A DNA stretch of 64,000 nucleotides from Nitrospira sp. (GCA_018242685.1 JAFEBM010000025.1:1-64000); one strand, 5' to 3'. Positions 1 to 64,000 are shown, numbered from the stretch's first letter. Made by a program: numbers and translations. Notes: generated by a model from the letters alone, not told the origin.

Positions 1-138
1 TGACCCGGGCCTTCGAGATGGGCGCCCCCTTTTCTGACTGTCGAGTGTGTGGACCTAGCGGTTCGGTGTGGGGGTGCTCTGGCCGGCGGTGCATGCCAGG
101 TGTGAGGGAATCTCAAGCTGCCCGGATGAGCGGAAGCC

Positions 139-663
139 TCACGCGGTGGCAAGGGCTTGGCAGGTCAGGTTCTGAAACGTCTGGTCGTTACGTTCGACGC
201 AGTGCGGGTAATGGGCGTTGCCCCGCAGGACACTCCCTCCGCGCTCCACCGAAAGGCCTCGCACATCGACAGTGATGTTGAAGAGTGCGCCGCAGTTCGT
301 CTGGATCAATGCCTCTTCCTTCAGTTCTTCCCGCTCCAGAATGAGCACGAACTCTGCATTCGCCTCTGTCGCGACGGCAAGCGCCACCTGGCGATCCGAT
401 GAGCGGTGGGGAATCTGAGGAAACATCAGGATGTTTGAATAGTGATGAGACCGGAGCCATTCGTCAGCCACGCGGGCGAGGAGAGGATCTCCCCAGATAA
501 GGATGCGCTGTCGTTCACTGGGCAAAAGCGTATGGGAGCCGTTGGTGATTGGAAAATGGACGCCGGAGGGATGTGGTGTAGAGGAGCATCCTTCCAGAAG
601 GAGCAGGATGGAGAGGAAGCACGCGACGGTGATGGCCGAGCCGATGCGATACTGTCGTCTCAC
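139..663 (-). CDS. Putative lipoprotein of unknown function
   Basis: A 174-residue protein that I do not recognise. It begins with a short basic stretch (MRRQYRIG), a hydrophobic segment to about residue 23 and a lipobox-like LEGC with the lipid-acceptor Cys at 26, so it is probably exported and lipid-anchored. The remainder is soluble and mixed alpha/beta. Three later cysteines lie in the C-terminal half. The start codon is GTG; there is no good Shine-Dalgarno, but a perfect TATAAT lies 8 bases upstream, which would suit a leaderless message. It is the last gene of a minus-strand group. Function unknown; the lipoprotein call is an inference from the N-terminus. Confidence 0.6.
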   Translation of the reverse strand: MRRQYRIGSAITVACFLSILLLLEGCSSTPHPSGVHFPITNGSHTLLPSERQRILIWGDPLLARVADEWLRSHHYSNILMFPQIPHRSSDRQVALAVATEANAEFVLILEREELKEEALIQTNCGALFNITVDVRGLSVERGGSVLRGNAHYPHCVERNDQTFQNLTCQALATA

Positions 664-1006
664 AGCCTGAGATTATAACAAACAAGAAGGGCGGTGAAGG
701 TGATCGCGAGGGTAAGGGAGGCTCGGCTATGGGGATTCACGGAACCGAGCCGGCTCCGGCGACCCCTTTTATTTCTCTTTCATTCCTGATTCATGCACGA
801 TTCAAGATCCGACCCCAGCTGTCAGCGATCACGCTGGTTGGACTTTGGTTCGTGTATCGCATCATTCTCGGGTGGATCACTCTTAACGATGGACGACCGA
901 TGTACGTGTGAGCGGAGCATACTTTCAGCAGTACAGTACTTCGGATGTTGATTCTTGCGTGCATCTCAACCATGCAACAGGAGGGTCGCGATACGGGTGA
1001 CCCACT
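664..1006. other. Intergenic region, no gene seen
   Basis: 343 bases between two minus-strand genes. Apart from the -10 box near its left end I see no convincing gene. One 60-codon frame at 729-911 (+) lacks a ribosome binding site and any family resemblance. Confidence 0.5.
672..677 (-). promoter_or_regulatory. -10 box TATAAT directly before the lipoprotein start
   Basis: On the minus strand a perfect TATAAT ends 8 bases before the GTG start at 663. The -35 region is weak (TTCACC only with a 15-base spacer). If used, transcription would start at or next to the start codon. Confidence 0.35.
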
Positions 1007-1762
1007 CTATTCGGAGTAGGCGAGGAGGAGCAGCCCACCGACAATGAACGATGCGCCCCAGGCCATGTTCCATCGATTCCTCATCTGGGGGGATGCGCCG
1101 GGCAGCCAGGCGGCCATGCCTTTGGAGAAAGCCGCCACGACATCGACGATGCCCAACAACATGTGTTGGAACTGGATCTTCGCCGCCTCGGGGTGATTGC
1201 CGTGGGAATGGACGAAGAGGAATAGCCCACCCGTCAGCACTAACAAGACGAGTGGGGCGGCCCACGCCGGGTGCCGAACCCTCCCGAGGCGACGGAGCAT
1301 CTCAATGAGGGCAATGGTGAGGGTCAGAATTCCGTAGGACTTGTGTTCAATCATCTCACGGTCTTTACCGAAAAACGTCTCCACAAAGCTGAGCGACCCA
1401 AGCGGCCACGCGTCACGGTCACTCCAAAACAGCGGGAACCCTCCCATCATACTGAGCGCGCCGGGAAGAATGAACCGAGTCCAGTAGGGCAGCGGATACT
1501 GGAGCGCAGCCCCCAACTCAGCGAGACCCAAAATCACTTCCAACGAACCCGCGAAGTGATGAGCGAACTCTGAAAACGCCTTCCCTTCGGATGATCCTTC
1601 CCAGCGTTCGCTGGCATGACCCCCATGGAGATCATCCGTAACACGCGTTTCATTCGTGACATTCTGATGACCTGAGTCTGTTTGGGCCTGAGCATCTGGA
1701 ACGGGGACTGTCGAAAGTATGGCAAACAGGAGGGCAGACAATAGGGACGGCCACCACTTCAT
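1007..1762 (-). CDS. Histidine-rich multi-pass membrane protein, unknown function
   Basis: I do not recognise the family. From the ATG at 1762 the protein (251 residues) starts with a clean signal peptide (MKWWPSLLSALLFAILS, ending AQA). A His-rich soluble stretch follows (HGGHASERWEG, FAHHFAGS), then about four or five hydrophobic segments. Histidines recur beside the membrane segments (EHKSYG, VHSHGNHPE, FQHMLLG), as in copper- or haem-binding membrane proteins such as CopD or b561 types; this is only an analogy. An in-frame ATG at 1825 would add 21 residues before the signal peptide. I prefer the shorter form because its N-terminus makes a normal leader. Neither start has a strong Shine-Dalgarno. 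Confidence 0.55.
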   Translation of the reverse strand: MKWWPSLLSALLFAILSTVPVPDAQAQTDSGHQNVTNETRVTDDLHGGHASERWEGSSEGKAFSEFAHHFAGSLEVILGLAELGAALQYPLPYWTRFILPGALSMMGGFPLFWSDRDAWPLGSLSFVETFFGKDREMIEHKSYGILTLTIALIEMLRRLGRVRHPAWAAPLVLLVLTGGLFLFVHSHGNHPEAAKIQFQHMLLGIVDVVAAFSKGMAAWLPGASPQMRNRWNMAWGASFIVGGLLLLAYSE

Positions 1763-1840
1763 ATATGAAGAACCGATCAGAAGAGTTAGGAAGCCAAATT
1801 CAAGGTCAGATCTTGTTCTGTGCATTTCTATCGTCCGCTA

Positions 1841-2170
1841 TCACCGGCCGACTCTAGTCGCCATGGCGAAGTGGAAAAAATAGCGGTCGAGGGAAGCTAG
1901 ATCACTGCCGTAGGTATTCCCGCCGAACATGGCGTCGCACAACAGTTCGCGTGCGCGGGTCAGTTCCTTCCGCCGACCTTTCCACCGCTCGTCTGCAATC
2001 GTCAAGTCCAGCAGTTCGATAGCACGGTCGAAAGCCTGCTCGCAGCGCCGCGGATCCTTTCCATACCAACGGGCGGCGCGTGCCACGTCGCTGCCGACAT
2101 TGGCCAGTTGCTCCACGAGCGAGAGAGTGTGCCATCGTCCTGCGGCGAGTTGCTCGTGGATGATCTCCAT
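1841..2170 (-). CDS. Small helical protein, unknown function
   Basis: About 109 residues from the ATG at 2170. An upstream TTG at 2218 is less likely. The sequence looks all-helical: a first helix (EIIHEQLAAGRWHTLSLVEQ), a region with an RAARWYGKDPRRCEQAF segment, and helices rich in Glu, Arg and Leu (AIELLDLTIADERWKGRRKE, ELTRARELLCDAMFG). There are no transmembrane segments. The pattern resembles small four-helix proteins such as HEPN-like or DUF families, but I see no diagnostic motif. It lies upstream of, and in the same direction as, the His-rich membrane protein gene. Confidence 0.5.
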   Translation of the reverse strand: MEIIHEQLAAGRWHTLSLVEQLANVGSDVARAARWYGKDPRRCEQAFDRAIELLDLTIADERWKGRRKELTRARELLCDAMFGGNTYGSDLASLDRYFFHFAMATRVGR

Positions 2171-2506
2171 AATGTAATGCTCTATCAAAGTTTGGAAAAG
2201 AGTGGGTACGGCACGCAAGATTGCGGGTTGCGCCTGCTTCTGTCAATCTCAAATTTGTCCACAGGAGGGTTTAGGGGGAGTGGCTGCTCGTCCCTCTCTA
2301 TTTCTTTTCCCTCTGAGGAGTGGTCGGATAGTCTCTTATTGCACGCGTTTTCCTGTGAGCCTCAGCAAACACGCTAGGTCTGCTCGGCGACAGAAGTTGC
2401 TTTCTTCTCCGTCTTCCTATCTGCGGGGTAAGCAGGTGCTTTCCTTATTGCGCGCATTGACCGAGTGCATTTCTCTCTTCTCACAGGTGAAGGGGAGGAG
2501 CAGGCG

Positions 2507-2569
2507 GTCCTTTACTGCGTGCATTGAGGGACCACCATTTCATCGTGGGGCCTCAGCGAGCACAAGGAC
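2507..2569. repeat. REP-like palindromic element
   Basis: The ends pair as GTCCTT (2507-2512) with AAGGAC (2564-2569). Inside, GTGC (2519-2522) pairs with GCAC (2560-2563), GAGG (2526-2529) with CCTC (2551-2554) and CCAC (2532-2535) with GTGG (2545-2548). The result is a bulged hairpin of about 63 bases. Parts of the left arm recur at about 2334 and 2444, and a CCTCAGC-plus-ACAC piece recurs near 2359. It could be a REP-type element or a structured transcript leader. Confidence 0.5.
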
Positions 2570-2602
2570 TGCCTGGTCTTCCCCTTCACAACCCTCCCAC
2601 CC

Positions 2603-2632
2603 TTGCATATCGTTCTTCAGCCCTCGTACAAT
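2603..2632 (+). promoter_or_regulatory. Candidate promoter of the radical SAM pair
   Basis: TTGCAT, an 18-base spacer and TACAAT (five of six match the -10 consensus). The start site would fall near 2639, giving a leader of about 60 bases before the ATG at 2702. The -35 box is weak. Confidence 0.4.
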
Positions 2633-2701
2633 ACTTTTTTTCGAGTCTAACTCATTGGCTTTCCAGTCATTTAGGTAGCTGAAGAGAGTAGGTAGGTCGG
2701 G

Positions 2702-4600
2702 ATGAAAGTCGAGTATACGAAGGGGGATCGGGCATCCAAAGAGCTGATTCAGCTCCACCGCCGGACCTCCTTTGAGACCAGCGGCCGGAAGATGAAAGTG
2801 CTGCTGATCTTTCCGCCTGACTGGTACCCTTCCGAACCCTATCTCAGTCTGCCCTCTCTCACAGCGATTCTCCGTCAAGCCGGTCATACGGTCATTCAAA
2901 AAGACATCAACTGCGAGATGTGGGACTGGTACTTGAGCGAGGAGTTTCTGAAGAAGGTCTTGCGCCGGGTGCCGAAGCAGTTGGATCGGCTCCGCAAGTT
3001 GGCCAAGAAGCGGGAACTGACTGAGTGGGAAATGGATGTACAGCTGGCGCTCTGTGATGTGTCGCGTCCTCGTATGGAGAAATTAATCCGCGATGCGGAA
3101 GAGGCGAAGCACATCATCAGAAGCGAGAAGTTCTACGATATCGATAAATTAGAATGGGCAATTCAAGTGTTTCGCGAAGTCACATCGGTTATTTCATTGG
3201 TCTATGCCCCGGCACGGATCTGCATGCCGCCGATGGAGACGGATTTGTCGTACAAGCCATACGTCTCGGCTGAGGTGATGGATGCCGTGCAGGATGAACA
3301 GGTCAACGTATATCGTGATGTGTTCGACCATCTGGTCAAGCCGGTAATCCAGGCCGAGCAGCCGGATGTGGTCGGGATCTCGATTGTGCTGCAACAGCAG
3401 ATGTTCTCGACGATGACCTTTTGCGCCCTTATCAAACAGCACTTTCCCCACATTCATATTACGATCGGCGGCAATACAGTGACCCGCCTGCGCGACGTGC
3501 TGCCGGAGTCGCCGCTCTTTCAGTATTTCGACAGCGCCGTGGTCTACGAAGGGGAGACGGCGTTTATGCAATTGGTCGAAGCAGTCGGCGCCAAGCAGAG
3601 CTTGGCCGATGTGCCGAACACGATCTACAAAGACGAGACGGGCGTCCATGTTTCTCCACTGAGTTATGCGGAGGATATGGCTGCGCTGCCGCCGCCGGAC
3701 TTCGACGGATTGCCGCTCGAGAAGTATTTCGTCCCAACCCGTATATTGCCTTATCTGGCGACGCGAGGGTGTTACTGGGGGCGCTGCGAATTCTGCGACC
3801 ACGGCGAGGGTTATACCGCAGGCTATCGATCGAAGAAGATCCAGGATATTCTTACAGACGTCACCTATCTACGCGACAAGTACGACGCCAAACATTTTCA
3901 TTTTACCGACGAGTCCTATCCGCCGGCGCTCTTTCGTAAACTTTCTCGCGGATTGATCGAGAACAACATGGACATCTTCTGGACAACGCATATGCGGTTC
4001 GAGAAAAGTCTGTTGGAAGACGCCGTCTGGCAGGATGCGAAGGAGTCGGGATGCCGCTATCTGCATTTCGGCTACGAGTCGGGAGTCGAGCGGGTGCTGC
4101 AGCTGATGGACAAAGCGACGACAGCGGAAGTCATGACGAAGCATCTCAAGCTCACTGCGGACGCCGGCATCTGGAACCACTGTATGGGTTTCTTCGGCTT
4201 TCCCGGCGAGACGAAGGAAGAGGCCTGGCAATCAGTGCAGTTCTTGGAGCAGAACAAGGATCATGTCCATTCACTCGGGTTCGGTACATTCGACCTGGGG
4301 CGGCACAATCCGGTGGCGAAACATCCGGAGAAGTGGGGCGTGACGGCATACAAGAATCCCGATTGGGATCTGGCGTTGGATTACTACTACACGGTGAAGA
4401 ACGGCATGAACATCGAAGAGGCGGAGCGGGTGTTCGAGCAGTTCGAACGGAACCACAATCCCGGCTGGGATTTGCGCCTCTATATTCGGGAATATATCTT
4501 TCTTTATATTTCGAGATTTGGTTTAGGAAAGCTTCAGGATTTGCAGTATCAAGCTGTCAAGACTGCCGGAGTGGTGCCGACGTTAGCGGGGAAAATGTGA
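2702..4600 (+). CDS. B12-binding radical SAM protein, copy 1
   Basis: A 632-residue enzyme of the cobalamin-dependent radical SAM class. KVLLIFPPDWYPSEPYLSLP (from about residue 32) is the first strand and loop of a B12-binding Rossmann domain. PDVVGISIVLQQQM and ITIGGNTVTRL (about 220-270) are its later part, without the DxHxxG motif, as is usual in this class. Between them sits a helical insertion of roughly 150 residues. The radical SAM core begins at PYLATRGCYWGRCEFC; the cluster cysteines are 357, 362 and 365, so the motif is CX4CX2C rather than CX3CX2C. HFHFTDESYPPALF and CMGFFGFPGETKEEA are typical core strands. The ATG at 2702 gives an N-terminal tail like that of the paralogue; an ATG at 2792 is the alternative. 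The substrate is unknown. A near-copy follows 33 bases downstream. Confidence 0.85.
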   Translation: MKVEYTKGDRASKELIQLHRRTSFETSGRKMKVLLIFPPDWYPSEPYLSLPSLTAILRQAGHTVIQKDINCEMWDWYLSEEFLKKVLRRVPKQLDRLRKLAKKRELTEWEMDVQLALCDVSRPRMEKLIRDAEEAKHIIRSEKFYDIDKLEWAIQVFREVTSVISLVYAPARICMPPMETDLSYKPYVSAEVMDAVQDEQVNVYRDVFDHLVKPVIQAEQPDVVGISIVLQQQMFSTMTFCALIKQHFPHIHITIGGNTVTRLRDVLPESPLFQYFDSAVVYEGETAFMQLVEAVGAKQSLADVPNTIYKDETGVHVSPLSYAEDMAALPPPDFDGLPLEKYFVPTRILPYLATRGCYWGRCEFCDHGEGYTAGYRSKKIQDILTDVTYLRDKYDAKHFHFTDESYPPALFRKLSRGLIENNMDIFWTTHMRFEKSLLEDAVWQDAKESGCRYLHFGYESGVERVLQLMDKATTAEVMTKHLKLTADAGIWNHCMGFFGFPGETKEEAWQSVQFLEQNKDHVHSLGFGTFDLGRHNPVAKHPEKWGVTAYKNPDWDLALDYYYTVKNGMNIEEAERVFEQFERNHNPGWDLRLYIREYIFLYISRFGLGKLQDLQYQAVKTAGVVPTLAGKM

Positions 4601-4633
4601 GCGAGGGTCAGATTCCGTGAAATTGATGATCCA

Positions 4634-6580
4634 ATGAGTGAACTGCTCCAAATAGACGGTTTGGCGCCGCCGGCGAAGGGGACGCAGAAGAAGTCCAAAG
4701 TTATGCTCATTTTTCCACCCGAGTGGGTGCCGACGGCGCCATACCTTGCGTTGCCGTCGCTGACAGCCGTCTTGCGTGAGGCCGGGCATACGGTCATCCA
4801 ACGCGATATCAACATCGGAATGTGGGATCACTTCTTCAGCATGGAGTTTCTGATTTGGGTGAAGGCCCGGTTGGGCATGCAGCTGAAGGCCCTGCAAGAG
4901 AAAGAGAAGGCAGGAGTCTTGAGTGAGCGGGACGTGACTCACATGGCGGTTGTGGAACAAGCCTATGCCCTTGATGTTTTCGATCTGGCGGATCGAGCCG
5001 AAGATGCCAAGTTGATTGTGCGAGGCGAGCGTTTCTATGAGGCGGAGACGCTGGAAGGGGCGCTCAACACCTTCCGTGAAACGATGGTCTATATCTCCGC
5101 CGCTTATTATCCCGCATCCCTTGTCTTCTATCCGATGGAAAGTAATTTAGGCTATCGCCCCGGTGTCTCCAAAGAAGTGTTCGCCTGTTTGGAAGATGAA
5201 CAGGTGAACGTCTATCGAGATCTCTGCAATCAGCTGGTCATGCCGGACGTGGCGAGAGAACAGCCTCACGTGGTCGGGATTTCCATCGGGACGCAGATGC
5301 AGTTGTTGGCGGGATTGACGTTCGCTCGGATGATCAAGGAAGCGTTTCCAGAGATCCATGTCGTGGTAGGCGGCAACGTCATCACCAGGCTGCAGGAAGA
5401 TCTCTCGAATCACGAGCGGTTCTTCAAAGAGGTGTTCGACTCGGCGATTCTCTACGAGGGCGAGCATGCGTTGCTGTGGCTCATCGAAGCGTTGAATGAT
5501 CAGCGGCCTCTCGCTTCAGTTCCAAACTTAATCTATCGCGATGAGTCGGGCCTCCATCGGAATCCGGAAATCTACACCGAGAAGACGACCGCGCTACCCT
5601 TGCCGGACTTTGAGGGCATGCCGCTGGATCGCTACTTTGTTCCGGAACTGATCATTCCCTATCTGGCCACGCGCGGTTGCTATTGGGGGCGCTGCACGTT
5701 CTGCGACCATGGCCAAGGGTACTTCGATCAGTACCGTGGAATGCCGGCTCAGCTGGTGATCGCCCAGATCAAGGCTCTCCGGGATAAGTACCACTGTCGG
5801 CATTTTTTGTTTAGCGATGAGTCCTATCCACCCGCATTGTTCAAAAAAGTCTCGCAACTCCTGGTTGACCAAGATGTCGGGATCAAGTGGACGACGCTCA
5901 TCAGGTTTGAAGAAACACTGCAAGATCAAGCCACCTGGAATCTTGCGGCCAAGGCCGGCTGCTGTACGCTCTACTATGGGATGGAGTCAGCGAACGAGCG
6001 GGTCTTGAATCTCATGGACAAGCACGCTCGGAAAAGCGTTATTGAACGCAATCTCCAGATGGCAGCGAAGGCGGGGATTTGGAACCATGTGATGGCTTTT
6101 TATGGATTTCCAGGGGAAACGTTCGAAGAGGCCTTGGAAACTCGCCAGTTTGTTCTCGATCATCAGCCGGTGATTCACTCACTGGAACTCTTCTACTTTG
6201 TGGCCTACCGCCATACTCCCATGGTGCGTCATCCGGAACAATTCGGCATTACGATCCACAAGCAGGAAGAGTACGATCTACCGCTGGACTATTACTACAC
6301 CTTGAATGACCCCAGCGCGCTGTCGTGCCTCGACGCGATGCAACTCTGTGAGGAATTCTATAAAAACGATTTTCATCCATGGGCCGTGCGGGTAAACTCT
6401 CGCGAACACGTCTTTCTCTATATCTCGAAGTTCGGGACGAACCAGTTGCCGAAAATTTATGCTCAGCAGACGCAGCCGGTGGGGTCGCCGGACGGAGTGT
6501 CAGGCTTGATTACCTGGCCGGTCGCGCACGTGGAGGGAGACGAGGGCATGTCTCGCGTGACGAGTCACGAGATCGGGTAA
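4634..6580 (+). CDS. B12-binding radical SAM protein, copy 2
   Basis: A 648-residue paralogue of the preceding gene, collinear over almost the whole length: KVMLIFPPEWVPTAPYLALP at the start, the same helical insertion, PHVVGISIGTQMQLL and VVVGGNVITRL for the B12 domain, then ATRGCYWGRCTFC with cluster cysteines 349, 354 and 357 (CX4CX2C). FLFSDESYPPALFKK and HVMAFYGFPGETFEEA match copy 1. Like copy 1 it ends in a region with FLYISKFG. The C-terminal 40 residues (after QTQPVGSPDG) have no counterpart in copy 1. The 33-base gap suggests co-transcription. Such pairs may act as a heterodimer or on successive substrate positions, but nothing in the sequence names the substrate. Confidence 0.85.
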   Translation: MSELLQIDGLAPPAKGTQKKSKVMLIFPPEWVPTAPYLALPSLTAVLREAGHTVIQRDINIGMWDHFFSMEFLIWVKARLGMQLKALQEKEKAGVLSERDVTHMAVVEQAYALDVFDLADRAEDAKLIVRGERFYEAETLEGALNTFRETMVYISAAYYPASLVFYPMESNLGYRPGVSKEVFACLEDEQVNVYRDLCNQLVMPDVAREQPHVVGISIGTQMQLLAGLTFARMIKEAFPEIHVVVGGNVITRLQEDLSNHERFFKEVFDSAILYEGEHALLWLIEALNDQRPLASVPNLIYRDESGLHRNPEIYTEKTTALPLPDFEGMPLDRYFVPELIIPYLATRGCYWGRCTFCDHGQGYFDQYRGMPAQLVIAQIKALRDKYHCRHFLFSDESYPPALFKKVSQLLVDQDVGIKWTTLIRFEETLQDQATWNLAAKAGCCTLYYGMESANERVLNLMDKHARKSVIERNLQMAAKAGIWNHVMAFYGFPGETFEEALETRQFVLDHQPVIHSLELFYFVAYRHTPMVRHPEQFGITIHKQEEYDLPLDYYYTLNDPSALSCLDAMQLCEEFYKNDFHPWAVRVNSREHVFLYISKFGTNQLPKIYAQQTQPVGSPDGVSGLITWPVAHVEGDEGMSRVTSHEIG

Positions 6581-6587
6581 AGAAGGT

Positions 6588-6672
6588 TGAGGATAAGGTT
6601 AAGGCTGCGCACGAGACAGATTAAAGCTGAGGCTGAGGATAAGGTTAAGTTCGAAGAAAATCCTTAACCTCA
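6588..6672. repeat. Degenerate GGNTNA hexamer repeats in inverted arrangement
   Basis: Between two convergent genes the plus strand carries runs of six-base units: GGTTGA GGATAA GGTTAA GGCTGC, then AGCTGA GGCTGA GGATAA GGTTAA. The 16-mer TGAGGATAAGGTTAAG occurs twice (6588-6603 and 6634-6649). CCTTAACCTCA (6662-6672) is their complement, so the second copy can form a hairpin with it. It may act as a two-way terminator; it also resembles telomere-type simple repeats. Confidence 0.6.
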
Positions 6673-6681
6673 ACTTTGATC

Positions 6682-6936
6682 TTAGCCTTCCGTATCCGGG
6701 ACGAATACAGCCGACAGTAATGCGTAGGCGGCTTCAATCGTCCGAGTCATTTCTTCGGCTTTTCGAAACTGTTGCATGTATTGCTTCGGATTGTTGGTGA
6801 GGCCGGCATAGCGCGTGGGGGTCCAGTTGTAGAGCTGGACACGCTTCGCCCGATCCAGGTCTTCGGTGGTGATGGGCAGCGTGAGGCCAAGAATTTCCAA
6901 CGCATGGGCGACGTCCTGTTCGGTGATGGGGTCCAT
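6682..6936 (-). CDS. Small J-domain-like protein without HPD
   Basis: 84 residues. The order of elements recalls a DnaJ J domain: helix I with ALEILGLTLPIT, helix II with EDLDRAKRVQLYNWTP, and helix III with FRKAEEMTRTIEAAYALLSA, where J domains have KAEEMFKEINEAYEVLS. The HPD tripeptide that contacts Hsp70 is missing; the same place reads WTPTRY. If the resemblance is real the protein cannot be a normal Hsp70 co-chaperone and may be a binding module. The gene converges on the radical SAM operon and is transcribed away from phzF. The coding call is fairly safe; the fold is an inference. Confidence 0.55.
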   Translation of the reverse strand: MDPITEQDVAHALEILGLTLPITTEDLDRAKRVQLYNWTPTRYAGLTNNPKQYMQQFRKAEEMTRTIEAAYALLSAVFVPDTEG

Positions 6937-7041
6937 GGGCGGAGTCTGTCAAAGGGGGCGAGATCTGTCAAATGCCGGCGGTTGTTTTCTCATAGCATGA
7001 TCGGGTTCTCAGGTGTTATCCGGAGGAGTTTGGAAGTAACC

Positions 7042-7971
7042 ATGGCTGAACCAAGGTCTCTAAAATTCTATCAGGCCGACGTCTTTACCTCTCAACCGTT
7101 CGGCGGCAATCCCGTCGCGGTTTTCCCCGACGCCGATGGCCTAACAGACGACGAGCTCCAGCAGATTGCGCGGGAGATGAATCTATCGGAGACAGTCTTC
7201 GTTTTTCCACCGACCGATCCTGCCGCAGTCGCCCGGTTGCGGATCTTTACCCCGACTCAGGAAATTCCCTTTGCCGGCCATCCGGTACTGGGCACATTTT
7301 ACGTGTTGGCCCAGCTCGGGAGGGTTTCTACTCGGGAACAGGTGACGCATGTCACGCAGGAATGTAATATCGGCTTATTTTCGGTCGAATTGCATACGGA
7401 ACAGAGTCGTGTGGTGCGGGTCGTCATGTCTCAACCCAAACCGGAATTTCTCGATCCTCTCAACACCATCGACGATGCGTATGTGGTCGGCGGATCTCTC
7501 GGCTTGCCGAAGCACGTGATCGCTGACAGCAAATGGCCCCTCCAAGTCGTGTCGACCGGTTTGCCGGTCTTGATCGTGCCGGTGCGAACGTTGACGGCCG
7601 TCCGGTCGATCAACCCTGATGCCTCGGCCATCATCAACGTCTGCGAACGGTTCGGGGCCAACGGGATTATGGTCTTCACAACGGTGACGGTTGAGTCGTT
7701 TGCGTCTGTCCACGCGAGGATGTTTGCTCCGAAAATCGGCATTTTGGAGGATCCTGCGACGGGGAGCGCCGGAGGGGCGCTTGGAGCGTACCTGGTTCAG
7801 AACGGCGTCGTTGAAGTTGGACCGAGGACGGATATTCTGATTGAACAGGGCTACGAAATCGATCGGCCATCCCGGATTCTGGTGCAAGTTGAGTCGGACG
7901 ACGACATGATCCAAGGTGTGAAGGTCGGCGGGCAATGTGTGATGGTGGTGGAAGGAGTGTTGAGGTTTTGA
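7042..7971 (+). CDS. PhzF family isomerase/epimerase-like protein
   Basis: A 309-residue protein of the PhzF (phenazine biosynthesis-like) fold, two similar halves of the diaminopimelate epimerase type. Family marks are [20 protein letters not shown] at the start, [11 protein letters not shown] with the general acid/base Glu at 50, [17 protein letters not shown], and [16 protein letters not shown] in the second half. Most members act on unknown small metabolites; nothing here suggests phenazine synthesis. The ATG at 7042 follows GGAAG at 7032-7036; an in-frame ATG at 6997 is possible but the shorter form begins like the family. The stop codon lies inside the left arm of a large inverted repeat. 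Confidence 0.85.
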
Positions 7972-8151
7972 AACGGCAGGGCGTGCCTATCGGTATAGGA
8001 GAGGCCGGTATGGTTGTCCTCTTGCTCGCCGAACGCGGCACACAAGATCCATCGTATTGGTAAGTCAAGGGCGGTGCTCGTTCAACGCGCGCAATCGAGG
8101 ATCAACCATACCGTCCTCGGTGCGCTCGATTGTCCCGCCGTTTCAAAACCT
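7963..8151. repeat. 189-bp imperfect inverted repeat (fold-back element)
   Basis: The left end AGGTTTTGAAACGGC (7963-7977) matches the complement of the right end GCCGTTTCAAAACCT (8137-8151) exactly over 15 bases. Further in, CGGTATGGTTG (8006-8016) matches CAACCATACCG (8103-8113). The arms are alignable over about 60 bases with mismatches between these blocks. Each arm can also form smaller hairpins, for example CAATCGAG (8092-8099) with CTCGATTG (8125-8132). The element contains the phzF stop codon and ends 9 bases before the Shine-Dalgarno of the next gene. It may be a MITE-like element or a structured regulatory RNA. Confidence 0.7.
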
Positions 8152-8175
8152 TGATTGTGAACGGAGGATGAAGAA

Positions 8176-9204
8176 GTGAAGGCGGTGTTGTTTCGCGAAC
8201 ATGGTGGACCGGACAAGCTCTCGTACGAAGAGATGCCGATGCCGAAAATCGGTCCGCAAGACGTGTTGATTCGGGTCAAGGCCTGCGCGCTGAACCATCT
8301 CGATATTTGGGTCAGGCAGGGGAGTCCTGCCTATGCCGTTTCCTTACCCCATGTTGGGGGCTCGGATGTCTCCGGGACTGTTGAGCAAGTGGGGACCCAA
8401 GTCGAAGGTATTGCTGTCGGAACACGAGTCTTTGTGTCACCCGGTATCAGTTGCTGGAATTGCGAGTTCTGCATGGCCGGACGAGACAATATGTGCCGAA
8501 CATACAATCTTTTGGGAGCTGGAATGCACGGCGGCTATGCCGAGTATGTGAAGGTTCCTTTTCGGAATGTGCTGCCGATACCCGAGAATATAACCTTCGA
8601 ACAGGCCGCGGCGTTTCCGCTCGTTTCGGTCACGGCCTCGCACATGCTGTTTGCACTGGCCGAGCTCCAGCCTGGAGAAACTGTGCTCGTGATGGGAGCG
8701 GGGAGCGGTGTCGGAATGATGGCCGTTCAGTTGGCGAAGCTGTCAGGGGCGCGTGTGATCACTATCGTCGGTTCCGATGACAAGATTCCCAAAGCCGTGA
8801 TCCTGGGAGCCGATGCGGTCATCGATCACTCCAAGGAACAGGTCTCGGAGCGAGTCAAATTGCTGACGGAAGGGCGAGGTGTCGATGTGGTTGTCGAACA
8901 TATCGGGCCGGAGGTATGGGACAGCTGTGTGGAGTCGCTCTCAAAAGGCGGCCGGTTGATCACATGCGGTGCAACTACCGGTGGGGACGTCAAGCTGAAC
9001 CTTCGCGATCTCTATTCCCGTCAGCTCACGATCAAGGGATCCTTTATGGGCACGAGAGCGGAACTGGTGAAGGTCGCTGAACTGATCGGCCGGAAACGGT
9101 TGATGGCCGTGATCGAACGTGCATTCCCTCTCCAGGAAGCCCGCGCTGCCCAGGAATTGATGACCAGTCGAAAGTTTTTCGGCAAGATCGTGCTTGTCTG
9201 CTGA
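8176..9204 (+). CDS. Zinc-type alcohol dehydrogenase / quinone oxidoreductase family
   Basis: A 342-residue medium-chain dehydrogenase. The N-terminal GroES-like part has KACALNHLDIWVRQG and HVGGSDVSGTV. The structural zinc lobe is present as CWNCEFCMAGRDNMC (four cysteines). The NAD(P) Rossmann domain has VLVMGAGSGVGMMAVQLAKL. The usual catalytic zinc ligand pair of true alcohol dehydrogenases is not obvious, so the substrate may be a quinone or aldehyde. Translation starts at GTG 8176, 8 bases after ACGGAGG (8161-8167). The leader sits directly behind the 189-bp fold-back element. Confidence 0.85.
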   Translation: MKAVLFREHGGPDKLSYEEMPMPKIGPQDVLIRVKACALNHLDIWVRQGSPAYAVSLPHVGGSDVSGTVEQVGTQVEGIAVGTRVFVSPGISCWNCEFCMAGRDNMCRTYNLLGAGMHGGYAEYVKVPFRNVLPIPENITFEQAAAFPLVSVTASHMLFALAELQPGETVLVMGAGSGVGMMAVQLAKLSGARVITIVGSDDKIPKAVILGADAVIDHSKEQVSERVKLLTEGRGVDVVVEHIGPEVWDSCVESLSKGGRLITCGATTGGDVKLNLRDLYSRQLTIKGSFMGTRAELVKVAELIGRKRLMAVIERAFPLQEARAAQELMTSRKFFGKIVLVC

Positions 9205-9395
9205 GTCCTCAGTGTCCGATCGCCGCACCCTCTCTCGCCACGGAATCCGAACGTTCGTGACGAACCTCCATGGATGATGTGCGTAACGGTCTCGCAGGTT
9301 CCGCTCATTCATGATAATCTAGACCGGACCAAACGTGGGTAGCGTTCGAACGTGGACCGCTAACTGCGATCATATGAATATGAAAGGGGGAGGAG

Positions 9396-9830
9396 ATGGC
9401 TAGCGTTAGTCAGATTGTGAACAAGCGTCCAAAGTCGATCGGGCCGAAGACCTCGATTGCCAGTGCGGCCAAGACGATGCGTCAAGCGCGTGTGGGGTCG
9501 CTATTAGTGAAAAAGGGGAAACAATTGGTTGGAATCGTGACGGATACCGATATCGTGCGGAGGGCTGTGGCGCTGGGGAAGCCGCTGGGGAAGCTCACCG
9601 TCGAGAAGATCATGACGTCTCCCATTTGCACGATCGAGGGAAGTCAGTCGATCGATGATGCGCAGGACATGATGGCGGACTTGGGCGTGCGCCATCTCGG
9701 TATCACGAAAGGCGGCAGTATCGTCGGGGTGATCTCCGTGCGCGACCTGCTGCTGCACTATAAGCGCTACGCGCAATCGAAGATTTCGGCGGAAGCGAGC
9801 TATTCGGAACCAAAGATTGCGCAGGACTGA
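9396..9830 (+). CDS. CBS-domain pair protein
   Basis: 144 residues made almost only of two CBS motifs: residues 7-60 (SLLVKKGKQLVGIVTDTDIVRRA) and 70-125 (IMTSPICTIEGSQSI, HLGITKGGSIVGVISVRDLL). CBS pairs bind adenine nucleotides and act as energy-sensing or regulatory modules; the partner is unknown here. The start follows GGGGGAGGAG. A clear paralogue lies inside the haem gene run at 40204-40596. A strong hairpin follows the stop codon. Confidence 0.9.
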   Translation: MASVSQIVNKRPKSIGPKTSIASAAKTMRQARVGSLLVKKGKQLVGIVTDTDIVRRAVALGKPLGKLTVEKIMTSPICTIEGSQSIDDAQDMMADLGVRHLGITKGGSIVGVISVRDLLLHYKRYAQSKISAEASYSEPKIAQD

Positions 9831-9841
9831 TGCAGGACCGA

Positions 9842-9887
9842 GTGCTGAGCTTTGCGCGTTGAGGTGCGCAAAGCAAGCACTCAGCAC
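9842..9887. terminator. Bidirectional terminator hairpin
   Basis: GTGCTGAG-CTTTGCGC pairs with GCGCAAAG and then CTCAGCAC, interrupted by a 6-base bulge (CAAGCA) on the right side. It lies between the convergent CBS and moaB genes, touching the end of both. There is no long T run. Confidence 0.65.
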
Positions 9888-9888
9888 A

Positions 9889-10401
9889 TCACTTTGTCAG
9901 TTCTCCAGCGAGGTGGCCGAGCTCGGGAAGAATGAGCTTTTCCATCGCGAGGCGGACGGCGTTTTCGGAGCCGGGGATGGAGAAAATCATATGTCCGTTG
10001 AGGATACCGGCGGTAGCGCGGGTCATGAACGCGGGTGAACCGATTTCTTGATACGTCAGAAAACGAAAGATTTCTCCGAATCCATCAAGCCGCTTCTCTA
10101 ACATTCCGTCCACAGCTTCAAAGGTCGAATCTCGCCGCGAGATTCCTGTGCCGCCGTTGATGATGATGACCTGCGCGTCCGCATTGGCTGTGCCCTGGGC
10201 GATTCGAAATTGGATCTGACTCGGTTCGTCCTTCACAAGATAATAGGCGGCGACGGTATGGCCTTGCCCTTCAAGCAATTTCTGAATCAATCGGCCGCTG
10301 GTATCGGTTTCAGGCGTACGGGTATCGCTACAAGTAATGACGATGCATCCGATTGAGCTGGGAGCATGGTCTTTGTGTTCGTGATGGCTTGGTGTGCTCA
10401 T
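9889..10401 (-). CDS. moaB: MoaB/Mog family molybdopterin protein
   Basis: 170 residues of the MoaB/MogA fold, which adenylylates molybdopterin or shares that fold. IGCIVITCSDTRTPETDTSGRLI is the first strand and loop, VIIINGGTGISRRDSTFEAV is the diagnostic GGTG motif, and FSIPGSENAVRLAMEKLILPE the C-terminal part. The first 15 residues are His-rich (SHHEHKDH) and unlike the family. It is last in a minus-strand run after a GGCT-like gene and a 2Fe-2S ferredoxin gene. Confidence 0.88.
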   Translation of the reverse strand: MSTPSHHEHKDHAPSSIGCIVITCSDTRTPETDTSGRLIQKLLEGQGHTVAAYYLVKDEPSQIQFRIAQGTANADAQVIIINGGTGISRRDSTFEAVDGMLEKRLDGFGEIFRFLTYQEIGSPAFMTRATAGILNGHMIFSIPGSENAVRLAMEKLILPELGHLAGELTK

Positions 10402-10490
10402 GTGTCGAGGGATACGCTATCAGTAATCAGTTCGAGCAATCAAGCGGCACTTTCATCCGACCGGTTGAAAGGGACCGTCGATGACGAAGT

Positions 10491-10817
10491 TTATTTCCAC
10501 ACCGAGTCTGGATTCAGCTTCGATGCCGGTGTTCCTTTCGCGACATGTTCATCAAGGATGGTGACGACGTCCGCCTCAGTGACTTTGGAATACCAGGTGT
10601 TGTCCGGATAGATGACGACCGTCGGGCCCTGCTCGCAGGGGCCGAGGCAACCTGTGGCGCTCACGAGGACTTCTCCGGGCGGGACGGCGCGTTGCATCAG
10701 TCCCATGTTGAAGGCCATGAGCAGCTGCGCAGCACCGGCCGACCCGCAAGACGGTTTCGGGTGGCCGGGAGGGCGGGAATTAGTACAGACGAGAATATGA
10801 TATTTTGGTTTTGGCAT
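10491..10817 (-). CDS. Thioredoxin-like [2Fe-2S] ferredoxin
   Basis: 108 residues from the ATG at 10817, which has a good Shine-Dalgarno (GGGGAGA). The four ligands are Cys 11, 24, 57 and 61 in the pattern C-x12-C-x32-C-x3-C (VCTNSRPPGHPKPSCG and ATGCLGPCEQGP), which is the mark of thioredoxin-like 2Fe-2S ferredoxins (Shethna protein type, NuoE-like). An electron-carrier role is expected; the partner is not visible. A longer frame upstream adds 34 residues that do not fit the family. Confidence 0.88.
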   Translation of the reverse strand: MPKPKYHILVCTNSRPPGHPKPSCGSAGAAQLLMAFNMGLMQRAVPPGEVLVSATGCLGPCEQGPTVVIYPDNTWYSKVTEADVVTILDEHVAKGTPASKLNPDSVWK

Positions 10818-10864
10818 AGTCTCCCCAATAAAAAATCGATATGGAACCTGTAGCGACGACACGC

Positions 10865-11308
10865 TTATCGCGGACGATACGACTCCCACTCCTGGATCAC
10901 TTCCTCCGGAAACTTCCACTGTTTGAGCCCTTTCACCACCCAGTCCAGGTAATGCTCTTTGGGCTTAAACTTCCCGATCGGGTTCGCTGCGTAGGTGGTG
11001 ACGAGTTCTTTTTCTCCGCTTGCTGCAGAGACGGTGACTTGGAGGTGGCGGTACGCTCCCTGCGGCACGTCCTGCTCAAACTGATCCATGATGTTCACGT
11101 CTTCGTCCGTTACTTCAAACACTCCGCCCCAGGTCCTTTCGCCTTGTGAAGGCACGATGCTGACGAGCCCGCACCGCCACTGGGACGACCATCGGCAAAA
11201 TTTGACGGTATGGTCCGGCAAGGTCGCGAGATAGAGAAATCTGTGTTCCGGAGCCCGCCGTTTGAGTTGTGAGGGATTGAGGAGATCACCGTACAAAAAG
11301 AACTTCAT
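10865..11308 (-). CDS. Gamma-glutamylcyclotransferase-like protein
   Basis: 147 residues. FFLYGDLLNPSQLKRRAP is the substrate-loop motif of the GGCT fold (YGxL/N), and GGVFEVTDEDVNIMDQFEQ matches the region with the family's acidic catalytic residue and the LDxxE-like segment. Members release 5-oxoproline from gamma-glutamyl peptides or amines, or have other amide substrates. It heads a minus-strand group with the 2Fe-2S ferredoxin and moaB. Confidence 0.75.
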   Translation of the reverse strand: MKFFLYGDLLNPSQLKRRAPEHRFLYLATLPDHTVKFCRWSSQWRCGLVSIVPSQGERTWGGVFEVTDEDVNIMDQFEQDVPQGAYRHLQVTVSAASGEKELVTTYAANPIGKFKPKEHYLDWVVKGLKQWKFPEEVIQEWESYRPR

Positions 11309-11503
11309 GCAACGTACTTATCCTGTGCCTGACCGTCTTAACGTGTGCTCGTACTTGTAACACACGGGCTTTTCACCAGACAAGCGGTCCTCGCACGACC
11401 AATTCTCGAAGCTGCATTGACATGACCTCCGGGCCTTTCTAAGATGCCGTGCAGTCAGCGCGGTTCCAGGATTTGGGCCTCTTACACTGAGACGACACTC
11501 GGT

Positions 11504-11998
11504 ATGGCAGACGGCAGTACCTTCTCTCGATCACTCGGCACCCACTTCATCCGCTATGCAGTTGCGGCAGCCCTTCTGCTGGGCGGACTCTACTATACAT
11601 GGACCACGCTGCCGTCGGCGACTCCGTTGAGAGGCAAGCAAGAGGTGGAAGCATTGGCCTTGGTCCAGAATCATCCCGCGATTGGGCACTCCACAATCGC
11701 GCAAGCCATGAACGAGCATGTCCGTGTGATGAAGGATCGCCGGCAGGGGGTTCGACTCGGTGAATGGCGAGTGAAGCATGTTGAGGGAGATATTTATGAG
11801 ATCCGTGTGCAACTTCGTGATCAGGGGGTAAGCGGGCAATGGTTCGAGCGAGAATTCATTTGGCATGCCCATCTTCAACTCAAGAAGGTCAATGCTGCTT
11901 CGCTACCAGCCGATGGGGTGACCCCTAAAGCGCCCGACGCTGATGAGGGAACTGTTTCTCCCCTGCCTGGTCCACCAAAAGTTAAACCGGCCCTTTGA
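11504..11998 (+). CDS. Single-span membrane-anchored protein, unknown function
   Basis: I do not recognise it. From the ATG at 11504 the protein has about 164 residues: one membrane segment (YAVAAALLLGGLYYTWTTLP) near residues 17-37 and a periplasmic domain with an alternating strand pattern (LGEWRVKHVEGDIYEIRVQLRDQ) typical of a small beta sheet. The tail is Pro/Lys-rich. A start at 11444 is possible but adds an unlikely N-terminus. Its last 17 bases overlap the end of the convergent Rieske gene. Confidence 0.6.
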   Translation: MADGSTFSRSLGTHFIRYAVAAALLLGGLYYTWTTLPSATPLRGKQEVEALALVQNHPAIGHSTIAQAMNEHVRVMKDRRQGVRLGEWRVKHVEGDIYEIRVQLRDQGVSGQWFEREFIWHAHLQLKKVNAASLPADGVTPKAPDADEGTVSPLPGPPKVKPAL

Positions 11999-12311
11999 GC
12001 GCCGGTGGGATGGCGATCCGCACTTCCTCCCCTTGGATCCGAACCTCGCAGTAAGCGACTTGGAAGTTCGGATTACCGACTCGCTCTCCAGAAATAACGT
12101 TGAATTTCCAGCCATGCCAGGGGCATTCGACAATCGCCTCGCACAGTTTCCCTTCTCCGAGCGGGCCGCCTGCGTGGGGACAGGAGTTATCGATCGCATA
12201 AAAAGCTCCCCCCACGTTGAAGACCGCAATCCAAATCCCATCGACTTCCACGGTTCGTCCCGTGCCGGGCGGAATCTCGTGCGTGAAGGCCACTTTGACG
12301 AAATCGTTCAT
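11982..12311 (-). CDS. Rieske [2Fe-2S] protein (ferredoxin type)
   Basis: About 109 residues from the ATG at 12311; an ATG at 12320 is an alternative but sits only 2 bases from the GGAG. Counting from 12320, the cluster ligands are C47-P-H49 (NSCPHAGGPL) and C66-x2-H69 (ECPWHGW), the complete Rieske signature. There is no membrane anchor or signal peptide, so it is a soluble Rieske ferredoxin like NirD or the electron carriers of dioxygenases. The 3' end overlaps the convergent neighbour by 17 bases. Confidence 0.9.
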   Translation of the reverse strand: MNDFVKVAFTHEIPPGTGRTVEVDGIWIAVFNVGGAFYAIDNSCPHAGGPLGEGKLCEAIVECPWHGWKFNVISGERVGNPNFQVAYCEVRIQGEEVRIAIPPALKGPV

Positions 12312-12469
12312 CAGGGGCATTTCTCCGTCGGTTCGCCCTGTGCGGCGGCAGATGAGCGCTTGCTTGATTTCACCGCCACCTTATGGCATAGAACTATCAG
12401 CGTGTAGTCCTGCCCCGCGGAAACACTCCCAGGCCGTTGTGGAGGCCCGATTGGGGATGAGGTTCCTGC

Positions 12470-13015
12470 ATGGAAATGACCCTCCTGCTCAACGCGACCT
12501 ATGAACCCCTGCGGGTCGTGCATTGGCAAAAAGCGATCGCCCTTCTCTGGCAAGGAAAAGTCGAAGTCTTGGAAGTGTACGACAGGGAAATCCATGGTAT
12601 TTCCCTGTCGATCAAACTTCCAGCCGTGATGCGGTTGTTGAAACTGGTGAAACTGAAAGACAGTCATCGTGCCGTCAAGTTTTCCCGCATCAATATTTTT
12701 ACGCGAGATGGGTACTGTTGCCAATATTGTAACCACAGGTTTCGGACGGAAGAGCTGACGTTTGATCATGTCGTACCCATCGCCAAGGGTGGGAAAAAGA
12801 CGTGGGAAAATATCGTGACCGCCTGCTGGCGGTGCAACAATCGGAAGAGCGGGCGTACGCCGGAGGAGGCCGGCATGAAGTTAAAGAAGCGACCCATGAA
12901 GCCTCGATGGAGCCCTGTCATTACCATCACCATCGGCATTCGCAACACACCGGAAAGCTGGCGTGATTATCTTTATTGGAATATGGAGCTGGATGCGGAT
13001 CCGGCCGATCCGTAG
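12470..13015 (+). CDS. HNH endonuclease family protein
   Basis: 181 residues. The nuclease part is C84-x2-C87 (CCQYC), LTFDHVVPIAKGGKKTWEN with D99-H100 and N114, then C119-x2-C122 (ACWRCNNRK): the zinc-bound HNH fold. The first 75 residues (LLLNATYEPLRVVHWQKAI) are the usual N-terminal part of a widespread chromosomal HNH family whose job is not settled. The start follows GGGGATGAGG. It does not lie next to any phage or restriction gene. Confidence 0.88.
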   Translation: MEMTLLLNATYEPLRVVHWQKAIALLWQGKVEVLEVYDREIHGISLSIKLPAVMRLLKLVKLKDSHRAVKFSRINIFTRDGYCCQYCNHRFRTEELTFDHVVPIAKGGKKTWENIVTACWRCNNRKSGRTPEEAGMKLKKRPMKPRWSPVITITIGIRNTPESWRDYLYWNMELDADPADP

Positions 13016-13241
13016 CGCTCGATCTTGAAAAGATCCTCTTCAGACAGTGTATCCGCGATTGTTATCTCTCACCTACCTCTGCCAAAACTGCGCGGGAGAC
13101 ATTCCAGCCCTTCGAGCGTGCTGTATTATAGCGATGGACTGATCAAAAGTGAAAATGAAGTGCGGATTTTTGAAATCCCTCTTGCATGATGGATGTCCAT
13201 TCTCGGATACTGAGCCACTCGGTTGAAACGGGAGTACCATC

Positions 13242-13901
13242 ATGGCTGCCAATCCGGGTTTTCCCTTGGTCTTGGACGTAAAAGGCTGGCTGGTTTTGGT
13301 GATCGGTGGCGCTGAGGAGGCATCGGAAAAATCCCAACGCCTGCTCGAGTCCGGTGCGCGGGTCACGGTGATCAGTCCTACGCTGAATGAACCGCTACGC
13401 CTGCTGGCGGCTTCCGGGAAGATCATCCACCGCGGGCGACAATTTCGTGAAACGGATCTCGACCACGCTATTCTCATTCTCAATACCATTCGAGGCGATC
13501 GTGATTTTGCTCGGATGCTGTCGGCTCAAGCCAGAGAAAAGCATGTGCTGCTCTGGTCGGTAGACTATCCGGACGCAAGCAGCGTTACGATGCCGGCAGT
13601 CGTGGAAGCGGGACATGTGCGGGTTGCGATCAGCACAAGCGGAGTGGCGCCGGCTCTTTCCGGGTTCATGAAGGAGGATCTGGAACAGATCCTCGATACG
13701 GAATTCATCGAATTCGTCGAGTGGCTTGGACACCTGCGTGAACAGGCCAAGGCGAACGAACCGGACGCCGAAAAACGGCGGGCATTGTTCCATGACGCGT
13801 TAGACGGGTTTCGTTTCCTCGGCAAGGTACGATATCCTAAAGTATGGACAGAAAGGCGAACTGAGGCCGTGACGAACAAACAATCTGATACGGAGAAATA
13901 A
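13242..13901 (+). CDS. Precorrin-2 dehydrogenase / sirohydrochlorin ferrochelatase-type (CysG N-domain)
   Basis: 219 residues of the CysG(N)/Met8p family, which oxidises precorrin-2 with NAD+ on the way to sirohaem. FPLVLDVKGWLVLVIGGAE is the first strand and NAD loop (GGAEEAS, where the family usually has GGGxVA). Later come VTVISPTLN, ILNTIRGDRDFARML and VDYPDASSVTMPAVVEAG, then AISTSGVAPALSGFMKEDLE. It lacks the fused methyltransferase domain; that activity is encoded as a fusion at 38586-40151. A 12-base gap links it to the thiamine-binding protein gene. Confidence 0.88.
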   Translation: MAANPGFPLVLDVKGWLVLVIGGAEEASEKSQRLLESGARVTVISPTLNEPLRLLAASGKIIHRGRQFRETDLDHAILILNTIRGDRDFARMLSAQAREKHVLLWSVDYPDASSVTMPAVVEAGHVRVAISTSGVAPALSGFMKEDLEQILDTEFIEFVEWLGHLREQAKANEPDAEKRRALFHDALDGFRFLGKVRYPKVWTERRTEAVTNKQSDTEK

Positions 13902-13913
13902 AAAGGAGCATCG

Positions 13914-14222
13914 ATGGTTCTACTGGAATTCAGCATGTCGCCGCTGGGAAAGGGCGAGAGTGTCGGAAAATATGTGGCCCGTTCGTTGGATCTCATCGAC
14001 AAGAGCGGGGTGTCCTATCGCTTGAACCCAATGGGAACGGTCCTTGAGGGGGAATGGGAGGAAGTCTTTGCAGTGGTGCAGAAATGCTACGAGCGGATGA
14101 AAAAGGATTGCAACCGCATTTCCTGCGCGATCAAAGTCGACTATCGAAAGGGTCATTCCGGGCGTCTTCAGAGCAAGGTCGCGAGCATTGAAAAGAAGCT
14201 GAAGCGATCAATGAAACAATAG
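13914..14222 (+). CDS. MTH1187/YkoF-type thiamine-binding protein
   Basis: 102 residues of the MTH1187 (DUF77) family: VLLEFSMSPLGKGESVGKYV, SYRLNPMGTVLEGEWEEVF and RISCAIKVDYRKGHSGRL. Relatives bind thiamine or HMP and assemble as ferredoxin-like dimers or tetramers. AAAGGAG lies 6 bases upstream of the ATG, and the gene follows the precorrin-2 dehydrogenase gene by 12 bases, suggesting translation from the same message. Confidence 0.85.
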   Translation: MVLLEFSMSPLGKGESVGKYVARSLDLIDKSGVSYRLNPMGTVLEGEWEEVFAVVQKCYERMKKDCNRISCAIKVDYRKGHSGRLQSKVASIEKKLKRSMKQ

Positions 14223-14582
14223 ATCGCTGAACGTTTCCGCGATACGTGCACAGGCTTTTCTCACAATTTTGAAAGCCTAACCCATTCGTCGTTTGCCCGC
14301 AAAAGTCTTTCCTCAATGCTCTTCTAGCGCGTGGAGTGCTTCCCCAACCAAGCCCTTCTTTGGACTGGCTCGCCCCCGCTGAGGCAGGGGACGAACCTTC
14401 GTATTGAAACCACACACTCCCGTCTATATACTCGCTCGCTGTACTTAGGATTCCTGCAGGCAAACTGTACGGGTGTTATGCTCGGTTGCCTGCAAGGTCC
14501 CTCAGCAGGCGTCACGGCTGTTTGCGATCTGCACCAGTTCCAATTCCGTCCAACGGACATCTTGTTTCGGGGGGATGAGGCC
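14223..14582. other. Intergenic leader region of the hybrid kinase
   Basis: 360 bases. It holds the promoter at 14404-14432 and, behind it, an inverted repeat TGCAGGCAA (14455-14463) / TTGCCTGCA (14486-14494) with a 22-base loop in the transcribed leader. A GC-rich hairpin (CCCC...GGGG near 14372-14389) lies before the promoter. The reading frame of the kinase stays open back to 14331 but that part looks non-coding. Confidence 0.6.
14404..14432 (+). promoter_or_regulatory. Sigma-70-type promoter of the hybrid kinase
   Basis: TTGAAA, a 17-base spacer and TATACT; each hexamer matches five of six consensus bases. The predicted start near 14439 gives a leader of about 145 bases that includes the inverted repeat at 14455-14494. 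Confidence 0.6.
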
Positions 14583-17444
14583 ATGACAAGCAGCATGCTC
14601 GACATCGTCGAGGCCAAGTCCCGCCCGACTATCGAACTTTTACCAAAGGATCGCACCATTCTCGAGCAGGGCGCAATGGTATTTCGCCCGTTCGGTTTGG
14701 ATGAACTGGGTCAGACGATCCGAGATCTCAGCGGCGTCAGCATCAGGGCTGTGACGGTCTTTTTAGAGAAGTTGGTGACGTCCGAGGGAGGAGCACTGGC
14801 CGGCAAAGAAGCCATGGAGGAATTGTGCTGCCTCTTGAATGACCGCATCAAGGATCCCGTCTATCATGTGACCCCAGAATTCTTGAAGAATCCCTGGAAC
14901 AGCTACTCGTACGAATTTACTTCGTATCTCTATGAGTTCTGTGAACAGATCTCGGGCGACCCTCGTTTTGCTTTCAAGGCCGGAGCGGAAAAGGTATCTC
15001 CCATCATGCTGGCCCTGACGCGGCCCTTTTCCCTGTCGCAGATCTACACGATGTTTCCGTACTTTGGGAATAAGTTTACGTCCGGTTCCGTCGAGTTCCG
15101 AGTCGTAGAAGTCACGAGCAGTTCTGCCGCGGTTGCGATGCGGTTCACCGACCGAACACTTCGCCAATTCGGTCCCTACCGGAGACGCTGCGCCTGTCTG
15201 GCTTGCCAATCTGCGCAGGGCATCATGATCGCCATGGCCAATCGAATCCACAGTCTCTCCCGGGCAGAGGCGATTGAAACCTCCTGTATCGGCAATGACG
15301 ATGAGTGGTGCCAGTGGACCATTCAGTGGCAGGAAGAAAAAGGGTACGGGAAGCGATTCTGGCGCACGACAGCACTCCGTGAGCACACCCGACCTCTCCT
15401 ACCGAGCCAGGAGGCATTCTCCGAAACAGACAGGGCGCAAGCTGGTCTCTTAACGACAGCCCCCCTGCAGGTTGAAACACGAACGCATACCCACCAACAT
15501 TTTACATGGTTTCTCTGGGGAGGGGTGTTGGGCGTTGCCCTCATGGCGGGAGCCGGTGCGCTGAATCCGGCGGTGAGTCTCGGCGAGGTGTTGTTGGTCG
15601 GGCTATGCCCGATCCTTGCTGTGGGCATCATGGTCAATCGTCGGCTGCTGCGGGAGAGCGAGCGGCGCGAGGCCTTGATCCAAGAACAGATTACATTCGT
15701 CGAATCCCGGCACGAGGAATTGCGCGAAGCCTATTTAGAACAAGAACAGATGCGGGTGGAGTTGCGCCGGAAAGTGGCTCAACTGACGGCGCTTCATCGA
15801 GCGGGGTTGTCATTCGGCTCGACCTTCGAACGAGATGCGCTCTTGCATCAGGTGTTGGACGCCTTGACGCACGAGCTCAACTACAACAGTGCCATGGTGT
15901 CCATGTTTGATCCCAGTGAAAACTCCGTCCAACATATCCGTCTGATCGGCGCGCCTCCGGAGGTTGAAACGTTCGCCCAGTCCTGTCGGATTCCGATCGT
16001 CGATTGCGAGAGTCCCGAGGGGACGGTGGTCCTCCAAGGACGGCCCCTATTGGTCAAAGATATCGAGTCGATACGACACAGCCTGCACCCCCTCAATCAA
16101 CGTTTAGCTGAATTAAGCGGGACCAAGGCCTTGGTGGTGGTCCCCATCAAGACCAAAGATCGTATCTGGGGGATGCTGACGGTCGATCGCTCGCACAATC
16201 AAAGCGTGACGGAAGACGATTTGGAACTGATGACGACGGTCGCGAGTCAAGTCTCCATCGCGTTGGATAACGCCTCAGCCTACCAACAGATTGAAGAGTG
16301 GAATCAGGGCTTGGAGGTCAAAGTCAAAGAGCGTACGGAAGCCCTTGAGCGCGCCGACCGTTTGCGTGCGCAATTCCTCTCCCATGTGTCCCATGAACTG
16401 AGAACACCGCTCACATCCATCAAGGGATTCATTCAAAATCTGCTGGACGGACTGACCGGGCCGTTGAACGAGAAGCAGCAGCGCTATCTCGTGCGCATGT
16501 CGGAAAACTCGGATCGGTTGGTTCGTATGATCGAGGATCTCCTCGATCGCACCCGCATCGAGACCGGGCGCTTAGAGGTGCATCCGACCGATGTCGAGCT
16601 TGAACCCTGTCTCGCCGATGTGATCGAGCAACTGAAGCCGTTGGCTCAGGCAAAACAACAATCACTGGAATTCCGTTGTATCGATACCGAAGTCGTCGTC
16701 TGGGCGGATCGCGATCGTTTGATTCAGACGGTCGTCAATCTGGTGCAAAATGCCATCAAGTTCACCCCGCCGGGTGGAACCGTATCGGTCGCCTGCGAGT
16801 TGCCGAATCACCGCAGGGCAACCGTTCTGGTTCAGGACACAGGACCCGGGATTGCTCCGGAATACCTTGACAAGATTTTTGACCCGTTCTTCCGCATCCA
16901 GCAAGGCCAGCGCACGGCTCCCAAAGGGTTGGGACTTGGACTGTCAATCGTGAAAACGCTGGTGGAGTTGCAAGGCGGGGAGGTGGGAGCTCGTAATCGT
17001 CCAGAGGGCGGCGCAGAACTGTCCTTCACGATTCCGATCCATGCCGCGCAGACGCCACCGTTACTTGAGTCCCATCTCATGGGTCAACACGTCTTGGTCG
17101 TGGATGATGACGCCGACATTCAGCAACTGCTTCAGGACCGGCTGAAGGCAGGAGGCTACCAGACGTGCTCGGCGTCCGATGGTCGTCATGCGCTGGAGAT
17201 TCTCCAATCACGGGAGTTCGATGGGATGATTCTCGACATTGGAATCGGTCGGATCGACGGCTTGGAAGTGCTACGACGAGTGCGTCTGACGAATCAACGC
17301 CTTCCTATCATCATGATTACGGCGTCGGGATCGCAAGAACTCGCCGTGAGGGCCATCGGGTTGGGAGCCCAAGCCTACCTGCTCAAGCCATTTGATGCGG
17401 CTCAGCTTCAGCAAACCATGGATCGGTGGTTCCGGCGTGCATGA
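14583..17444 (+). CDS. Hybrid sensor histidine kinase (V4R-like, 2 TM, GAF, HisKA, HATPase, REC)
   Basis: 953 residues from the ATG at 14583 (Shine-Dalgarno GGATGAGG). Residues 1-260 form a soluble domain ending in CIGNDDEWCQWTIQW with clustered cysteines (RRCACLACQ); it recalls V4R/XylR-N sensor domains, an uncertain match. Two membrane segments (about 307-352) and a coiled coil (EALIQEQITFVESRHEELRE) follow, then a GAF domain (about 400-580). HisKA has the phospho-acceptor His 604 in SHVSHELRTPLTS. The ATPase has NLVQNAIKF, DTGPGIAPE and GLGLGLSIVK. The C-terminal receiver has VVDDD and the acceptor Asp 885 in MILDIGIGRIDG. All catalytic motifs are intact. No response regulator gene is adjacent; a FadL-type porin gene follows after 10 bases. 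Confidence 0.9.
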   Translation: MTSSMLDIVEAKSRPTIELLPKDRTILEQGAMVFRPFGLDELGQTIRDLSGVSIRAVTVFLEKLVTSEGGALAGKEAMEELCCLLNDRIKDPVYHVTPEFLKNPWNSYSYEFTSYLYEFCEQISGDPRFAFKAGAEKVSPIMLALTRPFSLSQIYTMFPYFGNKFTSGSVEFRVVEVTSSSAAVAMRFTDRTLRQFGPYRRRCACLACQSAQGIMIAMANRIHSLSRAEAIETSCIGNDDEWCQWTIQWQEEKGYGKRFWRTTALREHTRPLLPSQEAFSETDRAQAGLLTTAPLQVETRTHTHQHFTWFLWGGVLGVALMAGAGALNPAVSLGEVLLVGLCPILAVGIMVNRRLLRESERREALIQEQITFVESRHEELREAYLEQEQMRVELRRKVAQLTALHRAGLSFGSTFERDALLHQVLDALTHELNYNSAMVSMFDPSENSVQHIRLIGAPPEVETFAQSCRIPIVDCESPEGTVVLQGRPLLVKDIESIRHSLHPLNQRLAELSGTKALVVVPIKTKDRIWGMLTVDRSHNQSVTEDDLELMTTVASQVSIALDNASAYQQIEEWNQGLEVKVKERTEALERADRLRAQFLSHVSHELRTPLTSIKGFIQNLLDGLTGPLNEKQQRYLVRMSENSDRLVRMIEDLLDRTRIETGRLEVHPTDVELEPCLADVIEQLKPLAQAKQQSLEFRCIDTEVVVWADRDRLIQTVVNLVQNAIKFTPPGGTVSVACELPNHRRATVLVQDTGPGIAPEYLDKIFDPFFRIQQGQRTAPKGLGLGLSIVKTLVELQGGEVGARNRPEGGAELSFTIPIHAAQTPPLLESHLMGQHVLVVDDDADIQQLLQDRLKAGGYQTCSASDGRHALEILQSREFDGMILDIGIGRIDGLEVLRRVRLTNQRLPIIMITASGSQELAVRAIGLGAQAYLLKPFDAAQLQQTMDRWFRRA

Positions 17445-17454
17445 CCAGGATACG

Positions 17455-18888
17455 ATGTGCGCTCTGAGCCGTTGGGGACTGCTTACGGGGAGGCGATGGC
17501 GTTCCTTTCGGTATCGGGTTCGTGTGAACTGGGGGCTCGCGCTTCTTACCGTGGCCGTCATCGTTTGTGCAGCGTTCCCTGTCTCAGCTCAAGTGCCTCG
17601 AGTTTATGGGCAGGGAGCCGCTGCATCCGGGATGGGCAATGCCTTCGCCGCACAGGCAGACGATCCTTCGGCGCTTCATTACAACCCAGCCGGCATGACC
17701 CAGCTGCGTGGAATACAAATGATGGGCGGGACAGGCCTGGTTGGAGGGACAACCGATTTTAGAAGTCCAAGTGGGATTTCGACAACCGGTGACCATGATG
17801 GCGCTTTCGCGTGGCCTGGTCCAGGTCATGGATATATTACGGCGAATCTCCATGGCCTGGGTGTTTCCCCGCTTGATAAATTGACGGTAGGGGTGGGAGT
17901 GACAACCCCCTTTGGCTCGGTGATGAGGTGGCCTGACGACAGTCCCTTTCGGGCAGTCACTACATTTACCGCATTACCCTTGTTCGACATCAAGCCCACG
18001 TTTGCCTATCAGCTGCTCCCGGACCTCTCGATCGGTGCGGGAGCAGACATCTATACCTTCGCGAGTTTCTTCGGTGAGGGGCACGCAGAGCTGCAGTCGA
18101 TTTCGCCAGGCGGATTAGCACCTGCCGGAACCAAACTCGAATTTAACGGCAAAGGCACAGCTCCTGGATTCAACGTCGGAGCATTATATACGGCACTTAG
18201 GAATGGGGAGGGGCAACCGGTGGCCAATATCGCCGTGGTGTACAGAAGCCAGGCGACACTCCACTTGGACGGAGCCTTGTTGGCCAACGGCGTGAAGATT
18301 CAAGATGCGACGACGACGTTGGTGTTGCCTCAGGTCATTACAGGTGGAATTGCGCTGTGGCCGGTCCGGAACACCGAACGAGCGTGGAAGGTCGAATTGA
18401 ACGTAGATTACGTGGGTTGGAAATCGGTCCGAAATCTGGATATCCATCTGGCCAACGGATCGGTCATCCCTCAGCCGCAAAATTGGCACGGCACCTATGC
18501 CATTCTGGTCGGAACCGAGTATAGATGGTTAAAGATAGACCGGTTGCCTGGCTGGGAGATCGCTCTACGAGGCGGCTATACCAACCAGCAAGCGCAGGTG
18601 CCCGATCTCAATTTCAATCCAGCGGTTCCATCGGCTGATCTGCATGTCATTTCAACAGGCATTGGACTTTTGTGCAAGAGCAACGGGTCATTCTTCGGAC
18701 TTATTTCTTGTGGCAGCATAGGAATCGGACCAGTCAAGGCGAAACTGGTCGGCGTCGATGTATCGTACCAGGCGTTCCTCTACGAGCCACGCACGATCTC
18801 AGGAAATACCGGGCTTCGTGCGGCGGTGAATGGACTCTACGATAGCACCTTACACGCGGGCACGCTGTCCGTCCGAGCCAGTTTCTAG
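17455..18888 (+). CDS. FadL/OMPP1/TodX-family outer membrane transporter
   Basis: About 477 residues from the ATG at 17455, 10 bases behind the kinase stop. The leader contains VNWGLALLTVAVIVCAAFPVSAQ. The mature start carries ASGMGNAFAAQADDPSALHYNPAGMTQL, shortened here to its key features: the GxGxAxxAxxDD and NPAGM signature of FadL porins. Then come repeated amphipathic strands, and the protein ends in the aromatic residue F typical of beta barrels. FadL proteins carry hydrophobic compounds (fatty acids, aromatics) across the outer membrane. Tight spacing to the hybrid kinase suggests that the kinase may control uptake of, or sense, a hydrophobic compound; this is an inference from position. 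Confidence 0.9.
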   Translation: MCALSRWGLLTGRRWRSFRYRVRVNWGLALLTVAVIVCAAFPVSAQVPRVYGQGAAASGMGNAFAAQADDPSALHYNPAGMTQLRGIQMMGGTGLVGGTTDFRSPSGISTTGDHDGAFAWPGPGHGYITANLHGLGVSPLDKLTVGVGVTTPFGSVMRWPDDSPFRAVTTFTALPLFDIKPTFAYQLLPDLSIGAGADIYTFASFFGEGHAELQSISPGGLAPAGTKLEFNGKGTAPGFNVGALYTALRNGEGQPVANIAVVYRSQATLHLDGALLANGVKIQDATTTLVLPQVITGGIALWPVRNTERAWKVELNVDYVGWKSVRNLDIHLANGSVIPQPQNWHGTYAILVGTEYRWLKIDRLPGWEIALRGGYTNQQAQVPDLNFNPAVPSADLHVISTGIGLLCKSNGSFFGLISCGSIGIGPVKAKLVGVDVSYQAFLYEPRTISGNTGLRAAVNGLYDSTLHAGTLSVRASF

Positions 18889-18958
18889 ATAGAGTTTAAG
18901 GCGTACATCGGTTTGCTTCGTTCTCTGCGGATACCGACGAGCGACTGTATGGGACGGA

Positions 18959-20092
18959 TTAGGAGGAGCGGTAGACCCTGGGAATCTGCGGACTGATCGC
19001 ACAGAGAACTTCGTAGGAAATCGTCCCGGTCCATTCGGCAATGTCGCCGGCTGTGATTCGTTCGTTCTCCTGTTGCCCAATCAACACGACTTCGTCACCG
19101 ACTGCAATGCCCGGTATCGTGGTGACATCCACCATCACCATGTCCATGCACACCAATCCCGCGATGGGAGCTCGCTGTCCGCGAATGAGAACATAGCCTC
19201 GATTCGAGAGGTGTCGGCTCAACCCGCTTGCATAGCCGATCGGGAGAACCGCAATCCGTGTGGGGCATTTTGCGGTGAAGGTCCGATTATAACTGACCGT
19301 TCCCCCCGGTTGAATAGTTCGGAGTTGAGCGATACAGGTCTTCAGTGAGAGCACCGGCCTTAGGTCCGGAGCCTCCACCGTACGGGGAAGGGTGTGGTAC
19401 CCGTACAACATGATGCCGGGCCGCACGAGGGAAAAGTGAGATGAGGGGAAGCGAACGGCTCCACCGCTATTGGACATATGCACGAGAGGGACCTGGAATC
19501 CACCTTCCTGAACGATGTTGAGGGTTGTATGGAATCGACTGATCTGTTCTTCGGTCGCATCTGGGTCGAATCCATCGGCATCGGCCAGATGGGTCATGAG
19601 TCCTTCCAATCGTAGGGAGGACGGAAACTGGTGCGAGCGGATAAGCGCTACCAGCTCATCCTGCGTCAAGCCCAGTCGGCCCATACCGGTCTCGATTTTG
19701 AGATGGATCGAGAGGGGGGCTTCGCGTGATGCTGCGGCCTGCCCCAACGCCGTCAGCACGGAAGGATCGCTCACCACCGGAGTAAGTTGGTGGCCAAACA
19801 GATTGCCGAATTGTTCTTGAAAGATCGGTCCTAGGACGACGATCGGCACAGTGATGCCGGCTTGCCGAAGTGCGACTCCTTCTTCCGTCGAGAAGACGGC
19901 AAGGCGAGTGACGCCATGTCGTATCAGTGTCCGTGACGTTTCGATCGCGCCATGGCCGTAGGCGTTGGCTTTGACGACCGCCATGACGTCGCATCCGGGG
20001 GAGAGCATCAAGCGAAATTGGGAGAGATTGTATACGAGTGCCGTCAGATCTACGGTGGCGACGGTCGGGAGAAATGTTGGCGTAATCGACAC
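18959..20092 (-). CDS. alr: Alanine racemase
   Basis: 377 residues, normal for the family. The PLP-binding Lys is 41 in AVVKANAYGHGA. The second-domain tyrosine lies in VSYNRTFTA. LKIETGMGRLGL, HMSNSGGAV and RPGIMLYGY are further family motifs, and the C-terminal beta domain has VCMDMVMVDVT. It makes D-alanine for peptidoglycan. It is the last gene of the minus-strand run that begins with rpsB, 29 bases after frr. Confidence 0.95.
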   Translation of the reverse strand: MSITPTFLPTVATVDLTALVYNLSQFRLMLSPGCDVMAVVKANAYGHGAIETSRTLIRHGVTRLAVFSTEEGVALRQAGITVPIVVLGPIFQEQFGNLFGHQLTPVVSDPSVLTALGQAAASREAPLSIHLKIETGMGRLGLTQDELVALIRSHQFPSSLRLEGLMTHLADADGFDPDATEEQISRFHTTLNIVQEGGFQVPLVHMSNSGGAVRFPSSHFSLVRPGIMLYGYHTLPRTVEAPDLRPVLSLKTCIAQLRTIQPGGTVSYNRTFTAKCPTRIAVLPIGYASGLSRHLSNRGYVLIRGQRAPIAGLVCMDMVMVDVTTIPGIAVGDEVVLIGQQENERITAGDIAEWTGTISYEVLCAISPQIPRVYRSS

Positions 20093-20121
20093 GTGAAGAA
20101 GCGAACATCAGGAAGTCGGGC

Positions 20122-20685
20122 TTAGACCTCCATGATTTCCTGTTCCTTTTTCTTGATCATCTCATCGATCTTCTGTCCGTACTGCTCGATCAACTTCTGA
20201 GTCTCTTGCTCGGACTTGCGCAGTTCGTCCTCCGTGAGTTTGGTGTCCTTTTGAAGTTTCTTTAATTCTTCGTTCGCGTCTCGCCGAAACCCTCGAATCT
20301 GGACCTTCGCCTCCTCACCGTGTTTTTTGCAGATCTTCGTCAATTCCTTGCGGCGCTCTTCCGTCAGAGGGGGAAGCGGGACTCGAATCACTTTGCCGTC
20401 GTTTGAAGGCGTCACTCCCAACCCTGAAGTGGATATGGCTTTCTCGATTTCTTTGATCAGTTTTGGTTCCCAGGGTTGAATGGTAATGAGCCGTGCTTCA
20501 GGGGTCGAGACGTTGGCGATCTGTTTGAGCGGAGTCATGGTTCCATAATAGTCGACACGGATGCCGTCGAGCAGTGCGACAGAAGCCCGCCCTGTTCTGA
20601 GACCGGACAAGTCCTTCCGCAAATGCTCGAGAGCTTGATCCATGTGGGTGATGAATGTCTGCCGAATGGGGGCTGCGTTGGACAT
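20122..20685 (-). CDS. frr: Ribosome recycling factor
   Basis: 187 residues, family length. HLRKDLSGLRTGRASVALLDGI is the hallmark of RRF, followed by PEARLITIQPWEP and the hinge region LGVTPSNDGKVIRVPLPPLT. The C-terminal half is the expected long charged helix. It splits post-termination ribosomes with EF-G. The start has GAGGTG upstream, and the gene follows pyrH by 20 bases in the conserved rpsB-tsf-pyrH-frr order. Confidence 0.97.
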   Translation of the reverse strand: MSNAAPIRQTFITHMDQALEHLRKDLSGLRTGRASVALLDGIRVDYYGTMTPLKQIANVSTPEARLITIQPWEPKLIKEIEKAISTSGLGVTPSNDGKVIRVPLPPLTEERRKELTKICKKHGEEAKVQIRGFRRDANEELKKLQKDTKLTEDELRKSEQETQKLIEQYGQKIDEMIKKKEQEIMEV

Positions 20686-20705
20686 GAAGACACCTCGTGC
20701 TGGGA

Positions 20706-21431
20706 TCAGCGATCGCCGAGCGTAACCAAGGTCCCGATCGGCTCACCCAATGCCACGCGTTTAAAGTTACCCTTGACTTTCAGATTGAATACGATGAGCG
20801 GCAGTTTATTGTCCATACAGAGGCTGATCGCCGTGGAATCCATCACCTTGAGCTTCTGGGTGAGGATGGACAGAAATGAAATCTTCTCATACTTCTTCGC
20901 CGACGGGTTGGTGACGGGGTCGGCATCGTAGATGCCGTCGACTTTCGTCCCTTTCATGATCACTTGAGCACTGATCTCCATGGCCCGGAGGACGGCGGCC
21001 GTATCGGTCGAAAAATAAGGATTGCCCGTGCCGGCGGCAAAAATGACCACGCGGTTCTTTTCAAGGTGGCGGATCGCTCTCCGACGGATGTACCCCTCTG
21101 CGAGCTGGCGCATTTCGATGGCGGATTGAACGCGGGTCATGATGCCGATCCGTTCCAGCGCATTCTGGAGAGCCAGCGCATTGATCACCGTCGCCAGCAT
21201 CCCCATGTAATCAGCCGAGGCCCGTTCCATACCGGACGCGCTTGCCGCAATTCCACGGAAAATATTGCCTCCGCCGATGACGACCGCCACTTTTGCTTCA
21301 AGTGCGACGACGGAAGCAATTTCCTCCGCGAGGTTTTCCAAAATGGATGGCTGGATGCCGTAGCCCTGCTCACCGGCCAACATCTCCCCACTGACTTTCA
21401 GAAGGAGGCGTTGGTATTTGGCAGAGCTCAT
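20706..21431 (-). CDS. pyrH: Uridylate kinase
   Basis: 241 residues of the amino-acid-kinase fold. [11 protein letters not shown] starts the domain, [11 protein letters not shown] is the UMP/ATP loop, [20 protein letters not shown] and [12 protein letters not shown] are specific for bacterial UMP kinase. It forms UDP for RNA and sugar-nucleotide synthesis. The ATG overlaps the tsf stop codon (ATGA), so the two genes are probably translationally coupled. Confidence 0.97.
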
Positions 21432-22024
21432 GCTTCGCCTAACTGGTAGCGGGTGAATCGGCGGATATTCATGTTTTCGCCGATCTTCGAGATCTTCTGA
21501 GCGAGGAGATCTTTGATGGTGACGGCCGGGTCTTTGATGAATGATTGTTCCAATAGGCAGTTTTCCTGGTAGAACTTTTCAAGCTTGCCTTCGATGATCT
21601 TCGGCCATGCGACGGGAGGCTTGCCCATTTCCTTGGCCTGACCTTCGTAGATCGTTTTCTCTTTTTCGGCGACATCAGCCGGGACATCCTCGCGTTTCAC
21701 GAATGACGGCTTTGCAGCCGCCACCTGAAGAGCGAGATCGTTGACGAACGCTTTGAATTCTTCGTTCCGCGCGACGAAATCGGTTTCACAGTTGACCTCG
21801 ATCAAGACACCGATCTTGCCGCCCATATGAATATAAGAGTGAATTAGACCTTGGTTGGTTTCGCGCCCGGCTTTCTTGGCCGCCGCTGCGAGCCCTTTTT
21901 GCCGCAGATAGTCGACGGCTTTTTCGACATCGTTCCCGTTTTCAGTGAGCGCCTTTTGACAATCCAAAATGCCGGCCCCTGTTTTTTCCCGAAGCTCTTT
22001 CACGAGCTGACTGGATCCTGCCAT
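21428..22024 (-). CDS. tsf: Elongation factor Ts
   Basis: 198 residues, the short form of EF-Ts with a single core subdomain found outside the enterobacteria. [20 protein letters not shown] and [18 protein letters not shown] form the N-terminal EF-Tu-binding module, and [19 protein letters not shown] is the core signature with the TDFVARN motif. It exchanges GDP on EF-Tu. It lies 61 bases downstream of rpsB and overlaps pyrH by 4 bases. Confidence 0.97.
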
Positions 22025-22085
22025 GATTCGTTATTCCTTCGCTCTGTCGATGAGGATGAGTCGTTGATGGATCAATCGTCTTAAT

Positions 22086-22859
22086 TTACGAAACCGGGAC
22101 GCTTTCGACGCGCATGGCCGGTTTCTTTTCGCCACTGGCGGGAGTTGCTTGAAACTCTGCTTCTTCTCGCTGAGTTTTCAGATGGGCGCCCTCGATACAG
22201 GCATCCGCGATCTTGGACGTAATCAATTTGATCGAGCGGATCGCGTCGTCATTTCCAGGAATCGGGTAGGCGATATCGTCCGGGTCGCAGTTGCTGTCCA
22301 AGATGGCGATTACCGGGATATCGAGTCGCTTCGCTTCTTGAACGGCAATTTTTTCAACTCTCGTATCCAGAACAAAGACCGCCGCCGGAAGGCTACGCAT
22401 GTTTTTAATGCCGGACAGGTATTTTTGGAGCTTGGCGATATCCTTCTGCATGAGAAGGACTTCTTTCTTTTTGAGGCCATGCTCGGTGGGGTTCAGGAGC
22501 GTGGTCTCCATCTTCTTCATCTTGTCGATGCTGCGTCGAATGGTTTGGAAGTTGGTCAGCATCCCACCCAGCCAGCGCTGGTTCACGAAAAACATGTTGG
22601 CGCGCTTGGCTTCTTCTTCGAGTATTTCGGCAGCCTGCCGCTTCGTGCCGACGAATAAGACGGATTCTCCGGCTGCAACAAGATCTCGGACGAAGGCATA
22701 GGTCTGCTCCATCCGCGCGGCGGTTTGCTGAAGATCGATGATATAGATGCCGCTGCGTTCACCGAACAAAAACTTCTTCATCTTGGGATTCCAGCGGTTG
22801 GTCTGGTGCCCGAAATGGACGCCGGCCTCCAACAACTCCTTGATCGCCACCACTCCCAT
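22086..22859 (-). CDS. rpsB: 30S ribosomal protein S2
   Basis: 257 residues from the ATG at 22859, chosen because GGGAGGTG lies just upstream and the protein then begins [20 protein letters not shown] as in the family. Further motifs are [32 protein letters not shown] and [14 protein letters not shown] frame extended to 22898 would include the Shine-Dalgarno itself. It is the first gene of the rpsB-tsf-pyrH-frr-alr run. Confidence 0.97.
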
Positions 22860-23025
22860 GCCTTCACCTCCCTTCAAGCTTGCAGAGCACCCATGCATCG
22901 GGTGAGGGAATTGCTTCCCTTATTCTCAAGCTACGCAGCGTATCGACGCTGATAGTGATTTTATTAAATGGGGCCGTTTCCCCTTTGTGTCGGAAATGAA
23001 CCCCCCTGTCGAATCCAGACCGAGG

Positions 23026-23054
23026 ACGCTACCATAGTCCCGCTGAGGTTTCAA
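23026..23054 (-). promoter_or_regulatory. Candidate promoter of rpsB
   Basis: Read on the minus strand: TTGAAA, 17 bases, TAGCGT with an upstream TG (extended -10 type). The leader would be about 160 bases and carries small hairpins: GCGT-CGAT-ACGC, GGGAA-GCAA-TTCCC and GGGGAAACGGCCCC. S2 genes are often autoregulated through their leader; whether this one is cannot be told from sequence. Confidence 0.35.
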
Positions 23055-23074
23055 CTGCCACCGGTCTTTGGGAG

Positions 23075-24280
23075 CTAGGATCGATAGCTCGCGTTAATGC
23101 GGACATAGTCATACGAGAGGTCCGTCGTCCACATGTGAGCATGAGCGTGACCCTGTCCAAGCTGGACGATGACCGTAAACTCCTTCTGCTTGAAGACCTG
23201 CGCGATCTTCTGCTCCGCCTGCGGCCCCATTCCTATCCCCTCCCGGACCATGACAATCTCATTGAATCGTACCGTGACTTTATCCGGGTCGATCGCAACG
23301 CCCGATCGTCCGAGAGCAGCCATGACTCTGCCCCAATTGGCATCCTCCCCAAATAAGGCGGTCTTGACCAGATTTGAGGTCGCAATGGTGTCGGCGACTC
23401 GTTTCGCCGCTGCCGGCGTGGCGGCTCCTTGCACCCGAATCGTGACGACCTTGGTGACGCCTTCTCCATCGCGGCAGATCATGAGAGCCAATTCTCGTGC
23501 TGCATCAGTCAAGAGTCGTGCAAAGTCTCGATAGGGCTTGGTGCCTTGTTGAATAGGTCGGTTCTCGGCGAGGCCGTTAGCCAGGCACAGAACTGTATCG
23601 TTCGTGCTGGTATCACCGTCCACCGTAATGCAATTAAAGGATTGATCAACCGCCGATTTCAATGCCGACTGGAGGGCAGCCGGAGCAATCGCAGCATCCG
23701 TCGTCAAATAGGCAAGCATGGTGGCCATATTCGGATGGATCATGCCCGAGCCCTTGGCCATGCCGCCGATGGTAACGACGCGGCCGCCGATTCTTGCTTG
23801 TCTCGCGACGGTTTTAGGCCGCAAGTCCGTGGTGAGAATCGCTTGCGCCGCTTGATCGCCTCCCGGGATGCTGAGACGAGCGATTAATGTGGGGACAGCT
23901 GCAGTGACGCGATCAATCGGGAGCACACGACCGATCACACCGGTCGAACCCACGAATACTTGGTGCACGGGAATAGAAAGTTGCTCCGCCACGGCCATCG
24001 CCATTGTCTTCGCCGCCGCCAATCCTTGTTGACCTGTACAGGCATTGGCGTTCCCGCTGTTGACAAGGATAGCCCGTCCACGGCGAAACCGAAGGTGATG
24101 TCGATCCAGGAGTACCGGCGCGGCCACAACGCGATTTTTTGTGAACACCCCGGCGATCGGTCCGGTGACGTCGGACACACAGAGGGCCAAATCGAGCAGG
24201 TCTGGTTTTTTGATCCCACAATGGATTCCGGCGGCTTGAAACCCCAGTGGCGCCGTGATGCCGATGTGTTCTGGTGTCAT
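23075..24280 (-). CDS. argJ: Glutamate N-acetyltransferase / amino-acid acetyltransferase
   Basis: 401 residues. ArgJ is made as a precursor that cuts itself between Ala and Thr of an ATML motif; here that is A186-T187 in MIHPNMATMLA, and the new N-terminal Thr 187 is the nucleophile. VNSGNANACTG (about 73-83), GSTGVIGR and GEDANWGRVMAALG are further family marks. It transfers acetyl groups between ornithine and glutamate in the cyclic arginine pathway. It lies 19 bases downstream of argC. Confidence 0.96.
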   Translation of the reverse strand: MTPEHIGITAPLGFQAAGIHCGIKKPDLLDLALCVSDVTGPIAGVFTKNRVVAAPVLLDRHHLRFRRGRAILVNSGNANACTGQQGLAAAKTMAMAVAEQLSIPVHQVFVGSTGVIGRVLPIDRVTAAVPTLIARLSIPGGDQAAQAILTTDLRPKTVARQARIGGRVVTIGGMAKGSGMIHPNMATMLAYLTTDAAIAPAALQSALKSAVDQSFNCITVDGDTSTNDTVLCLANGLAENRPIQQGTKPYRDFARLLTDAARELALMICRDGEGVTKVVTIRVQGAATPAAAKRVADTIATSNLVKTALFGEDANWGRVMAALGRSGVAIDPDKVTVRFNEIVMVREGIGMGPQAEQKIAQVFKQKEFTVIVQLGQGHAHAHMWTTDLSYDYVRINASYRS

Positions 24281-24299
24281 ACGATTTCGAGAAGGATGG

Positions 24300-25352
24300 T
24301 TAGGGATAACTACTCGGTGCGGTCAGGCCCGTGTCCTCAGGAATTCCGAGCATCAGATTCATAGCTTGAATGGCCTGACCGGCGGCTCCCTTGACGAGAT
24401 TGTCCACCGCCGCCACGGTGACGACACGTCCGGCCCGCGAATCGTGGTATACGCCGATGTCGCAATAGTTCGTTCCCTTAATGTAATGCGGATTGGGAAC
24501 GAGATCTTCGTACAGTCGGACGAAGCGTTCAGCTGCATAGAACTCTCGGTACAGGTCCCGAAGATCAGCAAGTTGCATGGGCCGCGTGAGTGTACAGTAT
24601 GCCGTACTCAGGATGCCTCGATTCATCGGGACAAGATGAGGCGTGAACGTTACGATCACGGAGCCGACGTTGTCCATGAGTCCGGAAAGTTCCTGTTCGA
24701 TTTCTGGAGTATGGCGATGTTGGCCGATTTTGTAGGGCTCTAGGGATTCATGCGCTTCCGGAAAATGGTACGCCAGAGCCGGACTTCGTCCCGCTCCCGA
24801 CACGCCGGACTTGGCGTCGATCACAATCGTCTCAGGCTGCGCGAGCCGCTTAGCGAAGAGGGGCGCCAACTGTAGAACTGCGGCAGTGGGATAACATCCG
24901 GGCGACGCAACCAGTTTCGATTTGGCAATCGCGGCTCGATGAAGTTCCGGCAAACCATACACCGCGTCTTGGAGCAAATGTGGATGATTATGTGGAGCAT
25001 GATACCACTTCTCGTAGACGCCGACGTCCTTCAGCCGATAATCTGCACTGAGGTCGACGACGGGCTTGCCTGCCTTGATACAGGCTGCAACGGGGTCCTG
25101 CGACTTTGTATGAGGGAGCGCGAGAAAAATGGCATCCGCCCGCTCCGTCAGAGCTTCCGGCGTCAAGGCTTCAAATTGATGGTCGACAATTCCCTTGAAG
25201 CTGGGAAATACGGATGAGACTGACTGACCCGCTGATTTTTCAGACGTCACGGCAGTGATCGTAAAGTAGGGATGGGCTGCAGCAAGCCGAACAAGTTCTG
25301 CACCGGCGTATCCGCTAGCTCCCGCAATGGCAATGCGAAATTTCTTACTCAT
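24300..25352 (-). CDS. argC: N-acetyl-gamma-glutamyl-phosphate reductase
   Basis: 350 residues. The NADP-binding loop is IAGASGYAGAELVRL at residues 9-23, the catalytic Cys is 153 in VASPGCYPTAAVLQL, and SGAGRSPALAYHFPE and HRHTPEIEQEL follow the family. It catalyses the third step of ornithine/arginine synthesis. It is transcribed with argJ. A terminator at 25404-25436 separates the pair from the ribosomal protein genes upstream. Confidence 0.96.
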   Translation of the reverse strand: MSKKFRIAIAGASGYAGAELVRLAAAHPYFTITAVTSEKSAGQSVSSVFPSFKGIVDHQFEALTPEALTERADAIFLALPHTKSQDPVAACIKAGKPVVDLSADYRLKDVGVYEKWYHAPHNHPHLLQDAVYGLPELHRAAIAKSKLVASPGCYPTAAVLQLAPLFAKRLAQPETIVIDAKSGVSGAGRSPALAYHFPEAHESLEPYKIGQHRHTPEIEQELSGLMDNVGSVIVTFTPHLVPMNRGILSTAYCTLTRPMQLADLRDLYREFYAAERFVRLYEDLVPNPHYIKGTNYCDIGVYHDSRAGRVVTVAAVDNLVKGAAGQAIQAMNLMLGIPEDTGLTAPSSYP

Positions 25353-25403
25353 GGGTCACCATCTCTATCCTGGCCGACGGTCGATTCATATCGAGAAGAC
25401 ACG

Positions 25404-25436
25404 AAAAAGGGGAAGGCATGGAGCCTTCCCCTTTTT
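25404..25436 (-). terminator. Rho-independent terminator after rpsI
   Basis: The stem AAAAAGGGGAAGGC / GCCTTCCCCTTTTT has 14 matched pairs with a 5-base loop. In the minus direction it ends in a T run, starting 22 bases after the rpsI stop codon. Confidence 0.9.
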
Positions 25437-25457
25437 CTGGATCGTCGGCCCCTGCGC

Positions 25458-25850
25458 TTAGCGTTTGGAATATTGGAACCGCTTGCGCGCGCCCTTCTGT
25501 CCGTACTTCTTTCGTTCCTTCACGCGTGAGTCACGCGTGAGCAACCCCTCCTTCTTCAGGGGACTGCGGGTTGCAGGAGTCATCGCAACGAGCGCCCGCG
25601 CGATGGCATGACGGAGCGCACCGGCTTGCCCTGTCGGGCCGCCCCCATAGACGGTCGCGCTGATCGAATATTTACCCATCAGGCCGGCCATCTCAAGAGG
25701 TAGCTGGATGATTTGCCGGAGAGTGAGACGAGGAAACGCCTTCTCCAACGGCTTATCATTCACGGTAATATCGCCCGCGGCGCCTGTGACCCAGGCTCTG
25801 GCCACTGCGCACTTTCTCCGCCCTGTTGCGTATTGTGTCACTACTGCCAT
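25458..25850 (-). CDS. rpsI: 30S ribosomal protein S9
   Basis: 130 residues, family length. ATGRRKCAVARAWVT at the start, VNDKPLEKAFPR, TVYGGGPTGQAGALRHAIARAL and the basic C-terminal tail (KKYGQKGARKRFQYSKR) that reaches the P-site tRNA. AAGGAGA precedes the ATG by 8 bases. It follows rplM in the standard order. Confidence 0.97.
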   Translation of the reverse strand: MAVVTQYATGRRKCAVARAWVTGAAGDITVNDKPLEKAFPRLTLRQIIQLPLEMAGLMGKYSISATVYGGGPTGQAGALRHAIARALVAMTPATRSPLKKEGLLTRDSRVKERKKYGQKGARKRFQYSKR

Positions 25851-25883
25851 GCGAATCGTCTCCTTCTGTTTGAGGACATCTCT

Positions 25884-26312
25884 CTAGAGAGAAATAGGTT
25901 CAGGACGTTGAGCGTGATGCGGATGATCAGGGCCGACATAGACGCGGAGTTTGCGCGCCATGCCGTTGCCGAGCGGGGTTTTAGGAAGCATGCCCTTAAT
26001 CGCTTTTGTCAGGAGTTGCGTCGGGTCTTTCCGAAACACATGCGCGGCGGAGGCGGTTTTTAACCCTCCCGGATATCCTGTATGGCGTCGGTACAGTTTG
26101 GTTTCCATCTTGTCGCCGGTCAATTGAATCTTTTCCGCATTCACGATGACCACATGATCACTCATATCGACATTCGGCGTGAACGTCGGGCGATGTTTTC
26201 CCCGCAAAATGCTCGCCACTCGTGCCGCCAATCGGCCCAGGGTTTTCCCCTCGGCGTTCACCAGATGCCAGGCTTCCTTCACATGAATCGGATTCTCAAA
26301 ATACGTCATCAT
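25884..26312 (-). CDS. rplM: 50S ribosomal protein L13
   Basis: 142 residues from the ATG at 26312 (GGAG 6 bases upstream; a second ATG follows at once). A GTG at 26324 would lie within the ribosome binding site. Family marks are WHLVNAEGKTLGRLAARVAS, LRGKHRPTFTPNVDMSDHVV, LYRRHTGYPGGLK and LPKTPLGNGMARKLRVYVG. It precedes rpsI, and the 33-base gap suggests one transcript. Confidence 0.97.
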   Translation of the reverse strand: MMTYFENPIHVKEAWHLVNAEGKTLGRLAARVASILRGKHRPTFTPNVDMSDHVVIVNAEKIQLTGDKMETKLYRRHTGYPGGLKTASAAHVFRKDPTQLLTKAIKGMLPKTPLGNGMARKLRVYVGPDHPHHAQRPEPISL

Positions 26313-26363
26313 CTTATTCTCCACCGCTGCAACTCTGTCAGCATTATATTATGATGAGGGATG

Positions 26364-26831
26364 TTAGACTTCTTGGGCGCCGATATTTTTCGTTTCCAGC
26401 TTGGACAACCAGGCGTCCAGGTTTTGACCGCTGCGTCGTTTCCACACATCCTGCGTGACATAAATGGGCGCTTGACAGCGGAGAGCTAAAGCAATGGCGT
26501 CACTCGGTCTGGAATCGATGGTGCGCGCGACTCCTTTGTTTTCGAGGAAGACGCTCGCATAGTATGTGCTGCTCTTGACGTCCGTGAGAACCGCCCGCTC
26601 CATCTTGATGCCGAGGTGCTCGCCGAAACTCTTGATCAGATCGTGGCTCATCGGTCGTGACGTGGTCGATGTGTCCAGGGCTCGCCTGATAGCTTCACCT
26701 TCCGATGCGCCCACCCACACCATAAAATGGTCCGACATGCCGTCGGCTCGGGTCAGCACGACGATCCTAGTATCCGTCGTCGAGTCTTCTACAACTCGGT
26801 TGACCGTCAGCTGTATCAATGGCTCGGTCAT
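26364..26831 (-). CDS. DUF151 / bifunctional nuclease family protein (copy 2)
   Basis: About 155 residues from the ATG at 26831, which lines up with the start of the neighbouring paralogue; in-frame starts at 26852 (ATG) and 26864 (TTG) also exist. The DUF151 core is HFMVWVGASEGEAIRRALD, RPMSHDLIKSF, SSTYYASVFLE and the most conserved stretch, RTIDSRPSDAIALALRCQAP. Plant relatives were described as bifunctional nucleases; the bacterial role is unsettled. It stands between a second DUF151 gene and rplM-rpsI, all on the same strand. Confidence 0.8.
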   Translation of the reverse strand: MTEPLIQLTVNRVVEDSTTDTRIVVLTRADGMSDHFMVWVGASEGEAIRRALDTSTTSRPMSHDLIKSFGEHLGIKMERAVLTDVKSSTYYASVFLENKGVARTIDSRPSDAIALALRCQAPIYVTQDVWKRRSGQNLDAWLSKLETKNIGAQEV

Positions 26832-26873
26832 TTGAGGCGCCCGCTCTTCCATAGCACCAATCAAGATAGTTCG

Positions 26874-27329
26874 TCAGGAGTCCAATTTTCCGAAGTCCTC
26901 TGGCTTCAGGTTTTCCAGCCACTGCTCGAGTTCTTCCGAACTCTGTTTTCGAATCACAGACTCACTCGCAAAAATTGGAGCCTGGGTCCGGAGCGCCAGG
27001 GCGATGGCGTCGCTGGGACGAGAATCGACGGCATACTCTGAGTCTGCATAGGTCAGATGCACTTTGGCAAAATAGGTATGTTCATTCAGGTCTGTAATCA
27101 CCACACTAATGACCTTGGCGTTGAATGCATCCAAGTAGGATTTCATGAAATCGTGGGTCATGGGACGTGGAGGGGAGACGTTCTCGATCGCCAGGCTGAT
27201 CGAACTTGCTTCCGATTTCCCGACCCAGATCGGTAGCATTTCCGACTGATCATCGTCTCGGAGTATGACGATATACGCATTGTTGTAGGGGTCAAACATG
27301 AGCCCCTTGACCTGCATCTGCGTGATCAT
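26874..27329 (-). CDS. DUF151 / bifunctional nuclease family protein (copy 1)
   Basis: 151 residues from the ATG at 27329. A longer frame to 27545 would overlap the upstream gene by 59 bases and adds a sequence unlike the family. Conserved parts are MLPIWVGKSEASSISLAIE, RPMTHDFMKSYLDAF, EHTYFAKVHL and YAVDSRPSDAIALALRTQAP. The C-terminus ends in an acidic helix (SSEELEQWLENLKPEDF). A paralogue follows 42 bases downstream; the two share layout but are well diverged, so the duplication is old. Confidence 0.82.
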   Translation of the reverse strand: MITQMQVKGLMFDPYNNAYIVILRDDDQSEMLPIWVGKSEASSISLAIENVSPPRPMTHDFMKSYLDAFNAKVISVVITDLNEHTYFAKVHLTYADSEYAVDSRPSDAIALALRTQAPIFASESVIRKQSSEELEQWLENLKPEDFGKLDS

Positions 27330-27486
27330 CTCCGAACCGAACCCCTCTCTCCGAGATTTAATTGAACAAATGAACGGCAGAACGCGGCACCCTAGCACTT
27401 TTGGACAAGTGATGTCAACGAACCCAGCGACAATCCAAGGGAAAACTTGGAACTCACTGTGACAATTTTCCGAAGGAAATGCTTGA

Positions 27487-27768
27487 TCAGCTGGTCTGTG
27501 GACGATAGTTTTCGGCAACCTTCGACGAATCCACTTCTTCCCCAAGTTTCAAGAATGCCTTCATCTGCTTGCGAACGAGTTCCCGTCCACTCTCATCGCC
27601 GAGATTGACCTGATATTCATTGATGACCATCACTCGCATACCTTCCCACTTTTTCCAGCAGCCGATGCAGACCTTGCTTTTCACTTCTGACTCGAGCTTG
27701 CCGAGGAACAAGGGGGCCGTAATCGCTTCGCCAGTTTGCCCGCATGTCACACAAGAAACCTCTGCCAT
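27487..27768 (-). CDS. YggX-like Fe(2+)-trafficking family protein with zinc-type cysteines
   Basis: 93 residues. The second half reads CWKKWEGMRVMVINEYQVNL, then RELVRKQMKAFLKLGEEV, which follows the YggX pattern of W-x2-W, INE-x-x-N and a closing helix with QM-x-x-FL. The N-terminal half carries C-x2-C (VTCGQ, Cys 6 and 9) and C-x2-C (VCIGCW), which could bind a metal. YggX proteins protect iron-sulfur clusters from oxidants. AAAGGAG precedes the ATG. It heads the run yggX-DUF151-DUF151-rplM-rpsI. Confidence 0.75.
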   Translation of the reverse strand: MAEVSCVTCGQTGEAITAPLFLGKLESEVKSKVCIGCWKKWEGMRVMVINEYQVNLGDESGRELVRKQMKAFLKLGEEVDSSKVAENYRPQTS

Positions 27769-28028
27769 ATCCGACGCTCCTTTATCGATGCCACGTAAGG
27801 TTACATAAGTAAGAGGCTGAGATCCAGATTCCGTCGTATCCGCAGGTATTGTATCAGAAATGCTTCGATGAAGAAAAGGTCAGGCTTCACGCGTAGCATT
27901 CATTCAAGGAAGCATAGCAGAAAATCTGACATCAAGGGTTCAGTCAATCACAAACAGGTATTACAGTGGTTACCTTAGTAGTCGGAGGTCGGCAGGTCTA
28001 CTGCAAAAGGCGAGTTGTATTTCTTACC

Positions 28029-29228
28029 TCAATGGCGATGGGGAAGTGGTTGAGCGGTGGGGGTAAAAGCAGACTGGGCAGGCTCGCTCCGCACCGTGGC
28101 CATGACGTCGCGTTTCCTGCCTTGCAAGCTTCCCTTGGGAGTATCCATCTTGGTCTCAGAAACACGCGCGGTGTTAGCCGTCGAGCATGCCGTCGTTTGT
28201 CGAGGCTCAACAAGCAACTGCCGGTAGATGTCCAGGTAATTCTGCGTCATGCGTTCTGCTGTAAAGCGCTCCTCGAATTGCTGCCGGCATCGATGTCGAT
28301 CTATCAGGGGAACCAGTCCGACCGTTTCGACCATCTCGCTCACGTTACGGCACAGGAATCCGGTGACGCCATCCTCGATGATTTCCGGAAACGGTCCATG
28401 ATCGTAAGTAATGACCGGTGTGCCGCAGGCCAGCGCCTCGATCAAGACCAAGCCAAACGATTCTGTCGAAACGTAGGGACAGACCAGTGCCTCGGCATTG
28501 CCGAGAAACGCGGCTTTCTCGGCGTCGTTGATCTCACCGATGTAGTCGATCAAGGGGTGATGGAGCAGCGGTTTCACTTCCGCCTCGAAATAGACGCGGT
28601 CGACCGGATCGACCTTGGAGGCAATCTTCAAGCGCGTGTTCGTCCGCTTGGCGATCTCGATGGCCAGATCCACACGCTTTTCCGGCGTGATGCGTCCGAG
28701 AAAGGCCAAATACTTCCCCCGTCTTGGGTGAAAGCCGTACAAATCGCGGGGCAGGCCGTGGTGGACGGTCGCCACCCAGTTTGCCCAAGGTAGCGGGTGC
28801 CGCTGTGCGCCGGAAATGGAGACCAGCGGCATCTCGGCAAATTCATAGAACACCGGCCGCAGTTCCGGCAAGTCAAGCCGGCCATGCATGGTTGTGACCG
28901 TCGCCGTCCCGCAGCGGCGTGCGACCGGGAATCCCGGCATATCCATATGAAAATGGATGAGATCGAACTCCTCGACCGCGCCGAGCACACGCTCTTGCTG
29001 CAGAACCACGGGCGCATCATGGTGAAACATGTCCGTCGAGAGCCGTAAGGCTTCCGGACAGATAGAAATCAGCCGCGCCGCAGTGCTAGAGTCGCCGCTG
29101 GCAAAGAGCGTGACCTCATGCCCCATCTGAACCAACGTCTCGGTGAGATAGGAGACGATTCGTTCGGTTCCTCCGTAGAGCTTTGGGGGAACGCTTTCCC
29201 ATAACGGTGACACTTGAGCGATTCGCAC
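28029..29228 (-). CDS. Glycosyltransferase family 4
   Basis: 399 residues if translation starts at GTG 29228, which has GGAGG 7 bases upstream and puts the first strand (RIAQVSPLWESVPPKLYGGTER) at the N-terminus; an ATG at 29285 is the alternative. The GT-B fold shows LAFLGRITPEKRVDLAIEIA for the nucleotide-sugar domain and VSTESFGLVLIEALACGTPVI (given here in part) for the E-x7-E motif. The last 55 residues are low-complexity and not part of the enzyme. It is the kind that acts on glycans or trehalose-like acceptors; the substrate is unknown. Twin dyads lie 220 bases upstream. Confidence 0.85.
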   Translation of the reverse strand: MRIAQVSPLWESVPPKLYGGTERIVSYLTETLVQMGHEVTLFASGDSSTAARLISICPEALRLSTDMFHHDAPVVLQQERVLGAVEEFDLIHFHMDMPGFPVARRCGTATVTTMHGRLDLPELRPVFYEFAEMPLVSISGAQRHPLPWANWVATVHHGLPRDLYGFHPRRGKYLAFLGRITPEKRVDLAIEIAKRTNTRLKIASKVDPVDRVYFEAEVKPLLHHPLIDYIGEINDAEKAAFLGNAEALVCPYVSTESFGLVLIEALACGTPVITYDHGPFPEIIEDGVTGFLCRNVSEMVETVGLVPLIDRHRCRQQFEERFTAERMTQNYLDIYRQLLVEPRQTTACSTANTARVSETKMDTPKGSLQGRKRDVMATVRSEPAQSAFTPTAQPLPHRH

Positions 29229-29447
29229 CTCGTTGCCTCCGTCAAAGCTGAGACCACGTACCGTTGCTGTCAGTCTGAGATCCAAGCAAGCATCGGGCCT
29301 GCTGGAACGGAAGGCGCTCGATTTTGTGGATTGTCGGTTCTGAAGGCGCAGAGACAGCCTCGTCCGGCGGCGTCGGCGCCCTTCCGTCAGGAAAAGGCTT
29401 AAATCATGTTGTGACCATCTAGCCTGAGTAGGCTCATTATCGCGGTC

Positions 29448-29480
29448 GAGACAGAGTGTCTCAGGAAAGACAGTTTGTCT
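29448..29480. promoter_or_regulatory. Twin dyads AGACA-N3-TGTCT, possible operator
   Basis: GAGACA-GAG-TGTCTC (29448-29462) and AGACA-GTT-TGTCT (29468-29480) are two dyads with centres 19 bp apart, that is on nearly the same DNA face. Each is followed by CAG. They stand between two minus-strand genes, upstream of the glycosyltransferase. The form suits binding of a dimeric regulator of TetR or similar type; no such gene is in the neighbourhood. Confidence 0.45.
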
Positions 29481-29510
29481 CAGTAATATCGGAGGGTCGT
29501 AGGATGCAGG

Positions 29511-31022
29511 TTAAAACGAATGTCCAGCTAATCTTGCAAGGACATTTTGTGTCATCCGCTGAGCCGCGGGATGCAGACGAGAGGGGCGCAGGGCTGGAAC
29601 GTTAAAGTCATCCAACGCCCAGCTCCATTGGATGGTCCCGCAGGCAAACACAACAGCCCCGCTGGGCCACGTGTATGCGGTCATATCGGCGTATTCCGTC
29701 GCGCCCTCATAGGGGAACGGCGAGTGAGCAATCACATCGATTCCCGCGGGAGCGTGCTCGAACAGACGGTCGACTTCGTAGCCGAGCAGGCCCGGAATAT
29801 GGTCGCCGTTGCGGAGGCCCGTGCCCGACAGAACCCAATGGGTCTCGTCCGCAATGACAAGGTCCGCGTCCACGGGATTTCCGATGAGCATGATCCCAAT
29901 CAGTGACTCCTCCGGCTTGTTCAACGGCGGCTCACGCCATCGAACGGTGATCAAGTGATCATTCGCCGGATCGTGATCGAGCGCATATGGGTCCGCGTTC
30001 GCTTCCTTATAGGCGACGATTGTGCGATGCGGTTCACCGGTGACCGCGCTGGGTTCCAGTCGAATTTGCCAATAGCAGACGTTCGCGGAAAAAAAGGCGA
30101 GCCCGATACCTCGATCCCGCGCCTGCTCGACATGAGTGCGCATCTCCCAAGACCAATATTCGTCATGGCCGACGGACAGCCACGCCTTATGTTTGTTGAA
30201 GATGGTCGGATCGGCATGCGTGTCGATGTTGGTGCTGTAGGTTACGTCGTACCCCTCGCGCTCCAGCCACCGCACCATGTTGTATTCCCACCCGGCCGGT
30301 GATGGCCGGTCGCTGGGCGGGACGGAAGTATTGGTGAGAAACTCTCCGGCTCCATTGCCGAACGCGGCCACTGGATTCTCACTCATGATGTATGGGCGAT
30401 TGAACGACACCTTGCGGGCGGGATGGTCCATGCTGTTGAATCCGTACAGGGACTTGCCGCCCCAGTTGTTGTAAGCCTGATAGGTGGTCACGCTCGTCTG
30501 GAAGAGATACTCGGAGGGGCGTTCATCGTCGCGGACGACGAAAATGATGTAACTCTGCTTCCGGCTGGACTGACCGGTGAGTTTGACCAGATAGACTCCG
30601 CTCAGCCAATCGGTGTCGTCCTGTGGATTGCGCGTCGTCAAGACATAGGGGTCGGTCCACCGGCACTCGATCAATCCAGTCTCAGGCTCGGGACTAGGCA
30701 TCTCTTGACGCACACCTTTGCGCGTGATCCCGCCGGTGATCAGCCGCGCCCCTGCGCCGCCGTACCATCCCATACGATAGATGTCTATTCTATAAAATGC
30801 GTCGCTGGTATTGACGAAGAGTTTGATCTCCCTTCCTCGATTGACGCTCGTGAGAGAGGCATAGCCTTCGATCTCCCGGAGTTCAGCCGGATTGGTCAAT
30901 TGCCAGTCGGCGGTGCCGGAGCGCGTATTTTCGCGTTGGATGGAGCCGGCTGCATGGACCTCGGCCCCTAGAACGATCGTGAACGCCAAGAGTACTCCAA
31001 CACCGCGCCATGACACCGACAC
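29511..31022 (-). CDS. Secreted N,N-dimethylformamidase beta-subunit-like protein
   Basis: 503 residues from GTG 31022, which has AAAGGAGG 6 bases upstream and starts a standard signal peptide (SVSWRGVGVLLAFTIVLGAEVHA). An ATG at 31088 would place 22 extra residues before it. The N-terminal part has a beta-sandwich pattern (REIKLFVNTSDAFYRIDIYR, MGWYGGAGARL). The large C-terminal part matches the family's conserved LSVGHDEYWSWEMR, AFFSANVCYWQIRLE and CGTIQWSWALDDF. The named activity (cleaving dimethylformamide) is known for only a few members; the substrate here is probably an outer-surface compound, unknown. Confidence 0.82.
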   Translation of the reverse strand: MSVSWRGVGVLLAFTIVLGAEVHAAGSIQRENTRSGTADWQLTNPAELREIEGYASLTSVNRGREIKLFVNTSDAFYRIDIYRMGWYGGAGARLITGGITRKGVRQEMPSPEPETGLIECRWTDPYVLTTRNPQDDTDWLSGVYLVKLTGQSSRKQSYIIFVVRDDERPSEYLFQTSVTTYQAYNNWGGKSLYGFNSMDHPARKVSFNRPYIMSENPVAAFGNGAGEFLTNTSVPPSDRPSPAGWEYNMVRWLEREGYDVTYSTNIDTHADPTIFNKHKAWLSVGHDEYWSWEMRTHVEQARDRGIGLAFFSANVCYWQIRLEPSAVTGEPHRTIVAYKEANADPYALDHDPANDHLITVRWREPPLNKPEESLIGIMLIGNPVDADLVIADETHWVLSGTGLRNGDHIPGLLGYEVDRLFEHAPAGIDVIAHSPFPYEGATEYADMTAYTWPSGAVVFACGTIQWSWALDDFNVPALRPSRLHPAAQRMTQNVLARLAGHSF

Positions 31023-31415
31023 CCTCGCCCTCCTTTGTAGGTTGAGAAGTTCATGGAAAAATGGGCGGGAAAAGGGTTGAGTGATCATCAGTCAGCTTAA
31101 TCCGAAAATGGATTCCCTCAGCAGAAAGGCTTCGAGAACGGCCTGAGCCTCGGTTGCCAAAGGCATCATGCACGAAATCCATACGTCACTTCCACCGCTT
31201 CTGCAAGCCGAACGGCATAGAGCCGGTCCACGGTGCAGGGCCATATGCTTATGGCGTACGCGTGTGTAGTTCACGAGCCGGCCCGCGCGTTGCGGTAAGA
31301 CCCAGATGCGTTGATATTCGAATCGAGGCTGCGGCGGTTCTTCCTTTTTGCACCCAGTGACTTATGGGGAATTCTACAGTAATCGGAGACCGTACACTGG
31401 TGCTTTCATTCCTGA
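31023..31415. other. Intergenic region, no gene seen
   Basis: 393 bases between the dimethylformamidase-like gene and the end of the transporter gene upstream. Short frames on both strands (for example 31154-31360 plus) lack ribosome binding sites and domain character. It presumably contains the promoter for the secreted protein; I see no clear one. Confidence 0.5.
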
Positions 31416-32732
31416 TTAAAAAGATGAGAGGACTCCCGCGATACAACCGGTCAGCAACGTCGTCAAGAATGCGGTCCACAACGCGCGCAGTCCCAGGAGC
31501 GAGATGTCTTTTGCCCTATGCGGCACCAACGCGGAGATGCCGCCGACAAAAATACCCATGCTTGCCACATGCACGAACCCGCACAGCGCGTAGGTCATCG
31601 CCGTGAGGGATCGTGGAGAGAGCGGCGGGGGCGATGCGGATTGCACCGCGGCCAACTTGAAATAGGCGGCGACTTCCGTCTCGACGAACCGCGAACCCAG
31701 CAAGTCCGCGCCGATCTGCCACTCCTCCGGACGGAGACCGAGAAGAATCGTGAACGGCCAGGTCAGCCAGGCCAGGACGCGGGTGACCGAGAGGGGAGTT
31801 CCCCCGAGCATGGGGAGCTGCGCCAGCGCCAGATCCACCAGAGCTTCCAAACCGAGAAACACGATCAGCAGCGCCGCAATGCCGGCGGCCATTGTCATGC
31901 CCTGTCCCGCCCCGTCGATCAACGCGACGATCAGGTTGGAAGGCCGCGTAATCGCATCTCCTTCTGATGAATCTGACATTTCGCGCGCAGTGCTGTCGGA
32001 AGGCACGCTCCCGAGCGTCATAGGACGCTCGTCTTCGGGAAAGGACAGCTTACTGATGAGCACCGCACAGGGAATCGAAATCACGGAGGCTGAAATCAGA
32101 TGGCCTGCAATCTGAGGAACAACATGCTGGAGCGCCGAGACGTAGATGCCCATGACGGTGCTGGCCACCGTCGCCATCATGCAGGTGAGCACCATCAATA
32201 ATTCCGACCGGGTCATGGTTGCCAGGTAGGGGCGGACGATCAAGCCGGCCTCGATGCCGACGAAGATATTGGCGGCGCCGGAGAGAGATTCGGCGCCCGA
32301 TAATCCCATCGTTCGATAGAAGAGCCGGGCAAATAGTCCCACGACGGCTTGCATGATGCCCGTGTAGTAGAGGCCTGCCATCATGGCGGCAAAGAACACG
32401 ACGGCCGGGAGTGCTTGCGCGGCCAAAATAAAACCCACCGACACCGTCCCATCCGGCAGCGTCTGGCCCGGACCGAGCGCCAGAGGCCCAAGGAGAAAGA
32501 TCGTGCCCTTTTGAGAGGCGATCAGCATGGCGACGACTATATCGTTGATCACTCCCCACAACCAGCGCGCGCCCGGGAACCAAAAGGACACGATCCCGAG
32601 ACCCCACGCCAAGGCCGCACTGCCGCCGATCGTCGTCCAGTTCAGCCGGCTGCGTTGTCCCGTCACCCATGCCAGCGAGGCAATCGTAAAGAATCCGACA
32701 CACGCGAGCAAGCGATACGGCCATTCCTCCAC
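31416..32732 (-). CDS. Concentrative nucleoside transporter (CNT/NupC family)
   Basis: 438 residues from GTG 32732, placed 8 bases behind AAGGAGG; longer frames to 32795 include the Shine-Dalgarno. There are about ten membrane segments. The CNT signature is SGAESLSGAANIFVGIEAGL followed by IRPYL-like VRPYL; LAAQALPAVVFFAAMMAGLYY and TYALCGFVHVASMGIFVGG (late segment) also fit. CNT carriers take up nucleosides with Na+ or H+. A charged loop (SSEGDAITRPSN) lies in the middle. The direction is the same as that of the secreted protein, but the 393-base gap argues against one operon. Confidence 0.88.
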   Translation of the reverse strand: MEEWPYRLLACVGFFTIASLAWVTGQRSRLNWTTIGGSAALAWGLGIVSFWFPGARWLWGVINDIVVAMLIASQKGTIFLLGPLALGPGQTLPDGTVSVGFILAAQALPAVVFFAAMMAGLYYTGIMQAVVGLFARLFYRTMGLSGAESLSGAANIFVGIEAGLIVRPYLATMTRSELLMVLTCMMATVASTVMGIYVSALQHVVPQIAGHLISASVISIPCAVLISKLSFPEDERPMTLGSVPSDSTAREMSDSSEGDAITRPSNLIVALIDGAGQGMTMAAGIAALLIVFLGLEALVDLALAQLPMLGGTPLSVTRVLAWLTWPFTILLGLRPEEWQIGADLLGSRFVETEVAAYFKLAAVQSASPPPLSPRSLTAMTYALCGFVHVASMGIFVGGISALVPHRAKDISLLGLRALWTAFLTTLLTGCIAGVLSSF

Positions 32733-33035
32733 TGTCACGCCCTCCTTAGACTGAAAGTCCGGCGGGAGGCTACGCTGAGAGGCGGCAGGCGTCAAGAAAG
32801 AAAGTAGAGCAGGTTGGCTTTCGACAGGACTCAGGTGGGTTGTAGTTCCAGAATGGAAGCACGACAGATTTCTACATAGAGAAGGTCTGATCTATTTTCC
32901 GCGCACGATTATCGCGAGCTGATACGATGGCCTGGGTCGGTTGTCGCAGGTGATGTACAGGTTGGGGTGATGCCGATTGACCCTCTGACGGTGGCATGCT
33001 AAAAACACATCCGCTGACGATGGCGGTGTGGATAT
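32733..33035. other. Intergenic region upstream of tRNA-Leu
   Basis: 303 bases between the transporter start (minus) and the tRNA (plus). The only feature I can support is the tRNA promoter at 32977-33005. Confidence 0.5.
32977..33005 (+). promoter_or_regulatory. Promoter of tRNA-Leu
   Basis: TTGACC (five of six), a 17-base spacer and TAAAAA (four of six), ending 30 bases before the tRNA gene. Confidence 0.5.
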
Positions 33036-33122
33036 GCCCGGATGGCGGAACTGGCAGACGCGCCGGACTCAAAATCCGGTTCTCGCGAGAGAGTGGGAGT
33101 TCGACCCTCCCTCCGGGCACCA
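33036..33122 (+). tRNA. tRNA-Leu(CAA)
   Basis: An 87-base class II tRNA. Acceptor GCCCGGA (33036-33042) pairs with TCCGGGC (33112-33118), then discriminator A and an encoded CCA (33120-33122). The anticodon stem GCCGGA/TCCGG encloses the loop CTCAAAA, giving anticodon CAA, which reads UUG. The long variable arm and the T loop TTCGACC are present. Confidence 0.97.
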
Positions 33123-33251
33123 TTCACTTACTTTCAGTCATACGACTCCTACGAGCCTTACTGTATTGTCAAGGAAGCTGATACAGGCAGATGATATAGA
33201 AGGAGTGTCGGTGAGGGTGAGGTGGGTGATTGATCCGATTCAGCGACCCTC

Positions 33252-33280
33252 TTGACAGCGCCGTACTATTAGCCTAGATT
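33252..33280 (+). promoter_or_regulatory. Promoter of the secreted protein gene
   Basis: A perfect TTGACA, a 17-base spacer and TAGATT (four of six). The start site near 33287 leaves a leader of about 110 bases before the ATG at 33397. Confidence 0.6.
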
Positions 33281-33396
33281 CTGCCATATTTCTCAAGTGC
33301 ATATGTCCATGATGAGTTCCTACTCGCAGACCGCAGTCAACGAATACTTCAGCATGGTCGTTGAAATTATGTCCACCTATTCTAAGGAGGCAGCAC

Positions 33397-34161
33397 ATGC
33401 GTAACGTGTTGGCACTGGGAGCCGCCATAATGCTCATCGGCTCCGTGAACATTGCCGTGGCTCAAGAGCGATTACAGCAGTCAGGCGGGTCCGCAATGGG
33501 CGTGGGGACAGGAGTTGGTGACGTGTCCGGGAACGCCAATCGGGTCCAGACCTTCGATCGCAATGCATTCCTGGATCGCCTTTCGCTCCCTGAGACGATC
33601 TATGGCCGTGTGCTGGCCATCGATTTTCCAGCGGGGAAAATGCTTCTGGAAACCGGTGGGAGTTCTCATGACGAAGGCCGTGCGGGAACCGGAGCCATGA
33701 ACTCCATGACCGTCTACTTCGACGATAGAACCAGCCTGGATCAGATCAAGATGTTAAATAACGGCGATGATATTTCTCTCCAAGTAGTTGAAGCAGTCTC
33801 ACGCAATTACCCGTATGGATCCGGTCAGAAGATCGTTCGAGAAGTGTATCTATTGCGTGGCAATGAGAAACTCGCTGGATTTGGCGGCCTCGGGCAGCGG
33901 CCGAATCCCTCGACCGAGCGAGCCATTGTGACAACGAGTAGTACTACGACAGGTGGAGTGGCGGGGTCTGTGTTGCCCGGCAAGATCACCGGAACCGTGG
34001 ATACCACCATCGGTGAATTCACCGGTGCAGCTCCTTGTTGGAATTGCGAACCGCAGCCGGGGTGGGGATATCAGACCGTGGCTCCAGAAACGAAGATGCC
34101 CAATAAGTCTGATTACGGATCGGACGCATCTAAGCCGAATTTGATTAAGGGATTCAACTGA
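33397..34161 (+). CDS. Secreted protein, unknown function
   Basis: 254 residues from the ATG at 33397, 7 bases behind AAGGAGG. The leader is RNVLALGAAIMLIGSVNIAVAQ with an AxA-like cut. The central part (PETIYGRVLAIDFPAGKMLL, MTVYFDDRTSLDQIKML, GDDISLQVVEAV) reads like a small OB or beta-barrel domain. The tail is Gly/Thr/Ser-rich and contains APCWNCEPQPGWGY, a C-x2-C flanked by aromatic residues but without the His of haem sites. I do not recognise the family. Strong promoter, ribosome binding site and terminator make a well-defined single-gene unit, so it may be abundant. Confidence 0.7.
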   Translation: MRNVLALGAAIMLIGSVNIAVAQERLQQSGGSAMGVGTGVGDVSGNANRVQTFDRNAFLDRLSLPETIYGRVLAIDFPAGKMLLETGGSSHDEGRAGTGAMNSMTVYFDDRTSLDQIKMLNNGDDISLQVVEAVSRNYPYGSGQKIVREVYLLRGNEKLAGFGGLGQRPNPSTERAIVTTSSTTTGGVAGSVLPGKITGTVDTTIGEFTGAAPCWNCEPQPGWGYQTVAPETKMPNKSDYGSDASKPNLIKGFN

Positions 34162-34186
34162 ACCGTTCTGAAGTTGATTTTTAATG

Positions 34187-34215
34187 AAAAGGGGCAGCGA
34201 TCGCTGCCCCTTTTT
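34187..34215 (+). terminator. Rho-independent terminator
   Basis: AAAAGGGGCAGCGA / TCGCTGCCCCTTTT is a perfect 14-pair palindrome followed by another T, 26 bases after the secreted-protein stop codon. The perfect self-complementary stem leaves only a tight loop. Confidence 0.9.
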
Positions 34216-34307
34216 CGTTGAGTCTTGCTTGCTCAATTTCAGGCTCATTGATGGGCTGACGATACGTCCGTATCGGACTTCTCTCGAAGTGGTATTATAG
34301 CGGTGTT

Positions 34308-34571
34308 ATGATGAACGAGCATCAGAATGTGCCAGATGCGCCGGCGTCCGAGCTTGACCTTCGTGGAGTGATCTGTCCCTACAACTTTGTGAAGACGAAG
34401 CTCAAGCTGGAGACACTGAAACAGGGGCAGGTGCTGTCGGTGCTGCTCGATGATGGAGATCCCATCCGCAATGTTTCTCGTAGCGTTGAGAACGAAGGCC
34501 ATACCGTGTTATCGCAGGAACGAGTCGACCAGGCCTATCGGATCTTGATCCGTCGAGAGGAAAACGACTGA
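34308..34571 (+). CDS. TusA-like sulfurtransferase
   Basis: 87 residues of the TusA/SirA/YeeD fold. The CP motif is C23-P24 in ELDLRGVICPYNFVKTKLKLE (part of it), and VLSVLLDDGDPIRNVSRSVE and a C-terminal strand (YRILIRRE) complete the two-layer sandwich. Cys 23 would carry persulfide sulfur. Members deliver sulfur to tRNA, molybdenum cofactor or sulfur-oxidation enzymes; here the target is not indicated. Its last 37 bases overlap the end of the convergent rsmI-like gene. Confidence 0.85.
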   Translation: MMNEHQNVPDAPASELDLRGVICPYNFVKTKLKLETLKQGQVLSVLLDDGDPIRNVSRSVENEGHTVLSQERVDQAYRILIRREEND

Positions 34572-35338
34572 GCGCGGCGCGCGCCTTGGCCATCCAATCC
34601 TGTCCCATCCTTTCCTGCAAGAACGAGTGTCACATCCTCTCCCTGTGCAGAGGATAGTTGCGCTCGCACTTCACAAGCCGTCCCGTGAATGATGCGTTCA
34701 TTCGGTTTTGTTAAGTCGTAGGCAACAGCCACTAGCGACCGAGGAGAGATGCTATCAAGGGTTTTCAGTATGCGCACGACCACTGTTCTAGTACAGAAGA
34801 CAACGGTTGGACCATCTCTCCTCAGGGAATCGATAAGGGATCGAACGATACGTGAGGAGGCGCTCGGCAAATGTCCAAGAAAATGGAAGGACTCGCAAGA
34901 AAACCCTGCGACAGTCAGAGCCGCGATAATTGCAGAAGGACCGGGTACCGGAACCACCGGGATACCATGCGCATGGGCGGCCTCTACGAGAAAATGGCCG
35001 GGGTCGGCGACGAGAGGGGACCCACAATCCGACACAAGCGCGACATCACTTCCCCGCTGCAAACGTTGTAAAAGAACCGCTGCCTTCTCCCTAAGATTTC
35101 TGGGTCCGTAACTCGTCACTGTTGCCTGAATGCCGTGATGCATAAGGAGTTGTTGAGTCATGTTCGGATCTTCAGAAGCGATAATGTCGGCTTCCCCGAA
35201 GGTTCGAATGGCACGCACCGTCACATCGTCAGGATGTCCGATGGATACGGCTACCACATAGAGTGTCCCTTTCCTATTGAGTGGATTGACAGAAGTCCTT
35301 GAAGCTCCTGCGTTTTGTTGACTCCGTTTGGTCGGCAT
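34535..35338 (-). CDS. Divergent RsmI-like SAM methyltransferase
   Basis: 267 residues of the tetrapyrrole-methylase fold, closest in pattern to RsmI, which 2'-O-methylates C1402 of 16S rRNA. GTLYVVAVSIGHPDDVTVRA corresponds to the RsmI start, and VALVSDCGSPLVADPGHFLV to its SDAGTPxISDPG motif. PVVPVPGPSAIIAALTVAGF is well kept. Differences from ordinary RsmI are SIGHPDD for PIGNLxD, ASEDPN for AAEDTR, and no ESPHR motif (FCTRTVVV instead). It may be a true RsmI of a divergent lineage or a paralogue with another substrate. The N-terminal 25 residues are an unmatched tail. Confidence 0.75.
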   Translation of the reverse strand: MPTKRSQQNAGASRTSVNPLNRKGTLYVVAVSIGHPDDVTVRAIRTFGEADIIASEDPNMTQQLLMHHGIQATVTSYGPRNLREKAAVLLQRLQRGSDVALVSDCGSPLVADPGHFLVEAAHAHGIPVVPVPGPSAIIAALTVAGFSCESFHFLGHLPSASSRIVRSLIDSLRRDGPTVVFCTRTVVVRILKTLDSISPRSLVAVAYDLTKPNERIIHGTACEVRAQLSSAQGEDVTLVLAGKDGTGLDGQGARRAQSFSSRRIKIR

Positions 35339-35400
35339 CGATATAATTTCCCACTTATCTCATTGACGTTCGGTTCTTAGACACCTCAGGGGTGTTCTCG

Positions 35401-36204
35401 ATGGCAGCCATCTGTTTCATGATCACGCTGGTACTATACATCGTGGCGACGGTGTCGTTTTTTTCTTATTCGCTGCGACGCTCCGAAGCCTTATCAAACG
35501 TGTCGTTAGGTATTACGGCGGCCGGTTTTGCTTCTCATACCGTGGCCCTCGCTGCGAGGATAGCGGGTGCCTCATCATCGGCACCGCCCAGTTTTTCCGA
35601 CGCCCTCTCTTTTTTCTCTTGGATGATTGTCCTCGTGTTTTTAGTCGTCGAGTTCCGCCATCGGATTCATGTGCTTGGGTCTTTCATGGTGCCCTTAGCC
35701 TTGGCCTCGTTGATTTCGGCCGCAGCCCTCCCAGAGACGGTACCTACCCTCCAGCCGGTGTTCAAGACTTTGTGGTTTCATGTCACGCTCAGCATGCTGG
35801 GTGCCGTAGGATTTACGGTTGCGTTTGTCGCGGGTGTGATGTACCTGATCCAGGATCGATTCCTCAAGTCGAAACAGTTCAACGTGCTCTACAGCAAGCT
35901 CCCCGCGCTCGACTTTCTCGATCATCTCAATCAACAATCCATCGTGCTAGGATTTCCTTTGCTGACGCTGGGAATCGTGACGGGAGCCATCTCAGCCCAA
36001 TTTGCACGTGGATCCTATGTCAGTTGGAACCCCGAGCAAACCTGGGCGCTAGTCACCTGGCTCTTCTATTTTGTCGTCTTGCTCGGAAGGCTGACTATCG
36101 GGTGGAGGGCCAAACGCGCGGCCTATCTCACGGTCATCGGATTTGCTTGCGTGATTCTTACGTTGGTAGGCGTCGTCCTTAAAGGGCATAGTGCGTTGTC
36201 GTAA
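35401..36204 (+). CDS. CcsA/HemX-type cytochrome c assembly protein
   Basis: About 267 residues from ATG 35401 (AGGGG 9 bases upstream; GTG 35392 is an alternative). There are eight hydrophobic segments. The motif GSYVSWNPEQTWALVTWLFY corresponds to the tryptophan-rich haem-handling WWD-like segment of CcsA/CcmC proteins. Histidines before and after (LWFHVTLSMLG, LGSFMVPLA region, LDHLNQQS) fit haem ligation. Proteins of this type directly upstream of hemA are often called HemX and affect HemA level; others carry haem for c-type cytochromes. It begins the haem gene run. Confidence 0.85.
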   Translation: MAAICFMITLVLYIVATVSFFSYSLRRSEALSNVSLGITAAGFASHTVALAARIAGASSSAPPSFSDALSFFSWMIVLVFLVVEFRHRIHVLGSFMVPLALASLISAAALPETVPTLQPVFKTLWFHVTLSMLGAVGFTVAFVAGVMYLIQDRFLKSKQFNVLYSKLPALDFLDHLNQQSIVLGFPLLTLGIVTGAISAQFARGSYVSWNPEQTWALVTWLFYFVVLLGRLTIGWRAKRAAYLTVIGFACVILTLVGVVLKGHSALS

Positions 36205-36222
36205 CATGCGTCTGATAGTCCC

Positions 36223-37614
36223 ATGCATCTGATCGTCGTAGGGTTAAGTCATAAGACGGCTCCAATCGAGATCCGAGAGAGGTTGGCGGTTCCTGAAAGC
36301 CGTCTTGGCGAGGCCCTCACCCGCCTGTGTTCCTATCCCGGTGTCAAGGAAGGCATCCTCCTCTCGACCTGTAATCGAGTCGAGGTCTACTCAGTTGTCG
36401 ACGACATTGAAGCCGGGTATGGCCGTATCCAAGAATTTCTAGCCGACACGCATCTGTCGTTGTCTTCCGAACAATTGACTCCCCACCTCTATTGGCATAC
36501 CGGGGATCGAGCGATCGGCCACTTGTTCAGGGTCGCAGCCAGTCTCGATTCAATGATTATCGGGGAATCTCAAATCTTGGGACAACTTAAAAATTCGTTT
36601 GAAGTCGCACTGACCCATAAGACGACCGGCGTCATCATGAACAAGGTCGTCAAGAAAGCTATCTCAGTCGCCAAGCGCGTGCGGACCGAAACAAAAATTT
36701 CTGAAATGGCGGTGTCAGTCAGCTATGCTGCCGTCGAGCTGGCCAAGAAGATCTTTTCGAATCTGCACGAGAAGACGGTATTGTTGGTCGGTGCCGGTGA
36801 AATGGCCAAGCTGGCGGCCAAACATTTGATTGCTCATGGTGTAGGGCATGTGCGTATTACGACAAGAACTCCACAACATGCGGTTGATCTCGCCGCCAAG
36901 TTCGGTGGCACGGCAGTCCCTTTCGATCAGTTCAAGGATGATATGGGCTCAGCGGATATTGTTCTCGTCTCTACGGGGGCGGCACATTATTTGGTCGGTG
37001 CGGAGGATGTGCATCGTGCGGTCGAAGAGCGCATGAACCGTCCGATGTTCTTGATCGATATTTCGGTTCCGCGAAACATCGATCCCGCCGTTCGTCATGT
37101 CGACAATGCATTTCTCTTCGATATTGATGATCTGAAACATCGAGTTGAACAGAACCGAGCCGAGCGATTGCAAGAGGCGGAGAAGGCCGAAAAGATGGTT
37201 CTGGAAGAAGTAACCACCACGCTGGACTGGATGAAATCCTTGGAAGTCACGCCGACGATCGTTGCGCTCAGGAACCGCGTCGATGACATGAAGCGTGCGG
37301 AGGTCGACAAAGTGCTCGCGCGATTGCCGCATCTGTCTCCTCAGGACCGCGAATTGGTCGAAACCCTCGCCTCTTCAATTGTGAACAAATTGATTCATCG
37401 CACGATGGTCACGCTCAAGACCGAAGTCCACTCTTCGAGCGGACCTGCGTTCGTTGAGGCGGCACGTCGCTTTTTTTCTCTCGACGGGCAATCTCCGTCC
37501 GTGCAGCAGATCGAGACGTATACAGAGTCGCCCTGTTGCCATACTGAGAGCTCTGCCGAGTCGGGTGCCGAGGCTCCGGATCCGGAAACGTCAACCCATA
37601 AGCGAGCCCGCTGA
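36223..37614 (+). CDS. hemA: Glutamyl-tRNA reductase
   Basis: 463 residues. The catalytic Cys is 50 in GILLSTCNRVEVYS, which holds the glutamyl thioester. GLSHKTAPIEIRERL opens the protein and VAASLDSMIIGESQILGQLK is the signature. The NADPH domain has VLLVGAGEMAKLAAKHL. The dimerisation helices follow, and the last 50 residues are low-complexity. First committed step of C5-pathway haem and sirohaem synthesis, using Glu-tRNA. It is 18 bases downstream of the CcsA/HemX gene and 27 bases upstream of hemC. Confidence 0.97.
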   Translation: MHLIVVGLSHKTAPIEIRERLAVPESRLGEALTRLCSYPGVKEGILLSTCNRVEVYSVVDDIEAGYGRIQEFLADTHLSLSSEQLTPHLYWHTGDRAIGHLFRVAASLDSMIIGESQILGQLKNSFEVALTHKTTGVIMNKVVKKAISVAKRVRTETKISEMAVSVSYAAVELAKKIFSNLHEKTVLLVGAGEMAKLAAKHLIAHGVGHVRITTRTPQHAVDLAAKFGGTAVPFDQFKDDMGSADIVLVSTGAAHYLVGAEDVHRAVEERMNRPMFLIDISVPRNIDPAVRHVDNAFLFDIDDLKHRVEQNRAERLQEAEKAEKMVLEEVTTTLDWMKSLEVTPTIVALRNRVDDMKRAEVDKVLARLPHLSPQDRELVETLASSIVNKLIHRTMVTLKTEVHSSSGPAFVEAARRFFSLDGQSPSVQQIETYTESPCCHTESSAESGAEAPDPETSTHKRAR

Positions 37615-37641
37615 TCGGCGGGTAATGAAAAGAGTCTCAAC

Positions 37642-38589
37642 GTGTCGATACAGAACGGCCGACGCTCTACCTTGGTTCTTGGGACGAGAGGGAGCAAATT
37701 AGCGCTCTGTCAAAGTGAATGGTTCCAATCCAAGGTTCAGGAGGTTGTCCCGGAGGTCCGGGTCGTGCTCAAGAAGATTCAGACGTCCGGCGACAAGATC
37801 GTCGATGTGCCATTGGCAAAAATCGGGGGGAAAGGCTTGTTCGTCAAGGAAATCGAGGATGCCTTGCTCGCCGGTGAGATCGATTTCGCCGTTCACAGTA
37901 TGAAGGATGTTCCGGCGCAATTGCCTGAAGAGCTCGGAATTCTCTGTGTCCCTCAGCGCGAGGATGCCCGTGATGCTTTAATCAGTCGTGAAGGATACTC
38001 GTTTCAGGATCTCCCGTTCGGAGCCACCGTCGGGACGGCAAGTCTTCGTCGTCAAGCGCAACTGTTGCGGGCCAGGCCGGACCTGAAGATCGCGATGCTG
38101 CGCGGCAACCTGGACACACGACTGAGAAAACTCAGAGAAGGACAGTTTGATGCAATCGTCTTGGCGGCTGCGGGTCTGCACCGGTTGGGTTGGACTCAGA
38201 CCATCACGGAATATCTTTCCCCTCTCCTCAGTCTGCCTGCGGTCGGACAGGGAGCTCTGGGTATCGAAGGTCGGACCAATGATGCATTCGTGTGTTCCGT
38301 CTTATCCCGACTTGATCATCAGGCGACCCATACGACAGTGACGGCAGAGCGGGCGCTCTTGCGCCGCCTAGAGGGCGGGTGTCAGGTGCCCATCGCAGCC
38401 CACGCAACCCTGTCCGGTGAGCAATTGGTCTTGGATGGTCTTGTCGCCACGGTCGATGGGAAGACCGTCATTCGCGACCAAATTGAAGGGACACATCAGG
38501 ACGCTCACATCCTGGGTGTTCAGCTGGCTGAACGACTACTGATTCGGGGAGGGGACGAAATTCTTCGCGTGATTTACGGATCAGCGTGA
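37642..38589 (+). CDS. hemC: Porphobilinogen deaminase
   Basis: 315 residues with a GTG start. LVLGTRGSKLALCQSEW opens domain 1, HSMKDVP is the active-site region with the catalytic Asp nearby (EIDFAVHSMKD), and the dipyrromethane-cofactor Cys is 247 in RRLEGGCQVPIAAHA. It joins four porphobilinogens into hydroxymethylbilane. The stop overlaps the GTG of the next gene (GTGA). Confidence 0.97.
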   Translation: MSIQNGRRSTLVLGTRGSKLALCQSEWFQSKVQEVVPEVRVVLKKIQTSGDKIVDVPLAKIGGKGLFVKEIEDALLAGEIDFAVHSMKDVPAQLPEELGILCVPQREDARDALISREGYSFQDLPFGATVGTASLRRQAQLLRARPDLKIAMLRGNLDTRLRKLREGQFDAIVLAAAGLHRLGWTQTITEYLSPLLSLPAVGQGALGIEGRTNDAFVCSVLSRLDHQATHTTVTAERALLRRLEGGCQVPIAAHATLSGEQLVLDGLVATVDGKTVIRDQIEGTHQDAHILGVQLAERLLIRGGDEILRVIYGSA

Positions 38590-40151
38590 ACATGGTACGA
38601 CGACATAAAGGGAAAGTCTATTTGGTCGGAGCTGGTCCTGGAGATCCTGGGCTCTTGACGCTTCGAGGAAAGGAGTGTCTTGAGCAGGCTGACGTGGTTC
38701 TCTACGATTATTTGGCTAATCCTACCCTCATCGCTCATGCTCTGGATCGAGCCGAGCGAATCTATGTCGGACGGCGAGGTAAAGGGAAATACCCTGAGCA
38801 GGAGGCCATCAACCGTCTGTTGATTGAACGGGCAAGCGCGGGCAACGTGGTTGTACGGTTGAAGGGTGGCGATCCGTTTGTGTTTGGGCGAGGCGGGGAA
38901 GAAGCGGAGGCGCTCGCTTCGGCCGGGATAGAATTCGAAGTCGTTCCCGGGGTGACGGCTGCAGTTGCCGCCCCTGCATATGCCGGTATTCCGGTGACGC
39001 ATCGAACGTTGGCATCGACACTCACGATTGTCACCGGGCATGAAGATCCAGAGAAGCCTTCTACGGCTTTGGACTGGTCTAGGTTGGCGACGAGCCAAGG
39101 TACCGTGGTCTTTCTCATGGGTATGAAAAATCTTTCGACGATCGCGGCGACCTTAATGGCCGAAGGGCAAGCAGGGTCTACTCCGGTTGCGATCATTCGA
39201 TGGGGAACGAGGGTCTCACAGCAGACCGTCGTCGGCACCTTGGCTGATATTGCGGATAAAGCCGATGCAGCACACATGGAGCCGCCGACCGTCATTGTCG
39301 TGGGAGAGGTTGTTCGCCTGAGATCGAAACTCAACTGGTTCGAGCGGCGTCCGCTCTTTGGAAAACGGGTACTCATGACGCGAGCGAAAGAACAGGCCGG
39401 TGAGTTAGCTGTCCGATTGGCCTCCTATGGAGCTGAACCGGTCGAAGCTCCGACGATCACGATCGTTCCTCCGCTCGACTGGGCGCCCGTCGATCAAGCC
39501 ATCTCGGAGATCGGGACGTACGACTGGATTATTTTTACCAGTGTCAATGGGGTGAGCCGTTTCATGACCAGGTTGCTGGCTTATGGGCTCGACTCACGCT
39601 GTTTGGCTGGCCGACGTCTTTGCTGCATCGGACCCCGCACGGCTCAGGAGTTGGAAAAGTTTGGTATCCGAGCAGATGTGATTCCGGCAGAATATCAGGC
39701 CGAGGGGGTGTTAGCGACGCTGAATCGGCAGGATGTAGGAAAAACCCGCATCCTGATTCCTCGAGCGGAGGTGGCCAGAGAGCTCTTGCCGGAGGAACTT
39801 CGTGCCGCCGGGGCGCATGTCGACGTCATCCCCGTCTACCGAACATTGACGCCAGATCAAAATTCCGAGGGGTGGCGGCAGGAACTCATGGATCATCGGA
39901 TTCATGTCGCCACGTTTACCAGCTCTTCCACGGTCCGCAACTTTGTCGCGATGCTCGACGGTGTTGAAGCGGTGAAGCCGTTGTTGCAATCCGTCATGAT
40001 TGCTTGCATCGGACCCATCACGGCCAAGACGGCGGAGGAATATGGTTTGACGGTCTCAGTCATGCCGAGTGAGAATACGATTCCCGCACTGGTGGATGCG
40101 ATTGCCCACCATTATGGAAGCCGTGAGCAGGTGACCACGGGAACTCCGTAG
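38586..40151 (+). CDS. Fused uroporphyrinogen-III C-methyltransferase / uroporphyrinogen-III synthase
   Basis: 521 residues, two enzymes in one chain. Residues 1-250 are SUMT (CobA): VYLVGAGPGDPGLLTLRGKE, YVGRRGKG, VVRLKGGDPFVFGRGGEEAE, and PGVTAAVAAPAYAGIPVTHR. Residues 265-515 are HemD: RVLMTRAKEQAGELAVRL, DWIIFTSVNGVSRF, CCIGPRTAQEL and ACIGPITAKTAEEYG. The fusion both closes the tetrapyrrole ring and methylates it, feeding sirohaem (with the precorrin-2 dehydrogenase at 13242) and haem. The start is GTG 38586, overlapping hemC by 4 bases, or ATG 38592. Confidence 0.95.
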   Translation: MNMVRRHKGKVYLVGAGPGDPGLLTLRGKECLEQADVVLYDYLANPTLIAHALDRAERIYVGRRGKGKYPEQEAINRLLIERASAGNVVVRLKGGDPFVFGRGGEEAEALASAGIEFEVVPGVTAAVAAPAYAGIPVTHRTLASTLTIVTGHEDPEKPSTALDWSRLATSQGTVVFLMGMKNLSTIAATLMAEGQAGSTPVAIIRWGTRVSQQTVVGTLADIADKADAAHMEPPTVIVVGEVVRLRSKLNWFERRPLFGKRVLMTRAKEQAGELAVRLASYGAEPVEAPTITIVPPLDWAPVDQAISEIGTYDWIIFTSVNGVSRFMTRLLAYGLDSRCLAGRRLCCIGPRTAQELEKFGIRADVIPAEYQAEGVLATLNRQDVGKTRILIPRAEVARELLPEELRAAGAHVDVIPVYRTLTPDQNSEGWRQELMDHRIHVATFTSSSTVRNFVAMLDGVEAVKPLLQSVMIACIGPITAKTAEEYGLTVSVMPSENTIPALVDAIAHHYGSREQVTTGTP

Positions 40152-40203
40152 TAACGAATGCACGCAAGCTGTCCGATGGTCTTATACAAAGAGGGAGGGT
40201 GAG

Positions 40204-40596
40204 ATGGTCCCAGTAAAATCATTCATGATTCCCCGAGAAAAGTTCGTGACGGTGCCTCGTGATACAGATGCTCAGACGGCTGCCCGCATCATGCGCGATC
40301 GTGGGATCGGCAGCTTGTTCGTGACCAACGACCGCGAGATCATCGGCATCATCACGGATACGGACATGGTGCGTCGAGTGGTCGCGGCTGGGGCGGATGC
40401 AACCAAGACGATGGTGGAGCAAATCATGTCGGCGCCGATCATGACCATTGAGGAGAGCAAGACGTTGCTCGATGCTAACGATTTGATGGCGCAATCTCAT
40501 CTCCGCCATCTCGGTGTCACGCGCGATGGGAAGCTGGTCGGGGTTATTTCCGTCCGTGACCTCGTCGTGTTCTTGACGAACCTGCCACGAAAGTAA
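40204..40596 (+). CDS. CBS-domain pair protein within the haem run
   Basis: 130 residues consisting of two CBS motifs (IGSLFVTNDREIIGIITDTD and LRHLGVTRDGKLVGVISVRD). It is a clear paralogue of the protein at 9396-9830, sharing the ITDTDxVRR and VGVISVRDL elements. GGGAGG precedes the ATG. It stands between the cobA/hemD fusion (52 bases) and hemB (9 bases), in the same direction, so a nucleotide-sensing role in tetrapyrrole synthesis is possible, though simple insertion into the operon is equally so. Confidence 0.9.
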   Translation: MVPVKSFMIPREKFVTVPRDTDAQTAARIMRDRGIGSLFVTNDREIIGIITDTDMVRRVVAAGADATKTMVEQIMSAPIMTIEESKTLLDANDLMAQSHLRHLGVTRDGKLVGVISVRDLVVFLTNLPRK

Positions 40597-40605
40597 GGTG
40601 GGCGT

Positions 40606-41577
40606 ATGGGGTTTCCAATCCAGCGGCTCCGACGATTGAGGCAACATGAATCGTTACGTCGGATGGTGCGCGAAACGACGCTGTCCCCCTCGGATTTTAT
40701 CTATCCGCTGTTTGTGATCGAGGGACGGGATCGCTGCGAAGAGATTGCTTCGATGCCTGGCCAATTTCGGCTATCGGTCGATCTGTTGGTCAAAGAGGCG
40801 GGGGAGATTCAGACCTTAGGGATCCCCGCCATCATTCTCTTCGGGATACCGGCGCACAAAGACGAGCGTGGTAGCTCAGGGTGGGATCCCAACGGCATTG
40901 TGCAGCGGGCGATCAGAGCCGTCAAACAACACGTGCCGGGCTTACTTGTGATCACGGATGTCTGTATCGACGAGTATACCAGCCACGGACATTGCGGAAT
41001 CGTCAAGGATGGAAAAATTCTCAATGATGAAACGCTCGAATGTCTTACAGTGATGTCACGCACCCATGCCGAGGCTGGAGCCGATATGGTGGCACCGTCG
41101 GATATGATGGATGGTCGTGTCGCTGCCATCAGACGCGAACTGGATCGCTCCGGGTTCTCCGATCTGCCGATCCTGGCGTATGCCGCCAAGTTTTCCTCCT
41201 GTTTCTATGCACCGTTTCGCGACGCGGCCTTTTCCAGCCCTCAATTCGGTGACCGACAGTCCTATCAGATGGATCCGGCTAATGCGCGTGAAGCGCTGCG
41301 CGAGATCGAGCTCGATATCGACGAAGGCGCCGATATTGTGATGGTCAAGCCGGCGCTGCCTTATTTGGACATCATCGCGATGGCACGTGCTCGGACGCTT
41401 CTCCCACTGGCGGCCTATCAGGTGAGCGGCGAGTACAGTATGATTAAGGCGGCAGCGAGAGCAGGGTGGCTCGATGAATCACGTGCCATGATGGAATCGC
41501 TGTTGGCGATCAAGCGGGCGGGAGCCGATCTGATCCTGTCGTATTTCGCAAAAGACGCCGCCAAGCTGCTTCATTGA
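40606..41577 (+). CDS. hemB: Delta-aminolevulinic acid dehydratase
   Basis: 323 residues. The Schiff-base lysines are K195 (LAYAAKFSS) and K248 ([13 protein letters not shown]). The metal site reads [14 protein letters not shown]: Cys 120 and Cys 130 are kept, but the middle ligand is Asp 122, where zinc enzymes have Cys and magnesium enzymes have Asp with Ala/Asp at the other positions. The site is therefore mixed. It condenses two aminolevulinates into porphobilinogen. The gene follows the CBS gene by 9 bases. Confidence 0.97.
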
Positions 41578-41580
41578 TCG

Positions 41581-42540
41581 ATGATGAAAATGACCCGCGG
41601 ATATTCGGACGAGGTCGTACGGCCATATCCGGTGGGCACCATCGGGAATTTCGACGGCCATCATCTCGGTCATCATGCGCTTTTGAAACGGGTGGTGGAG
41701 AGGGCGCGCCGTGCCCAAGGAACGGCCGTCGTCCTGACGTTCGACCCTCACCCGGTGAAAATTCTTGCGCCTCACGTTGATCTGCGGTTCCTGACGAGTT
41801 GGGACGAGAAACGTGCCCGTTTCGAACAAGCCGGAATCGATGAAGTGATCTCCCTGGAGTTCACTCAAGCATTTGCGTCCCTTTCCCCAGAGATGTTCGC
41901 TGAGCAGGTGCTTTGCAAAGGGCTTGGCCTCAAAGAGATTTTTGTGGGACAACACTTTGCCTTTGGGCACAAGCGAGTCGGACAGATCGACGATTTGACC
42001 GCACTCGGCGAACGATTCGGTTTCATCGTTCATCCGACTCCTCCGGTGATGATCAATGGGGGGGTGGTCAGCTCGACGAGTATCAGGCAGCTCATCGTCG
42101 CAGGGCATGTCGATCAAGCGGCTGTCTTGCTCGGCCGGCACTATGCTCTGAGGGGAGTCGTATCTCCTGGCGAGGGGAGGGGACGAACATTAGGATGTCC
42201 TACCGCAAATCTTCGACTACCTCCAGACCTCGTGGCTCCTGCCGATGGAATTTATGCTTCGGTCGTGACTGTCGATCAGGAGCGATATGATTCGGTCGCC
42301 TATATCGGTACTAGACCGACCTTTGCGATCCTTGATGGGGGTGAGCGGGGATTGGAAGTATCCATCCTGGACGGAATACATGAGCTGTATGGAAGAACGC
42401 TCACGGTTCAATTTATCGATCGTATACGAGGCGACGCGCAGTTTGAGAGCGCAGAAGCGCTAAGGCGGCAAATCACGGCTGACGTGGATTCTGCGAGGGG
42501 TATCCTCCGTCGATATCATGAAACAATCGGAGGGCGATGA
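41581..42540 (+). CDS. ribF: Bifunctional riboflavin kinase / FAD synthetase
   Basis: 319 residues. The N-terminal adenylyltransferase has VGTIGNFDGHHLGHHALLKR and LTFDPHPVKIL, and SSTSIRQLIVAGHVDQAA. The C-terminal kinase has GEGRGRTLGCPTANLRLP and ADGIYASVV, then YIGTRPTF. It makes FMN and FAD. It starts 3 bases after the hemB stop and overlaps tilS by 23 bases. Confidence 0.95.
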   Translation: MMKMTRGYSDEVVRPYPVGTIGNFDGHHLGHHALLKRVVERARRAQGTAVVLTFDPHPVKILAPHVDLRFLTSWDEKRARFEQAGIDEVISLEFTQAFASLSPEMFAEQVLCKGLGLKEIFVGQHFAFGHKRVGQIDDLTALGERFGFIVHPTPPVMINGGVVSSTSIRQLIVAGHVDQAAVLLGRHYALRGVVSPGEGRGRTLGCPTANLRLPPDLVAPADGIYASVVTVDQERYDSVAYIGTRPTFAILDGGERGLEVSILDGIHELYGRTLTVQFIDRIRGDAQFESAEALRRQITADVDSARGILRRYHETIGGR

Positions 42541-44014
42541 GTCCTTGCGACCGACCGTAAACAGACCTATCGATAAAATGGCCTGGCCCCCGCTGGTGCA
42601 TCGTGTCGTTCGAACGGTACGATGCAGAAGCCTCTTTCAACGTGGGCAACACATATTGGTCGCCATCTCGGGCGGCCCGGATTCCGTCGCACTGTTATCG
42701 ATCCTGCATCTTCTCCGGTCGAGTTGGAAGCTGACCCTATCAGCCGTTCATTGCAACTATGGACTGCGAGGGGCTGAGTCCGAGGACGACCAAAAATTTG
42801 TGGAAGCCTTTTGTCAGGTGCTTGGGATGCCGCTCCATGTGCGACGGGTTGAATTTCACACTGGTGGGCCGAAGATCTCGCTGCAGGCTGAGGCCCGTGA
42901 TCTCCGCTACCGGGTGATGCAGGAGATTGCCGAGAAGTACGGGGCGGACCGTATCGCCGTAGGTCATACGGCAGACGATCAGGCGGAGACGATCTTGCTA
43001 TGGATGCTCCGTGGTGCGGGACTGACCGGTCTTTCCGGCATGCCGGCGTTCCGCGACAACAAGGTGATTCGGCCTTTGTACGATATCAAGCGGCAAGAAG
43101 TCCTAGCGTATCTCCGCACGGCAGGGCTGTCGTTTCGGGAGGACTCCAGCAATTTCAAGATGCATTACTTGCGGAATCGAGTGAGGAGAGAGGTCATTCC
43201 GATTTTGAGTCGGCTGGTTCCTTCCAGCGTCGATGCGCTCTGCAAGCTTGCGGATATTTGTCGAGAAGACGATCGTTGTTTGGATGATCAGGTCAAGGCC
43301 CTTTCCGCTTCCGCTGTGAAACGAGGGGCTGCCGGAGGTTGGGCGATCGAGCGCAGCTTTCTTTGGGAGCTTCCGCTCGCGTTTCAACGGCGTTGTATCC
43401 GAAACCTTTTTCGGAAGAATGATGACCAATTTCGCTCACCTGGGATCCGAACGGTCGATCGCATCATTCACATGGCCTCGAAGCGGGGGGCCGGTTCAAG
43501 TCTCGATGTGAAGGGGGGGCGCGTTGTTGTCAGTGATCGCCGCCTGCGGTTTGTTCCGCTTCAAGGAGCAGAGACCTTTCGTGTTGAACAACCGCATGGT
43601 AGATGTCAGGAGTTCTTATCTGTACCGGGAGAGCTCATATGGTCTGGAACGGGTCAACGACTTCAGGTACAACAACAGGCGGGGATCCAGATTGGTGCTG
43701 CTTCTTTTGGAAAGCATCGGATTCTAGTGGACGCCGATCGGGTGTCCCAGCCACTGATGGTACGGAACTGGTTGCCGGGAGATCGATTTCATCCCTCCGG
43801 CATGGGCGGACATTCGAAGAAGCTGCAGGATTTTTTCACCGACCTGAAGATTCCGATTGCGGTCCGATCGCTCATTCCCCTAGTGGTGGCTCCCGAGGGA
43901 ATCCTGTGGGTCGTTGGCTATCGGCAGGATGGCCGGTGGACACGCACTGCCGAAACGAAACGCTGTTTGGTGTTCACTTCTGATGATCTACCTTTGAGGG
44001 AAAGGACTGAATGA
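42518..44014 (+). CDS. tilS: tRNA(Ile)-lysidine synthetase
   Basis: 498 residues. The PP-loop is SGGPDS at 51-56, followed by AVHCNYGLRGAESEDDQKFV and the RIAVGHTADDQAETILLWMLRGAGL stretch (family hallmark, HTxDDQAET). The C-terminal TilS domain has VRNWLPGDRFHPSGMGGHSK. It converts C34 of tRNA-Ile to lysidine so that AUA is read as Ile. The start lies in the last codons of ribF; an ATG at 42578 is possible. Confidence 0.95.
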   Translation: MKQSEGDESLRPTVNRPIDKMAWPPLVHRVVRTVRCRSLFQRGQHILVAISGGPDSVALLSILHLLRSSWKLTLSAVHCNYGLRGAESEDDQKFVEAFCQVLGMPLHVRRVEFHTGGPKISLQAEARDLRYRVMQEIAEKYGADRIAVGHTADDQAETILLWMLRGAGLTGLSGMPAFRDNKVIRPLYDIKRQEVLAYLRTAGLSFREDSSNFKMHYLRNRVRREVIPILSRLVPSSVDALCKLADICREDDRCLDDQVKALSASAVKRGAAGGWAIERSFLWELPLAFQRRCIRNLFRKNDDQFRSPGIRTVDRIIHMASKRGAGSSLDVKGGRVVVSDRRLRFVPLQGAETFRVEQPHGRCQEFLSVPGELIWSGTGQRLQVQQQAGIQIGAASFGKHRILVDADRVSQPLMVRNWLPGDRFHPSGMGGHSKKLQDFFTDLKIPIAVRSLIPLVVAPEGILWVVGYRQDGRWTRTAETKRCLVFTSDDLPLRERTE

Positions 44015-44015
44015 G

Positions 44016-44558
44016 ATGGAACGTATGTTCGGGCGCCCGATTGTCACCCAAGAGCAAATGCGGAGCCGTATCCGCGAGTTGGGAAGACAGATCAGCGCCG
44101 ACTACGCAGGCAAAGACCTCGTGCTCGTCGGAGTATTAAAGGGAGCCTATGCATTTTTTGCTGATTTGGCACGAGCGGTCCGGATTCCAGTGCGGGTCGA
44201 TTTCATCATCGTGACGAGTTATGGAACACAGGCGAAGACGTCCGGGAAAGTCAAGCTCGTGACCGAGCTGACTGAAAAGATCAAGGATAGAGATGTGCTG
44301 CTGGTTGAGGACATCGTCGATTCGGGATTGACGGTTCAGTATCTCACAAAGGCGTTGGCGAAGCAGAAACCGAGAAGTATCAAAGTTTGTACTTTGCTGA
44401 GTAAACCGGAACGCCGCGTCGTCGATGTGCAGGTGCAGTATATCGGGTTCCGAATACCGAACCAGTACGTAGTCGGTTATGGACTCGACTATCAACAAAA
44501 GTACCGGAATCTTCCGTACCTCGCTGTCCTCGATAAGCTGAATGAGCAAGAGGAGTAG
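44016..44558 (+). CDS. hpt: Hypoxanthine phosphoribosyltransferase
   Basis: 180 residues. The PRPP loop is LLVEDIVDSGLTVQYL; VLKGAYAFFADLARA and FIIVTSYGTQAKTSGKVKLV are the preceding family strands, and YVVGYGLDYQQKYRNLPY is the C-terminal part. It salvages hypoxanthine and guanine. It starts 2 bases after the tilS stop. In many bacteria tilS-hpt-ftsH stand in this order, as here. Confidence 0.96.
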   Translation: MERMFGRPIVTQEQMRSRIRELGRQISADYAGKDLVLVGVLKGAYAFFADLARAVRIPVRVDFIIVTSYGTQAKTSGKVKLVTELTEKIKDRDVLLVEDIVDSGLTVQYLTKALAKQKPRSIKVCTLLSKPERRVVDVQVQYIGFRIPNQYVVGYGLDYQQKYRNLPYLAVLDKLNEQEE

Positions 44559-44575
44559 AGTTTTCCAACTGGCTG

Positions 44576-44605
44576 TTGTCAATGTGCGCAAGGCTATGTT
44601 AACAT
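44576..44605 (+). promoter_or_regulatory. Candidate promoter of ftsH
   Basis: TTGTCA (five of six), 18 bases, then TAACAT preceded by TGT (extended -10 form). It lies 52 bases before the ATG of ftsH, so ftsH may be expressed independently of the haem run. Confidence 0.45.
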
Positions 44606-44657
44606 CACCACGATTTCCGAATACGCTGCGTCCAACGTTGTTGCGAAGGAGAACTGG

Positions 44658-46469
44658 ATGAATTCCCGGGTCAAGAACTTGCTTTTCTGGGTGGTGGTCG
44701 GCTTGTTCATGATTCTCCTGTTCAATCTGTTCAGTGTGCCGACTCATGCACCTGAAGAAGAAGTGATATTCAGCGATTTTATGGCAAAGCTCGATAAGGG
44801 CGATTTTGAAAAGGTCATCATTAAGGGCAATCACATCAGCGGGGTGTTGAAGGACAAGACTCGTATCCGCACCTACTCAGCGGACTACCCTGACCTTGTC
44901 AAAGTCCTTCGTGAAAAAGATGTACAGATTGAGGTCAAGCCACCGGATGAGAGTCCGTGGTACATCACGTTCCTCGTCACGTGGGGACCATTTATCCTCT
45001 TCCTCGGTCTCTGGTTTTTCCTGATGCGCCAGATGCAAATCGGCGGAAACAAGGCTCTGTCCTTTGGAAAAAGCCGAGCACGTATGCTGACGGAGGAGCG
45101 AAAAAAGATCACCTTTTCCGATGTGGCAGGTGTCGATGAGGCGAAAGAGGAAGTCCTTGAAATCATTGAATTCTTGAAAGATCCTCGGAAGTTTCAGAAG
45201 CTCGGCGGACGCATTCCCAAAGGTGTGCTCGTCGTCGGTCCGCCAGGGACAGGAAAGACTTTATTGGCGAAGGCAATCGCGGGAGAAGCCGGGGTACCGT
45301 TCTTCAGTATCAGCGGTTCTGACTTTGTAGAGATGTTTGTCGGCGTCGGAGCTTCACGGGTACGGGATCTGTTTGAGCAGGGGAAAAAACATGCTCCGTG
45401 CATTATTTTTATTGATGAAATTGATGCGGTTGGCCGCTTACGGGGCGCTGGCCTCGGCGGTGGCCATGACGAACGGGAACAAACGCTCAATCAGTTATTA
45501 GTAGAAATGGACGGTTTCGACACGACCGAAGGAGTCATTTTAGTCGCCGCGACCAATCGTCCCGATGTGCTCGACCCAGCCTTGCTGAGACCTGGACGGT
45601 TTGACCGGCAGGTGGTGGTGAATCGCCCTGACCTCAAAGGCCGTTCGGAAATCTTGAAAGTCCACACGAAAAAGGTTCCTGTTGCCGCGAATGTGGAGCT
45701 GGAAAAGATTGCCAGAGGAACACCGGGATTTTCAGGAGCTGATCTGGAAAACCTCGTGAATGAAGCGGCGCTGTGGGCGGCTCGTCAGAACAAGAAGGAA
45801 GTTGAAAACATCGACTTTGAGATGGCTAAGGATAAGGTCATGATGGGGGCCGAGCGCAAGAGCATGATTCTTACCGAGGAAGAAAAACGGATTACGGCCT
45901 ATCACGAGGCCGGCCACGCGTTGATGGCGAAGCTCCTTCCCGGAACAGATCCGGTTCATAAGGTGACGATTATTCCCAGAGGGCGGGCGTTGGGTGTTAC
46001 GATGCAGCTACCGACCGATGATCGCCACAATTATTCCAAAGAATTCCTCTACAACACCTTGGCGATCCTTATGGGTGGGCGTGTTGCCGAAGAGCTGGTA
46101 TTCAAACATGTCACAACCGGAGCCGGTAACGATCTTGAACGTGCGACGGACCTAGCCCGCAAGATGGTGTGCGAATGGGGTATGAGTGAAAAGTTAGGGC
46201 CCTTGACCTTTGGGCAAAAGGAAGATTCAGTGTTTCTCGGACGGGACTTTGCCACTAAACGAGATGTCAGCGATCAAGTTGCGCTTGAAATAGACCTGGA
46301 GATCAAGCGCTTCGTCACAGAGAATTATGAACGTGCTAAACGGGTGCTGACTGAACAAATGACGAGTCTGAAAGCTTTGGCGGAGGCGCTACTTGAAAAA
46401 GAAGTGCTTGACGCACCAGAAATTGATCAGATTCTGTTGCAATCCTCTTCTCAAACAGTTCCAGCCTAA
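44658..46469 (+). CDS. ftsH: ATP-dependent zinc metalloprotease FtsH
   Basis: 603 residues. Two membrane segments (about 8-27 and 103-123) enclose a periplasmic part. The AAA module has Walker A GPPGTGKT at 194-201, Walker B FIDEID at 251-256 and the RPGRFDRQV second-region motif. The protease has the zinc motif HEAGH with His 416, Glu 417 and His 420. It degrades misfolded membrane proteins and regulators. The ending ([13 protein letters not shown]) is short compared with forms having a long disordered tail. Confidence 0.97.
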
Positions 46470-46598
46470 ACGTATTGCGCCAACGGTTCGTTCGTGTTGG
46501 AGCCGTTGGCCCTATGGTGCTGCATTCAGGGGCCTCGCTATGTCTGATTCTCCAAGGACAACGCGATGGTTCGAATCTCCCTTTCATCGGTGGGATAA

Positions 46599-47498
46599 GT
46601 GGATCGAGTCTTACCACAGGCCATAACGGCGCACCATTGGTTTTCCGCCAAAGGGCGCGAGATTCATTGCAAAGGGCATCCGCTTATCATGGGCGTCGTA
46701 AATGTCACGACGGATTCCTTCTATGATGGGGGGCGATATATCGAACCTGAACGAGCCGTCGCCCACGCACTGGAACTGGTTGAGCAGGGAGCGGACATTA
46801 TCGATGTCGGAGGAGAGTCGACTCGGCCTGACGCATGTTCCATTAGTGAACAGGATGAATTGGCTCGCGTTATCCCGGTAGTGAAAGGATTGGCACATCG
46901 TGTGTCGGTCCCGATTTCAATCGATACCACCAAGTCACGAGTCGCAGAGATCGCCCTGGATTGTGGAGCATCGATCATCAATGATGTGAGTGCCTTGCGG
47001 CAAGATTCTGCAATGGCGTCGGTCATTGCCCGCTCCAATGCTGCAGTTATCCTGATGCATATGCAAGGATCTCCGCAAACGATGCAACGATCACCGCATT
47101 ATTCCAACGTGGTCGGCGAAGTCGTGCACTTTCTTGATGAGCGCCTCCAGAATGCTATCTGCGCAGGAATTGCTCGAACAAACATCATTCTTGATCCAGG
47201 CTTCGGGTTTGGTAAGCTGTTGGTCCACAACCTGTACCTTCTTGATGGATTGTCCGCTTTAGCCGCATTGGACCGACCTGTACTGGTCGGCCTGTCGCGG
47301 AAGGCGTTTATCGGGAAAGTGGTTGAGCGGTCTGTTGAGCATCGAGAATGGGGGACCGCAGCGGCAGTGGCATTGGCGGTTGATCGCGGCGCTCACATTG
47401 TGCGTGTCCACGATGTTGCGATGATGATTGACGTCGTCAAGATGGCTGCGGCGTTGAATCCACGTTGGTCATCTGACGGACAGGAGCATGATGCGTAA
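46599..47498 (+). CDS. folP: Dihydropteroate synthase
   Basis: 299 residues with a GTG start. [20 protein letters not shown] and [15 protein letters not shown] are the two signature loops; IIDVGGEST binds the pterin pyrophosphate. [20 protein letters not shown] and [15 protein letters not shown] follow. It joins pterin and p-aminobenzoate in folate synthesis. The end overlaps glmM by a few bases. Confidence 0.95.
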
Positions 47499-48840
47499 AT
47501 TATTTGGAACCGACGGCGTTCGAGGGGTTGCCAATCTCGACCCCATGACCAGTGAAATGGCGATGCAGCTCGGACGAGCCGCCGCACATATTTTCATGCG
47601 ACGAGCTGGCCGCCATCAGATCGTCATCGGCAAAGACACCCGTATTTCCGGATATATGTTGGAGTCTGCCTTGATGGCGGGAATCTGCTCGATGGGGGTG
47701 GATGTTCTGTTAGTCGGACCGATGCCCACTCCGGCGATTGCGTTTTTGACCAGGAGTTTACGGGCGGATGCAGGGGTGGTCATTTCGGCATCGCACAATC
47801 CTTATCAAGACAACGGAATCAAATTCTTTTCAAGCAACGGATTCAAGCTCCCCGACGAAGTGGAAGCTCGTATTGAAGAACTGATCGTATCGGATGAAAT
47901 CAGTCATCTGCGACCGACGGCAGACCTCATCGGCAAAGCCTATCGTATCGACGATGCAGAGGGGCGTTATATTGAATTTGCAAAGCGGTCGTTGCCGAAG
48001 GATTTGGATTTTCAGGGGATCAAGCTCGTCGTCGATTGTGCGAATGGGGCGGCATACAAAGTGGCTCCGACGGTTCTCAGGGAATTGGGCGCCACGGTCG
48101 AAGTCATCGGCGACAAACCGGACGGGATGAATATCAATGCCGGTTGCGGTGCCGTCCATCCTGAACTCCTGCAAGAGGCGGTACGCCGTTACAAAGCGGA
48201 CCTTGGTATTGCTTTGGACGGCGATGCCGACCGAGCCGTTTTTGTATGCGAGCAAGGAACAGTCATCGATGGCGATCATGTAATGGCGGCCTTGGGTCTG
48301 GATCTTCATCGAAACGGACTCCTCGTCAAGCAGACCTTGGTCGGAACCGTGATGAGCAACTTTGGACTGGAACTGTCGATGTCGAAAGCAGGCGTCAGGC
48401 TGATTCGGACAGACGTCGGTGATCGATATCTGCTCGAGCGAATGTTGGGTGAAGGCTATAACTTCGGAGGAGAACAATCGGGGCACTTCATATTTCTTGA
48501 CCACAATACAACCGGAGACGGTCTCATCTCAGCGCTGCAGATGTTATCATTGGTGAAGCGAACCAAGAAGCCGTTATCCGAGTTGGCCAAGGCGATGACC
48601 GCCGTACCGCAAGTGTTGGTGAATGTGCATGTTACGAAAAAGCCGAGATTGGAATCGATTCCCGACATTGATTGCGCCATCCAAGAGAGCGAACGTCGTC
48701 TGAATGGGTGTGGGCGAGTCCTCATCAGATATTCCGGGACAGAGCCGCTGTTGCGGATCATGGTGGAAGGAGAACAGTTCACCATGGTCAAGGAAGTGGC
48801 TGAGGACCTTGCCAGGGTCGTACGAAAACATATCGACTGA
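47491..48840 (+). CDS. glmM: Phosphoglucosamine mutase
   Basis: 449 residues from the second of two adjacent ATGs (47488 and 47491); the AGGAG spacing favours the second. [19 protein letters not shown] opens the protein, the phospho-Ser lies in [18 protein letters not shown], the metal loop is [12 protein letters not shown], and the sugar loop is [25 protein letters not shown] is the phosphate-binding end. It makes glucosamine-1-phosphate for peptidoglycan and other cell-wall sugars. The start overlaps folP by 8 bases. Confidence 0.96.
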
Positions 48841-48876
48841 GTGTTCCCTCTTCCCCCCGGTACATGAGGGAAGCTC

Positions 48877-51396
48877 ATGCTCCCATCCCTCACAGCGCTG
48901 TTTGTTTTCGGTCTTCTGTGTGGGACCCAGATCTCCTTTTTCCCGCTTTCCGTCATAGCTCTGCTGGCCGGCATCGCCGTTGGATTCAGCATTCTCGAGC
49001 GAGTCGGTTATATCGACTCACCCTCTGCACTGCTTCTGTATTTCAGTCTTCTCTCCGGACTAGTTTACTGGACTCTTACCACGCCGACGTCGGAATCTCC
49101 TCGGATATCGCCGTTTCTTCAAAAGACTATTCAAACCTCCGTCGTCGGTCGGGTTATCGCTCCCGTTCAGCACAGTGTGGGGCGCCAGACGATCTTGGTT
49201 CAAACTGACGAATCGGATTCGGAATCGAAACGGATACGGCTTGTGTGGCGCGACCCTGGCATCACGCTTCATCACGGCGATCGTATTTCGTTTCTGGGAA
49301 AACTTCACCGTCCGCGAGGGTCGTTGAACCCGGGTGGATTTGACTATGCTGCCTATATGGATCGTCAGGGCATCGACTTTCTGACCACGGTGACCGGTGC
49401 TCAGGCGGTGACGCTGTTGGATGCGGGGCCTCAAATCGGGTTGTGGAGCTTGTGGAACAGGATCGATCATTGGAGGGCCATGGTACGTGCAGCGGCCATC
49501 AGCACATTGAGCCAACCCACACGAGGGCTATTTCTGGGCATGATCATCGGTGAACGAGGCTATCTCGAACAAGAGCTCCAAGACTGGTTCATGGTGACCG
49601 GAACAGTTCATCTGCTCTCGATCTCCGGTTCACATCTCGGGCTCGTGGCCATCGTGGTCTTTTGGCTGGTGAAAAGACTCGTGCTTGTGCTTCCCCTTAC
49701 TCTTTTGTTGACGCTATCACGAACAGTCACGCCGTCAAAAATCGCAATTCTGCTCGCCTGGCCCGCTGTCGCACTGTATGCATTGCTCGCCGGGGCCGAG
49801 GTAGCGACCATGCGCTCGCTCGTGATGATCACTCTGGCGATGATCGCCATGTGGCTAGGGTATGAACGCCATCTGGGTCATGCGATGGCTGTGGCTCTCC
49901 TGGCGATCCTCCTGCACGATCCCCGTGCGATCTTTGACATCTCCTTTCAACTCTCCTTTCTGTCCGTGCTCGTGATGGTCAGAATGATCGTGCTCTCGAA
50001 ATCATGGAACGCCGACGCCGCATGGGCCAATAGCCGGCTGCGAGACCGCTTCATGAGCCATGGGCTCAAAGCGCTGTCGATGAGCGGGGCTTTGACTGTG
50101 GCTACGTTGCCCATGGTTGCGTTCTATTTCAATCAGGTTCCATGGATGGGTACCATCACCAACCTGATAGCCGTCCCGTTCACCGGTATCATCTTGGTAC
50201 CTTTGGGATTACTTGCTGCCCTATGGACGATCATGACGGGGGCCGAGTCCTTGATCCTTGGCTCAGCGATGGAGCAATTGTTCGGGCTGATGGTTCTTGC
50301 ATTGCAGTGGTGTGCCCGTCTTCCAGGAGGGGAGTGGTATGTGGCGGCACCATCCATGCCAACGATCGCTCTGTTTTACACAGGAGTACTTATAGCAAGT
50401 TTTCAGGTCATACCGCGGCGGGTCCGAGTTGCCGGCGCCGGTTTGTTGATCGTCTTGATCGGTTGGTGGCTGAGTCCCCCCATGTCGCAAGCAGATGGCG
50501 ATCGGTGGCGGGTCACATTCCTTGATGTCGGACAAGGAGATAGTGCCGTTGTCGAATTACCGGATGGTCAGACCGTTCTGATCGACGGCGGAGCTCGATA
50601 TGAACGATTTGACATGGGGAAACATGTGATCGCACCGTTTCTATGGAGCCGGAGAATTCATCATATATCCCATGTCATCGGGACACACCAGCAACTGGAT
50701 CACGTCGGCGGGCTGATTTGGGTGCTTCGACATATGTCAGTGGGACAGTACTGGGGTGACGGAATAGAACGCTCTGAGAAATTCACTGAAGAGCTCAAGA
50801 CCGTCATTCGTGATCAACATATCGATCAACACACTGCAGTGCGTGGCCAAGACCTGTTGCAGTCCGGTCAGTGCCGACTGAGCATTCTCAATCCACCGGA
50901 ACCATCTGTAGTTCGTGAATCGACTCAGCCCTCTACCGGAACACTGTTGAACAATCTGTCGATCGTCTTGCGACTACAGTGCGGAACCTATTCCATTCTT
51001 TTTGCAGCTGATATCGAGACTGCTGGATTGCGACGATTGGATGAGGAGGGGTACCGGCCGGTGACCGTACTAAAAGTGCCTCATCATGGAGCGCGTAGCT
51101 CACTGGATCAGAACTGGCTTCGGCAACTCCGCCCGCAGTATGCCGTCGTCTCAGTCGGGGCGGCTAATCCTTATGGACATCCCGTTGAATCGGTACTGCA
51201 AACGTACCAAGATCAGCACATTACGATCTTTCGCACGGATCGTGACGGGGCGATCTGGGTTACAGGACGACTCTCAACATCCGAGTTTACGGTGAGCCGC
51301 ATGCGGGATCTTATTGTGCAACCTGTTGACTTTCCACATTGTCTTTGGCGTTGTGAGTACCAGAATTGGCGCCGGCTCTCCCTCCAATTCTCATAG
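48877..51396 (+). CDS. comEC: ComEC/Rec2-type DNA uptake channel
   Basis: 839 residues. An N-terminal membrane part and an OB-like periplasmic domain (VVGRVIAPVQ... IRLVWRDPG) come first. The Competence domain follows: LFLGMIIGERGYLEQELQ, TGTVHLLSISGSHLGLVAIV and about eight membrane segments. The C-terminal metallo-beta-lactamase-like domain has VTFLDVGQGDSAVVELPDG and GTHQQLDHVGG; the first metal loop is H-x3-DH. The last part (LKVPHHGARSS) is the second His motif. It forms the inner-membrane channel for single-stranded DNA in natural transformation. No other competence gene is in the window. Confidence 0.93.
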   Translation: MLPSLTALFVFGLLCGTQISFFPLSVIALLAGIAVGFSILERVGYIDSPSALLLYFSLLSGLVYWTLTTPTSESPRISPFLQKTIQTSVVGRVIAPVQHSVGRQTILVQTDESDSESKRIRLVWRDPGITLHHGDRISFLGKLHRPRGSLNPGGFDYAAYMDRQGIDFLTTVTGAQAVTLLDAGPQIGLWSLWNRIDHWRAMVRAAAISTLSQPTRGLFLGMIIGERGYLEQELQDWFMVTGTVHLLSISGSHLGLVAIVVFWLVKRLVLVLPLTLLLTLSRTVTPSKIAILLAWPAVALYALLAGAEVATMRSLVMITLAMIAMWLGYERHLGHAMAVALLAILLHDPRAIFDISFQLSFLSVLVMVRMIVLSKSWNADAAWANSRLRDRFMSHGLKALSMSGALTVATLPMVAFYFNQVPWMGTITNLIAVPFTGIILVPLGLLAALWTIMTGAESLILGSAMEQLFGLMVLALQWCARLPGGEWYVAAPSMPTIALFYTGVLIASFQVIPRRVRVAGAGLLIVLIGWWLSPPMSQADGDRWRVTFLDVGQGDSAVVELPDGQTVLIDGGARYERFDMGKHVIAPFLWSRRIHHISHVIGTHQQLDHVGGLIWVLRHMSVGQYWGDGIERSEKFTEELKTVIRDQHIDQHTAVRGQDLLQSGQCRLSILNPPEPSVVRESTQPSTGTLLNNLSIVLRLQCGTYSILFAADIETAGLRRLDEEGYRPVTVLKVPHHGARSSLDQNWLRQLRPQYAVVSVGAANPYGHPVESVLQTYQDQHITIFRTDRDGAIWVTGRLSTSEFTVSRMRDLIVQPVDFPHCLWRCEYQNWRRLSLQFS

Positions 51397-51505
51397 CGGC
51401 AAGCATTCCGTCTTTCCGACTGTCCAGGCTCCTATCCTCTCGGAACCGCACCCTTTCTGTACAAGACCCGTAATGCATGACAGTTTTTGGCTCTTTCCGG
51501 CAGAA

Positions 51506-51575
51506 ATGCTGAGAGAGCACAGCATAAGTGTCAGTATTTTCACACCGTTACCGAGATGCTAGCAAGGCATAGCAT
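51506..51575. promoter_or_regulatory. Two ATGCT-N10-AGCAT dyads, 50 bp apart
   Basis: ATGCT-N10-AGCAT occurs at 51506-51525 and again at 51556-51575. Both have the same arms and the same 10-base spacer with unrelated spacer sequence, and the offset is exactly 50 bp, close to five helical turns. They lie 52 bases or more before the ATG of the small ribbon-helix-helix gene. The layout suits an operator at which the product binds its own promoter region. Confidence 0.5.
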
Positions 51576-51626
51576 GTGCAGAAGTCCCATGTCAGGTGAG
51601 TACTTTGTCCCAAGGGAGTCGCGATC

Positions 51627-51803
51627 ATGGCCAAGCTTGTTCGCATTGTTGTTCAACTTCCTGTCGAGTTGAAGGAGCAGCTTGATGCCCTCAAGCAACA
51701 GGGATACACGACGAGTGGCTTTATCCGCGCCACATTGGAGCGGGAGCTGAACAGGCTCAACCCACGACCGGATCCTATTGTGAGAAAGGTCGTGAATAAG
51801 TAA
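51627..51803 (+). CDS. 58-residue ribbon-helix-helix protein
   Basis: A short gene, ATG 51627 to TAA 51803, with AAGGGAG upstream. The protein is all RHH-like: a first strand VRIVVQLPVELKEQ, a helix through LDALKQQGY, a turn with TTSGFIRATLERE, and a short tail (LNRLNPRPDPIVRKVVNK). This is the CopG/Arc/MetJ layout with an alternate polar pattern in the strand. Such proteins bind DNA as dimers and often regulate their own operon. The twin dyads upstream are the natural candidate target. It opens the exopolysaccharide locus, 39 bases before the HD-GYP gene. Confidence 0.75.
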   Translation: MAKLVRIVVQLPVELKEQLDALKQQGYTTSGFIRATLERELNRLNPRPDPIVRKVVNK

Positions 51804-51842
51804 GGGCATGATGCATCCGGAATCACTGGAGTCAACACAAGG

Positions 51843-52796
51843 GTGGCACGGCTTTCTGACTTGATCCGAGAGCGGACGGCTCGTTCGCAAAGCGAGGGAG
51901 CGTTGTCTTCGAGGGAAAGATCCTCGTCTCTGAACAGTGATCGCTCCTGGTGTGTCTCGACCAGACAAGAGCTATGGAAGATCGGAGAGTCGGTTCGCTC
52001 AAGTATGAGGCCTCAACTTACACGATGTACCGATCTTGCCGGACAATTGGTGCAGCTCCTCAATCACAGCGATGAACTTGTCAGATGGGCCTTGGATGGC
52101 CAGACCGAGGACTATGTCCTAGACAATGCTCTGCATGTCGCAGTCTTGGGAGCCAAAGTCGGAATGGGGCTGCAGTACTCACAACAGGATTTGGAGCGGC
52201 TGGCGTTGGGAGGTCTGTTGCACGATGTCGGTATGTGGACGCTTCCTCTATCGCTCGTCGAGAAGAGAGAAGCATTATCTGAGGAAGAACGAGATCTCCT
52301 TCGTACTCATCCTGAACGAGGCCGTCGGATTCTCGCGGGCCAAGGGAGCGTTTTTGAATGGGTCTCGACGATCAGTGCACAGGAACATGAACGGTCGGAC
52401 GGCAGCGGATACCCATGTCGCCTCAAGGACAGGCAGATCGCCGAACCAGCGCAGATCATTGGAATGGTCGACACACTCGATGCGACGGTCACGATGAGGC
52501 CCTATCGCAAGCCCATCACACCTCACCAGGGAATCCGTGAACTGCTTCTCCATGCCAAGACGATGTTTTCTCTGCGCGTGTTGAAAGCATTGGGGGATCA
52601 GATCACTCTCTATCCGATTGGAACCAACGTACGTCTCAATACAGGAGAAATAGGAACGGTGATGAGGATCAATTCGCGCTACCCGCTTCGGCCTCTGGTG
52701 GCGATTTCCAAGCTCGGGGAAGCAAGTGAGGTGGACCTGTCGCACATCACGTCCGCGCATATCGTAGAGGTCGTGCCAACCGGGATTGTCTTGTAG
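51843..52796 (+). CDS. HD-GYP domain protein (probable c-di-GMP phosphodiesterase)
   Basis: 317 residues with a GTG start. The first 85 residues are Ser/Arg-rich and not recognised. The HD-GYP domain has the early His in NALHVAVLGAKVG, the HD pair at 127-128 (LLHDVGM) and the GYP region at 186-191 (SDGSGYP), then IIGMVDTLDATVTMRPYR. All core motifs are present, so phosphodiesterase activity is plausible. The C-terminal 70 residues (TNVRLNTGEIGTVMRINSRYPLRPLV shortened) form a small beta domain common in this subfamily. Position before the export genes suggests control of exopolysaccharide by c-di-GMP. Confidence 0.88.
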   Translation: MARLSDLIRERTARSQSEGALSSRERSSSLNSDRSWCVSTRQELWKIGESVRSSMRPQLTRCTDLAGQLVQLLNHSDELVRWALDGQTEDYVLDNALHVAVLGAKVGMGLQYSQQDLERLALGGLLHDVGMWTLPLSLVEKREALSEEERDLLRTHPERGRRILAGQGSVFEWVSTISAQEHERSDGSGYPCRLKDRQIAEPAQIIGMVDTLDATVTMRPYRKPITPHQGIRELLLHAKTMFSLRVLKALGDQITLYPIGTNVRLNTGEIGTVMRINSRYPLRPLVAISKLGEASEVDLSHITSAHIVEVVPTGIVL

Positions 52797-52806
52797 GAGC
52801 GACTGT

Positions 52807-53601
52807 ATGCGGCAACTTCGGAAGGAATCAGTAGCGGTCGGTTTATTGCTGGCCGAAATCGGTGTGCTGCTTCTAGCAGGTTGTCGAAACCCTGGACAAT
52901 CGACCTTGCCTCCTTCTGCCGTAAGTTCCGCTCCGCACTCGCTCCCTCCCTTACCGAAAGGTGATGTCTATGCCGACGAGACAGTCCCGACCGCAGGGAC
53001 CCTCATCGAGACCGGAGACACGTTGGAAGTCGTCATTCGTCGAGGAGCGGGGGAAGAAAAGTACGGCAGTCTGGTGCGCGAGAACGGGTCCGTCTCCGTG
53101 GGATTCATGGAAGTCGACGTCGGAGGCATCACGGTGGCTGAAGCCGAACAGCGCGTGCAGGAGGCGGCCAAGCCTTTCATGCGAGAACCTCGTGCTCAGA
53201 TCGCTCTGAAAAAGAAGTTGCTCAAGGTCAAGCGAGTTTTTGTATTTGGAGACGTCAAGAAACCCGGGATGGTTCCCATGGCGAGGAATATGACGGTGTT
53301 GCAGGCCCTAGCCGCAGTAGATAACTTTCACGAAACTGCGCTCCTGGAAGAGATTCGAGTGGTTCGAGGAGGAGATTTCAGCAAGCCTCATATTCTGACG
53401 GCCGATTTGGCGCGTGTGTTCACGTACGGCGATTTGTCACGAAATATCCGGCTCGAGGAGAACGATGTGATTTTCGTCCCACGTGAGCATCTGGGCGATG
53501 CAAAAGAAGCAGCGCAGAAGATTATGCCGATTCTTCAAGTTGCGATCATGCCGGTTTATCCGGTGTATCTACTCCCGGCCTTAACCGGCTTTAAGCCATA
53601 G
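52807..53601 (+). CDS. Polysaccharide export lipoprotein (Wza-like, SLBB domain)
   Basis: 264 residues from ATG 52807, 7 bases behind AGGAG; upstream frame extension starts with TTG inside the preceding gene. The lipobox is LLLAGCRNP with Cys at about 26. The Poly_export domain reads IETGDTLEVVIRRGAGEEK, VSVGFMEVDVGGITVAEAEQRV. The SLBB part has KRVFVFGDVKKPGMVPM and LEENDVIFVPREHL. It forms the outer-membrane channel for the polymer. The wzc-like gene follows after 27 bases. Confidence 0.92.
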   Translation: MRQLRKESVAVGLLLAEIGVLLLAGCRNPGQSTLPPSAVSSAPHSLPPLPKGDVYADETVPTAGTLIETGDTLEVVIRRGAGEEKYGSLVRENGSVSVGFMEVDVGGITVAEAEQRVQEAAKPFMREPRAQIALKKKLLKVKRVFVFGDVKKPGMVPMARNMTVLQALAAVDNFHETALLEEIRVVRGGDFSKPHILTADLARVFTYGDLSRNIRLEENDVIFVPREHLGDAKEAAQKIMPILQVAIMPVYPVYLLPALTGFKP

Positions 53602-53628
53602 AGCGATGACAGAAGGCGAGGGCCTCGC

Positions 53629-55767
53629 ATGGCACAATATGAACTGAACGTCATCGACTACTGGCTGATCCTCAAAAAACGCAAATACCTGATCCTCCTT
53701 TCCACCGTCATGGTGGTACTGTTCACCTTGTTCTTTTCACAGCTTCTCAAGCCGAACCCAATTTACGAAGCCGCCGCAAGGGTGAAGTTTGAACGCAGCA
53801 CGACCATGGCGCAACAACTCTTGGAATCTCTCTCGTATTCCAACGTGAATGATCTCGGTACTCAGATCGAATTTATCCGGAGCTTTCCGGTTATGGAACG
53901 GGTGGCGCTGGATCTCGGACGAGTCACTCATCATGCATCAGAAGAGGAAAAGCGGTCCGCCGCCTATTTGAACATTGTGTACAACCTCGGCCAAGAAATT
54001 ACGGCACAACGTGAAGGTGATACCAACATTATCCGTATCACAGCCACGTCGGATCAGCCGGAACAGGCGGAACGGATGGCCAATTCCGCAGCGACCGCCT
54101 ACCGGATAGAAAATATCGCCACGCGCAATCGACTGGTCATCGAATCCCGTCGATTCGTAGAAGAACAGCTGGACAATTTGGAAAAGCGTCTCAATGATTC
54201 TGAAGAAGCGCTGCGAACATTTAAGGAAAAAGAAGGTCAGGTGTTCCTCTCGGAGGAAGCCAGAGCGGCGTTGGACACCTTCACCAAACTTGAAGAACAG
54301 TATAACGACGTATTGCGAAAGCGCGCTGAAGGTGAGCGGCAAATCGAGGTCTTGAAACGATCGGACGCCGTGATCGGGAATCAAACCGGGCGGATCTTCA
54401 CCGAAGAGCAAAATGCGCTGCTCACAATCCTGAATCAACGGCTGTTGGATCTGATCCAGGAGCGAGATACCTTGCTGATCAATTACACGCCTGACCATCC
54501 ACAGGTCACCGAGCAGCAAAAGAAAATAGACAATGTCAAGTCTGAGATGGTTCGGGAGCTGCAGTCAAAGGTTGTCACGCTTATTGACCGAGAAGGGGCG
54601 CTTCAAGAACAGCGGGATCACTATCGAAAACGCTATCTCGGGTACCCTCGGGCCGCGATTCACATGAACCGTTTGGAGCGCGAGGTCAAAGTGAATACGG
54701 ATCTCCTCGCGACCTTGAAGGCCAAACACCAGGAATTGTTGATTAAAGGAGCGGAGCGGATTGAGGAAGTGACCCTTATCGCTCCGGCCATGACACCTTC
54801 AAACCCGATCAATGCATCGAACACCACATTGAACCTGATGATCGGATCGTTGATGGGAGTGTTCCTTGGTATCGTGCTCGCGTTCGGTCGTGAATCGTTT
54901 GATACGTCCATAGGGACCATCGAGGGAGTCGAGGAGTTTCTCAAAGTGCCTGTCTTGGGAATCATTCCCCAGTTCGACCACAAAGTGCTCAAAGATATGG
55001 CCCAAGAGGCCCTTCCTCCGAATACCCCTTCCTCTGTGGCGGAGAGTTTATCGAAGTTGATCTGCCTTCTCGATCCAAAATCCGTCTTGGCGGAGAGCCT
55101 TCGCTCGCTGCGGACGAACATTCAATTCGCCAGCATGGACCGCAAGGTCAAATCGATCATTTTTACCAGCGCCGGCCTGGGGGAGGGCAAGAGTACCTGC
55201 GTCATCAATCTGGCGATCACCATGGCTCAAGAGGGCATGAAGGTGTTGTTGGTGGACGCCGACCTCCGCAAGCCGATCGTGCATCAACGGTTGGGTTTGG
55301 ATCGTGAACCGGGATTGGTCGATGCATTGCTCGGAACTACATCATGGAGATCCTACGTCCGTTCGGCCACGGACCTCATGCTGGGAACCGTTGGTGTCGA
55401 TCGAGTTATGAATACGCCAGGACTGGACAACCTTCATATCCTTACGAGCGGGTCTGAAGCCGGCAATCCAAATGAATTCCTGAACATCAACAAGATCAAA
55501 ATGCTGACATCAGAAATGCAAGAAGATTACGACATCGTTTTGATCGATACGCCGCCGATTCTTCCGGTCACTGATGCGGTGGCTTTCAGCTCGCGTGTCG
55601 ATGGGACCATTTTGGTGTACCAGGTCGGGCGGATCGGGCGTAACGCGCTCAAGCGCGCCAAGTTCCTGCTCGACCATGCCCAGGCGAATGTTCTTGGCGT
55701 GGTCCTGACCAATGTGAAATCCGAAGTGACGCCGGAGTACGGACTCTATCGACACGAGCACCGATAG
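53629..55767 (+). CDS. Wzc-like chain-length determinant with tyrosine-kinase domain
   Basis: 712 residues. The first membrane segment is in LILLSTVMVVLFTLFFSQLL and the second before residue 430; between them stand a Wzz domain and a long coiled coil (NLEKRLNDSEEALRTFKEKE). The cytoplasmic kinase has Walker A GLGEGKST at 516-523, Walker A' VLLVDADLRKP and Walker B DIVLIDTPP. The C-terminus is YGLYRHEHR, only two tyrosines instead of the Tyr cluster that autokinases phosphorylate. It couples polymer length to export with the Wza-like lipoprotein. Autophosphorylation may be weak or use other tyrosines. Confidence 0.9.
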   Translation: MAQYELNVIDYWLILKKRKYLILLSTVMVVLFTLFFSQLLKPNPIYEAAARVKFERSTTMAQQLLESLSYSNVNDLGTQIEFIRSFPVMERVALDLGRVTHHASEEEKRSAAYLNIVYNLGQEITAQREGDTNIIRITATSDQPEQAERMANSAATAYRIENIATRNRLVIESRRFVEEQLDNLEKRLNDSEEALRTFKEKEGQVFLSEEARAALDTFTKLEEQYNDVLRKRAEGERQIEVLKRSDAVIGNQTGRIFTEEQNALLTILNQRLLDLIQERDTLLINYTPDHPQVTEQQKKIDNVKSEMVRELQSKVVTLIDREGALQEQRDHYRKRYLGYPRAAIHMNRLEREVKVNTDLLATLKAKHQELLIKGAERIEEVTLIAPAMTPSNPINASNTTLNLMIGSLMGVFLGIVLAFGRESFDTSIGTIEGVEEFLKVPVLGIIPQFDHKVLKDMAQEALPPNTPSSVAESLSKLICLLDPKSVLAESLRSLRTNIQFASMDRKVKSIIFTSAGLGEGKSTCVINLAITMAQEGMKVLLVDADLRKPIVHQRLGLDREPGLVDALLGTTSWRSYVRSATDLMLGTVGVDRVMNTPGLDNLHILTSGSEAGNPNEFLNINKIKMLTSEMQEDYDIVLIDTPPILPVTDAVAFSSRVDGTILVYQVGRIGRNALKRAKFLLDHAQANVLGVVLTNVKSEVTPEYGLYRHEHR

Positions 55768-55790
55768 CACGACGGAGGAGCCTCCGCGTC

Positions 55791-57173
55791 ATGCAACAAA
55801 CAGCCATCAGCCCTCAAGATAGCCTGGTCATCGCCGCACTAGCCGCCGCCATTGCATTAGGTCTCACACTCACGACCCCCACAGTGGGTATACAAGCGGT
55901 CGTAGGGTTTTTGATCGTTGTGACGGCCGTCACCTCCGTACCTGTTGCGCTCTACCTGCTGATTGCGTCCATGCTGTTGTCTCCTGAGGTTGCGATCGGG
56001 CGGATCGAGGGACGTGGTGTCGGTGGGCGAGAGTTGTCATTTCGGATGGACGACATTTTGTTAGTCGTCATCGGAGTCAGTTGGCTGGTCAAGAATATCG
56101 TCTACCGTGAACTGGCGTTATTTCGTGAGACGCCACTGAACCGACCCATCGCTGTGTACATGGCGATCTGTGTCATTTCAACCTTAGGCGGTGTCCTAAA
56201 CGGACATGTCCGACCACTGACCGGCTTTTTCTTTGTGCTGAAGTACTTCGAATATTTTTTCGTATTTTTTATGGTCGTCAACCATGTGCGGTCTCAGCAG
56301 CAGGTGGTCGGGCTTGTGCTGGCCCTGCTGACCGTCGGCCTTATCGTCAGCTTGTATGCGATTTCGCAAATACCGAGCGGCCAGCGTGCCTCAGCCCCGT
56401 TTGAGGGTGAAATCGGAGAGCCGAACACGTTGGGCGGCTACCTGGTATTCCTTCTGGCGATCATGACCGGACTCCTGTTGCATGTTCAGTTCGGACCGAT
56501 TCGCATCGCATTGTTGGTGCTTGCTGGTTTTGCCGTGTTGGCCTTGATGGCTACCTTGTCACGTTCTTCTTATCTAGCCGGTGCTGTCCTGCTGATGACG
56601 GTAGGGTTGACCCAGTGGAGACGCCCGCGGGTGCTGACACTGTTGCTGGTCGTCATTGCATTGGTTCCATTGCTGGCGCCTGCCAATGTGAAACAGCGGG
56701 TCAACGAAACATTTTTTGGCCGTCAATATGGCGGAGAGATCAAAGTGGGTAACGTGGGACTGGATCTCTCGACAACGGAGCGCCTGAAGTCATGGACCTA
56801 TGTTCTCAAGGACTGGGTTCATGATCCGATTTTTGGGCGAGGAATTACCGGGTATGCATGGGCCGACGCGCAATACGTCAAAATCATCGGAGAGACCGGC
56901 CTCGCTGGGCTCGTCGCGTTCGGGTTCATTATCTACCGTCTTTGGCGTTGTGCCCGCGAGTCGTTCTTGTCTGAAACCGATCCCTTTGCCAAAGGGTTGG
57001 CCCACGGGTTTCTTTTGGCTCTCGTCGCCATGCTTGCGCATGGGATCGGAGCCAATACATTCATCATCATCCGCATTATGGAGCCGTTTTGGCTGTGCGC
57101 CGGGTTGGTCATGCTCTTGCCGATCCTGGCTGCTCAGGTCGAGCCACCGATCAAGCCACAGGAGGTTATGTGA
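55791..57173 (+). CDS. O-antigen ligase/polymerase-like membrane protein (Wzy_C)
   Basis: 460 residues with about twelve membrane segments. The long periplasmic loop contains RLKSWTYVLKDWVHDPIFGR and GYAWADAQYVKIIGETGLAG, which is the Wzy_C pattern (R-x3-W, G-x-G, N/D and E-x-G). Proteins of this kind link repeat units to a growing chain or to an acceptor; in an export cluster a polymerase role is most likely. The stop codon overlaps the GTG of the next gene. Confidence 0.85.
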   Translation: MQQTAISPQDSLVIAALAAAIALGLTLTTPTVGIQAVVGFLIVVTAVTSVPVALYLLIASMLLSPEVAIGRIEGRGVGGRELSFRMDDILLVVIGVSWLVKNIVYRELALFRETPLNRPIAVYMAICVISTLGGVLNGHVRPLTGFFFVLKYFEYFFVFFMVVNHVRSQQQVVGLVLALLTVGLIVSLYAISQIPSGQRASAPFEGEIGEPNTLGGYLVFLLAIMTGLLLHVQFGPIRIALLVLAGFAVLALMATLSRSSYLAGAVLLMTVGLTQWRRPRVLTLLLVVIALVPLLAPANVKQRVNETFFGRQYGGEIKVGNVGLDLSTTERLKSWTYVLKDWVHDPIFGRGITGYAWADAQYVKIIGETGLAGLVAFGFIIYRLWRCARESFLSETDPFAKGLAHGFLLALVAMLAHGIGANTFIIIRIMEPFWLCAGLVMLLPILAAQVEPPIKPQEVM

Positions 57174-58357
57174 CGTGGTTTTTCTTTTGTTATTGGTATG
57201 AGCCGGATGCCCCGCATGATCCGGTCGGATTGGTGCGTATCTGGACGTTGGCCGATGCCTTAAGCAACGTCGGAGACAGAGTGACCGTCTTTCCCCCGCG
57301 GTATCGATCGGCATTGGCTCAACGAATCTGTACGGTTATTCCGATTCGACTTATTCATCTGCCGCTCATCCGTCCGTTGTCCTATGCGTTGTTGTCGTTC
57401 GTGCGCGGCCTGATGCAAGCGCTCGTGACAAGGCCGGATATCGTGTACTACCGATGGATGGACAGTACGCATGCGCTGATTTTAGCCAAATTACTTCGTG
57501 TGCCATGCGTCTGCGAGGTCAACGGCGAACCGGTTCCTCAATGGCCTGGGAACCAGAGAATATTTGTACGTCGGTTCAAGCATCTGTTGACTCGACTGGC
57601 ATTAAAACGCTGCGATCGCATTGTTGTTCTGACAGAGGGACTGCGGACGTTACTTCGGGAACGGTATGAGGTCTCGTTTGATCGGATCATCGTCCTTCCG
57701 AGTGGAACCGATGTGCAACGGTTCGTCGCACGTGATGCGGTAGCCTGTCGCCTGGAACTGGGGCTGTTGCCGAATCGTCCGTACGTTGGTTTCGTGGGGA
57801 GCTTCTATCGATACCAAGGGTTGGCTTGTCTGCTCGATGCGATGATGTTGGTCAAGCGGGTCTGTCCATCGGCTGAACTTCTACTTGTAGGGGACGGAGA
57901 AGCGATTGAAGAACTGAAGCAGCAGGCCAAGGGAATGGGATTCGACGACAGTGTTACGTGGGTTGGTCGAGTCTCTTACTGGGAAGTGCCGACTTGGATC
58001 GGTGCAATGAGCGTGTGTGTTGCACCGTTTCGCGGGGATCGAGGAGAAACTTCGCCGGTGAAACTCTTCGACTATTTGGCCTGTCATCGTCCTGTCGTCG
58101 CAAGCGCGATCCCGAGCGTCGTCTCGACATTTACCGCTGACAGTGGTGTACAGCTTGTCCGCCCGGACGATCCCCGTCCACTGGCTGATGTGATCCTTGC
58201 CCTGTTGAACGATCCAAGCCGGTGTGCGGTATTGGGTAGGAAGGGGCGCCAATTTGTTGAAGAGAGATTTTCCTGGACGGCTATCGTAGAGCGACTTCGC
58301 CAATGGGTCGGCAAAGACTCGGGAGTCATCCGACATGCGCATTCTCATGTATTGTGA
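57170..58357 (+). CDS. Glycosyltransferase family 4 (first)
   Basis: 395 residues from GTG 57170, which overlaps the preceding stop (GTGA) and has AGGAGG 4 bases upstream. WFFFCYWYEPDAPHDPVGLV is the N-terminal strand and loop. In the second domain YVGFVGSFYRYQGLACLLDA and LLLVGDGEAIEELKQQAKG hold the donor site, and FRGDRGETSPVKLFDYLAC is the E-x7-E region. It adds a sugar to the repeat unit; donor unknown. The end overlaps the next GT4 gene by 23 bases. Confidence 0.88.
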   Translation: MTWFFFCYWYEPDAPHDPVGLVRIWTLADALSNVGDRVTVFPPRYRSALAQRICTVIPIRLIHLPLIRPLSYALLSFVRGLMQALVTRPDIVYYRWMDSTHALILAKLLRVPCVCEVNGEPVPQWPGNQRIFVRRFKHLLTRLALKRCDRIVVLTEGLRTLLRERYEVSFDRIIVLPSGTDVQRFVARDAVACRLELGLLPNRPYVGFVGSFYRYQGLACLLDAMMLVKRVCPSAELLLVGDGEAIEELKQQAKGMGFDDSVTWVGRVSYWEVPTWIGAMSVCVAPFRGDRGETSPVKLFDYLACHRPVVASAIPSVVSTFTADSGVQLVRPDDPRPLADVILALLNDPSRCAVLGRKGRQFVEERFSWTAIVERLRQWVGKDSGVIRHAHSHVL

Positions 58358-59522
58358 TGAAGACATCGGGGTGGCGGCCGGTGGCTCGCGACAAGTGCTG
58401 GAGTTTGCCAAGGCACTCACATTGCGCGGTCATGAAGTCACCTTAGTGGCGCCGCAGTCAGCACGAGAGGGAATCGCCCTCGCAGCGTCGGCTCATGTGC
58501 ACGTTGTGTTCGTTCCGGTGATGCGATGGGGAGGATTGCGCCCTTTGTCATTTCTCTGGGGTTCGATGCGGATGTTGAAACAAATCTTGCGCCACCGGTG
58601 CCCGGATGTCTTGCTGTGGTTTGATTCACCGGGGCAGATGGCCCCGCTCTGGGCACTCAGAAACAGCATCTGTCCGGTCGTGTATTTTGTGAACGGTCTT
58701 CCCCTTGAAGAAGTCCAGGGTCCGTGGCGCCGCCCGCCTCTTCGTGAATGGTTGACCCATGGCCTCCGACTCGCATCGAGAAAAGCACATGCGTTGGTGA
58801 GTGTGTGTCCTGAAGTGTTGGTTGGTCTACGAAACCTCGAACCAGTGGATGCGACCCGATGCTCGGTCATCAGAAACGGGGTTGATCCGGATCACTTCTT
58901 TCCACAGTCTCAAGAAAAAATTAGAGCCGAACTCGGCCTCACCGCTCAAGGCCCCTACATCGCGTTTGTCGGTGGATTCTTCCCGTGGCATGGTCTCGAC
59001 ACACTCGTTGACGCCGTCGCCGTCGTCGCGAAGTCGTTTCCAACGATTCAATGTCTCCTGGTCGGAGATGGACAGACCAAAAGGGCTCTCGAAGAACAGG
59101 TTCAACAGTTACAGCTCTCGACTCACGTTCTATTCACCGGGCGTGTCGACTTTGACACGGTCCCAAAATGGATCGCGGCTTCAGATGTCTGTGTCGTGCT
59201 GCATCGGCAGACTCGTTCCTATCCAGGAGATTCAATGAAACTGTGGGAATACTTGGCTTGCGGGCGTCCTGTTGTTGCGACAGCTGGTCCTGGATATGGG
59301 GAAACGGTGGAAAAGTTGCGCTGTGGTTTGTCGGCCAAAGCGGATGATCCCACCGATCTTGCCCGTCAACTTCTGTGCCTTTTCGTCGACCAGGATCTTC
59401 GCCGCAGTATGGGTGAACGGGGGCGGATGGCCGTAGTCCGATCTCATACGTGGGCGGCGCGTGCTGAGCAACTCGATCAGCTTTGTGGTCACGCGATTGC
59501 GGAAATGAAATCGGCGGCTTAA
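58335..59522 (+). CDS. Glycosyltransferase family 4 (second)
   Basis: 395 residues. RILMYCDEDIGVAAGGSRQV opens the acceptor domain with the GG loop; YIAFVGGFFPWHGLDTLVDA and CLLVGDGQTKRALEEQVQQL form the donor domain; SYPGDSMKLWEYLACGRPVV is the E-x7-E region, with the first Glu position occupied by Asp or Ser. It is related in layout to its neighbour but well diverged. It overlaps the preceding gene by 23 bases, pointing to translational coupling. Confidence 0.88.
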   Translation: MRILMYCDEDIGVAAGGSRQVLEFAKALTLRGHEVTLVAPQSAREGIALAASAHVHVVFVPVMRWGGLRPLSFLWGSMRMLKQILRHRCPDVLLWFDSPGQMAPLWALRNSICPVVYFVNGLPLEEVQGPWRRPPLREWLTHGLRLASRKAHALVSVCPEVLVGLRNLEPVDATRCSVIRNGVDPDHFFPQSQEKIRAELGLTAQGPYIAFVGGFFPWHGLDTLVDAVAVVAKSFPTIQCLLVGDGQTKRALEEQVQQLQLSTHVLFTGRVDFDTVPKWIAASDVCVVLHRQTRSYPGDSMKLWEYLACGRPVVATAGPGYGETVEKLRCGLSAKADDPTDLARQLLCLFVDQDLRRSMGERGRMAVVRSHTWAARAEQLDQLCGHAIAEMKSAA

Positions 59523-59545
59523 ACAAATTACGATGCCAAAAGGCC

Positions 59546-61033
59546 ATGACTGACTTGTCGTCGATGAATATCCAGGACGCTGAATCGAGTCCGTTGCGTT
59601 TACGCCAGAGGATTCTCCGGGCCGGTTGGTGGACCGGAGGAGGATTCCTGCTCGATAAAGTGATCGCGGCCGTTCAATTGGCGGTATTGGTACGAATTCT
59701 GACTCCGGCCGATTTCGGTGTGATGGCGGCCTCTGCCGCCGTATTGCTGGCGATGCTCACGATCAGTGAGCTGGGATTGGACTCGGCACTCATTGCCAAG
59801 GAGATCGTCAGCGAAGACGACCTCGTAGCGGCCTGGACATTGTCCGTTGCCAGAGGCCTTTTGATGGCAACCGGAATCTGGATCATGGCAGGCGTGATCG
59901 GTGAGGCCATGCGTATGTCGGCGCTGGAGTCTCTATTGCAAGTCCACGCATGGGCCTTGATCATCCAGGGGCTCCACAGCCCGGCGTTGGCGCTCATGAT
60001 GAAGAAGCTGGACTTGCGCCGAAGAGTCATGCTCGATGTCGTCCGGCGCATCGTTGAGGCCGTCGTGACTGTTACCGTCGCCATTCTCTATCGGACCGTG
60101 TGGGCGTTGGTGGTCGGACAGCTGGTCGGCTTGGCGGTTGGGAGTCTGCTTTCTTTTCGAATTGCTCCATTTACTCCGGGCCGACCCCTTAAGCTTTCGG
60201 CGTTCTCCTATTTTGTCCGGTATGGCAGACATTTGAACCGGATCACCCTCTGCGCCTTCGGCGTCATGACCGGGGGAGAGTTGGTGATCGGCCGTCTGCT
60301 GGGGCCGGAGGCGTTGGGATTGTATCAGGTGGCGCTGGCCATTCCGCTCCTGATCGGTGCCCGTGCCACAGCACTCATGCAGCAAATCAGTGTACCGACC
60401 TATGCCTCATTGCAACGGGATCAACATGGCCTGGTTCGTGTCTTTGATCTGCAGATGGGGCTTGTCGGCATCGTCTATATTCCCCTTGCCGTCACCATAG
60501 GTTCTTTGGCGCCCAGCATGGTCCCGATTGTATTTGGTCTGCAATGGACCGGCATCAGCGACTCTCTGCAAGTCTTTTGCATTTATTCTGTCTGCGCCGG
60601 TTACGCGAGTGTCATGGCTTCCTTGCACTATGGTTTGGGACGGCCGGATCTTCAAGTGAAAAGTTGGGTCGCGCAATGTGCTCTGTACGTGACGATGATT
60701 GTTCCGATGACCTCCTCACTCGGAGTATTCGGCGCCGCTGTCTCGCTGACGGCAAGCTATATGTTCGGCACTACATTGCAAGTGATAGAAACACGGCGGC
60801 TGCTTGGCGCTTCGACCGACGATACGTTTGTGTCGCTTGCCCGAACCGGACTCCTTGGCCTGGTGGCCGGCGCATTGCTGTGGACCGGATCCGGTCAGAC
60901 TCGTATCGCCATTCCGTGGACCGCGGAAATCCTAGCCATGGCGACGGCCGGGGTATTCGGTTGGTATCTCTGGCGGGTCGAGCGGCCTCGACTCAAGACA
61001 CTATGGAACTATCAATCGCAGGTAGGGGTGTAA
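59546..61033 (+). CDS. Wzx-like polysaccharide flippase (MOP superfamily)
   Basis: About 495 residues from ATG 59546 (AAAAGG upstream); in-frame starts at 59483 and 59564 also exist. There are 12-14 membrane segments. The start RQRILRAGWWTGGGFLLDKV followed by VLVRILTPADFGVMA is typical of the PST/Wzx group, as is GPEALGLYQVALAIPLL in the middle. It flips lipid-linked repeat units across the inner membrane. Its stop overlaps the ATG of the GT2 gene by one base (TAATG). Confidence 0.88.
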   Translation: MTDLSSMNIQDAESSPLRLRQRILRAGWWTGGGFLLDKVIAAVQLAVLVRILTPADFGVMAASAAVLLAMLTISELGLDSALIAKEIVSEDDLVAAWTLSVARGLLMATGIWIMAGVIGEAMRMSALESLLQVHAWALIIQGLHSPALALMMKKLDLRRRVMLDVVRRIVEAVVTVTVAILYRTVWALVVGQLVGLAVGSLLSFRIAPFTPGRPLKLSAFSYFVRYGRHLNRITLCAFGVMTGGELVIGRLLGPEALGLYQVALAIPLLIGARATALMQQISVPTYASLQRDQHGLVRVFDLQMGLVGIVYIPLAVTIGSLAPSMVPIVFGLQWTGISDSLQVFCIYSVCAGYASVMASLHYGLGRPDLQVKSWVAQCALYVTMIVPMTSSLGVFGAAVSLTASYMFGTTLQVIETRRLLGASTDDTFVSLARTGLLGLVAGALLWTGSGQTRIAIPWTAEILAMATAGVFGWYLWRVERPRLKTLWNYQSQVGV

Positions 61034-62004
61034 TGTCTGATACCACCGTGGATCTATCCATCGCGATCGTGAGTTATAACACCAGAGCGCTCTTGCTTGA
61101 TTGCCTAAGATCGTTGTTCGAGTCCACTCTCGCGACCCGATTTGAAGTGATCGTCGTCGATAACGACTCCAAGGACGGGACGGTGGAAGCCATTCGAATA
61201 AGCTATCCCACGGTGCACATCATCGTGAATCACGAGAACCGAGGTTTCTCAAAGGGTGTCAATCAAGCGTTGGAGGTTGGTACTGGACGATATCTTCTCA
61301 TGTTGAACAGCGATACGTTGGTGCGACGGCAGGCATTGGGTCGGATGGTGGCATGTCTTGATGGAGATCCGGAGATCGGGGCCGTCGGGTGCAAACAATG
61401 GACGGAAAACGGCCGGCTATACCAGTCCTGTTTCCCATTCCCTTCGATCCAGGACCATCTCATCCACGCATCCTTCCTTCGAAAATTCGCTCCGGCATGG
61501 CCGGAGGCGTTGGCGGCTGGGCAGGCCGTCGACTGCACGAAATCGCAAGATGTGGACTGGGTCAATGGAGCCTGCTTGATGGTCCGGACGGATCTGCTGA
61601 GGGCCTGCGGCGGATTGGATGAAGGCTACTTCATGTATTTTGAAGATGTCGATTTATGCCGAACCATTCACCAGCGAGGCTATCGCATTCGGCATCTGGC
61701 CGACGCGGACATCGTACATTTGATCGGCCGGAGCGGAGCGCGGGATCGTACTCGACTGAACCTCGTATGGGAGTTCAGCCGTATTCGCTACGTGGAGAAA
61801 CACTTTCCGCTATTCAAGCGTTGGATCATGAAAGCGTGGATCGCGCTCGGCGCGATCGTGCGGCTGATCGGTGCGATCGGCCGCCGCCCGTCAACCGTGA
61901 ATGACTGCTCGCTCGACATGTATGTCTCGGTTGTACAACGACTCTGGCACTGGGGGCAGCCGGTTCCATCAAGGCTCCTGTGGACCGGGCCGAAGAGAGG
62001 ATAG
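61033..62004 (+). CDS. Glycosyltransferase family 2
   Basis: 323 residues from ATG 61033, which overlaps the flippase stop codon. The GT-A fold shows LSIAIVSYNTRALLLDCLRS, VIVVDNDSKDGTVEAI, NRGFSKGVNQAL and the metal site LMLNSDTLV. WVNGACLMVRTDLLRACGGLDEGYFMYFEDVDLC (given in part as NGACLMVR and YFEDVDLC) is the usual acceptor-side motif of rhamnosyltransferase-like enzymes. It overlaps the next gene by 25 bases. A longer frame starting at 60544 lies within the flippase gene. Confidence 0.9.
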   Translation: MSDTTVDLSIAIVSYNTRALLLDCLRSLFESTLATRFEVIVVDNDSKDGTVEAIRISYPTVHIIVNHENRGFSKGVNQALEVGTGRYLLMLNSDTLVRRQALGRMVACLDGDPEIGAVGCKQWTENGRLYQSCFPFPSIQDHLIHASFLRKFAPAWPEALAAGQAVDCTKSQDVDWVNGACLMVRTDLLRACGGLDEGYFMYFEDVDLCRTIHQRGYRIRHLADADIVHLIGRSGARDRTRLNLVWEFSRIRYVEKHFPLFKRWIMKAWIALGAIVRLIGAIGRRPSTVNDCSLDMYVSVVQRLWHWGQPVPSRLLWTGPKRG

Positions 62005-62753
62005 GGAGAACCGTGGAGCGAAGGGCCGCTTCTCCAACAGATACGCAGCATGTCGTGAATCTATCAGGATACGTGTGGGCGGCTCGCCAACTTGGACCGC
62101 TTGAACAGCGGTGTGTCCTGGATCTTTCATGCGGTACCGGCTATGGCAGCGACTATTTGGGTGCCTGTGCCGGTCGAATTGTGGGGATCGATTGCGTTCC
62201 CGACGTCGTCGCCAAGAGTCGGGCGGACTATCCCCGATCGAATGTCACGTTTCTTGCGATGGACGCTTGTGCTCTGGCCTTTCGAGATGCGTCCTTTGAC
62301 TGCATCGTCTCACAAGACACCATCGAACATATCCAGGATGACAGCCGCTTCGTATCCGAGGTGACCCGAGTGCTGAAACCCAACGGCATGCTCGTCATAT
62401 TTACCCCGCACGGGAAGGGCCGTGGTATTTCTCCAACGGATCCGTATCATATTCGAGAATATACGCCGGACGAATTTAAGGCTCTGCTGCAGCCGCATTT
62501 CTCAATTGTCCGCTGGTACGGCCGTCGTCAGGGGCATCGTCTCAAGGCGGTTGAACGCTCCATGGACACCCTGCGCAATTTGGACCCGATTGGTCTTCGT
62601 AATTGCGTTCCACGACCTATTCGTCATTGGCTTGGAAGCCTGATGAGCCAAGCGCAAGGAGGGCCTGCCTTACATGAACTTGTCCCAGACGATATCGAGT
62701 ATCGCGAAGGGGTCGCGGACGACACCAATTTGATCGGGGTTTGCACCAAATGA
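61980..62753 (+). CDS. SAM-dependent methyltransferase (class I)
   Basis: 257 residues with GTG 61980; a second GTG at 62013 has GGGAGAA upstream and could be the start. The SAM loop is VLDLSCGTGYGSDYLG, the acidic second strand is IVGIDCVPDVV, and the later motif is FDCIVSQDTIEHIQDDSRFV (part). LKPNGMLVIFTPHG is the usual next strand. It probably methylates a sugar or lipid carrier in the polysaccharide pathway. The TGA overlaps the ATG of the next gene (ATGA). Confidence 0.85.
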   Translation: MDRAEERIGRTVERRAASPTDTQHVVNLSGYVWAARQLGPLEQRCVLDLSCGTGYGSDYLGACAGRIVGIDCVPDVVAKSRADYPRSNVTFLAMDACALAFRDASFDCIVSQDTIEHIQDDSRFVSEVTRVLKPNGMLVIFTPHGKGRGISPTDPYHIREYTPDEFKALLQPHFSIVRWYGRRQGHRLKAVERSMDTLRNLDPIGLRNCVPRPIRHWLGSLMSQAQGGPALHELVPDDIEYREGVADDTNLIGVCTK

Positions 62754-64000
62754 ATTGGTTTGATTCTCCAATCATAGGGAAACCCCAGATGCTTCTTCTC
62801 TCCGCAACGGTTGCAGGTCTCTTTGCCCGAACCTGGGTCATTCAGCATGCCCCTGGCCATGCGTTTGCCGCCGATCAATTATTCGATACGTTGGCGTGGA
62901 ATCTCGCGACCCTGCATCAGTTTACACTCGACGGAGTCAATCCGGCCGCGCACGTCGGCCCTCTCTATCCTCTGGTACTCGCCGGTTTCTATACCTTCGT
63001 GGGCCACCGCCCGGAATGGGTTCCGATGCTGCACGTGCTCTTCGATCTCGGCACCGCATGGTGCCTGTATCGAGTCGCGACAACATTGTGGGGTTCATGG
63101 ATCGGAGCTTGGACCGCTGCTCTCGTGTTCCTCTATCCTGCCTATTGGACATATGATCCAAGGATCAGGAGTGAAGCGCTTCTCACGCTCCTCATGAGCG
63201 TCTGGCTCTGGGCAACTGTCATCTCCGGTCAAAGTCCATCCAGCCGTCGATGTGCGTTCATGGGACTCGCGGCTGGCTTAGCTATCCTCTGCAAACCGGT
63301 GGTGCTGGTCCTAGCGCTGCTTCTCGCGGGACTCCTGTGGATCGACGGGGATCGACTTTCACGAAAGATCGGCTATGTGATCGTATACGGCGCAACCTGC
63401 GCCGTGCTCGTCATCCCTTGGTCACTACGAAACTAGATCGTCTTTCATCACATTATTCCCGTATCGGCCGGGATGGGGGCTGGACTATGGATGGGCAGTG
63501 ATCCGATTTCTCGCGGAAGCTGGCCCATGCCGGTGGAGCGGGAACAGGCCATCTGGGAAAGTGCCGGCATCACCCCGCTTCCCTATGCGCACGCGATGTA
63601 CGACGTGCAAACCGATCGGCTGTTACGTGAAAAAGGCCTGAGCCGGATCGCAGCCGATCCTATTGGCTATGTCGGTTTGACCTTCACAAGGGTGTGGGAT
63701 TTCTGGATCGGCAATTCGTTCTATTTGGCTAATGGGGAGGGGGTGACGCATGGATTGCAGACGGATGCGGCGGAGCGAGGATGGGCAGTAGCGATCTACG
63801 GGCTGTTCAAACGACTCCTCGTAGTGCCGGGCTTCATTGTTGTCGCCATATGCAGCGCCTGGGTTCATCGAAAACGCCGGCGTGACCTTCTGCCGCTCTA
63901 TCTCTTTCCTCTCGGACTTACGGCGGGCTACGTTCCATTCACGGTGGAAGCCGGTCGCTATGCTTTGCCTGTCTTACCATGCTTGATGATGCTTTCGGTG
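62750..64000 (+). pseudogene. ArnT-like membrane glycosyltransferase interrupted by TAG, continuing past the window
   Basis: The frame starts at ATG 62750 (ATGA overlap with the methyltransferase) and reads a GT-C-type membrane protein: early Asp in AADQLFDTLAWNLA, PLYPLVLAGFYTFVG and segments such as ALLTLLMSVWLWATV, to VIPWSLRN. There a TAG stands at 63434-63436. In the same frame the protein continues at once, IVFHHIIPVSAGMGAGLWMG, SDPISRGSWPMPVEREQAIW, and stays open for 188 codons to the window edge. No frameshift is needed. A Tyr codon (TAC/TAT) changed to TAG is the simplest explanation. The right end is cut by the window, so the full length is unknown. A sequencing error would make this a normal gene. 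Confidence 0.75.

Follow-up and report, generated by a model that had tools for sequence, protein, structure and literature searches.

Two adjacent genes of a Nitrospira draft genome (4.2 Mb), here called A and B, both code for B12-binding radical SAM proteins, and the locus raises the question of whether this pair forms a distinct enzyme family and, if so, what it does. Nitrite oxidation owes much to Nitrospira, and a large number of the genes specific to its lineages bearing nitrite oxidoreductase (NXR) are without known function (PMC12342949). The stretch of DNA analysed, referred to as the window, is 64,000 nucleotides long; its features are given below in window coordinates with the basis for each in parentheses.

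2702..4600, + strand: gene A, B12-binding radical SAM protein, 632 aa (ORF, Pfam, AlphaFold2; orthologues in 80 fetched genome contigs)
2795..2905, + strand: B12 Rossmann domain of A, part 1, strand-helix-strand, residues 32-68 (AlphaFold2 secondary structure)
2906..3358, + strand: helical block of A, residues 69-219, between Rossmann strands 2 and 3 (AlphaFold2; spacing alike in relatives)
3368..3589, + strand: B12 domain of A, part 2, residues 223-296, VGIS ... GGN ... EGE (Pfam PF02310; AlphaFold2)
3770..3796, + strand: CYWGRCEFC of A, CX4CX2C [4Fe-4S]/SAM motif, Cys 357/362/365 (sequence; alignment)
4634..6580, + strand: gene B, B12-binding radical SAM protein, 648 aa (ORF, Pfam, AlphaFold2; 3' of A in 79 of 80 loci)
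4808..5260, + strand: helical block of B, residues 59-209 (AlphaFold2 secondary structure)
5678..5704, + strand: CYWGRCTFC of B, CX4CX2C motif, Cys 349/354/357 (sequence; alignments)
6682..6936, - strand: J-domain-like ORF, 84 aa, convergent with B, frequent neighbour (translation; family in 63 loci)

The initial annotation had described A and B as tandem, collinear B12-binding radical SAM paralogues lying 33 bases apart and sharing a CX4CX2C cluster motif, and this description held throughout. The gap from the A stop codon to the B ATG is 33 bases, the two proteins align collinearly from end to end with 47% identity over 606 aa (BLASTP), and Pfam returned for each of them B12-binding PF02310 and Radical_SAM PF04055 alone, both above gathering scores (the PF02310 match on A spanning residues 210-291). 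The motif reads C357-YWGR-C362-EF-C365 in A and C349-YWGR-C354-TF-C357 in B, and its three cysteines were invariant in 45 of 45 aligned A and B orthologues. Both proteins thus combine the N-terminal B12-binding domain, radical SAM domain and three cluster cysteines of class B radical SAM enzymes. A DxHxxG motif was found in neither A nor B, which is consistent with base-off/His-off cobalamin as in the cobalamin-dependent (Cbl) radical SAM class.

The same annotation had placed a helical block of about 150 residues inside the B12-binding Rossmann region, and the AlphaFold2 models of both proteins contain it. In the A model (mean pLDDT 82, pTM 0.86), a strand (32-37), a helix (49-59) and a second strand (63-68) are separated from the third Rossmann strand (223-227) by helices at 69-77, 80-103, 108-118, 122-139, 142-145, 147-167, 189-196 and 203-219. 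The B model, though less confident (mean pLDDT 75), is laid out alike. In both, the radical SAM barrel follows the rest of the Rossmann domain, and the cluster loop is a region of low confidence. Top Foldseek matches for A were TsrM, OxsB, MgmA and CysS, with TokK in addition for B, all of them cobalamin-dependent radical SAM enzymes; AprD4, a diol dehydratase, was also among the fold matches.

The proposal of a distinct family defined by its motif spacing and helical block did not stand. CX4CX2C has been published for GenD1, GenK and Sis14 (PMC4340712), can be read in the OxsB chain, and occurs in full-length relatives encoded by single genes in Rhizobium phaseoli, Sinorhizobium meliloti, Parabacteroides, Aureibacter and other Nitrospirota, in which the distance from Rossmann strand 1 to strand 3 is ~180-200 residues wherever both landmarks could be located. 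By comparison, two short B12-type radical SAM proteins carry CX3CX2C ~190-210 residues from the N terminus, so that there is no room for the block. Because spacing and block both recur in single-gene relatives, including those of other phyla, they are marks of a broad group, and we rejected each as a family marker. The distinctive trait is the A/B pair rather than either structural feature.

To follow the pair through related genomes, 80 contigs carrying A were fetched from the GTDB species collection. B stood directly after A, in the same order, on 79 of them, the single exception being a contig that ends shortly past A; a few B copies were cut at contig ends or frameshifted. Named records with the pair were Nitrospira or Nitrospirota, except for L023 ('Nitrosospira') and L088 ('Nitrospinota' by submitter name), whose sequences are of Nitrospirales type despite those names. 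We also scanned 396 Nitrospirota genomes with A as the query (E<=1e-60), among them four Nitrospirales families (f1-f4) that we infer to be Nitrospiraceae, UBA8639, NS-4 and UBA2166. Every listed genome of f1-f3 (141/141) had at least one match to A, B or the third paralogue C described below, and 128 of the 141 had at least two. At the same threshold none of the three f4 genomes had such a match (the sole remote match there was 25% identical), and outside Nitrospirales only two single matches were obtained, at 32-34% identity. The pair is therefore conserved and, in the genomes searched, confined to the order Nitrospirales.

A, B and C were each recovered in the tree as a single clade with 100% support and A grouped with B (99/95), while the placement of distant relatives was unsure owing to long branches. 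Tree and distribution together speak for an ancient duplication instead of a recent one in a single strain: the A/B split is a single event older than the divergence of the three NXR-bearing Nitrospirales families. Since then A and B have become fixed for different residues at 70 alignment columns, none of them a cluster cysteine. All catalytic motifs are kept in both proteins, which makes a pairing of one active with one inactive member unlikely.

No characterised close relative emerged, again in line with the earlier claim. The best NCBIfam models, TIGR03975 and TIGR04479, cover residues ~190-555 and scored 123.5 (A) and 107.5 bits (B) against a cut-off of 281.85, and 121.4 (A) and 146.3 bits (B) against a cut-off of 600, respectively; TIGR04014 (MgmA) gave 55.5 (A) and 38.3 bits (B) against 360. 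Membership in all three was rejected on these scores. The best PDB sequence match, OxsB, is remote (profile E 5e-13). By the family models, structures and literature searched, A and B are uncharacterised, and they are new as a family within a known enzyme class.

The surroundings of the pair offered little guidance, and the view that no named pathway gene lies beside it was upheld, none being recognised among the neighbours. The 3' flank holds the J-domain-like small ORF, from a family whose members score weakly against PF00226 (DnaJ), under the gathering threshold, along with genes resembling those for PhzF, alcohol dehydrogenase, CBS-domain proteins and MoaB; these names come from reading the sequences rather than from a family search. 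The PhzF-, alcohol-dehydrogenase-, CBS- and MoaB-like genes are persistent synteny, kept also where A and B are gone, and hence provide no functional evidence; we discarded them as a clue. A 412-aa radical SAM protein that neighbours the pair in other genera was not found in this genome, and its candidature as an Mmp10-like/DUF512 protein was rejected (20.6 against a gathering score of 25, and nothing matched in the PDB even by profile search). A search for cobalamin riboswitches near the pair gave no Rfam match at the gathering threshold in six orthologous loci and chance-level matches only in positions 1-16000 of the window. Upstream of the pair there was no conserved small ORF of at least 70 aa, the small conserved neighbour being the convergent J-domain-like one.

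Taken together, the data lead us to read A and B as two active Cbl-radical SAM enzymes that arose by one tandem duplication in the common ancestor of the NXR-bearing Nitrospirales families, have since specialised, and probably carry out methylation on one pathway, a reading to which we assign a probability of roughly 0.5. In enzymes of this class, one SAM methylates cobalamin and another is split at the [4Fe-4S] cluster, yielding a 5'-deoxyadenosyl radical; methylcobalamin then donates its methyl group to the substrate radical. Applied to the pair, this chemistry would run as follows. Each protein would bind cobalamin base-off in its split Rossmann domain, hold a [4Fe-4S] cluster on its CX4CX2C motif and cleave SAM to a 5'-deoxyadenosyl radical, which would abstract a hydrogen atom from an unactivated carbon of the substrate, to which a methyl group would then pass from methylcobalamin. 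That A and B are specialised, co-conserved and individually complete suggests that they catalyse two steps, act at two sites of one substrate or form a complex, so that on a single pathway they may perform two successive or two-site methylations or work as one assembly. Their retention together throughout the nitrite-oxidising branch makes an undescribed, methylation-type modification probable, and A and B are most likely methylases whose modification is specific to Nitrospirales. The target would be an order-specific molecule; a respiratory protein or cofactor used in nitrite oxidation is a plausible candidate, although this last is a first guess made by analogy. Methylation, the shared pathway and the link to nitrite oxidation are what we infer from these comparisons.

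The link to nitrite oxidation is only suggestive. UBA2166 is the sole Nitrospirales family without NXR (PMC12342949), and in our scan NxrA was present in f2 and f3 and absent from the sister family f4, so that the pair follows the pattern of presence in most NXR-bearing and absence from NXR-negative Nitrospirales. This presence and absence amounts to a single phylogenetic contrast, confounded by phylogeny, which weakens the link; 140 genes share this pattern (PMC12342949). nxrB is an imperfect presence test in drafts, and the window's own draft genome had no nxrB match. In one genome with both NxrB and C (G323), the locus lies in the middle of a 585 kb contig and the other flanking genes are in place, but A, B and the J-like gene are missing; loss is evidently tolerated in an NXR-bearing organism, and the pair is not indispensable to nitrite oxidation. 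Several other genomes without A and B have a contig edge at that locus. In all genomes looked at but one (G375, ~4.5 kb), A and B lie away from nxrAB, and as a few such adjacencies are expected by chance among >100 genomes, we set this case aside as a curiosity and not as evidence for the link.

In this genome the third paralogue, C, is the 592-aa protein G000:C9, ~34-35% identical to A over nearly its full length. It resembles A and B in its CX4CX2C spacing, domain layout and host families, but is a single gene in a conserved cluster, forms a separate clade and has the motif CYYKDCAFC. C adjoins an EB_dh-domain gene (NxrC type) and a Nitrate_red_del-domain gene (TorD/NarJ type) in a cluster that also holds TatA-like, TPR, NHL and pentaheme cytochrome genes in an order common to f1, f2 and f3 genomes. 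Counting against the NXR link, a genome with no NxrA match (G396) carries a sister of C. The C locus matches the NITMOv2_3614-3631 cluster of Kop et al. 2025, which is among the 140 genes diagnostic of NXR-bearing Nitrospirales (PMC12342949) and whose nxrC_2 and TorD-like chaperone genes N. moscoviensis transcribes at high levels (PMC6606698). The conservation of A and B across three families, together with the position of C in the NXR accessory cluster, points to an undescribed, lineage-tied chemical modification. The more specific idea that A, B and C make up a dedicated methylation system of nitrite oxidisers, with a subunit or the cofactors of NXR or else a partner cytochrome as its target, is a long shot. 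If it were true, more B12-dependent enzymes would be among the reasons for the B12 need of Nitrospira. N. marina is a B12 auxotroph in which nitrite consumption stops without B12, and if f2 is UBA8639, then A, B and C, being present in that family as well, would be further B12 users.

The main rival to a target in the nitrite-oxidising machinery is a lineage-specific lipid or other small molecule unrelated to NXR, with the co-occurrence of A and B with NXR reflecting common ancestry; we consider this unlikely. HpnR and ladderane-type B12-radical SAM proteins are thought to modify lipids, and A and B do match the HpnJ, TIGR04072 ('lipid biosynthesis') and HpnR models, but weakly and far under the cut-offs. 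A class I methyltransferase gene lies 5' of A in several genera, whereas the copy in this genome sits on another contig, and a conserved lipid gene was not recognised beside the pair. The G323 genome, having lost A and B while keeping NxrB and C, fits the lipid alternative.

Rather less probable is a use of cobalamin for a non-methylating reaction such as a cyclisation or ring contraction. Some Cbl-radical SAM enzymes, OxsB and BchE among them, do not methylate, and OxsB, with the same cluster spacing, leads the PDB sequence matches of the pair and ranks near the top by fold, the diol dehydratase AprD4 being a fold match as well. Against this, the methylases GenD1 and GenK share CX4CX2C too (PMC4340712), TsrM, TokK, CysS and MgmA are likewise among the fold matches, and methylation is the commonest reaction of the class (PMC11659888). 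Maturation of RiPPs or natural products by methylases of TIGR03975 or PhpK type is very doubtful: those two models match best and some plasmid-borne single-gene relatives lie among genes that we read as natural-product-like (Sinorhizobium, Desulfocapsa), but the scores are less than half of the cut-offs, among ORFs of at least 70 aa no conserved candidate for a precursor lies beside the pair, near-universal conservation in three families is unlike a natural-product cluster, and a Nitrospira protein that truly belongs to TIGR03975 (597.9 bits) is a distant, long-branch sequence in the tree.

Among known systems, OxsB (PDB 5ul2/5ul4) shares with A and B the N-terminal B12 Rossmann domain, the radical SAM barrel and CX4CX2C (SRGCDYSRCTFC), but is only ~17% identical over the fold match and is a single-gene enzyme of natural-product ring contraction. 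The gentamicin C-methyltransferases GenD1 and GenK are likewise cobalamin-dependent radical SAM proteins with a published CX4CX2C motif (PMC4340712), and they belong to an antibiotic pathway. The best NCBIfam models describe a RiPP maturation C-methyltransferase (TIGR03975) and the PhpK P-methyltransferase (TIGR04479), and the TIGR03975 member seen has the longer spacing CWWGEKHHC-x2-C, unlike A and B. In methanogens, MgmA and Mmp10 act on methyl-coenzyme M reductase. MgmA, the glutamine C-methyltransferase of that enzyme (PDB 9ccb), matches A and B in sequence and fold but has CX3CX2C, is shorter (450 aa) and only remotely identical, and Mmp10 differs in its C-terminal cobalamin domain (PMC11659888). 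These two are the precedent for B12-radical SAM methylases that modify the key energy enzyme of a lineage, and methylation of the NXR machinery by A, B and C, if true, would be the nitrification counterpart of their modifications of methyl-coenzyme M reductase.

The gene pair A/B, tandem paralogues encoding B12-binding radical SAM proteins, is accompanied by a small J-domain-like ORF whose family is kept next to the pair in the majority of loci, and relatives of this ORF showed a weak match to the DnaJ J-domain in which the HPD motif is altered.

Window 6682-6936, minus strand: J-like ORF, 84 aa, converging on B

In many Nitrospirales, the J-like and PhzF-like genes flank a gene for another radical SAM protein, which matches DUF512 weakly; the protein was looked for in the window's genome and was not found. 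A class I methyltransferase-domain gene was observed immediately 5' of A in several genera; the homologue in the window's genome is located on a different contig, C31.

L148:4687-5922, L149:14096-15337, L025:14294-15529: 412-aa protein, CPVKCEFC radical SAM motif
L152:8620-9882, L153:7641-9236, L071:8653-9885, L079:7894-9402, same strand as A: class I methyltransferase-domain gene

Paralogue C, a third relative of A and B, was located within the conserved nitrite oxidoreductase (NXR) accessory cluster, and no function for it was described in the literature that we found. G396, a member of the Nitrospiria without an NxrA match, has a sister of C plus a second related protein. In one deep-branching genome (L214, G375:C76), the A/B pair itself lies ~4.5 kb from nxrA and nxrB.

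L147:9423-11198 (G000:C9:127413-129158): paralogue C
L206:7500-9260 and L207:8523-10694: sister of C and second related protein, G396

Nitrospira also has proteins of ~730 aa from a further, broader family, which extends to other phyla (Ideonella, Parabacteroides, Aureibacter); as for A/B, no family name was obtained for it in this analysis.

L004:898-3069 and homologues: ~730-aa family with HGCYWKQCTFCD

The A/B locus was absent inside long contigs of two genomes, G323 (L192) and G371 (L194). The J-like gene is gone along with A/B in G323, and the break at the missing locus in G371 also cuts the MoaB-like gene short. These genomes represent natural A/B-less strains for comparison.
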